From the IMG/VR virus record IMGVR_UViG_3300031975_001384, positions 1 through 30,730 of that record: a stretch of 30,730 bases of DNA, one strand, 5' to 3'. Under the pieces are notes generated by a model that saw only the letters and a list, made by a program, of their open reading frames with translations, had not been told where the DNA came from and made no database searches. Each line of letters opens with the position of its first letter. Positions within the stretch are counted from its first letter, which is position 1. Of this stretch, positions 1-30,730 are shown in pieces. The position numbers and the translations under genes were made by a program. This DNA is from a virus.

Positions 1-54
1 ATGATGGGTGCAGGTATTGGTGGTCTTGGTGGATTATTAGGAGGGTTATTATAA
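1..54 (+). CDS. C-terminal end of a Gly/Leu-rich protein (5' partial)
   Basis: Frame 1 is open from the window edge to TAA at 52-54 and encodes a low-complexity tail made almost only of Met, Gly, Leu, Ile and Ala (ending GGLGGLLGGLL). The two ATG codons at 1-6 are probably internal, and the gene presumably starts before the window. A Gly/Leu-rich hydrophobic end could be a membrane or virion-associated tail, but no family can be assigned from 17 residues. Its last base overlaps the ATG of the next gene, and its Gly codons supply that gene's ribosome binding site. Confidence 0.45.
   Translation: MMGAGIGGLGGLLGGLL
39..44 (+). promoter_or_regulatory. Perfect Shine-Dalgarno AGGAGG inside the upstream coding end
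   Basis: AGGAGG lies 9 bases before the ATG at 54. It is built from the Gly-Gly codons of the upstream gene's tail. It decides the start of the 32-residue peptide and argues that this tiny gene is truly translated. Confidence 0.7.
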
Positions 55-152
55 TGGAAAAATATATACAAGAAGTTAAACACTATTGGAAAGATCACAA
101 AAAAGTTTTGATTATAGTTAGTATTATTTTAGCTATTGCTATTATATTATAG
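54..152 (+). CDS. Small single-span membrane peptide, 32 aa
   Basis: This short reading frame begins at ATG 54 behind a perfect AGGAGG and stops at TAG 150-152. Residues 1-18 are charged and amphipathic (MEKYIQEVKHYWKDHKKV), with a basic cluster just before a hydrophobic stretch of about 14 residues rich in Ile, Leu, Val and Ala that runs to the C-terminus. This suggests a peptide anchored in the inner membrane with its N-terminus in the cytoplasm. It overlaps the upstream stop by one base, and its stop lies in the ribosome binding site of the HNH gene, so all three are probably co-translated. Holin-like or antiholin-like activity is possible from size and shape alone, but nothing in the sequence proves it. 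Confidence 0.6.
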   Translation: MEKYIQEVKHYWKDHKKVLIIVSIILAIAIIL

Positions 153-159
153 GAAAAAA

Positions 160-771
160 ATGAGTTTATTAAAAGTAGATATTCTTTTGGATTGGTTTTA
201 TTCTAAAAACAATTATAAATTTGATGAGTTTGATATTGATTGGAAAACATTTAATAAACAAATTGATATAATACATGCTAAAGTAAAAGATGTTCACTAT
301 CCATACTCTAGATATAATGTAGTTGGTAACAAAGTAAAAACTATTTCAAAAATTAATAATGACGAATCATATACTATGAACTCTGTATTTACAAGTGGTA
401 ATCGTGTAGATGATATTGAATTTTGGTTATATAATATAATAACGAGATTCAATGAATCTGATTTTGGTATAACTAAAATAGACAAACAAAAAAGAACATT
501 TACAGATAAACAGAAGTCATCTAATTTTACTGGTAAATGTGAAGAATGTGATAAAGATATTACTCTTTCTGAATCAAGAGCAGACCACATTCTACCCCAT
601 TCGAGAGGTGGTAAAACAAATACTGATAATTTACAATTATTGTGTAATGATTGTAATACAGATAAATCATCAGGTGTTACTTCTGAGGATTTAATTAAAG
701 TGTTAACTAATTACTCAGGTAGAATTGATGCTGACAAAGTAAAAAAACTTACGGAGGTATTAAATAGTTAA
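160..771 (+). CDS. HNH endonuclease with two CxxC zinc pairs
   Basis: A predicted DNA endonuclease of the HNH (beta-beta-alpha metal) superfamily, 203 aa. The nuclease core is in the C-terminal third. Zinc-knuckle cysteines C127/C130 and C162/C165 bracket the catalytic stretch ADHILPHSRGG, with D142-H143 as the first half of the motif and N157 in NTDNLQLLC as the Asn. The N-terminal 120 residues are rich in aromatic and charged residues and match no family I know. ATG 160 is chosen because TAGGA lies about six bases upstream; the TTG at 136 would sit inside the preceding peptide gene. It overlaps the glycosyltransferase by one base. It could be a free-standing homing-type endonuclease or one that degrades host or competitor DNA. 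The nuclease call is firm; the role is not. Confidence 0.85.
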   Translation: MSLLKVDILLDWFYSKNNYKFDEFDIDWKTFNKQIDIIHAKVKDVHYPYSRYNVVGNKVKTISKINNDESYTMNSVFTSGNRVDDIEFWLYNIITRFNESDFGITKIDKQKRTFTDKQKSSNFTGKCEECDKDITLSESRADHILPHSRGGKTNTDNLQLLCNDCNTDKSSGVTSEDLIKVLTNYSGRIDADKVKKLTEVLNS

Positions 772-2102
772 TGAACCTAAATAATTTTATAGATACAAAA
801 GATGTAGATAAAGAATACGGATATAACATTCTTGTTTATCCAAACATAACTTATCAGAAAGATTTGGAAAAAGATTCTTATGTTGTTGTTCTATGTAACA
901 TCATAAAAGAATTAAATAAAATAAGAGATGATATTTATTGGACTATAATATCACCAAGACAAATTGATAGTTTAGATTTTGACAATACAGAACAAATCAT
1001 ATTACCTCTTCCATCATATCCAAATGCTATGAGAACTCATTTTGATTTTAAAACAATCATAAGAGAAATAGATTGGAAGAAAAAACATTATGATATTGTA
1101 TACACACATTTACCAGAACATGCTTTACAATTAAAAAATCTTTTATACAACAACACGAACATCAATCCTTCATTCATCGGTTATACTCATTGGACAGAAT
1201 TTCCTGAAATAACAAATTATGAAATGACAATGATGGATGTTAATCTACTTGGTATATTAGAAATGGAAAGATGTGGTATCAATACTCAAGGACAGAAAAA
1301 TCTTATTATAAAAAATGCTAAAACACATTTCAATAATGTTGTTGTAAATAAATTAGATGAGATTTTAAAACCACAATATCTTGGTTGGGAGATTCCAAAG
1401 TATGATAAACAATCATCAGATAAAAAAATAATTGTTTATAATCACAGACCACACACTTATAAAAATTGGCCGTGGGTTTTAAAACAGATGGATAAACTTT
1501 GGGAACAACGACAAGACTTTGAGTTATGGGTGCCACTAGCAGATACTCCTGAGAGGGAGTATATGACAAACGATAAGTATGATAGGGTTGGATATTTTTC
1601 TAAACTATCAAGTTGTTATGTTGGTATATGTGCTAAACAGAAATATGGTGGATGGGCTATATCGGCAACTGATGGTATGAGTGTTGGAGTTCCTTATATG
1701 TTTTCCGATGATGATTATTATCACGAGTTAGCTGGTGATGCTGGAATATATTATGATGAAGATGCGTTTGTTGATAAGTTAGATAACTTATTAGATATAC
1801 CAGATGTTAGAGATGAGTGGAGTGTTAAATCATTGGAAAGGTTCAATCAAGGTAAATGGGAAACAGCTATTAATCAATTCAATGATATGTTGAATGATAC
1901 GATAAATAACTTACCAACAATAGGTGAAACAGATTCTTATAAAAGAATATTAGATTTTATTCATAAAAAGAAATCTGTTTCTAAAGCAGATATTTTAGAT
2001 TATTTAAATTGGGGTGTGAGAATATCTTTCACATCTTATAGAAATAGATTAAGAAAAGAAAAGACAATTAAATTTACAAAAGATAGGTATGAGGTAAAAT
2101 GA
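771..2102 (+). CDS. GT-B-type glycosyltransferase with a C-terminal winged-helix-like domain
   Basis: A predicted sugar transferase of the GT-B fold, 443 aa. The N-terminal half has a Rossmann-like start (NILVYPNITYQKD) and the C-terminal donor-binding half has a GT4-like segment at about residues 290-345: YGGWAISATDGMSVGVP, then HELAGDAGIYY. Residues about 387-443 are separate in character: basic and helical, with the pattern of a small winged helix (KRILDFIHKKKSVSKADIL, then SYRNRLRKEK, ending TIKFTKDRYEVK). Such an appendage could tether the enzyme to DNA or regulate it. T4 itself encodes glucosyltransferases that modify its DNA, but no close similarity to those was recognised here, and donor and acceptor are unknown. 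A GGAGG lies 13 bases before the start. The last four bases overlap the HD gene. Confidence 0.75.
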   Translation: MNLNNFIDTKDVDKEYGYNILVYPNITYQKDLEKDSYVVVLCNIIKELNKIRDDIYWTIISPRQIDSLDFDNTEQIILPLPSYPNAMRTHFDFKTIIREIDWKKKHYDIVYTHLPEHALQLKNLLYNNTNINPSFIGYTHWTEFPEITNYEMTMMDVNLLGILEMERCGINTQGQKNLIIKNAKTHFNNVVVNKLDEILKPQYLGWEIPKYDKQSSDKKIIVYNHRPHTYKNWPWVLKQMDKLWEQRQDFELWVPLADTPEREYMTNDKYDRVGYFSKLSSCYVGICAKQKYGGWAISATDGMSVGVPYMFSDDDYYHELAGDAGIYYDEDAFVDKLDNLLDIPDVRDEWSVKSLERFNQGKWETAINQFNDMLNDTINNLPTIGETDSYKRILDFIHKKKSVSKADILDYLNWGVRISFTSYRNRLRKEKTIKFTKDRYEVK

Positions 2103-2842
2103 AAAAACTAACAGCAGAACAAATACAAATGAATTGGGAAACACTAATAGATGTTATTAACAAACACATTGGTGATGATAGAAAAGAAAACCTTATGAAG
2201 TTTTACGATGACTTCAAAGATAGAATGATGTTTGCACCAGCTAGTGGTAAGGCAGCATTTCACAATGCGATGCCTGGTGGATATGTAGAACACATTCTTC
2301 ATATTGTAAGTCACTCACTTGAGATAAAACAATTGTGGGAGAAGAACGGAGCAGAGATTAACTTCACGGATGAGGAGTTAGTCTTTGCTGCTTTACATCA
2401 CGACTTAGGTAAGGTTGGTGATTTGGAACACGACTATTACATTCCACAAGATTCAGATTGGCATAGAAAGAATCAAGGTTCAATCTATAAACACAATCCA
2501 CAACTTCAGTATATGAAAGTACCTGATAGAGGATTATGGTTACTTCAACATTATGGAGTTAAGGTTACTGAGAAGGAATATCTTGGAATTAAACTAACAG
2601 ATGGATTATACGATGATGCAAATAAATCTTATTTGATGTCATACAATCCTGATTTTAATCTTCGTTCCAATATGGCTTACATTCTTCATCAAGCTGATAT
2701 GATGGCAACTCACATTGAATTTGACCAATGGAAACGTGGTGAAGAATCAGGTGAAGTAATGAATACAAAAGTTCCAAAAACAAAAGACGAACAAAAACAA
2801 GTAGACAATCTCAAAAATAAATTTGATGAATTGTTTAATTAG
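2099..2842 (+). CDS. HD-domain metal-dependent phosphohydrolase
   Basis: A 247-aa HD-superfamily protein. The metal ligands appear complete: H55 and H65 in FHNAMPGGYVEHIL, the H101-D102 doublet in ALHHDLGKVG, a later His in LLQHYGV, and a C-terminal helix HQADMMATHIEFD with the final Asp. The spacing resembles the HD domain of YhaM-type 3'-5' exoribonucleases and related nucleotide phosphohydrolases, without the OB-fold those enzymes carry in front. The substrate could be RNA ends, nucleotides or a cyclic nucleotide signal; the sequence does not decide. The start overlaps the glycosyltransferase stop as ATGA with GAGG just upstream, a typical translational coupling arrangement. The C-terminus is Lys/Glu-rich and probably disordered. 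Confidence 0.8.
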   Translation: MKKLTAEQIQMNWETLIDVINKHIGDDRKENLMKFYDDFKDRMMFAPASGKAAFHNAMPGGYVEHILHIVSHSLEIKQLWEKNGAEINFTDEELVFAALHHDLGKVGDLEHDYYIPQDSDWHRKNQGSIYKHNPQLQYMKVPDRGLWLLQHYGVKVTEKEYLGIKLTDGLYDDANKSYLMSYNPDFNLRSNMAYILHQADMMATHIEFDQWKRGEESGEVMNTKVPKTKDEQKQVDNLKNKFDELFN

Positions 2843-2850
2843 GGGATAAT

Positions 2851-3129
2851 ATGTGGTTAACATTTGCAATAATATTCTTTTTAATTAGTGTAGTTTCTTC
2901 TACATTATTATTTTATTCATTAAGAAGAATAACACAATACGAGGAATTTATTTTACAAATTCAACAAGTAATTAAATTCTCAACAGACAAAATGAAGCTT
3001 GTAGATTCAAAAGGACATTATGAATCAGATGATGAAACTGGTTTTTTCTTTGAACAACTAAAACAAATTCAATTATCCTTAGATGGAATATTTGAAGAGG
3101 AGACAACTGATGCCAAAAAAGAAAACTAA
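2851..3129 (+). CDS. Small membrane-anchored protein, 92 aa
   Basis: Residues 2-23 form one strongly hydrophobic segment (WLTFAIIFFLISVVSSTLLF) followed by Arg-Arg, so this looks like an N-terminal signal anchor with the soluble part in the cytoplasm by the positive-inside rule. The remaining 65 residues are predicted helical and end in an acidic, Lys-containing tail. No family was recognised. AGGGGA precedes the ATG. The last 20 bases overlap the start of the gp55-like gene, in another frame, and carry that gene's ribosome binding site. A membrane-anchored accessory role is inference only. Confidence 0.7.
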   Translation: MWLTFAIIFFLISVVSSTLLFYSLRRITQYEEFILQIQQVIKFSTDKMKLVDSKGHYESDDETGFFFEQLKQIQLSLDGIFEEETTDAKKEN

Positions 3130-3862
3130 AGAAGTTAATGATGTAAAAGCGGAGATTAAAAAAATAGTCAAAAAGAAAAAGCGTAAAGTATATTTCGGAC
3201 AAGAAGTTCAAGATGCAGTTGTTGAATATAATTCATCAAGTGATGACAATGAGAGAAATATAATTTACGGTACCAGAATACACGCTGCGTTTGATAAACT
3301 TGCTGAAAATATAATCAATACATTTAAATTTACTTATTTTGATTATGGATTTGAAGATATAAAACACGAAGTGGTTGCTTTTATGGTAGTTAATATGCAC
3401 AAATATGACCATACAAAAGGTTCAAAAGCATTTAGTTATTTTTCAGTAGTTGCTAAAAACTATTTGATTCTTCACAATAATAACAATTATAAAAAAATGA
3501 AAACTCACGATAAGATGGATGTTTTGGATAGACATAGAAGTATTGATGTAAATAGAGAATCGGATATACAAACATTAACGAATGAAATTATAGAATACTT
3601 TGATTCAAATATGAATAGTATATTTAAAAAAGATAGAGATTTGAGAATTGGATATGCGATTATTGATTTAATGAAACAGAGAGAAGATATAGAAAACTTT
3701 AATAAAAAGGCTATTTATATCTTAATTAGAGAAATGACTGATGTAGAAACAGCACATATTACATCGGTTGTCAATGTATTGAAAAAACACTATAAAAAAC
3801 TTCAAAACATATACCATAAAGATGGTACAATAATTCACAGTCATTCTGGCTCATTCTTTTAA
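3110..3862 (+). CDS. gp55: Late-transcription sigma factor, T4 gp55-like
   Basis: A predicted phage sigma factor that would redirect host RNA polymerase to late promoters. The central part (about residues 60-130) follows the T4 gp55 pattern: a helix with KLAENIINTFKF, then EDIKHEVVAFMVVNMHKYD, and a turn into SKAFSYFSVVAKNYL followed by a basic Asn/Lys run. This corresponds to the reduced sigma region 2 of gp55. The N-terminus is unusually basic (residues 2-33, many Lys). At 250 aa it is longer than T4 gp55 (about 185 aa). ATG 3110 is preferred over ATG 3083 because GAGGAG lies seven bases before it. T4 gp55 ends in a sliding-clamp-binding motif; here the end is HSGSFF, which might do the same job. 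A terminator follows directly. Confidence 0.8.
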   Translation: MPKKKTKEVNDVKAEIKKIVKKKKRKVYFGQEVQDAVVEYNSSSDDNERNIIYGTRIHAAFDKLAENIINTFKFTYFDYGFEDIKHEVVAFMVVNMHKYDHTKGSKAFSYFSVVAKNYLILHNNNNYKKMKTHDKMDVLDRHRSIDVNRESDIQTLTNEIIEYFDSNMNSIFKKDRDLRIGYAIIDLMKQREDIENFNKKAIYILIREMTDVETAHITSVVNVLKKHYKKLQNIYHKDGTIIHSHSGSFF

Positions 3863-3867
3863 ATACT

Positions 3868-3892
3868 AAACCCTCTTAAATGAGGGTTTTTT
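3868..3892 (+). terminator. Rho-independent terminator after gp55
   Basis: A perfect 8-bp stem, AAACCCTC (3868-3875) with GAGGGTTT (3882-3889), closes a 6-base loop and runs into six T residues (3887-3892). It lies six bases after the gp55 stop and ends the left operon before the structural unit. Confidence 0.9.
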
Positions 3893-3915
3893 ATTTCAGA
3901 CAATTTCTTACAAAT

Positions 3916-3934
3916 TTTATATTTATATATGAAT
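3916..3934 (+). promoter_or_regulatory. Putative late promoter, copy 1
   Basis: The 19-base string TTTATATTTATATATGAAT sits in the only spacer (3863-3956) before the structural operon, just after a terminator and 22 bases ahead of the ATG at 3957. The identical string recurs at 23155-23173 before another virion gene. Position and repetition suggest the element read by the gp55-containing polymerase. The opposite strand contains the T4 late octamer TATAAATA (3920-3927 complement), so the functional strand is not settled. Confidence 0.55.
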
Positions 3935-3956
3935 AAGTCTATCTATAGGAGATGAT

Positions 3957-4361
3957 ATGTCAGACGAAAAAGAAATATTTGAAGGGAAAACTTTCCAAGA
4001 TTTAACAAAAGATATTTATGAAAACACTACAAAGCGTAAAGTTCAAATAGATTTGTTAATATCAGAAATACATGGATTCATAACAACCATTGATGATGTG
4101 GTAATGGTAGCTCCTATTATAAAAGAGTATATGGATACTGCTGTTCGTAATGATGAACACTTGGTAAAACTTGCTGGTGTATTACAAAGAATTATTTCTA
4201 AATCACAAGGTGATTCTGATGAATCAATGTTATTATCAGATTCAGAAAAAGAAGAATTAATGTCAACACTTCAAGATACAGTTGATGATTTAAACAACGA
4301 ACAAGTCAGACTTGAAGGTATAAAAAATAAAACAATAAACCCAAATATTACGGAGAGTTAA
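3957..4361 (+). CDS. Unknown helical protein, first gene of the structural operon
   Basis: I do not recognise this 134-aa protein. It is acidic, lacks Cys, has no signal or membrane segment, and appears mostly helical. The middle carries a regular hydrophobic pattern (VVMVAPIIKEYMDTAV, then DEHLVKLAGVLQRII), and the C-terminal third could be a coiled coil (ELMSTLQDTVDDLNNEQ). It is the first gene after the terminator and putative late promoter, has a strong TAGGAGA ribosome binding site, and its stop touches the gp5-like start. A structural, chaperone or assembly role is likely from context only. Confidence 0.7.
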   Translation: MSDEKEIFEGKTFQDLTKDIYENTTKRKVQIDLLISEIHGFITTIDDVVMVAPIIKEYMDTAVRNDEHLVKLAGVLQRIISKSQGDSDESMLLSDSEKEELMSTLQDTVDDLNNEQVRLEGIKNKTINPNITES

Positions 4362-5594
4362 ATGGGTTCAACATTTACAACATTCTCAGGACAAAAAGTA
4401 AAAGGATTTGCAGGTAAAGAATATTCTGTACCTGTGTATCTACAATTTGTTCCTGGATATTGTATGGATGCTGTTCATTCAAAAGAGTCGTTGGGTTATA
4501 AAGGCCCTACTTCAATAAATACTATTTATGCTGTATCACATGTCCCAAATACAACTGGAAAAAGAAGACAACAATCTTTTAGTGAAGATAATAGATATTT
4601 TCCCCTTTTAAGAAATCACGGAGATATTCCAACAAAAGGTGATCCAGTATTACTTTGTACTATTGGAAAAATAAATTATTATTTAGGACCGATTAATACA
4701 ATCAACAATAGTCCAACTTGGAATGATGATTTAAATTATAAAAAAGAATTAACAATACAAAATAAAGATATTTTACAAAATACACAAAGAGGTGAACGTG
4801 GTGAAAGTTTAAATTTTAACAAAGAGGCTTTATATAGTAGATTACAAAAAATTAGAAATGAAGATTTGGATTATGGAACATCTATTAATGAAGTTACTGG
4901 TGATTATCTAATTGAGGGTAGGCATGGTAATAGTATTCGTGTTGGTAGTAGGAGTAACAACCCATACATTTTTATATCGAATGAACGAGGTAGAGGAAAT
5001 TATTCTGAAACTTTAGGTGATGGTAGTTTAATAACTATAACTTCAAATGGAACATTAGCACAACACTTTGAAAGTTATATTGATGGAGATGGTGATGGTG
5101 AACAAAAATTTGGATTCCAATTATCATCAGATGGTGTTGAAAACAACACTTATCCAATTGGTAATATCCAATCAGATTTAAATAATGGTGCTGATATTCA
5201 AGATACAATTTATGGATGGAATAAAAATCAAATGTTATTACATTCAGATAGAATAACTTTAAATTCAAAACTTGATGATATTTTTGTATCATCAATAAAA
5301 GATATTTATATTGGTAGTGGTAGACATTTATCCTTAACTTCACCAACAAGTTTAAACATTATATCAGAAAATGTAAATATTGGTAATAAAAATAAAGCTA
5401 CTATGGAGTCAATGGTATTGGGTGAAGCTTTAAAAGAGGTATTGAATGATATAGTTAGTTTAATACCATCAATAACTATAACAACTCAGTTAGGGCCACA
5501 ATCACCAATGCCAACTATACAAGCAGATATACAAAAAATTACAAGTAAGATAGAAAATATTACAAGTACAAAACATAAAATAGAACAAGGATAG
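4362..5594 (+). CDS. gp5: gp5-like baseplate hub / spike protein without lysozyme domain
   Basis: Predicted central baseplate protein of the gp5/VgrG type, 410 aa. The N-terminal part looks like an OB fold with the strand-turn pattern GDPVLLCTIGKINYYLGPIN (about residues 91-110). A second typical element, DYLIEGRHGNSIRVGSR (about 180-196), matches the gp5 family turn after the OB fold. From about residue 290 the sequence becomes short Ser/Asn/Ile-rich beta strands (ITLNSKLDDIFVSSIKDIYI and similar), as in the triple-stranded beta-helix needle. The T4 protein carries a lysozyme between these parts; none is visible here. A Ser/Thr/Ile-rich C-terminal stretch (about 350-410) follows. GGAGAG precedes the start. 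T4 also places gene 5 ahead of gene 6. Confidence 0.75.
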   Translation: MGSTFTTFSGQKVKGFAGKEYSVPVYLQFVPGYCMDAVHSKESLGYKGPTSINTIYAVSHVPNTTGKRRQQSFSEDNRYFPLLRNHGDIPTKGDPVLLCTIGKINYYLGPINTINNSPTWNDDLNYKKELTIQNKDILQNTQRGERGESLNFNKEALYSRLQKIRNEDLDYGTSINEVTGDYLIEGRHGNSIRVGSRSNNPYIFISNERGRGNYSETLGDGSLITITSNGTLAQHFESYIDGDGDGEQKFGFQLSSDGVENNTYPIGNIQSDLNNGADIQDTIYGWNKNQMLLHSDRITLNSKLDDIFVSSIKDIYIGSGRHLSLTSPTSLNIISENVNIGNKNKATMESMVLGEALKEVLNDIVSLIPSITITTQLGPQSPMPTIQADIQKITSKIENITSTKHKIEQG

Positions 5595-5596
5595 TT

Positions 5597-5983
5597 ATGA
5601 AAACGAAAACAACAAGAAAAACAATTAGACAAATAGTAAGAGAAGAAGTTGCTATGGCAATTCAAGAAGTAATAACTGAATTGAAACAGCCAACTCAATC
5701 TCAACCTAAAAAAATAGTTGAGAAAAAATCATTTACATCTAATTCGGTATTGAATGATGTATTAAATGAAACAGCTAGTGATGGTGAATGGAAAACATTA
5801 GGTGGTAGTGAGTTTACAACTGATAGAATGAATGAATTGGTTGGTGGACAATATGGTGATATGATGAAGAATACACCACAACAAGTTCCATCAAGTGACC
5901 CAATGAGTCAATTCTTAAATAAAGATTATAGTGAAGTGTTAAAGAAAAGTGAAGAAAAATCTAAAATGAAACATGGAAGATAA
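5597..5983 (+). CDS. Unknown small structural-operon protein, 128 aa
   Basis: Not recognised. The N-terminal 32 residues form a basic then amphipathic helix (RKTIRQIVREEVAMAIQEVI), suited to an oligomerising coiled coil. The rest is polar, rich in Ser, Asn, Lys and Gln and probably loosely folded, with a basic end (KSKMKHGR). It lies two bases after the gp5-like gene and two bases before the next gene, so it is probably co-made with baseplate proteins. It could be a scaffold, chaperone or minor baseplate component. Confidence 0.65.
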   Translation: MKTKTTRKTIRQIVREEVAMAIQEVITELKQPTQSQPKKIVEKKSFTSNSVLNDVLNETASDGEWKTLGGSEFTTDRMNELVGGQYGDMMKNTPQQVPSSDPMSQFLNKDYSEVLKKSEEKSKMKHGR

Positions 5984-5985
5984 TA

Positions 5986-6528
5986 ATGGGATTAAAACAA
6001 GATTTAATTGATGCTAAAGTAAAAGCAGCTGAAGATACAGGTATTACAAAACCACTTGATACTTCGAATGGTTCTTTTATTGAACGTGAAGCTGAATATA
6101 CTAAAGAAGCAATTGTTAGATTCTTAACAGAAGCTGAATTTAGAATTACTCAATTAAATGCTCCTGTTGTTGTAGAAAAATTTAAAATACCAGAACAATT
6201 GGTAAATGTTGAATTGGATACTATGTTAGGTGAATATGGACCAATTCTAAAAACATTAAAAAAAATAGGAGACCCACTTGGTTTAGGCTCACTAATAGAT
6301 TCGTTAGAAGGTGAAATAGAAAAAGCTGTGACTCCCCTATTAAAAGGTGGTTCAATTTTACCACCAATGGATTTAGGTAAAGATGATGGTGGATTGGAAT
6401 CAACTGGTTTTGTATTTATTGGAGAACCACCTGATTCTGATGAAGATTTTGATGTTGAAGATGAAGATGGTCAAAGAGAGTTTACAACTGTAAAATTAAT
6501 TAGAGAAGATATTGAGGATTTATTATAA
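5986..6528 (+). CDS. Unknown acidic protein upstream of gp25, 180 aa
   Basis: Not recognised. The first 75 residues look helical (QDLIDAKVKAAEDTG, then KEAIVRFLTEAEFRI). A Gly/Leu/Pro-rich middle (DPLGLGSLIDSLEGEIEK, then LLKGGSILPPMDLG) follows, and the C-terminal 35 residues are dominated by Asp and Glu. Its stop overlaps the gp25 start (TAATG), so expression is coupled to a baseplate wedge protein. A wedge assembly or hub-linked role is plausible from position only. Confidence 0.65.
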   Translation: MGLKQDLIDAKVKAAEDTGITKPLDTSNGSFIEREAEYTKEAIVRFLTEAEFRITQLNAPVVVEKFKIPEQLVNVELDTMLGEYGPILKTLKKIGDPLGLGSLIDSLEGEIEKAVTPLLKGGSILPPMDLGKDDGGLESTGFVFIGEPPDSDEDFDVEDEDGQREFTTVKLIREDIEDLL

Positions 6529-6995
6529 TGGCTATTAAAGATACATCAAGAAAACCTTATATTCAAGACAATAATACTAATGTTAAAATTGGTATTGATT
6601 TACCAATTCGTAGAGGTGATGGGTTAGATGGATTTTTTGCATCAACTTCAACAACTATTGAAGCTGTAAAAAACAATATAAGAAATTTATTACAAACCAA
6701 TGAAGGTGAAAGATTTTTTCAACCAAACTTGGGTTTAAATTTAAGAACATTATTGTTTGAACATATTACAAATGAAAATTTAATTGGTGTTCAAAATGCT
6801 ATAATGGATAAGTTTGAATTTTGGTTACCTTTTGTTGAGGTAAGAAATATTGAGGTTTTAAGTAATGATGACGATTCGAGTATAGGTATGAATGAAATTA
6901 GAGTAAAAATATTATTTAACATTAAACAAGACCCAAACACTTTAGATTCTGTAACTTTAGATTTTAATAGTGAAATATTAGAGGGAGATAGATAA
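6528..6995 (+). CDS. gp25: Baseplate wedge protein gp25
   Basis: A clear member of the gp25 family (baseplate wedge, structurally lysozyme-like but without known catalysis), 155 aa, near the family's usual length. The signature is the helix IEAVKNNIRNLLQTNEGERF followed by FFQPNLGLNLRTLLFE (about residues 44-78), then a helix and a long beta strand pair (EIRVKILFNIKQDP). In contractile tails gp25 joins the wedge to the sheath end and works with gp6 in forming the inner ring. It overlaps the genes on both sides by one base and directly precedes gp6, as in many contractile systems. Confidence 0.93.
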   Translation: MAIKDTSRKPYIQDNNTNVKIGIDLPIRRGDGLDGFFASTSTTIEAVKNNIRNLLQTNEGERFFQPNLGLNLRTLLFEHITNENLIGVQNAIMDKFEFWLPFVEVRNIEVLSNDDDSSIGMNEIRVKILFNIKQDPNTLDSVTLDFNSEILEGDR

Positions 6996-9256
6996 TGCCA
7001 ACATATGGTAAAAACAATTTTAAAGAATCAAATGTAAACTATTTAAATAAAGATTTTAGTGCATTAAAAACATCGTTGATGAATTATGCAAAATCTTATT
7101 TTCCAGATACATATCGTGATTTCAATGAGACATCACCTGGTATGATGTTATTAGAAATGAACGCTTATGTTGGTGATGTGTTGTCTTTTTATATTGATAA
7201 GCAATATCAAGAGATGTTATTACCATTAGCGGAGGAGAGAAGAAACATAATCACTATGGCTAAGATGTTTGGTTATAAAGTAAAACCAATTGTACCAGCT
7301 TATGTTGATTTAACATTTACTTCAAATGTAAATGCTTCAAGTGGTGATGTGTCTAAAGTTGATTATTCAAATGCTAGTGTATTTGATACGGGGATTGAAT
7401 TAACTTCTGATTCTAATTCAGATACTATTTTTACAACATTAGAACCAATTGATTTTAGAATTACAGGTTCAAGTGATACTAATACGATTGGTTCAACAGA
7501 TGGTAGTGGTTTAGCTTCAACTTATACATTATCAAGAACTGTAAGAGCTATGAGTGCAACTCAAAAAACAATTACAATTCAAGTTGGGGTACCTGAAAAA
7601 TTTAAAACCATAACCATACCAGACACAAATGTTATTGATATTATTTCTTGTGTGGATTCAAATGGACAAAATTGGTATGAAGTGGATTACTTAGCACAAG
7701 ATAAAGTTCCAATCACCACTCACTATACAGATGATATTAATAGGGATTCAGCTTATTCAACTGAGGATGGTAGTATTCAATCATCTACAGCTGTACCATT
7801 TTCTTTGAGCTATATCACAACAGGAAAAAGATTTACTCGTGAAACAAATTTAGATAATACAACTTCACTTGTATTTGGTAATGGTGTATTAAAAGATGGA
7901 CAACTCATCGATGAGGGATTCATTGATATGGAACAAGTTGGAATTGTTATTCCTGGTCAGACAAATGATTTGAATGAATCTATTGACCCATTATTGGGTG
8001 ATGAGTATTCAACATTAGGTGAAACACCAAACAACATAACTTTAACCATCACTTATAGAGTGGGTGGTGGTATAAACTCAAATGTACCAAGTGGAGATTT
8101 AACAACTGTACCAACTGGAATCACACCAGCTATTAATGGTGGTGCTACACTTGATACTGTTACAAATAATAATCCAGCTCGTGGTGGTAAGGATGAAGAG
8201 GATACAATTGAAATAAAAGAAAGAGCTAAAGCGTTTTTCACAACACAAAACAGATGTGTTACAAAAGAAGATTATGAAGCTAGAGTATTAAACATACCAA
8301 GTAAGTTTGGTAACATAGCAAAAGCATATGTTACGAGAGAAGCACCTGAAATTGCTGGTACTTCTAATTTAACTACATTAGAAAACTATTTTAATAATGT
8401 ACAAGTCGGTATTCGTAATATGTCAGTCTATTTTAATAGTACTAATGTAAGAGCTCAATTGGGACAATTAATAACTGGTGATTTACCTATAGATGCTTTT
8501 ATTGCAGGATTAGATGTATCATTAACCTTTCCCTCTACTTTTGGAAATATTACAACACCTGATATAAGTAATTTAGCTAGAGAATTAGAATTAGGAACAA
8601 TCAACATTTATTTATTAGGATACAATAATAAAAAACAATTAGTTGGTAATTCAAATACATTAACAACTAAAACAAGTGATAATTTACCATTGACTTTAAT
8701 GACAAACATAAAAAAATATTTAGAAAATTTCAAATTAATGACAGATGTCATAACACTAAATGATGGTTATATTGTTAACTTTGGTGTAATGTTTGATGTA
8801 GTTGCTGAAAAATATGCAAATAAACAAGAAGTTAAATTAAATTGTATACAGAAAATAAAAGATTATTTTAGAATTGAAAAAATGCAATTTAATCAACCAA
8901 TTTATAAAAGTAATTTAGAATATGAATTAATGGGTGTAGAGGGTGTTCGTTCTATTGGACATGTAACAATTACTCAAGAAAAAGATTATTTTTATAATGA
9001 TGGTGAGTTATTAAATTCACCTACTTATACATATTCACATACCGATGATACTGGAGTTGATATAAATGGAAACGGTGAGGCCAATGATCCTGGATACATT
9101 ACCGCAGATGGTGGTACAACTGGATATGGGTATAAGTATGATTTCCAAGATGCTCTTTCAGATGATGGTACAATTGTATTACCACCTTTAACATCAACAC
9201 CAACGGTTTTTGAATTAAAGAATCCAAACCAAAACATACAAGGGAGAGTTAGATAA
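6995..9256 (+). CDS. gp6: Baseplate wedge protein gp6 (baseplate J-like)
   Basis: The main wedge protein, whose dimers form the ring around the hub and transmit the host-contact signal to the sheath. At 753 aa it is somewhat longer than T4 gp6 (660 aa). The N-terminus is highly typical: LNKDFSALKTSLMNYAKSYF, FNETSPGMMLLEMNAYVGD, then LSFYIDKQYQEMLLPLAEER and NIITMAKMFGYKVKP (residues about 17-100). The middle is beta-rich, and the gp6/J-like region with helices around NRCVTKEDYEARVLNIPSKF lies at about residues 416-435. The C-terminal 60 residues are Gly/Asp-rich and unlike T4. GGGAGA lies just before the start, and the gene overlaps both neighbours by one base. Confidence 0.93.
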   Translation: MPTYGKNNFKESNVNYLNKDFSALKTSLMNYAKSYFPDTYRDFNETSPGMMLLEMNAYVGDVLSFYIDKQYQEMLLPLAEERRNIITMAKMFGYKVKPIVPAYVDLTFTSNVNASSGDVSKVDYSNASVFDTGIELTSDSNSDTIFTTLEPIDFRITGSSDTNTIGSTDGSGLASTYTLSRTVRAMSATQKTITIQVGVPEKFKTITIPDTNVIDIISCVDSNGQNWYEVDYLAQDKVPITTHYTDDINRDSAYSTEDGSIQSSTAVPFSLSYITTGKRFTRETNLDNTTSLVFGNGVLKDGQLIDEGFIDMEQVGIVIPGQTNDLNESIDPLLGDEYSTLGETPNNITLTITYRVGGGINSNVPSGDLTTVPTGITPAINGGATLDTVTNNNPARGGKDEEDTIEIKERAKAFFTTQNRCVTKEDYEARVLNIPSKFGNIAKAYVTREAPEIAGTSNLTTLENYFNNVQVGIRNMSVYFNSTNVRAQLGQLITGDLPIDAFIAGLDVSLTFPSTFGNITTPDISNLARELELGTINIYLLGYNNKKQLVGNSNTLTTKTSDNLPLTLMTNIKKYLENFKLMTDVITLNDGYIVNFGVMFDVVAEKYANKQEVKLNCIQKIKDYFRIEKMQFNQPIYKSNLEYELMGVEGVRSIGHVTITQEKDYFYNDGELLNSPTYTYSHTDDTGVDINGNGEANDPGYITADGGTTGYGYKYDFQDALSDDGTIVLPPLTSTPTVFELKNPNQNIQGRVR

Positions 9257-10368
9257 TGCATCATTTTATTTTTCCATCACAAGACACTTGGATTTCAAGT
9301 GGTTCATCAACAATAGATGGTGAGTCTTTCAAAGACCAAAACTTTGGAAAAGACCAAATACTTGAAGTCAAGAAAGAATTTTATAATAGTTCATTTAATT
9401 ATCCAACAAGAGCATTAGTTAATTTTAGTGGAACTGAATTTACTGAGTTATCTAAATCAGTATCAGATGGAACAATACCATCAAATGCTAAATATTATTT
9501 AAGACTTTATGAGGCTGAAGGTAATGCTGAACTGAACGATACATCTTACAGATTAGCTATTCAACCAATATCACAATCTTGGAAAGAGGGTAGTGGTAAG
9601 TTTGGTGATAATCCTAAAAATACAGATGGGTGTAGTTGGGAGAATCGTACAAATCCAATTGGTGGAACTGCAACAGCTTGGGCTGATGCGGGTGTTACTG
9701 TATTAACCGTAAGTGCTTCTGCTCAAAACTTTGATAATGAATCACCTGATATAAATGTTGAAGTAACTAATATGGTGAATATGTGGTTAGAAAGTAGAGA
9801 ACAAAACTATGGTATGTTGATTAGATTCAATGGAACACAAGAAACTGATTCAACTCATTTCGGACATCTAAAATTTTTCTCAAGAAATACACATACGATT
9901 TATTCACCTAAACTTGAAGTCAGATGGGATGATTCATCATTCTCTACTGGTTCATTAAATGAATTAACAATGAGTGGTTTAGCTGATAACTTTTTATATA
10001 TGAAAGGTTTGAGAGAAGAATATAAAGTAGGTGAGAGAGTTAAGTTTAGAGTTGGTGCAAGAAAAAGATATATTCAAAAATCTTTTACTAACTCTGTTCA
10101 AACCGTAACTGGTTCATATATAACTAATGGTAGTGGTTCATACGCAATTAAAGATGTTGCTACTGATGAGTTCATTGTCCCATTTGAAGACTTTCAAGGA
10201 ACAAGTTATACAAAACTTAGTTGCGATAGTGATTCAAATTATTTCATTCAATACTTAGATGGATTCTATCCTGATAGGGTCTATAAAATTTTATTAAAAT
10301 TAAAATATGATGATGGACAAGAACAAGTGTTTGATGATGATTTTGAATTTGTAGTGAAAAGGAAATAG
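9256..10368 (+). CDS. Virion protein with DNRLRE-like (jelly-roll, CBM-like) domain
   Basis: A predicted baseplate or fibre-associated protein of 370 aa. Residues 1-225 follow the DNRLRE / carbohydrate-binding jelly-roll pattern: an initial strand FPSQDTWISSG, then NFGKDQILEVK, a strand RALVNFSG, IPSNAKYYLRLYEAEG, AIQPISQSWKEGSGKFGD, a SWENR segment with a later AWADAG, and a closing IYSPKLEVRW. In this family the domain mostly binds surface glycans or packs in large surface proteins. Residues about 240-370 look like an Ig-type beta domain (VGERVKFRVGARKRYI, ending DDFEFVVKRK). It takes the place of T4 gene 7 after gene 6, but shows no similarity I can see to gp7. Host-surface binding is inferred. 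Confidence 0.7.
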   Translation: MHHFIFPSQDTWISSGSSTIDGESFKDQNFGKDQILEVKKEFYNSSFNYPTRALVNFSGTEFTELSKSVSDGTIPSNAKYYLRLYEAEGNAELNDTSYRLAIQPISQSWKEGSGKFGDNPKNTDGCSWENRTNPIGGTATAWADAGVTVLTVSASAQNFDNESPDINVEVTNMVNMWLESREQNYGMLIRFNGTQETDSTHFGHLKFFSRNTHTIYSPKLEVRWDDSSFSTGSLNELTMSGLADNFLYMKGLREEYKVGERVKFRVGARKRYIQKSFTNSVQTVTGSYITNGSGSYAIKDVATDEFIVPFEDFQGTSYTKLSCDSDSNYFIQYLDGFYPDRVYKILLKLKYDDGQEQVFDDDFEFVVKRK

Positions 10369-10370
10369 TT

Positions 10371-12095
10371 ATGGGTGATTATAGTCAAGAACAAAATAAT
10401 AATTTAATAGGAGAAGAAGTTCGTAACTTCGAAACCTCTGGAAACAATTTAGAAGATTTATTAGATTTAATAGCTGAGGCTTTAATACAAAGTTCATTGG
10501 TTAACACTACAACTGTTGAAGCAAATCAAAAATTTATTCTTAATGGTCAACTTCAACAAGGTTCTGGTGATGGTGTCTTAGCTCTTTTTCAAAAAGACAT
10601 AAAAGCTAATCAAGAAGATTTAAACAATACTATTTTAAACAATGATGGTACACAAGAAAGTTTACAAAATATAGCTAATAGTGTACTTAATTTTAATTCT
10701 TTGATTATTTCAGTTTCAGTTGGACCTGACAATAATGGTGATCAAATTCCTGATTATCCAATATCAATAACACTTGATGGGGGTGGTTTAGATTATCCTG
10801 CTCCAATTGAAATAATTGATTTGATTTATGATAATAATAATCCATTGAATGTAAGTCAATTTATTCCATTATCACAACAACAATCTAATGTTGATATAGA
10901 TAAGGCTAATGAATTTTTAGATACAAATATATTTGAACTCTTACCAACAGGTGATACGAGACAAGCTAGAATTATCAGATTCTTTCAAGAGTTAAATGCA
11001 TTACTTCCACCATCGATTGATGATAGTGATTGGGATTCTGATAATGATGGTAGGGTTGATAGAGAACAGGGAACAGGTAATTGGGAAGGTGCTAACCAAT
11101 ATAATCAAGATAATAGTATCTCATACGCTCAAGATAATCAAGATGGAAACATCGATGAAGAAGATGCATTTATTCATAGATTAACTGGTACAGCAAATGA
11201 TACAAATTCAACAAGAACTATTGAAGAAATTTATAATAGAGTTCTTCCATATTTAAGAGATATATTAGAAGAAGATACTGATTTAGAAGATGGTAGACCA
11301 GAATATAGAAATCAATCAAGTGGATATTTACAATTCAGAAATCCAAATCAGGGTATTATTATTCGTAATACAAATCAAGATTTTATTGAGGGATTAAATC
11401 CAGAAACAAAAGAATATTTAACAACTGGTTTCACCATTACAATGTGGGTAAGATTTTTAGATAAAGTATCAGAGGGTACATTGTTTAATTTTGGAAATCC
11501 AATAAGAGGTGTAAATGCAGAAGGTGATACCGCTGATGAGGATGCTTTCGGATTCAAATTAGAAACTTTTGTAATAAACAAAGATGATGAGTTTCCAACT
11601 AATTCATTTAATACCTTTGGTGACTGTGCAGATGCTTTAACAAATTATAATACTGATTTATTTGATAATTCCAATACTGCGAGATTTGTAAGATTGGTAG
11701 TAAATGACAATGGACAATTACGAGATTCTCATCTTGGTTGTAATGATAATTTTGAAAAATTAAATAACTCTATAGCAGTTTTAGGTTCAACTTTTGGTAG
11801 AGTGGATAGATTGTTAACAACAACACATATACCTGAAGATTTTAATGAATGGTATTTCATATGTGCTTCTTTTAATCCTGCTATAGAAGAAGATGATTCA
11901 CACGACTCGGAAAATCAACAAGGTAACAGCACCTTAGAACAAACACCTGATTATTGGTTAAATCATATTGTTCCAACAAACGATGTAGCTGCTGAATTTA
12001 GTTATACAACTAATTCAGGTTATGGAAACAAATGTAAAGTAGAAATCATATCCAAAACAGACTTACTACGAGCTCGTGGTTTTAAGGTAGATTAA
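10371..12095 (+). CDS. Virion protein with EF-hand-like loops and a LamG-like domain
   Basis: A large 574-aa structural protein. The N-terminal 120 residues are helical with polar Asn/Gln-rich stretches, suited to docking in the baseplate. Two calcium-loop-like motifs follow: DSDNDGRVDREQ (D222, D224, D226, G227) and QDNQDGNIDEED (D258, G259, I261, D265). Residues about 318-510 look like a concanavalin/LamG fold: SGYLQFRNPNQGIIIRN, FTITMWVRFLDKVSEGTLFN, then EWYFICASFNP. The end (KTDLLRARGFKVD) is short and basic. LamG folds in surface proteins often bind sugars or protein partners. It sits between the DNRLRE gene and two paralogous giants and is probably part of the same host-contact apparatus. 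Confidence 0.7.
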   Translation: MGDYSQEQNNNLIGEEVRNFETSGNNLEDLLDLIAEALIQSSLVNTTTVEANQKFILNGQLQQGSGDGVLALFQKDIKANQEDLNNTILNNDGTQESLQNIANSVLNFNSLIISVSVGPDNNGDQIPDYPISITLDGGGLDYPAPIEIIDLIYDNNNPLNVSQFIPLSQQQSNVDIDKANEFLDTNIFELLPTGDTRQARIIRFFQELNALLPPSIDDSDWDSDNDGRVDREQGTGNWEGANQYNQDNSISYAQDNQDGNIDEEDAFIHRLTGTANDTNSTRTIEEIYNRVLPYLRDILEEDTDLEDGRPEYRNQSSGYLQFRNPNQGIIIRNTNQDFIEGLNPETKEYLTTGFTITMWVRFLDKVSEGTLFNFGNPIRGVNAEGDTADEDAFGFKLETFVINKDDEFPTNSFNTFGDCADALTNYNTDLFDNSNTARFVRLVVNDNGQLRDSHLGCNDNFEKLNNSIAVLGSTFGRVDRLLTTTHIPEDFNEWYFICASFNPAIEEDDSHDSENQQGNSTLEQTPDYWLNHIVPTNDVAAEFSYTTNSGYGNKCKVEIISKTDLLRARGFKVD

Positions 12096-12098
12096 AAA

Positions 12099-15000
12099 AT
12101 GAGTTTTGTTACAGAATCAATTTCAACAGGATTCGGTGTAGATGGTGTTACGATTGAACAAACACTATTAAATCCATATGACCCATATAGTGGAATGGAT
12201 ATAGACATAGATTTACCAGGTTTTCAAAACACAAATCAAGGATTTACAGGTTCAAATTATGATGGTAGAATTGAATTAGGTATGTTTTCTTTTAATGATG
12301 ATAATATAGCTTCTGATAATTTTCCAAATGTATTAGGATCACCATTCATAGGTATAACTAAAGGGAATATGGTAAACAATGGTGATTGTAAATTTGTAGA
12401 AAAAGCTTATGTTAAAGATGGTGATTTTCCAGTAATTGTTAAACCTGAAGGAGAGTGGAGATTTTTATCTTTAAAAGAATTAACCAGTTCAAATGTTTGG
12501 AATTATTTCTACACAAATGGTGATGGACAAGGATTTAAAGCCTATGGTGGTAAATACTCATATGTCCCCTTATCATTAGAACAAGGAGAGGGGCCCCCCT
12601 ATCTCGGTCCCTCTCAAGCTGCTGGTATGAATTATTGGGGATATGCTTCAGGTATTAATCTTTTATACGGAGAAACCGGTGAAACTGATCCAGATCAAGA
12701 AGGAGAGTTTGACGACTATGAACAAGACATCATACCACTATCTGATGTATATATACCAACAGGATCACAAGAAGAAGTTTATCAAGCACTAAATGGATCC
12801 ATAGATTCATTAGCTTCTTTTAGAGATAAATTTAAAATTAAATATGATAATTCTCAAGACGTACCACAAATAGCAGCTTGGATAATAACAGATGAAGCTT
12901 ATTCCAATAAAAAATGTTTATGTTTTATGAATTTCAGAATATGGGATGGTGATGAAGTTGTTAAATATACAAATCAAATATATGCACATGGGGGCTGGGC
13001 ATTTAATTGGTTAGTAAAAGCACAGGCACAATCAGAAGGTATAATTAATTTAGATGGTGATATAGAATCAGAAGAAGTAAATACAGAAAATCAATACAGA
13101 GTCTTAAATCAAGTTCAAAAAATTTATGATAAATTCAATGATGAACCATTAAATCCATATAGTTCAGTAAAGATAAGATTTAAAATGAAAACCACACATG
13201 TTTTACCACCATCTAATTATATAGATGATCCACAAGAGTACTATTTTTTCCAAAATATTCCATTATATGAAGGATTAGGATATGCACCAACGGTTGAAAT
13301 TGGTATTTTACAATCTCAATTTGAAGAAACACCTAAGGCTGGTGCTAAAGGGTTACCTGATTTGGGATGGAATGAATACTTTAAAGCACCTGGTAGTTTT
13401 AACTCTAAAAGATATTTCAATGGAGAAACTTTTGATGATAAATTTTATACAGAAATTGGTGGAATGAATAGATTTCAAAATTCTACAATGGATGAATGGG
13501 AAACATTTGAATTTACATACAATTTAACAAATGAACATAACAATAGGGAAAAAATATATGGAGTTCCATATGGTGGTTCATTTGATGATGAATTTAATAG
13601 TGGTTCAGTTGAAATAATGATAAATAACCGTGCGTTTGAGAATGGACTACCAAATGATGATGCTGGTGAGGGAGGTGGTGAAATATATTTTAAAGTTCCA
13701 GGTTATCAAGATAATCCTCAGGAAAAATTTTATATGATTTCTCCTGAATATACTGAATGGGATGGTACACAAAATGTAACAAAAGGTGGTAACCAAGTTT
13801 CTTTTCAACATGCAAGTCTTGAGAGTGATGGTTATATGACAGTATGGAGTAATTTGGGTGAGGGTCAAACAACTGGTTTACAATCTGATGGTACAATTAT
13901 TGAAGCTTATCTAATGTATGTTGGTACGGTTAATCCAAGATTAGAAATGGATCAGGATGCTCAAGGTGATGATGATTTAGCAGATTTGGTTGTTGCGTAT
14001 TGGGATGGTGAAAGATGGAGTTATGATGATAATCAAGGATACAGCACGGGTAGATATTTTACTCCAAATTCTGATTGTTTCATTATAGCTAGATTATATG
14101 CAAGTGTTACTAGTGAAGTAGATGGTATTGGTGGAATGGATAAATACATTGATAATGAAATTGAGTTTCCAACCGATGGTGTTGGCAATTTATCTTTATT
14201 CTTACAATCTGGAAATAACTTTCAAGGTAGAGTATTGATTGATGACATTGAATGTTTTGAATCATATGAGTTCACACCTGATGTTGATGTTAGGAAAAAG
14301 AAATCTGTTGGTAACTACGGTTTAGCAGATTTAACAAAATATTGGGATAAAGAATTACAACCTGAAGAATATAAAGATTCACAAGCACCATTGGAAGCAC
14401 AATTTTATTTTTATCCACAATATCCAACTGATGAAGTATTTGTGGAGAGATTACCCATTTATAATGATTTTAAAAATGGTATGTTTTACATTTATGATAT
14501 AGATTGGGGTGATGGAACACCAAATGAATTTACATCTAAACCTGAACAAATAGATGAGAATACAGCATTATATCATACATATGAATCTAATGGTGTGTTT
14601 GAAGTTACTGGAACAATGTTTAGAGTAAAAACAGATAGTGATGATAATATAGTAGGTGTTGCATATAATAAAAAATTTAAACTACGAATAAATATAAATG
14701 AGGGAAATGATGAAGACTTTCAATATTTTGGAAGTGATGGATATTCATTTATACCTTATAAAAATACCACACCAATAATTGGTGGTATTTCTAAACAAAG
14801 TAATTATTATAAAAAAACAAAAAGACAACTTGGATTTTTAGATAGTGAAAAAATAAACATAGAATTTAAAAATAAAAGTGATAAGTTAAAAACTGAATTG
14901 GCTCTTTTAAAAATGGAAAATCAAAGTAATTTAAATTTAGAAGTATTACCAAATTATAGGTTTGAAAGATTTGATAATCAAGGAGTTAAAATTTATAATG

Positions 15001-15563
15001 GTATATCACCAATCAAAGAAGAATTAGGAAAAGGAATTGGTGATTGTGATTTAACAAATATAAAATATTACAATGAACCAAAATCAATTTGGGAGATGTT
15101 TGGTTTTGATGGTGGGGATTTACAGCAAGTAGGTAATCCTAATAATGATAGATATTGGAAAAATATTATTCCTAAAGATTATTCTATATTTAATAGAGAA
15201 GGATTAAATGGTGATTTAATAGATACTTATTCAGAACAAGAATGGTTAGATAGTTCATATTATCCTGTATTACCAAAATATGGAGCTGATGGTAAATTCA
15301 TTGATGGAAACTTTCCAAACAATAAAATACCATTTCCAATACAAAGTAGTATAACTGATGAAAATGAATCCGATAAAAACTTAATAATTAATATTGTTAA
15401 TGAAAAAAATGATGTAGAAGTTTTTAATGATAAGAGTGGAAATAAAAATTATGGTTTTTCAATTGGGGATTTTAATCCTAAATTTGATGAAGAAACTTTA
15501 AGGGTGAAAAAAAATAAATCAAAAAGTATATTTAAAACATCTAGACCAAATGGGGCATTTTAA
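12099..15563 (+). CDS. Giant virion protein with PKD-like domain, paralogue A
   Basis: A 1154-aa protein of mostly beta, Gly/Asp/Asn-rich sequence with no signal peptide. At about residues 765-860 a PKD-like (Ig fold) domain is visible: DIDWGDGTPNEF (W803-G-D-G-T807), then ALYHTYESNGVFEVTG with H826-T-Y828, the two hallmark motifs. A jelly-roll-like strand RVLIDDIECFESYEF precedes it (about 711-725). Residues 889-1154 are shared with the next gene: TTPIIGGISKQSNYYKK, GKGIGDCDLTNIKYYN, and an end DKSGNKNYGFSIGDF with final NGAF. PKD domains in surface proteins serve as spacers or bind polysaccharide. The stop overlaps the next start by one base. A short GC-rich inverted repeat is embedded at 12586-12615. 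Confidence 0.7.
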   Translation: MSFVTESISTGFGVDGVTIEQTLLNPYDPYSGMDIDIDLPGFQNTNQGFTGSNYDGRIELGMFSFNDDNIASDNFPNVLGSPFIGITKGNMVNNGDCKFVEKAYVKDGDFPVIVKPEGEWRFLSLKELTSSNVWNYFYTNGDGQGFKAYGGKYSYVPLSLEQGEGPPYLGPSQAAGMNYWGYASGINLLYGETGETDPDQEGEFDDYEQDIIPLSDVYIPTGSQEEVYQALNGSIDSLASFRDKFKIKYDNSQDVPQIAAWIITDEAYSNKKCLCFMNFRIWDGDEVVKYTNQIYAHGGWAFNWLVKAQAQSEGIINLDGDIESEEVNTENQYRVLNQVQKIYDKFNDEPLNPYSSVKIRFKMKTTHVLPPSNYIDDPQEYYFFQNIPLYEGLGYAPTVEIGILQSQFEETPKAGAKGLPDLGWNEYFKAPGSFNSKRYFNGETFDDKFYTEIGGMNRFQNSTMDEWETFEFTYNLTNEHNNREKIYGVPYGGSFDDEFNSGSVEIMINNRAFENGLPNDDAGEGGGEIYFKVPGYQDNPQEKFYMISPEYTEWDGTQNVTKGGNQVSFQHASLESDGYMTVWSNLGEGQTTGLQSDGTIIEAYLMYVGTVNPRLEMDQDAQGDDDLADLVVAYWDGERWSYDDNQGYSTGRYFTPNSDCFIIARLYASVTSEVDGIGGMDKYIDNEIEFPTDGVGNLSLFLQSGNNFQGRVLIDDIECFESYEFTPDVDVRKKKSVGNYGLADLTKYWDKELQPEEYKDSQAPLEAQFYFYPQYPTDEVFVERLPIYNDFKNGMFYIYDIDWGDGTPNEFTSKPEQIDENTALYHTYESNGVFEVTGTMFRVKTDSDDNIVGVAYNKKFKLRININEGNDEDFQYFGSDGYSFIPYKNTTPIIGGISKQSNYYKKTKRQLGFLDSEKINIEFKNKSDKLKTELALLKMENQSNLNLEVLPNYRFERFDNQGVKIYNGISPIKEELGKGIGDCDLTNIKYYNEPKSIWEMFGFDGGDLQQVGNPNNDRYWKNIIPKDYSIFNREGLNGDLIDTYSEQEWLDSSYYPVLPKYGADGKFIDGNFPNNKIPFPIQSSITDENESDKNLIINIVNEKNDVEVFNDKSGNKNYGFSIGDFNPKFDEETLRVKKNKSKSIFKTSRPNGAF
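12586..12615. repeat. GC-rich inverted repeat inside a coding region
   Basis: GAGAGGG (12586-12592) and CCCTCTC (12609-12615) form a 7-bp stem, and the sequence between includes the self-complementary GGGGCCCC (12590-12597) within a G4C6 run. No T tract follows, so it is not an intrinsic terminator. It encodes EGPPYLGPS using CCC and CTC codons that are scarce in the surrounding A+T-rich genes. Confidence 0.6.
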
Positions 15564-18133
15564 TGGCTGAAAAGAAGATAATAGTTGATAAACCAAAAGT
15601 TGGTGATATAAGTCAATATAATTTTGATGATGGGTATTCAACCACTCCACCTAATTATAACGATTCTACAGGTTTACCTGAAAACAATGATAAATTTCAG
15701 AAAAAAGATTTATTTACTAATTGTGTGGGTGATGAACTAAATGAAAAAATAATTGAAGCAAATCTTAAATTTCAAGGTGACCCTTATATCAAAATTGACA
15801 ATTTATATATTTCAAATACTGGTGTGGATGGTACTGTAAAAAGTAATCATGTCTCTGGTTGGATATTTTCTCAAGAAGCTTATGGTGGTGACCCAACAAA
15901 AGACGGATACTCCACAGTAAGAGATAAAATGAAAGATGAGTGGAAATTTTATTCAAGTGGTTTTGGTAGTCAAGGTGAGGGTTCTGATATTGGAAATATT
16001 ACTAATGTTGAGGGTATTCCAATCGTATCTAACTTTGGTATAGAGGCTTCTCAAATTATATTGGGTGATTTTACAGGAAAAACTATTGATTTTAATGATG
16101 ATGGTGGTTTAGATGCTTTCAAACTTGACCCGATGGAATCAGGTGAAGGTGATACCCTTCCCCCAACTCAAACAACTATATTTAATGAACAACAATACAA
16201 TCCTATCTATATTGTTATTTATATGAGAGGACATAAAAAAGTAGCTTGGCCCGTAAATACAGATGAAAGAAAAAGAAGATATGATATTTTCAAAATAAGT
16301 AGTGATGATTTGTTTGAACGGGTAGGTGACAATTTTATTGGTAAGGTATATGAAACTAACTTTATTGGTGCAACAAAATCAAAAACTGGTGAAGGTGGAG
16401 GCGGAGCTACACAAGCTGCTTGGAAAGTAACTTCACTTAATTTGAGTATTAATACATCAGCTGGAGTTAAAAATAATTTTTCTGATGTTTCTAATTATAA
16501 AGAATTTATAAACCAAGTTTTACCTAAATCTAAAATAGATGAAAATATTTTTAATAGTGTTCAATGGTTAAGTTCTTTAAATCCAGCTACACAACTTGAT
16601 AATAATCAAATTCCTGGAGCAAATGAAACATTAGAAAGACATATTGATTTTATACCTTTTACATCATTTGGATTTAGTCAAAACAATCAACTTGCTAATA
16701 ATTATATAGATTTACAAACTTATAATAATGATTTTGATTTAATTATGAAATCATCAAGTCCATTAAATGTAACATTTAATATTGATGTAAAAGGAATTGA
16801 TGGAAATAATTTAACAACTTCAGATACATTTTATTATTATTTTGTAATTGATTGGAATGATACTGAGGAAAAATTTAAAACAATAGAAAATTGGTTAGAT
16901 TCAAAACCAGAAAATGCATTTGATTATTTAGAAAAACAAAATGAAAATTTATATAAGATTTATTCTACAAGAGATTCAAATACACCAAGCAATGTTTATA
17001 CAACACCTGGAATTAAAAACATAAAATTTATTATGTTAAGTGTATTTGATGGTGATGGTGGAACAGATGATTCTCCAGATTTTGAAGTTGGAAGATGGAA
17101 ACTTTGTACATCAAGAATTTATTTAGATATACCACCAAATCAATATCCTGATTTCTCTGATGTTGGTGGTAGTGATTACACAACACTCCCTTGGCCATTT
17201 ACAACTCCAATTATTAGTGGAGTTAGTGAAAATTCAAAATACAAAAAAAGTATTCAAAATACATTAGGTGGTGGAAAAATAGGTGATTTTGATTTTATTG
17301 ATGAGAGGTTTTTAGTTAATGATTTAGAAAATGATGAAATGGGAAAAAATATAGAAACTATGGATTTAGAACAATGTAGGTATTTCAATCAAAGTTATAA
17401 TATGAATACATTGTTAAACATAGAACCCATTGTACAAGAAATTTTTGATACATACGAAGAGGACTTGCAACCAGTTAATTATTTTTTCAATTTTGGATAT
17501 AATGACCCCGACCTTATAGATTATTATGGACAAGAATATCTTATATCAGCTGAGTATTTAGCCACTTTACCATTTCCACAATATTTAGAAGAATTTGACA
17601 TCGATGGAGATGGTGAGTTAAGTCCAGTAGATGCATCAAGATGGAATAGAGTAGATACACTTGCATTTAGACCTGATATAGCAGCTTTAATCGGAGCACT
17701 CTCCGTTGGTAATAATCCCCCAACTGAATATACTTATCCTGATTATGTTTTTAATTGGAGTAATATAAATGATATACCAAGTGCTCTTATTCCTGAAGGT
17801 GCATCTATAGAATCATTTAAACCATATAATTACATAAATGATAATGAATCAATATATTGGGATGGAGAAACAAATAAATTTTCAGAGGAAAGTTCAGTCG
17901 GACAGATATTTATAGGTGATAACTCAGATTTAGATTTAAAACAAAGTTGTAAGTTAGAACTAAATACTGGTGAGTTAACTGGTAAATCTATTTTGGATAC
18001 AAGTGGTAATTCAAATAAAGGATTATTAATCGGTGACTATAAAGTCAAAAAAGTTAAAAAAGGCCAATTTATGAGAAGAGATTCATTTATAAAAGTTCCT
18101 AAAAAAGTTAGTAATAAAAACGGAGCATTGTAA
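15563..18133 (+). CDS. Giant virion protein with canonical EF-hand/dockerin-like loop, paralogue B
   Basis: An 856-aa structural protein sharing its C-terminal third with the preceding gene: TTPIISGVSENSKYKKS (from about residue 546), GKNIETMDLEQCRYFN, and an end DTSGNSNKGLLIGDY with final NGAL. Upstream is a degenerate PKD-like stretch in which WGDGT is replaced by DWNDTEEKF, followed by VYTTPGIKNIKFIML. Residues 679-690 (DIDGDGELSPVD) fit a canonical EF-hand or dockerin calcium loop, with D679, D681, D683, G684, L686 and D690. The N-terminal 90 residues are polar and probably flexible. It probably forms a calcium-stabilised part of the adhesion apparatus. TAATG overlap couples it to the next gene, and the GGAG in the terminal Gly codon serves as that gene's ribosome binding site. 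Confidence 0.7.
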   Translation: MAEKKIIVDKPKVGDISQYNFDDGYSTTPPNYNDSTGLPENNDKFQKKDLFTNCVGDELNEKIIEANLKFQGDPYIKIDNLYISNTGVDGTVKSNHVSGWIFSQEAYGGDPTKDGYSTVRDKMKDEWKFYSSGFGSQGEGSDIGNITNVEGIPIVSNFGIEASQIILGDFTGKTIDFNDDGGLDAFKLDPMESGEGDTLPPTQTTIFNEQQYNPIYIVIYMRGHKKVAWPVNTDERKRRYDIFKISSDDLFERVGDNFIGKVYETNFIGATKSKTGEGGGGATQAAWKVTSLNLSINTSAGVKNNFSDVSNYKEFINQVLPKSKIDENIFNSVQWLSSLNPATQLDNNQIPGANETLERHIDFIPFTSFGFSQNNQLANNYIDLQTYNNDFDLIMKSSSPLNVTFNIDVKGIDGNNLTTSDTFYYYFVIDWNDTEEKFKTIENWLDSKPENAFDYLEKQNENLYKIYSTRDSNTPSNVYTTPGIKNIKFIMLSVFDGDGGTDDSPDFEVGRWKLCTSRIYLDIPPNQYPDFSDVGGSDYTTLPWPFTTPIISGVSENSKYKKSIQNTLGGGKIGDFDFIDERFLVNDLENDEMGKNIETMDLEQCRYFNQSYNMNTLLNIEPIVQEIFDTYEEDLQPVNYFFNFGYNDPDLIDYYGQEYLISAEYLATLPFPQYLEEFDIDGDGELSPVDASRWNRVDTLAFRPDIAALIGALSVGNNPPTEYTYPDYVFNWSNINDIPSALIPEGASIESFKPYNYINDNESIYWDGETNKFSEESSVGQIFIGDNSDLDLKQSCKLELNTGELTGKSILDTSGNSNKGLLIGDYKVKKVKKGQFMRRDSFIKVPKKVSNKNGAL

Positions 18134-21100
18134 TGCCAGATTTTGAATTTGAATTTAATCAACAAGATAAAGATTTAGTTTTAAACCAAACTGATGGCAC
18201 ATTTGGTGGAGACTCTATGGATAATAGAGATTATATTCGCTTAACCATTTATCCATCAGAAGCTATTAACAACATTGTTACACTTCCAGGTACTGATAAA
18301 CAAGCAATATTTTATTCTTCTTTACATTACACTTCATTTGATATTAATATATCTCCTTTTGGTATTGGTACAGATGTTTTTAATACTTATCCAATTGGTG
18401 GAGATATTAATAATGGTAAAGGTGGTGACTTTAAAATATATAGAACTCTTGATTCAGATGGAAATCCATTACCTAATAGTGATATATATATAAAACCAAA
18501 TGAAATATTTAATGATTTTGAATTACCTCAAGGTGATTACAAAATACAAATTGATTTTTTAAATCAACTTAGACCTTCTGATTTATCTACACATTATAAG
18601 TTTATTATAAAACAAATATCAACTTCAAGAAAAGAAGTTCGTTTAAAAATACTTGATGAACCTATATTAAATGATTCAAATGTTATCACTAATTTAACAA
18701 ATGAATTAAATCAAAATACTGACAACTATCAATTCAAACATGTATTAAATATTGGAACTGGTGACCACAACCCAATAATGAATTATCAATTTGATGCAGT
18801 AACTGATGGTAAAGATAATCAATCAATCATTTTAAAACTCTATGAACCATTACCAACTAATGTTGGAAACTTATCAATGGTTACTATTGAGAGGGAAGTT
18901 TTAACAACACAAATTCAAGACATATTTTATTTCTCTGATGTACCCGATGTTTTCTTCGGTGATGGGTTAAATTCACAACCACAATCAGATTGGATAAATC
19001 CTGATGGTAGTGATTTAGGATTTCAAAGTTTAGATGAAATAGCTATATCTTCATCTATTGGTGATATTGAAGTTGACTCCTTAATATCATCAAGTGACTA
19101 TGGTTATCCAAATTTAAATACAGACTTTAATGAATTTAAAAATCATACACATTTTGGTTCGGCTAAAAAGAAACTACAAAACTTTAAAACAAAAGTTGAA
19201 ACCATTCAAGGATATTATTCTGATATATCAAGTTCATTATCAAGTGATGGGGTAGCTATTAGTGGTGACTCAACTTTTTTAGTTCAAAAAAGAAAAAATT
19301 TATTTGATAAAATTAATCAAGAAATTAAAACATTTACACCTTATGAGAAATTTCTATACTACGATGCTCAAAGTGAATCAACAGCATCAGCTCCATCTTT
19401 AAAAAATTATGCACCCTCAACTCCAGTAGGACCAAAACATGATGGTATTGAATTAAATCAATATGATGGATTCAATGTTGTATATCAAAGAACAAATGAT
19501 ACAGCAAGTATAAGTGCAGCTGGAATCACTCCGGGTTCACAACAATGGGTTGCTTTAACTCAAGATTTATATGATGTTCAAAGTAAACCATTTTTTAATT
19601 ATAGTAGTTCAGTTTATTTGTCTTTTGTAATGAAAGGTGATGAAACTATAGATTATTCTATGGGAGCTACAAAAGAATTACAATGGGATCAGTTTGGAAT
19701 GACAACTACTGGAAATGGACTTGGTGTACCATTACCAAAAAGTTCTCAATTTAGAGAAAGACTTTTACAACCATCAATTACAGGAAGTGAATATAAAAGA
19801 TTTATTTATCATTCTTCAATGTCATATTGGATACCAAAAGAAAATATAGATTTTGCGGATATACCAACAAATGGAGGTGGAGAAACACTTGATGATAGCT
19901 CTATAACTCTTTTACATGGAAGTGTTAAAGCAGGTTCTTATCAAGTTAAAGACTCTACTGGTAAATATCCAACAACTGTTGTAACTCAAAGTGGAGCTCC
20001 ATTTAAAGGTTCTTGTATGCCGGCTGGTGAATTATTTAGAATTTATTTTAGAGGAGATTTGGGTGGAATAACATCATCATTTATGACTGATGTAAGAGTA
20101 ACATTAAAAGACCCAAGAGATGTTTTACCATTTGATAATGTGTTTAAAACAACTTCTAATGAATGGACTACTTGGTATAACAATGCTTTAACACAAGCAG
20201 AAAACTTTGATACCAATAACATTCATTCATTTGAAAACAATTTACCTCTTTACATTCAAGAAAGTTCTGATTATGATGAAATGAAAGATTTTCTTGCATT
20301 ACAAGGTGAACAATATGATTTAATTAGAAACCATATCGATTCGGTAGGAACAATCCATAACAGAGGATATAAAAAAACAAATTCACCACCTGATAACACA
20401 TTACCAATGTTGTTATCTAATATGGGTTGGCAAGCTATAAATCCATTTGAAGGTAATTTAACAGAAACATTGGGAAGTTATTTAAGTGGTGTTACTTCAA
20501 TTGATGATATTAAAAATAATACTTGGAGAAAAACTCTAAACAATTTATTATACATTTATAAATCAAAAGGAACAAAAAATTCAGTAAGAGCATTATTGAA
20601 CACATATGGTTATCCACCTGATGTTTTAAATTTTCAAGAATTTGGTGGAGCAGTTGAATCATCTAATAATGGTGGTGACAATCCATTAAATAATGATAAT
20701 GTACCTACTAGTGGTAATATTGATACTGATTTAAATTTATCTACTGGAAGTTTTAATTTTACTACTCAAAAAAGAAAATTATACAATTATAGAATTGGTG
20801 GAAACTTTCAAAAAGTTATCCACACAGAACACTATAGAAATAATGCACCGATAAATACTATTGAATTTGTCTATAAACATGTAAAATCTACAAAAGACCA
20901 ACAAATTGTTACGAAAGCTGCTCATGCGACTCTTGATACTGAATTATTTGATTTAAGATTAATACCAAGTTCGGATGGTGCTAGTTCATCATTTGAATTT
21001 AGATTAAATAATTCAAACACAGGATCTTTCGAAATTGCTGACAATGCTGTTTCAATGTCAACTAATTTTTTAAATATGAACGATGGACAATTATGGAATG

Positions 21101-23127
21101 TGATGTTACAAAGAATGACATCAAGTATAAGTGGTAGTGGAATTAATGAATATAGATTACATACAGCTTTACAAGATGGTAGTTCTATAAAAACATATGG
21201 TTATGTTACAATGTCTGTTAGTGGTGGATTAACAGCTGATAGTAATTTTTATGCAAACCAAAATTGGCCTGGTACAGGTTCTTTTGTATCAATTGCAACT
21301 ATTGGTAACTTAAATTTTGGTGGTAGATTTAATCCAGAGGTTGCGTCTACAAATCCTGAAATGACAGGTTCCCTAGCAGAAATCAGAGGTTGGTCAACAG
21401 TATTAAGTGCATCTAAATTTAGACAACATACATTGAATAAATTTTCTATTGTTGGTAATACAATATTATCACATTGTAAAGAATTAGTATATCATTATAA
21501 ATTAAATGAAAATTACGGACAACAAACTGATACTGAATCAGGAAGTGGTGCAGTTCATTCAATATCATCATCAACTCAAAATATGACAATAGTTGATTCA
21601 GCACACGAATTTGGAAACTATAATTTATCTAAACAAGCTCATATATTTTTAACAAGTTCTGTTTATGGTTTTGATATTATTGATATTATTCAACCAACTC
21701 TACAAGATAATATCAGTTTACAAAATGATAATAATATTATAATAAATCCAAATAATACAATAGTCGGTAATTTAAATCCAAATCAAAGTGCCGTGTTACC
21801 ACTAACAGATAAATCAAGTGGAAAACCAATATTAAACATATCACCTAAATTAGAATTATATCGTTCACCTCAAAATTTTGTTAATGATTTTATAATAGAT
21901 AAAATTGGTGGATTTAACTTAGAAAATAAATATGGAAATCCATTAAATTTTTACTCTCAATCATACGATGAATTTGACACATTTAGAAAAGAATTTTTCG
22001 ATTGTTATGATATTAAAATAGATGTTAACAAATTCGTAAGGTCTCACCAGTCAATGTTTAATCATTCATTAAGTGAGGGTTTAAAACAAGTAGTACCAGC
22101 TCGTTCAACATTTAGTGATAAAAATTCAAACTTTGGTGTAGAGATAAAACCAACTATTTTAGAAAAACAAAAATATGAACACCATGACTATTCAATTGAA
22201 ACGAATCCAAATACTGGTATTGGTACTATTGATGTTGATTCGATTACACATGTTCCTACTTCAAATTATGAGACAATAAAAGAAGGAACAATACAAGGGG
22301 CTCCGACATCTGTTGGTTCTTATGAAGTACCTTATACTGATACTATAAGTTTAGGTAATTCTTATGTTACAAGTAGTGGGTATTTAAAAGATGCACCTAC
22401 TAAAAATCATAATCAAGTACCATTTTTACAACCAGGTGGTTATGTAACTACAATTGAAAATCCATATAGTGCTTCAATATCACCATTACCAACTTATGGG
22501 GGTTCAACTGTTGTTCTTTCTAAAGATGGAACTATTGATTATGCTTCAAGAGTAAATGAATCTTATAAAAGTGTACATAAAGATTGGGGGAGAACTAATA
22601 ATGATGTCCAACATATAAATTTTGCAGCTCCAACTGCTTCAGATGGTACTTTTAATACATATCATATAGATACGAGAGTTGTTTTTCACGCTATAGGTGA
22701 CCACGAACATTATTCCTCTTCAGCTCAATCTGGTGGTCAAGATAATTTTTCAAATAGTGGTAGATTTCATAATAGATTAATAATAGATACAGATTTTCAT
22801 GCAGATGTAACCTATGATAGTAAAAACTTTGGATTAGGTACAGGAATTGTAACTGGAAGAATGATGGGTAAAACAAGATATTTTTCTACTGGTTCTGATG
22901 GAAATATTATACTACCATCAAATCATATTGCTAAATTTAGTTATCCATTTAAAGAAAGAATGGTTGATGGAACACAAAATTTAAATCCAGGTACATTAGA
23001 TGTTCAACACGAAGATTATTCAACATCTTCATTTTATAGAGTTAAAGTAACTGGTGGTGAAACTTCAATATATGTTAAAGGAACAAGTAATCCATCAAAG
23101 GATGATAATGATAATATCATCTATTAA
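18133..23127 (+). CDS. Giant virion protein, gp7/P2-gpI-like region plus LamG-like domain
   Basis: The largest gene, 1664 aa, probably a baseplate wedge/fibre-connecting or host-contact protein. Residues about 700-840 show a pattern shared by P2 gpI-type tail proteins: LALQGEQYDLIRNHIDSVGT, then LPMLLSNMGWQA, WRKTLNNLLYIYKSKGT and SVRALLNTYGYPPD (KGT at about 812-814). Residues about 890-1125 look like a LamG/concanavalin module (APINTIEFVYKHVKS, then GSLAEIRGWSTVLSASKF, LVYHYKLNENYG). After that comes SEGLKQVVPARSTFSDKNSN (about 1316-1335) and a Ser/Thr/Gly-rich, beta-rich C-terminus. Its size and position late in the wedge gene order make it a candidate functional counterpart of T4 gp7 (1032 aa), but overall similarity to gp7 is not evident. 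Confidence 0.65.
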   Translation: MPDFEFEFNQQDKDLVLNQTDGTFGGDSMDNRDYIRLTIYPSEAINNIVTLPGTDKQAIFYSSLHYTSFDINISPFGIGTDVFNTYPIGGDINNGKGGDFKIYRTLDSDGNPLPNSDIYIKPNEIFNDFELPQGDYKIQIDFLNQLRPSDLSTHYKFIIKQISTSRKEVRLKILDEPILNDSNVITNLTNELNQNTDNYQFKHVLNIGTGDHNPIMNYQFDAVTDGKDNQSIILKLYEPLPTNVGNLSMVTIEREVLTTQIQDIFYFSDVPDVFFGDGLNSQPQSDWINPDGSDLGFQSLDEIAISSSIGDIEVDSLISSSDYGYPNLNTDFNEFKNHTHFGSAKKKLQNFKTKVETIQGYYSDISSSLSSDGVAISGDSTFLVQKRKNLFDKINQEIKTFTPYEKFLYYDAQSESTASAPSLKNYAPSTPVGPKHDGIELNQYDGFNVVYQRTNDTASISAAGITPGSQQWVALTQDLYDVQSKPFFNYSSSVYLSFVMKGDETIDYSMGATKELQWDQFGMTTTGNGLGVPLPKSSQFRERLLQPSITGSEYKRFIYHSSMSYWIPKENIDFADIPTNGGGETLDDSSITLLHGSVKAGSYQVKDSTGKYPTTVVTQSGAPFKGSCMPAGELFRIYFRGDLGGITSSFMTDVRVTLKDPRDVLPFDNVFKTTSNEWTTWYNNALTQAENFDTNNIHSFENNLPLYIQESSDYDEMKDFLALQGEQYDLIRNHIDSVGTIHNRGYKKTNSPPDNTLPMLLSNMGWQAINPFEGNLTETLGSYLSGVTSIDDIKNNTWRKTLNNLLYIYKSKGTKNSVRALLNTYGYPPDVLNFQEFGGAVESSNNGGDNPLNNDNVPTSGNIDTDLNLSTGSFNFTTQKRKLYNYRIGGNFQKVIHTEHYRNNAPINTIEFVYKHVKSTKDQQIVTKAAHATLDTELFDLRLIPSSDGASSSFEFRLNNSNTGSFEIADNAVSMSTNFLNMNDGQLWNVMLQRMTSSISGSGINEYRLHTALQDGSSIKTYGYVTMSVSGGLTADSNFYANQNWPGTGSFVSIATIGNLNFGGRFNPEVASTNPEMTGSLAEIRGWSTVLSASKFRQHTLNKFSIVGNTILSHCKELVYHYKLNENYGQQTDTESGSGAVHSISSSTQNMTIVDSAHEFGNYNLSKQAHIFLTSSVYGFDIIDIIQPTLQDNISLQNDNNIIINPNNTIVGNLNPNQSAVLPLTDKSSGKPILNISPKLELYRSPQNFVNDFIIDKIGGFNLENKYGNPLNFYSQSYDEFDTFRKEFFDCYDIKIDVNKFVRSHQSMFNHSLSEGLKQVVPARSTFSDKNSNFGVEIKPTILEKQKYEHHDYSIETNPNTGIGTIDVDSITHVPTSNYETIKEGTIQGAPTSVGSYEVPYTDTISLGNSYVTSSGYLKDAPTKNHNQVPFLQPGGYVTTIENPYSASISPLPTYGGSTVVLSKDGTIDYASRVNESYKSVHKDWGRTNNDVQHINFAAPTASDGTFNTYHIDTRVVFHAIGDHEHYSSSAQSGGQDNFSNSGRFHNRLIIDTDFHADVTYDSKNFGLGTGIVTGRMMGKTRYFSTGSDGNIILPSNHIAKFSYPFKERMVDGTQNLNPGTLDVQHEDYSTSSFYRVKVTGGETSIYVKGTSNPSKDDNDNIIY

Positions 23128-23154
23128 TTTAAATTTGAGTATTTTTTCATTTTA

Positions 23155-23173
23155 TTTATATTTATATATGAAT
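23155..23173 (+). promoter_or_regulatory. Putative late promoter, copy 2
   Basis: This is the second identical copy of TTTATATTTATATATGAAT, in the 76-base spacer between the giant gene and the next virion gene and 30 bases ahead of its ATG. Both copies are on the same strand and at similar distance from strong AGGAG ribosome binding sites of structural genes. An extra TATTTATA overlaps upstream at 23153-23160. Confidence 0.55.
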
Positions 23174-23203
23174 TAAAGTATTTCGAAATTTAGGAGATAA
23201 AAA

Positions 23204-23911
23204 ATGGGATATTTAGATAATTCATCAATTACGGTTGATGCAGTCTTAACAAAAAAAGGTAGAGAAATTTTAAAAGATGGTGGTAATTTAAATATCACAT
23301 CATTCACATTATCAGACACTGGAGTAGATTATTCTTTATGGAATCCAAGTCACCCAAGTGGTTCATCACATTATGGTGAGGCTATTGAAAACTTACCAAT
23401 GTTAGAAGCTAGTGTTCATGCAGAATACAATTTAAGAAATAGACTAATAAGTTTAAATCAAAATACAGTTGCTATTCCTGCTTTAGTATTAGGAAATTTA
23501 GATTCGGCTGGAGGAACAATAAAAACTTTTAACGAAGGTGGTGAAGGTACTGGTAATATATCTATAAAATTAGTAGGTTATACACCAGCTGGTAATGTAA
23601 CTGGTTTTCAATATTACTTTGTTATTCAAGACCCAACACTTATCTCTACAAATGCTTCAAGTATGGGTGGAGTAAGTGGAACAAGTAGACAATTTTTACA
23701 AGAACAAGATATTCCATCCGCTCAACAATATGGATTTAATGGTGGGGGTTTTACAATAACTCCAATTCAACAAGATGTTGTTGGTAGACAAACAAATGTT
23801 TATGTAGTTCATAGAGAAACTGGTGCTTACAATTCATTTACTGTAATAAACAACATTACTAAAAACCAAAGACAAATATTAGAAACAGGTGGTATTGGTT
23901 CTACCAATTAA
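23204..23911 (+). CDS. Virion structural protein, first gene of second late unit
   Basis: A 235-aa protein with no signal or membrane segment, beta-rich with Gly/Asn/Thr turns. The N-terminus MGYLDNSSITVDAVLTKKGR followed by EILKDGGNLNITSFTLSDTG and later HYGEAIENLPMLEA resembles, from memory, a family recurring in marine phage structural clusters; I cannot name its role. It has a dedicated putative late promoter and a strong TAGGAGA site, which suggests high expression, and it precedes two more virion-type genes. Tail, neck or fibre-base protein are all possible. Confidence 0.7.
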   Translation: MGYLDNSSITVDAVLTKKGREILKDGGNLNITSFTLSDTGVDYSLWNPSHPSGSSHYGEAIENLPMLEASVHAEYNLRNRLISLNQNTVAIPALVLGNLDSAGGTIKTFNEGGEGTGNISIKLVGYTPAGNVTGFQYYFVIQDPTLISTNASSMGGVSGTSRQFLQEQDIPSAQQYGFNGGGFTITPIQQDVVGRQTNVYVVHRETGAYNSFTVINNITKNQRQILETGGIGSTN

Positions 23912-23929
23912 TAATTAGGAGATAAATAA

Positions 23930-25036
23930 ATGGCAATCGCAGGCGGAAATATAACATTAGATTCAACGGAAGGAATGGATAAAATTTCTCAAACAGAGAA
24001 AGTAACTTCTCCATATTTTTCAGATGGTTCAACCACATTAGCTGCTGCTAATATAGTTTCATCATCTTTAACAGATACAAATGAAACTTACTTTTTTGGA
24101 ATATCAAATTCCACAACACCAACTGTTGAAGAATTTAATGTTGCTTTCGGTAGTACACGGGGTTATGGTTCAAATGATGATGCTAACGCAATTAAAGCTC
24201 CAACGGATGCTATTTATAAACAATATGCTAATTTACTTCTGGCTCCTACAGAGGTAACTGGTGGATTTTTTATCTCATCTCCTGGTTCAGGTGGTGCTAT
24301 AACAACTGGTAAAGACACGGAAATATTTGTTCTTTCTGCAAGACGCTCTAATATGAAAGATAGAATTAATAAAGGAACTTGGACTATCGCTCTTAGTGGT
24401 TCTAATACAGCTGGAACTGCAGGTGCTACACTACTTGAATTAACAGATGACAGTGTAAATAGTAATCCAACTGCTACTCCGGCTGGTGATAGATATAATA
24501 TCGTGAGTGGTTCTGCTGGAACTGTTGTAACAGGTCATGAAGCTACTGTGAAAAATTATGGTTTCTTTTATCCTGATATGGGAATTATGGTATTAAGTCA
24601 ACAAGAATTATCTGCTTCAATACCTGGTAAGGGTGCTGATATTAATGATCCAGTTGTTTTTGATGAAGCTACACATAAAGGATTTTCAACTGGTACAGGT
24701 GTAGATGCAAATAAAAAATTCGCACTTAGATTTATAAATTGTTTACAACCAACTGGTGCTAAACTTACATTCAGAGATGAAGAAGACCAAGTAAGTGCTC
24801 AATATTTTTGTAGAGTTAGAAGTGGACAAATGAACTTCTCAAACAACCCAACATATGTTTCTGGTTCATTAAATGAATTAAGACAAAAAACTATGAAAGG
24901 TAATCCATCAACATTTATCTCATCAGTTCAATTATATAATAATGCTGGTGACATAGTTGCAGTTGGTAATCTTTCAACACCATTAAAGAAAAACTTTAGT
25001 TCAGAAGCTACTATAAAAGTTAAACTAACTTATTAA
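23930..25036 (+). CDS. Virion structural protein, paralogue of the following gene
   Basis: A 368-aa beta-rich protein, rich in Ser, Thr, Gly and Asn. The C-terminal half contains KNYGFFYPDMGIMVLSQQEL, then LTFRDEEDQVSAQYFCRVRS and MNFSNNPTYVSGSL, ending SSVQLYNNAGDIVAVGNLS and a final IKVKLTY. The same order of elements appears in the next gene, so the two are probably ancient duplicates. It shares strong TAGGAGATAAA translation signals with the upstream virion gene and lies 18 bases after it. A role as a repeated structural subunit (tail, baseplate or fibre) is likely, but the exact place in the virion is unknown. Confidence 0.7.
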   Translation: MAIAGGNITLDSTEGMDKISQTEKVTSPYFSDGSTTLAAANIVSSSLTDTNETYFFGISNSTTPTVEEFNVAFGSTRGYGSNDDANAIKAPTDAIYKQYANLLLAPTEVTGGFFISSPGSGGAITTGKDTEIFVLSARRSNMKDRINKGTWTIALSGSNTAGTAGATLLELTDDSVNSNPTATPAGDRYNIVSGSAGTVVTGHEATVKNYGFFYPDMGIMVLSQQELSASIPGKGADINDPVVFDEATHKGFSTGTGVDANKKFALRFINCLQPTGAKLTFRDEEDQVSAQYFCRVRSGQMNFSNNPTYVSGSLNELRQKTMKGNPSTFISSVQLYNNAGDIVAVGNLSTPLKKNFSSEATIKVKLTY

Positions 25037-25047
25037 GATGGGTTACT

Positions 25048-25959
25048 ATGCATGTATTCGGAGAGATTGATAAATCATCAACCACAATTGAAAGTAATGT
25101 AGTAAATTACACTCATAACTTATCAGCATCTTCTGCTGGTATTCAAACGATAAAAATAGTTTCTGCTTCATCTAATACTAATTATTGGGACTCTCTAAAT
25201 GTTATGTTTTATACAAGTGGTTCTTCTGTTTATGGTAATGAACACAAGTTTGGAAGACCCTCAAGTAATCTATCAATACAACCAACCACTGGTGAACAAT
25301 TTTTAACAAAATATCATGGATATTCAAATAGTTCTTTAATATCTATACCATCTAAATATTATGGTGAAAAAATAAAAGAGGGTTCATTTACATTTACAGA
25401 CTTAAACAATCCTGATAATGCTGGTATTAATCCAATAATAAGAGATGATGGTTTTGGTAATTTATATTCAACAAATGCTAATTCTAATTTTGGAACATTA
25501 ACAGCATCTTCAGCTGGTACAAATAATTCCATATCATCATCTGAAAATTATGTTGGTAATATATTTTATGATAAAGGTTTAGTAGTAATTGCAGAAACAG
25601 GTTCTTGGAGTGGTAGTGTGAAGTATTCAGATTTAGGTACAAATTATAGTTTAAAATTTGATTCGGTTAATACGATAAATACTCATGAATATAATGTTAC
25701 ATTATTACCTCAAGATTTTAATCTAACAACTAATTATTCAATTAGAAATGTATTAACAACAGATACAGAACCATTAAAATTATCAACACCATTTATAGGT
25801 GCTATGTTTACAAGTAGTAATTGGCAACCATATATTACTAAAATTAAATTATATCAAAATGGTGATTATGATACACCTGTAATTGAAGCTGCTTTACCAA
25901 AACCAATTAAAAAAAGTGATAAGATAAATATGAGATTTAAAATAAGATTAGACATTTAG
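25048..25959 (+). CDS. Virion structural protein, divergent paralogue of the preceding gene
   Basis: A 303-aa protein with the same block order as its upstream neighbour: SFTFTDLNNPDNAG, NPIIRDDGFGNLYS, GNIFYDKGLVVIAETGSWSG, EYNVTLLPQDFNLTTNYSI, then ITKIKLYQNGDYDTPVIEAA, PKPIKKS and a final RFKIRLDI. The match to its neighbour is strongest in the 'FY.kG..V', 'FN.t.NyS' and closing 'KLY.nGd...a.l..P.kk' elements. No good Shine-Dalgarno is visible (AAGATGGG only), so it may rely on coupling to the gene 11 bases upstream. It is the last gene of the second late unit; its stop lies in the TAGGAG of the resolvase gene. Confidence 0.7.
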   Translation: MHVFGEIDKSSTTIESNVVNYTHNLSASSAGIQTIKIVSASSNTNYWDSLNVMFYTSGSSVYGNEHKFGRPSSNLSIQPTTGEQFLTKYHGYSNSSLISIPSKYYGEKIKEGSFTFTDLNNPDNAGINPIIRDDGFGNLYSTNANSNFGTLTASSAGTNNSISSSENYVGNIFYDKGLVVIAETGSWSGSVKYSDLGTNYSLKFDSVNTINTHEYNVTLLPQDFNLTTNYSIRNVLTTDTEPLKLSTPFIGAMFTSSNWQPYITKIKLYQNGDYDTPVIEAALPKPIKKSDKINMRFKIRLDI

Positions 25960-25966
25960 GAGACAA

Positions 25967-26476
25967 ATGGTTATATTAGGATTAGATGCATCGACAACTT
26001 GTGTCGGATATGCATTCACAGAAGATAAGAAGATTCTCGATATGGGATTCATCGACATCAAAAAAGAAAAAACACCAAAAGATAAAGTACAGAAAGTTCT
26101 TGAATTTCTCAATAATATTTCGTATATTGATAATGTTGAAAATATTAACATTGAAGACAATCTATCAGGTTTTGCTGGTGGAAGAACTTCACAACAAGTT
26201 ATTATCAAATTAGCTAAGTTTAATGCTATACTATGTTTTATGTTGGAGAATTTTGAATTTAAAGTCAATAGCATAAATCCAATGACTGCTAGAAAAAATG
26301 TGTTTGGAAAAGCTAGAGTCAAAGGTAAAAAAGCAAAACAATTTGTTCAAGAAGAAGTAGAAAAAATGTACAATACCAAGAAATGGTGTAAAGAAACTAC
26401 ACGAGGTAATTGGGATAAGAGGAATATAGATATGTACGATGGTTTGGTTATGTCACTTTTCGAAAAAAAAGCTTGA
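25967..26476 (+). CDS. RuvC-like Holliday junction resolvase
   Basis: A 169-aa RNase H-fold nuclease of the RuvC type, predicted to cut four-way junctions formed during phage recombination and before packaging. Carboxylates expected for two-metal catalysis are present: D7 in ILGLDASTTCVGYA, E63 in INIEDNLSGF, and D155/D158 in NIDMYDGLVMSL. A basic stretch (ARKNVFGKARVKGKKAK) fits DNA contact. T4 uses the unrelated endonuclease VII (gp49) for this step, so this is a functional replacement. The AGGAG is shared with the stop of the last virion gene. The stop codon overlaps the -35 element of the primase promoter. Confidence 0.85.
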   Translation: MVILGLDASTTCVGYAFTEDKKILDMGFIDIKKEKTPKDKVQKVLEFLNNISYIDNVENINIEDNLSGFAGGRTSQQVIIKLAKFNAILCFMLENFEFKVNSINPMTARKNVFGKARVKGKKAKQFVQEEVEKMYNTKKWCKETTRGNWDKRNIDMYDGLVMSLFEKKA

Positions 26477-26502
26477 CTTTAATACTAAATTCTTCGTATA
26501 TT
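26473..26502 (+). promoter_or_regulatory. sigma70-like promoter for the primase gene, possibly giving a leaderless mRNA
   Basis: TTGACT (26473-26478) and TATATT (26497-26502) are separated by 18 bases. A start point 7 bases after the -10 box would be 26509, exactly the A of the primase ATG. No Shine-Dalgarno precedes this ATG, unlike most genes here. Host-type elements suit early or middle expression. Confidence 0.55.
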
Positions 26503-26508
26503 GTATAG

Positions 26509-27429
26509 ATGTATAAATACGAATTAGTCACATTGTTAGAAAAAGTATTGATGAAGAGTTACCAAATGAAAAATGGTGAACATGCTTTTCATTGTCCTTT
26601 TTGTAATCATCATAAAAAGAAACTTCAAATTAACACCGAAACACAAAAGTGGCACTGTTGGGTATGTAATCAAGGTGGATACAAGATAGGAATACTCCTA
26701 CGAAAGATAAACGCTCCAAAAAACATCATTTCTGAGGTTCTGAGGATACTTGGTGATTACAAAGGTGTTAAACACGAAAAAGATGAAAAGACTGAATATA
26801 ATGTCAGTTTACCACAATGTTATCAACCACTTTGGAAACCATCTACAGACCCATTGTATAAAAATGCTATAAGTTATTTAAAGAAGAGAGGAATAGGTGG
26901 TATTGATATTCTTCGTTATTCAATAGGATATTGTTCTTCTAATGGTTATGCTAATCGTATCATTATACCAAGTTATGACGCTGATGGTAAATTGAATTAT
27001 TTCATAGCTAGAGATATGTTTCCTAATTCAAATTTTAAATACAAAAATCCACCTATGTCAAAAGATACAGTATGTTTTGAAATGTTTATAAATTGGAATG
27101 AACCTGTTGTTTTATGTGAAGGTGTGTTTGACGCTATATCAATTAGAAGAAACGTAATACCTTTATTGGGTAAGTTTCCAAGTAAAACATTAGTGAAAAG
27201 ATTAGTAGAAAAACAAGTTAAAACAATATATGTTGCATTAGATGAAGATGCTAGACAAGATGCAATTAAGTTAAGTAAGTTTTTAATGGATTATGGAATT
27301 TCTACATACTTATTAAATATGAAAGACAAAGACCCTTCAGAATTAGGTTTCACAAAGTTTTGGGAATTACTCAATACAACTCAACAATCAAAATTTTCAG
27401 ATATTATAAAAGGTAGATTATATGGATAA
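26509..27429 (+). CDS. gp61: DNA primase, T4 gp61-like (zinc finger plus Toprim)
   Basis: Predicted primase that makes RNA primers for lagging-strand synthesis with the replicative helicase, 306 aa. The N-terminal zinc-binding module is FHCPFCNHHKKKLQIN (C29, C32) and WHCWVCNQGG (C50, C53). The Toprim catalytic part has VVLCEGVFDAISIRRN (E204, D208) and YVALDEDARQDAIKLS (D245, D247). The domain order and length fit phage gp61 (342 aa in T4). The start has no Shine-Dalgarno and sits at the predicted transcription start. The last 8 bases overlap the methyltransferase gene. Confidence 0.85.
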   Translation: MYKYELVTLLEKVLMKSYQMKNGEHAFHCPFCNHHKKKLQINTETQKWHCWVCNQGGYKIGILLRKINAPKNIISEVLRILGDYKGVKHEKDEKTEYNVSLPQCYQPLWKPSTDPLYKNAISYLKKRGIGGIDILRYSIGYCSSNGYANRIIIPSYDADGKLNYFIARDMFPNSNFKYKNPPMSKDTVCFEMFINWNEPVVLCEGVFDAISIRRNVIPLLGKFPSKTLVKRLVEKQVKTIYVALDEDARQDAIKLSKFLMDYGISTYLLNMKDKDPSELGFTKFWELLNTTQQSKFSDIIKGRLYG

Positions 27430-28126
27430 ATTGTTATGGAAAAACGAAATTGAATTTTATGATTTACATTCAAAAGATATATTTTCAAATTTTCCATTTT
27501 ATCATACAGCTATGATTGGAGAAACAGCTGAAGATTTTTTAAATTATATTATAAAAACTTCAAAAATAGATTCAACTTCAAAAGTTGTAGATTTAGGTTG
27601 TGGTGGTGGATATTTAGTTGATTCTTTAAATAAATTTTGTGAATGTATTGGTATTTCAACTAGTAAAAAATGTATAGAACAGGCTAAAATTAATTATCCA
27701 GATTCAAAGTTTGAAGTAGCTAATATGGAAACATTTTCAAATAAAAATTCAACACACTTTTTAACTTTAGAAAGTATGGGGTATGCTGATATTGAAAAAA
27801 CTTTTAAAAATGTTTATAACAATCTACAAAAAAATGGTATTCTTTATACAAAAGAATGGTATAAAAAATTTAAAGAAACAAAAGAACAGAAAGATAATAG
27901 GGAACATTTTGAACATTATTTTAAATATATTCCTAATAATGTAACAGATGTAGTTAGAATAGCTTATGAAAGTGGATTTCATTTATTATCACTTAATGAT
28001 TTATCAGATGAGTTTAATGCTAGTATGTATTTGGAGTGTTCAAAGTATCATAAAGTTGAATACATACCACCATATCCAGAAATATCTTTTGTTAATTCAA
28101 TGGAATTAGTATTTATAAAAAAATAA
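27422..28126 (+). CDS. SAM-dependent methyltransferase (class I)
   Basis: A 234-aa protein with a clear class I methyltransferase motif I, KVVDLGCGGGYLVDSL (G59-C-G-G-G63), a following GIST as the acidic/loop position, and a post-motif block LTLESMGYADIEKTFKNVYN leading to LQKNGILYTKEW. This motif set is closest to small-molecule methyltransferases of the ubiquinone/cyclopropane group, not to DNA methyltransferases, since no DPPY/NPPY motif is visible. The target could be a sugar, lipid or modified nucleotide. It overlaps the primase by 8 bases, so it is probably translated by coupling. Confidence 0.8.
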   Translation: MDKLLWKNEIEFYDLHSKDIFSNFPFYHTAMIGETAEDFLNYIIKTSKIDSTSKVVDLGCGGGYLVDSLNKFCECIGISTSKKCIEQAKINYPDSKFEVANMETFSNKNSTHFLTLESMGYADIEKTFKNVYNNLQKNGILYTKEWYKKFKETKEQKDNREHFEHYFKYIPNNVTDVVRIAYESGFHLLSLNDLSDEFNASMYLECSKYHKVEYIPPYPEISFVNSMELVFIKK

Positions 28127-28141
28127 AATAGGAGAAATTAA

Positions 28142-28684
28142 ATGAATTTTAATTTTACAGATGAAATTATAGAAATAGCAAAGTCAAAAGTACCAAATAA
28201 TATAAAAGAAAAATACATAAAGGAATCCGATGTATCATTTAAATATGGATATACAAGATTTGAAAATGATGATTTAAAGGCAATTTATTTTTATCCAAAT
28301 GGATTTGAGATACCTGATTGTTATTGTCCTCCTGTTTTTAAATTTGATGTAATAGATGGTGATTTAGTATTTAAGTATGTATATGATTTTCTTAAAGAAA
28401 ATAATGATGATAGTTTTGTTGAGGCTAGATATGATGCTGATATGAATTTAGATTGTACATATAATCATTTTAATGAAAAGGTATTTGTTAAAAATGGTTA
28501 TATTTTTAGTTCAAAAGAAAAAGATAATGTAAAAACAAATTATGTTTTTTATAATGACAAAGATAATTTTTATGGATATTCTAAATATTTAAAAGATAAT
28601 AAAATTATTAATATAGATTCATCCGATTTATTTCATTATGGAAAAAAAGAAAATACTGATGTAATTTATTTGGTTATAGCTTAA
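28142..28684 (+). CDS. Unknown Tyr/Asp/Phe-rich protein, 180 aa
   Basis: Not recognised. The protein is acidic and rich in aromatic residues, with a helical start (DEIIEIAKSKVPNNIKEKYI) and repeated short beta-like stretches containing YFYPNG, VIDGDLVFKYVYDFL and FYGYSKYLKDNKI. There are two Cys in DCYCPPVF and no membrane segment. TAGGAGA precedes the start by 8 bases. Its place between a methyltransferase and phosphomannomutase hints at a metabolic or modification context, but no function can be claimed. Confidence 0.65.
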   Translation: MNFNFTDEIIEIAKSKVPNNIKEKYIKESDVSFKYGYTRFENDDLKAIYFYPNGFEIPDCYCPPVFKFDVIDGDLVFKYVYDFLKENNDDSFVEARYDADMNLDCTYNHFNEKVFVKNGYIFSSKEKDNVKTNYVFYNDKDNFYGYSKYLKDNKIINIDSSDLFHYGKKENTDVIYLVIA

Positions 28685-28686
28685 TT

Positions 28687-29412
28687 ATGGATAGAATATT
28701 TATATTCGATATAGATGGAACATTAACACCATCACGGAGAAGAATGACAGAAGAGTTTGCTAAATTCTTTGATAAGTGGAGTGAGAAAAATAAATATTAT
28801 TTAGTTACAGGTAGTGATTTGGATAAAACAAAAGAACAATTACCAATCGCTTATATTGATAGGGCAGAAGCCATATTCACTTGTTGTGGAAATCAAATGT
28901 GGAGAGATGATGAATTAATTTATAATAATAAATTTACTCCACCAGAGTCTTTAATTGAACACTTAGAAGAAAAAATAAAATATAGTAAATATTATCACAG
29001 AGCTGGTAATCATATTGAAGATAGAGGTTCAATGTTAAATTTTAGTGTAGTTGGTAGAAATTGTACACAAGAGCAAAGAGAAGATTATTTTAAATGGGAT
29101 AAACAGACTAATGAAAGAAAAAATATATCAAACGATATAAAATCTACTTGGACAAAATTAGATGCAGTAATTGGTGGACAAATATCAATTGATATTTATC
29201 CGAAAGGTAGTGATAAATCACAAGTACTTAATATAATAGAACAAGAGAGATTAGTACCACCTAGTGAATATATTTTCATAGGTGATGGAATTGAAAATGG
29301 TGGTAATGATTATCCATTAGCTGAATTGATGGATAATACAGAAATATGTGATTGGTATCACACAAAAGGTTGGGAACATACAAAAGAAATATTGGAGAGT
29401 TTAATTGATTAA
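28687..29412 (+). CDS. Eukaryotic-type phosphomannomutase (HAD superfamily)
   Basis: Predicted to interconvert mannose-6-phosphate and mannose-1-phosphate, the step before GDP-mannose, in the cytoplasm; 241 aa, near the family's 245-265. The HAD start is FIFDIDGTLTPSRRRMT with nucleophile D8 and acid D10. PMM-specific blocks follow in order: LVTGSDLDKTKEQL, RGSMLNFSVVGRNC (R113-R124), IGGQISIDIYPKGSDK (residues 162-177), and FIGDGIENGGNDYPLA (D200, N207, D208). These blocks match the human PMM2 type far better than the unrelated bacterial ManB-type mutases. A phage homologue is unusual, and lateral transfer is likely. The start has no clear Shine-Dalgarno. It overlaps the next gene by 8 bases. 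Confidence 0.88.
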   Translation: MDRIFIFDIDGTLTPSRRRMTEEFAKFFDKWSEKNKYYLVTGSDLDKTKEQLPIAYIDRAEAIFTCCGNQMWRDDELIYNNKFTPPESLIEHLEEKIKYSKYYHRAGNHIEDRGSMLNFSVVGRNCTQEQREDYFKWDKQTNERKNISNDIKSTWTKLDAVIGGQISIDIYPKGSDKSQVLNIIEQERLVPPSEYIFIGDGIENGGNDYPLAELMDNTEICDWYHTKGWEHTKEILESLID

Positions 29413-30730
29413 AACAATTGCACATTTAGCAGACATACATATTAGAAAACTACATAGATTTGTAGAGTATCGTCAAGTATTTAAAAATTTATACAAACAA
29501 CTAAAAGAATTAAAACCAGATGCTATTTATATTGGTGGTGATGTGGTTCACGGAAAACTCGATACATCACCTGAAGAAGTCAGAATGGTTGCAAACTTCT
29601 TTTTAGAATTGTGTAAGATTGCTCCCACTATCATCATTCCTGGTAATCACGATTGTAATTTGAATAACAAATCAAGAGAAGATACACTTTCTCCCATTGT
29701 TGATTTAGTACAAAAGATTACACCTAATTTACACTATTGGAAAAAGACAGGTGTTTATAATATGGATAATGTTGACTTTGCTCATTTGTCTATTTTTGAT
29801 ATTGATAAAGAGGGTAAACAGATAACACATACTATACCTAATCCAAAGGATTTAAAGAATACAAAGATTGCTTTATTTCACGGTGGAGTGGACAAACACT
29901 TTTATGATAATGGATTTCAAGTTCAAGATGATAGAGTGACGAATGATACATTTGATGGATACGATATGGTGTTGTTGGGTGATATACATAAAAGACAATT
30001 CTTAAATGAAGAAGAAACAATTGGTTATCCAGGTTCATTGATTCAACAGAATTATTCAGAAGAACCAAGTCACGGATTTTTATTATGGGATGTAGAGAAA
30101 AGAAAAGCTGAATATCATCAAGTAGAGAATGATTATGGATATAAAATATTAAATGTAGAAGATGGTGAAATATTAAACTCAACAACTGGTAAACCATTTG
30201 AATTAACATTTATGCCACCTAAAGGTAGAGTTAAAGTTAAATTTACTAACACTACATTGGAACAAATTAAAGACATACAAATCGGTTTAAGAAAACAATA
30301 TCCAAAGTTAAAAGAGATTGTTACTGAAAGACAAGACAATATATCCATTGGTGATGATAGAGAAAACAAATTGGATATAGGTGATGTAAGAGATATTAAT
30401 TATCAGAATGAATTAATTGATGATTTCTTGAAAAGAAATGTTGAAGGTGTTGATGAGGAAACAATTAAAAGAGTTCAAGAAATAAATAAAATGACAAATA
30501 ATTCACCAGAAATATACGATGGTGATATTACACGAAATGTGGATTGGAAAATTAAATCATTTGAATTTGACAATATGTTTTGTTATGGTAAGGGAAATAA
30601 AATAGACTTCACAAAACTTGATGGTACGATTGGTGTAGTCGCTCCTAACCATAGTGGTAAATCTGCTATAATGGATGCTATTGCATATACAATCTATGAT
30701 GTATGTAGTAGAACTAATCGAGCGTTGGAT
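29405..30730 (+). CDS. gp47-gp46: Mre11/Rad50-type (gp47-gp46) fused recombination nuclease, 3' partial
   Basis: One frame is open from TTG 29405 to the window end (442 codons). Residues 1-200 carry the Mre11/SbcD/gp47 phosphoesterase motifs: AHLADIHIR (D10, H12), IGGDVVHG (D46), IPGNHDCN (N81, H82), ALFHGGVD (H159) and LLGDIHKRQ (D193, H195). From about residue 379 a Rad50/SbcC/gp46 N-terminus follows without a stop: DWKIKSFEFDNMF, IDFTKLDGTIGVVA, Walker A APNHSGKS (residues 413-420), MDAIAYTIYD. T4 encodes these as two genes. Together they resect DNA ends for recombination-dependent replication. TTG is chosen because GGAG lies 7 bases upstream and no in-frame ATG precedes the first catalytic motif. 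The first P-loop Gly is Ala here. Confidence 0.85.
   Translation, partial: MIKTIAHLADIHIRKLHRFVEYRQVFKNLYKQLKELKPDAIYIGGDVVHGKLDTSPEEVRMVANFFLELCKIAPTIIIPGNHDCNLNNKSREDTLSPIVDLVQKITPNLHYWKKTGVYNMDNVDFAHLSIFDIDKEGKQITHTIPNPKDLKNTKIALFHGGVDKHFYDNGFQVQDDRVTNDTFDGYDMVLLGDIHKRQFLNEEETIGYPGSLIQQNYSEEPSHGFLLWDVEKRKAEYHQVENDYGYKILNVEDGEILNSTTGKPFELTFMPPKGRVKVKFTNTTLEQIKDIQIGLRKQYPKLKEIVTERQDNISIGDDRENKLDIGDVRDINYQNELIDDFLKRNVEGVDEETIKRVQEINKMTNNSPEIYDGDITRNVDWKIKSFEFDNMFCYGKGNKIDFTKLDGTIGVVAPNHSGKSAIMDAIAYTIYDVCSRTNRALD

Follow-up and report, generated by a model that had tools for sequence, protein, structure and literature searches.

In AlgoCIS, a bacterial injection system of Algoriphagus machipongonensis, the wedge-type spike-cage baseplate protein Alg11 carries two CBMs, which were proposed as an aid to attachment (PMC8894135). 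By analogy, AlgoCIS would be the nearest structural precedent for the modular baseplate considered here; the likeness, drawn from description and not from homology between Alg11 and C, D or E of our locus, lies in a marine Bacteroidota wedge-type protein extended by CBMs, whereas in the clade studied here the modules occur in several proteins and vary between relatives. Two cultured phages, Flavobacterium phage vB_FspM_immuto (NC_055915; hereafter immuto), which infects Flavobacterium, and Microcystis phage Mel-JY01 (PP395634), recorded from Microcystis, have the gene order gp25-gp6-A-X-E-F-G in common with our locus (letters as in Table 1; X stands for whatever lies between A and E). Their A protein is ~31% identical to ours over the full length and the E core is shared, whereas they have one gene (~112 or 413 aa) between A and E where our locus has B, C and D. 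The T4 baseplate (gp6-gp7-gp8-gp9-gp10-gp11-gp12) shares wedge relatives of gp25 and gp6, and a T4-type portal and terminase occur in a close relative of our phage, but no match to A or to the E core was found in the Escherichia phage T4 record. The E core can be aligned in register with P2 gpI (Tail_P2_I) over the KGT motif and the helix behind it, although E is about nine times longer and has a lectin-like domain.

The stretch analysed (the window) comprises all 30,730 bases of an IMG/VR virus record, has a GC content of ~29% and is itself a fragment of a larger genome. Directly behind gp6 lie, head to tail, ORFs of 370, 574, 1154, 856 and 1664 aa at 9256-23127 (A, B, C, D and E), in agreement with an earlier note made from the sequence alone; homologues in the same order recur in many contigs, indicating that these are real genes and not chance ORFs. 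The gp6 protein matched Baseplate_J at 0.0003, slightly below the cut-off. A PHROG scan detected no gp7-gp12 homologues in A to E after gp6, and gp8-gp12 matches were likewise absent. The downstream genes in the window are RuvC, primase and SbcD/C. An HNH endonuclease ORF (PHROG 1.7e-12) occupies positions 136-771, followed at 771-2102 by a 443-aa ORF that reads as glycosyltransferase-like and has no PHROG match. An exact 23-mer from the end of the window matched three other records, none of which extends the window's phage.

Table 1. Features of the window, with the evidence on which each assignment rests.
Feature	Position	Strand	Evidence
gp25-like baseplate wedge protein, 155 aa	6528..6995	+	PHROG 261 baseplate wedge subunit, 5.3e-17
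gp6 / baseplate J-like wedge protein, 753 aa	6995..9256	+	PHROG 219 baseplate wedge, 4e-22
A, 370 aa, DNRLRE/CBM96 at residues 7-121	9256..10368	+	PF24517, 2.4e-6
B, 574 aa, clade-specific; possible LamG-like part at ~residues 352-500	10371..12095	+	Motif-level hint
C, 1154 aa, modular frame	12099..15563	+	C-terminal part paralogous to D
C insertion slot, residues ~940-1060	14916..15278	+	Extra residues in relatives, some with CBM60
D, 856 aa, modular frame; C-terminal 90 residues conserved	15563..18133	+	Comparison with relatives
D dockerin-like mobile module	17567..17722	+	LPFPxYxEEF module; canonical EF-hand loop inside
E, 1664 aa, candidate gp7/gpI-type wedge arm with lectin-like domain	18133..23127	+	Homologues
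E core, residues 675-839, invariant KGT motif	20155..20649	+	Conservation in 79 sequences; gpI profile
E LamG/concanavalin-like jelly roll, residues ~905-1100	20845..21432	+	Foldseek on low-confidence model
F (235 aa), G (368 aa) and H (303 aa), conserved cassette tail	23204..25959	+	Synteny, homologues
SbcD/C ORF, cut by record end	29405..30730	+	In relatives, tail-fibre ORFs start just past SbcD/C

The order gp25-gp6-A-B-C-D-E-F-G-H-RuvC-primase was kept in related marine contigs, and gp25-gp6-A-X-E-F-G in a wider aquatic phage set including the cultured immuto and Mel-JY01 and also LR756508, which argues that the run is a baseplate cassette. A profile search with the E core yielded at least 562 related stretches, the best 80 of which were kept, and 72 loci from these were compared. 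The gp25-gp6-A-X-E-F-G order was seen again in these loci, with X mostly a single gene of 72 to ~920 aa. E is present in all 72 by construction; for the other genes, whose counts are limited by the flank length of each locus, the numbers of loci were 49 (A), 48 (gp6), 56 (F), 50 (G), 19 (H) and 0 (B). Homologues of F, G and H were present in cultured relatives. The comparison indicates that in the window's clade B, C and D have replaced a single variable X gene, and the run is, as judged from gene content and order, an enlarged form of a tail-baseplate gene block that many viruses of aquatic bacteria share. G and H (window 23930-25959) share a C-terminal region with several long Mel-JY01 proteins (954, 718 and 591 aa; L100:22128-31071); they may therefore belong, as short representatives, to a fibre-like family whose N-terminal parts vary.

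A 69-kb relative (G002) has the same order, then fibre ORFs and, further on, a T4-type terminase and Portal_T4. In a tblastn ranking its portal was nearest to those of Mel-JY01, immuto and LR756508, followed by that of the Far-T4 phage RM378 of Rhodothermus, in which no A or E-core match was found. The window's phage probably infects a marine bacterium of the Bacteroidota: Bacteroidetes have been linked with a Far-T4-like genome of marine origin (PMC7198788) and immuto infects Flavobacterium, yet Mel-JY01 is recorded from Microcystis. A scan of genome contigs with the E core retrieved two small contigs binned in MAGs, which were not taken as proof of a host.

Protein A matched CBM96 (PF24517) with 27.9 bits against a cut-off of 26, bearing out the DNRLRE module reported in the earlier note; this was the only clean family match within the window's run. 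Full-length homologues of A occur in immuto, Mel-JY01 and LR756508, and an alignment of relatives revealed strong conservation. A profile search of A against the PDB returned nothing meaningful, and its AlphaFold model, for which the named-phage rows were left out of the alignment, reached a pLDDT of 54 and gave no trustworthy Foldseek match. One related locus carries a duplicated A (L025:6163-12013), the two homologues (68% and 50% identity) flanking an unrelated 1138-aa ORF. Homologues of B were found in ~50 related loci, with no match among the named phages searched or in the 72 diverse loci (0/72); no Pfam LamG match was obtained for B, in which LamG is a motif-level hint.

C and D, to judge by a profile alignment of their C-terminal parts (hhalign 9.7e-16), are paralogues in that region. 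Full-length relatives of C range from 1150 to 2127 aa, and C had no match in any named phage searched. In C, D and E, conserved stretches are broken at set points where relatives hold extra sequence (C ~940-1060, D ~610-770, E near 143 and 640), amounting to as many as ~700 extra residues in the C slot, while D residues 765-856 are 80-96% identical in several relatives. CBM60, a calcium-dependent xylan-binding module, was detected above the cut-off in the C inserts of three relatives (1.4e-10, 7.3e-8 and 2.7e-8) and below it in a fourth, adding to the support for the earlier proposal of baseplate-linked proteins with carbohydrate-binding-type domains. The PKD domain that had been read into the run fell below the cut-off in the window's C (0.015; 15.7 bits against 23.5) and was not upheld. 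Among the aligned C, D and E proteins, 24 copies of a dockerin-like module opening with LPFPxYxEEF were counted. The canonical EF-hand loop (DxDxDG.....D/E) occurs once, at D residues 679-690 (17597-17632), and in none of the window's A, B, C and E; most dockerin-like copies lack it, so that of the EF-hands and the calcium dependence formerly suggested one loop stands, and the dependence itself can be put forward tentatively. No clear evidence was obtained that a module had been transferred into the window very recently.

Other observations were made on C homologues and their surroundings. One C homologue matched HINT/intein splicing domains (PT-HINT 8.5e-10), which suggests that a baseplate gene has taken up an intein or a similar element. 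A diverged relative (G009) has a C homologue of 3103 aa and, between RuvC and primase, two extra ORFs of 1190 and 1080 aa (L237-L239, 13781-20582, minus strand) carrying dockerin-like and GCTD..ACNY..ATDDDGSC-type repeats, repeats of this sort being common in secreted Bacteroidota proteins.

As the earlier note had stated, no fibre or gp9-gp12 sequence was found among the window proteins scanned, the record ending inside sbcD/C. The relatives extending past SbcC (three distinct, in five records) all have a tail-fibre-type ORF there. Those of G002, of 2044 and 1184 aa, matched tail-fibre PHROGs (4.8e-23 and 6.4e-18), contain VGIGTTSP-type repeats and gave tblastn matches to cyanophage and Thermus phage tail fibres; counterparts were present in the near-identical G011 and in G001 and G010, and an ORF of 2230 aa resembling these closes the record of G009, a more distant relative. 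In immuto, annotated fibre and spike genes directly follow the cassette. The relatives' fibres are, from their sequence, repetitive and like those of marine cyanophages. The earlier note had named gp34-gp37-type fibres elsewhere in the genome as evidence against its reading: fibre ORFs were found in every relative long enough, but sequence comparison did not show gp34-gp37 homology. For the window's own phage we infer fibres at the corresponding site, since the record ends just before it. Between the two fibre ORFs of G002 lies an 867-aa protein (L224:7521-10121), 78% identical in G001/G010, with no match among named phages and a sequence that looks beta-helix-like.

These data bear on the proposal that host recognition depends solely on the giant proteins, as a calcium-dependent shell that binds carbohydrate and replaces the tail fibres. 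The CBM96, LamG-like and dockerin-like modules of the run and its surroundings, and the lack of a fibre match inside the window, are what such a shell would predict, but the fibre-type ORFs past SbcC in all three relatives, the fibre and spike genes of immuto and the mostly loop-less dockerin-like copies make it very improbable. With fibre genes a few kilobases downstream in close relatives, the run is probably not a replacement for tail fibres, and for the lineage, as far as its records extend, the claim of substituted fibre genes was not sustained. Our preferred explanation, given moderate confidence, is that a contractile phage lineage related to T4 has enlarged its baseplate cassette into this run, and that the periphery of the baseplate carries swappable, presumably glycan-binding modules alongside fibres.

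Homologues of E were found in immuto, Mel-JY01, LR756508 and IMG/VR aquatic contigs, and across 79 sequences its core has an invariant KGT and conserved flanks. The core gave an hhalign score of 27.7 (E 0.0028) against four diverse gpI proteins, compared with a maximum of 18.0 in 60 column shuffles; the value of 0.0028 was reached once the gpI set had been extended by three Tail_P2_I proteins, taken from genomes of bacteria in the same phylum as a Flavobacteriales MAG. The same core was not significant by hhalign against T4 gp7 or against a narrow P2 gpI set, E had no Pfam match to the gpI family, and a profile search of the core against the PDB returned nothing meaningful. Kinship of the E core with gpI, to which its similarity is weak, is thus supported, not proven, and E, on its gene position and gpI resemblance, is the best candidate of the run for a gp7-like wedge protein. 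The LamG domain previously read in B and E had no Pfam match in the window's proteins; nevertheless Laminin_G_3 was present in six of the 16 members of the E alignment (best 1.5e-14), at the place of an extra inserted domain that spans ~250 aa near residue 640 in several relatives, and a jelly roll was partially modelled in E. The AlphaFold model of E residues 1-1130 had a pLDDT of 39 and was usable only around this jelly roll, a concanavalin-like fold predicted with moderate confidence over residues ~909-1030 within a poor model. For this part Foldseek gave matches with probability 1.0 to PL7 alginate lyases and to galectins, and also returned jelly rolls of thrombospondin. Taken as a whole, the earlier observation was partly confirmed and its interpretation partly supported.

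The strong, scaffold-like conservation of A, of the E core and of the C-terminal part of D, together with A being a constant partner of gp6, would also suit giant proteins that are mainly structural, in which beta-sandwich, PKD-like and jelly-roll domains stiffen and space the wedges and hold the fibres without binding glycans; the gp7-like part has been described as the fibre-binding site in related injection systems (PMC8894135). Slots with interchangeable modules, and CBM60 above the cut-off, are however unexpected in a purely structural part, and we regard this explanation as rather unlikely. Less likely again is that the modules bind environmental particles or matrix, such as algal polysaccharide or mucus, and keep the phage near its hosts instead of binding the host cell. 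CBM96, CBM60 and the PL7-like jelly rolls do recall algal and plant glycan binding, and the Ig-like domains of T4 Hoc offer a precedent in their adherence to mucus (PMC9853417), but the modules lie in the baseplate operon and not among head genes, and this possibility is considered improbable.

A, E, F and G constitute, as synteny shows, a conserved block adjoining gp25 and gp6, and under the favoured reading of an expanded baseplate cassette E would provide a gp7/gpI-type wedge arm through its KGT core, a step that is supported, not proven. Comparison of relatives shows that the X gene became B, C and D in the window's clade, and that CBM60, LamG_3 and dockerin-like modules are gained or lost from one relative to another at fixed slots within the conserved frames of C, D and E. 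The outward-facing side of the baseplate would carry the modules, glycans of the host surface would be their ligands, and exchanging them would retune adsorption. Repetitive tail fibres, encoded after SbcCD in the relatives and presumably in the window's phage, would imply that the modules act together with fibres. Glycan binding, calcium dependence and a virion location are what we infer for the proteins of the run; a CBM-like fold need not bind sugar.

In cultured members this conserved baseplate block is annotated as hypothetical almost throughout; the comparison delimits it and assigns probable roles. We suggest as a possibility, one to which we give somewhat less than even weight, that a large T4-related lineage of phages of aquatic bacteria has a second adhesion device (the C, D and E slots) beside its fibres, with host range set by slot content and fibres together. 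If the slots are glycan-binding, a widespread aquatic phage group would retune its adsorption by swapping baseplate modules, and slot content, readable straight from metagenomes, could link phage contigs to host polysaccharides or capsules.

Follow-up and report, generated by a model that had tools for sequence, protein, structure and literature searches.

Mre11 and Rad50, normally made as separate proteins, together form a machine that processes DNA breaks. The window, a stretch of viral DNA of 30,730 bases that makes up all of record IMGVR_UViG_3300031975_001384, ends inside an open reading frame in which a first-pass annotation had seen Mre11 (gp47) and Rad50 (gp46) fused. This raises the question of whether the locus is one gene for a single chain, two genes merged by error, or one frame from which Rad50 is also made separately.

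The open frame and its domains

In the window, the frame from TTG 29405 runs for 442 codons without a stop up to base 30730, the 3' edge of the contig, as had been read from the sequence before, and an in-frame stop (29402-29404) immediately precedes it. Its first 8 bases are shared with the gene ahead of it (28687-29412). A GGAG lies 7 bases ahead of the TTG, and the predicted 16S-tail pairing at this start was -6.7 kcal/mol, compared with a median of -6.0 for 25 gene-like starts in the window (TTG 29405 included). The equivalent codon was ATG, GTG or TTG in all 15 closest relatives (L002-L015, L027). Pfam placed PF00149 (Metallophos) on residues 4-196 (E 6.8e-13) and PF13476 (AAA_23) on residues 389-439 (27.4 bits; cut-off 27). 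PHROGs and Pfam described the N-terminal part as a calcineurin-like phosphoesterase/SbcD and the C-terminal part as the start of an SbcC-like AAA domain. The features are as follows; L005 is a relative 93% identical to the window protein, and A2 is an alignment of 69 sequences.

29394..29397, plus strand: GGAG, likely Shine-Dalgarno of the TTG start (sequence; pairing energy -6.7)
29405..30730, plus strand: Mre11-Rad50 fusion ORF, truncated at the record end, 442 codons held (open frame; relatives)
29411..30124, plus strand: Mre11/SbcD phosphoesterase domain, about residues 3-240 (Pfam PF00149, 4-196; structure matches of the L005 model)
29432..29440, plus strand: motif I, D10-I-H12 (sequence)
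29537..29551, plus strand: motif II, G45-D46-V-V-H49 (sequence, A2)
29642..29653, plus strand: motif III, G80-N81-H82-D83 (sequence, A2)
29879..29884, plus strand: motif IV, H159-G160 (sequence, A2)
29978..29989, plus strand: motif V, G192-D193-I194-H195, with Asp where Thermotoga Mre11 has His (sequence comparison)
30134..30331, plus strand: Mre11 capping domain, about residues 244-309 (secondary structure of the L005 model; SbcD/Mre11 chain alignment to residue 308-315)
30395..30499, plus strand: two helices, 331-345 and 351-365, likely the Rad50-binding helix-loop-helix of Mre11 (L005 model; named from position)
30500..30544, plus strand: interdomain linker, residues 366-380, about 15 residues (pLDDT about 60 at 371-380; mostly synonymous variation)
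30545..30730, plus strand: Rad50/SbcC ATPase lobe I, truncated at the record end (PF13476; L005 model compared with E. coli SbcC)
30641..30664, plus strand: Walker A, A413-PNHSGK-S420, with K419 (sequence, A2)

All five phosphoesterase motifs were found, with one metal ligand being Asp and not His. They occupy positions 10-195, in agreement with the first-pass annotation, which had put them all in residues 1-200; its Walker A APNHSGKS with K419 was recovered as A413-S420 within the AAA_23 match. By computation, this single frame encodes the phosphoesterase with its capping domain and then two helices, which a linker of about 15 residues joins to Rad50 lobe I. Since the record stops within the gene, the fusion was tested in relatives instead.

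The junction in related contigs

Using the window protein (ending at residue 442) as query, we obtained 31 viral loci encoding relatives at 39-95% identity (set 1), and the existence of these loci indicates that the fusion frame is not due to chance. Alignment A1 as query found at least 465 relatives, of which the best 80 were taken (set 2; 79 of them new), and seven contigs of a genome collection (L116-L122) formed set 3. The resulting 117 rows represent 115 distinct loci, because L037 and L102 are duplicates of contigs already in the set. Choosing the best 80 of at least 465 by best match introduces a bias toward unbroken frames. The homologues of set 3 sit on contigs assigned to MAGs of archaea or bacteria (Nitrosopelagicus, Chloroflexi, Gammaproteobacteria and others) and are perhaps misbinned phage contigs.

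A stop or frameshift at the junction had been named as one observation that would speak against a fusion. We found none in the window, and of the 109 distinct related contigs extending as far as the junction, a set that includes the best 80 of at least 465, all 109 were open there. A sequence pattern identified 107 of these; L121 was checked apart, and L119, which the pattern misses, has a 1,041-codon frame. The remaining six of the 115 loci (L010, L011, L028, L031, L032 and L122) meet a contig edge before the junction. In set 1 alone, 26 of the 31 loci reach the junction and all 26 are open. Counted from where the match begins, 111 of the 117 rows had 442 or more open codons, and 100 had a closed frame of more than 950 codons, both counts again including the best 80 of at least 465.

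The coiled coil, CxxC hook and Walker B that had been expected further downstream lie beyond the end of the window record, but in the relatives the frame does extend through a coiled coil, a zinc-hook CxxC, a signature motif and Walker B. From the match start, near-complete relatives span 1,024-1,075 codons, and their frame includes both the hook and Walker B; among 99 distinct relatives of more than 1,020 codons, the hook starts at 706-747 and Walker B at 969-1012. Complete relatives 77-95% identical to the window protein carry CEYC or CEFC, SSGME and FIIVDE, all in frame, and C745, C748, K419, D1014 and E1015 (L005 numbering) are invariant in 69/69 sequences of A2. One contig, L007, has a premature stop (9016-9018) that limits it to 1,005 codons, before Walker B. 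It differs from the near-identical L006 by one nonsense base in 3,300; either this copy of the gene is broken or the base was misread.

A metagenomic contig that ends inside a gene could in principle owe its frame to an assembly or sequencing error that merged two adjacent genes. However, the same frame is open in the 109 contigs described above, selection of the best matches included, and Microcystis phage Mel-JY01 has a single CDS of 1,066 residues; an assembly artefact was rejected on these grounds. Moreover, nine of 19 linker codons in 12 close sequences showed only synonymous variation and four showed amino-acid changes, and mostly synonymous variation is as expected for a translated linker. 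We regard the probability of such a merger as negligible.

AlphaFold2 was run on L005 together with the 69 sequences of A2. The resulting model had a mean pLDDT of 82.8 and a pTM of 0.45, so the mutual placement of its domains is unreliable; a run on L005 without other sequences gave a pLDDT of 36.8 and was uninformative. Comparison of the single chain with known structures, as had been proposed from the sequence, resolved an Mre11 fold at about residues 1-310 and a Rad50 fold from residue 381. Residues 3-310 matched SbcD chain 7dog_B (Z 25.7, 281 residues, 3.6 A), covering the Mre11 fold with the capping domain. Residues 381-1073 matched E. coli SbcC chain 7yzo_D (Z 30.6, 350 residues, 3.2 A), and this alignment starts with model residue 381 at chain residue 1. 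A profile search of the PDB also returned SbcC, Rad50 and Mre11 chains. Judged by their position in the model, helices 331-345 and 351-365 are likely the Rad50-binding helix-loop-helix of Mre11. For the Thermotoga complex, 9-12 residues were estimated to be enough to bridge the gap, according to the accessible portion of Yoshida, Claverie and Ogata (2011, PMC3175470); the linker of about 15 residues is therefore long enough.

An open frame could still yield some free Rad50 besides the single chain, from an internal start such as GTG 30539 or ATG 30491, or separate subunits by cleavage of the linker. In-frame start codons after position 30300 of the window are TTG 30371, TTG 30428, ATG 30491, GTG 30539 and ATG 30575, the last of which falls within the Rad50 part. 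GTG 30539 is the best placed, two codons upstream of the Rad50 start and with a predicted anti-Shine-Dalgarno pairing of -7.2 through GGTGA, and the linker is of low confidence in the L005 model (pLDDT about 60 at 371-380), which would suit cleavage. However, GGTGA is 13 bases distant, which exceeds the usual range for initiation, and the codon is GTG in just six of 13 close relatives (L002, L006, L007, L013, L014 and L027) and another Val codon in seven. A subgroup of 17 contigs (L064, L071, L072, L074, L075, L078, L089-L092, L094, L095, L104, L105, L108, L111 and L112) shares an ATG-ATG pair (RMMP) roughly 42 codons upstream of the FDNMF motif of Rad50. This pair lies inside the Mre11 helix-loop-helix, is missing in the window group, and has a pairing below -6 in only two of the 17 (L094 and L104). 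An AGGA stands 4-11 bases before some internal start codon in four of 108 sequences (L064, L089, L091 and L092). Comparison of the start codons near the junction revealed no internal Rad50 start position common to the relatives. The independent gp46 start with a strong ribosome binding site, the other finding held to argue against a fusion, was thus not found family-wide, and apart from the ATG-ATG subgroup and the four AGGA cases an internal start for a separate Rad50 is unsupported. We consider separate subunits from this frame very unlikely.

We conclude with high confidence that the locus is one gene of a large tailed phage, that it encodes a predicted single-chain Mre11-Rad50 (SbcD-SbcC) nuclease-ATPase, and that it stands in for gp46/gp47. 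Two such chains would pair via their Rad50 heads (with ATP), their Mre11 domains and the hook to give an (MR)2 equivalent of the heterotetramer, in which ATP binding and hydrolysis may gate the access of DNA ends to the nuclease. By analogy with T4 gp46/gp47, the product would resect ends for recombination-dependent phage replication and repair. It is plausible that the fusion fixes stoichiometry and interface. With both parts naturally in one chain of about 1,070 residues, the protein would be convenient for the study of Rad50 gating of Mre11.

Active-site and ATPase signatures

The window protein retains D10, H12, D46, N81, H82, H159 and H195, all of which except H12 are invariant in 69/69 sequences of A2. 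H12 is replaced by Gln in 7/69, the window being unaffected. Motif V reads GDIH in the window and GHIH in Thermotoga Mre11, and the corresponding D193 is invariant (69/69). Motif V is GHxH in T4, BSP38, S-SSM7, P108 and S-SKS1 but GDLH in PSTCR5, a phage with separate genes, so the change from His to Asp is not tied to fusion. H49, the His at GDxxH, is likewise invariant in A2 (69/69); BSP38 and P108 also have this His, and the trait is thus not special to fusions. Motif I is DxQ, a metal-ligand change, in five of 20 tabulated fused sequences: L038, L039, L117, L119 and pT24 (L124).

In the ATPase part, the ABC signature was (T/C/S/A)SGME in 68/69 sequences of A2, with L113 (ASNFE) as the exception. 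It was TSGME in LR756501 and pT24, and SEGEK, SAGEQ or STGQQ in six separate-gene phages. The P-loop begins with Ala and not Gly, as the first-pass annotation had pointed out. A413 is invariant in 69/69 sequences of A2, and we rejected the view of the Ala-led P-loop as an oddity, since it is the usual form among the relatives.

The Asp at D193 and the Gln for H12 in 7/69 sequences mean that nuclease activity should not be presumed. The chain might have lost it and act as a DNA-tethering ATPase, a reading to which the replacement of a metal-ligand His by Asp throughout A2 and the DxQ motifs would lend themselves. However, Asp can serve as a metal ligand, the separate-gene phage PSTCR5 has GDxH as well, and the window keeps the seven residues listed above. 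We think loss of the nuclease improbable and retain the reading of a single-chain nuclease-ATPase.

Known fusions and genomic setting

The window protein matched 264 of 50,697 phage records, 16 of them over at least 80% of its length: Mel-JY01, LR756501, LR756503, LR756508 and 12 Bacillus phages. The Bacillus phages each have at least two annotated features under the match (BSP38 has two genes), and LR756503 matches at coordinates identical to LR756501. A search for other phages with this architecture, suggested at the outset, yielded the single-chain form in Mel-JY01, LR756501, LR756508 and pT24.

Like the window, Mel-JY01 (host Microcystis elabens) has one CDS (WWT39521.1, 38.6% identity) with a primase-like gene upstream. 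It is annotated as 'AAA domain containing protein', which names neither Mre11 nor a fusion, and no paper on this phage was found in the open-licence literature. Tenacibaculum phage pT24 (YP_009876626.1, one fused CDS of 1,310 residues) and LR756501 (a 735-kb phage record, one fused ORF of 1,202 residues) share GDIH with the window and have TSGME. Both are far diverged, matching window residues 2-219 at 29.8% and 1-440 at 31.2%, respectively, and unlike the window they have a Gly-led P-loop and a motif II without the His. T4 gp47/gp46 resembles the fusion in its two activities, by homology, and gene 47 is transcribed before gene 46. In contrast to the fusion, the T4 genes are separate, with two small ORFs between them, and encode GHFH in motif V and SEGEK compared with GDIH and SSGME.

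The architecture is not new: on the accessible portion of PMC3175470, such fusions were first reported in 2011; what is seen in the window and its relatives agrees with this description, and they are thus of a known kind. That portion describes Mimivirus R555 and twelve more Mre11/Rad50 fusions in a Bacillus phage, plasmids and cells; the one in Bacillus phage 0305phi8-36 is incomplete, as it lacks an NTPase segment and also the C-terminal region of Mre11. It further ranks R555 homologues first by number among the Mimivirus-like sequences of two metagenome sets, suggests that some R555-like genes from aquatic metagenomes are phage-derived, and notes that just a few long environmental sequences confirmed the fusion itself. 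Like the window, R555 is one ORF with an N-terminal Mre11 and a C-terminal Rad50. It is reported to have Asp for the Pyrococcus ligand His206 and His for the third Asp of GDxxD, and, compared by this published description only, both substitutions are paralleled by D193 and H49 in A2. The differences are its length (1,351 residues compared with 1,024-1,075 codons here) and the tailed-phage genome of the present fusion. Within the open-licence literature, PMC3175470 alone named the fusion in its title, which is weak as evidence of absence, and the accessible part of PMC7824862 treats SbcC and SbcD as partners with no mention of a fusion.

New here is a conserved phage-borne fusion family with its own active-site signature. 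The analysis ties the fusion to phage genomes, and the fused form is the usual one in the window's phage group. In an unrooted tree of 26 tips with long branches (20 fused sequences and six separate-gene phages, with R555 and a cellular outgroup left out), the separate-gene phages grouped at a support of 100, apart from the 20 fused, and LR756501 and pT24 grouped at 62. This topology suggests one fusion (or fission) event within the sample. A Foldseek search of viral proteins with the L005 model gave a Tupanvirus protein of 1,379 residues as the best match (25% identity, E 1.6e-70). The top matches came under the giant-virus names Tupanvirus, Harvfovirus, Yasminevirus, Terrestrivirus and Catovirus. 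We put forward tentatively, as an unlikely but conceivable scenario, that aquatic phages carry an old, coherent and monophyletic single-chain Mre11-Rad50 lineage (GDxH, SGME) that was the source of the Mimivirus-like giant-virus fusion gene.

Upstream of the fusion gene, the window includes one further feature:

26509..27429, plus strand: DnaG-like primase gene (phrog_47, E 4.4e-39)

Of the 97 sequences that extend more than 2.6 kb upstream (window counted), 91 have a primase homologue ahead of the fusion gene on the same strand, and 73 of these 91 have it at most 102 bases from the fusion match start. The two are separated by three genes in the window. R555 homologues on environmental scaffolds likewise occur with phage primases (accessible portion of Yoshida et al. 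2011, PMC3175470). Judging from one of its other genes, which encodes a baseplate-wedge protein (6995-9256; phrog_219, E 4e-22), the window very likely belongs to a contractile-tailed phage. Beside the primase is a RuvC-like resolvase gene (25967-26476; 23.3 bits, Pfam cut-off 22.2). The gene directly before the fusion (28687-29412) encodes a protein of the HAD fold, and it was found upstream in two of the 97 sequences, the window counted. Pfam matched its product to eukaryotic phosphomannomutase (E 9.2e-28), and PHROGs to phrog_29277 (E 2.4e-60), a family of unknown function.

We surveyed ten chosen longer phage records (114-484 kb) for separate subunits. The SbcC profile phrog_77 had one strong match in 10/10, at the fusion gene, and the SbcD profile phrog_100 had one match, also at the fusion gene, in 9/10, LR756508 giving none. 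Neither a second SbcD gene nor a separate gp46-gp47 pair was found in these ten records. Additional phrog_77 matches were weak (Mel-JY01, E 7e-6 and 1.8e-4; G005, E 5.3e-4), lie at profile positions 473-792 and are probably coiled coil. The single SbcC and SbcD matches at the fusion gene imply that the fusion stands in for the pair. In the 484-kb phage LR756508 (L034, 5671-6588), the fusion gene is split right after motif V by about 1 kb. Rfam families gave no match in this insertion up to E 0.1; its ORF matches a TnsA-like endonuclease (E 5.8e-6), and the insertion is perhaps a mobile intron.
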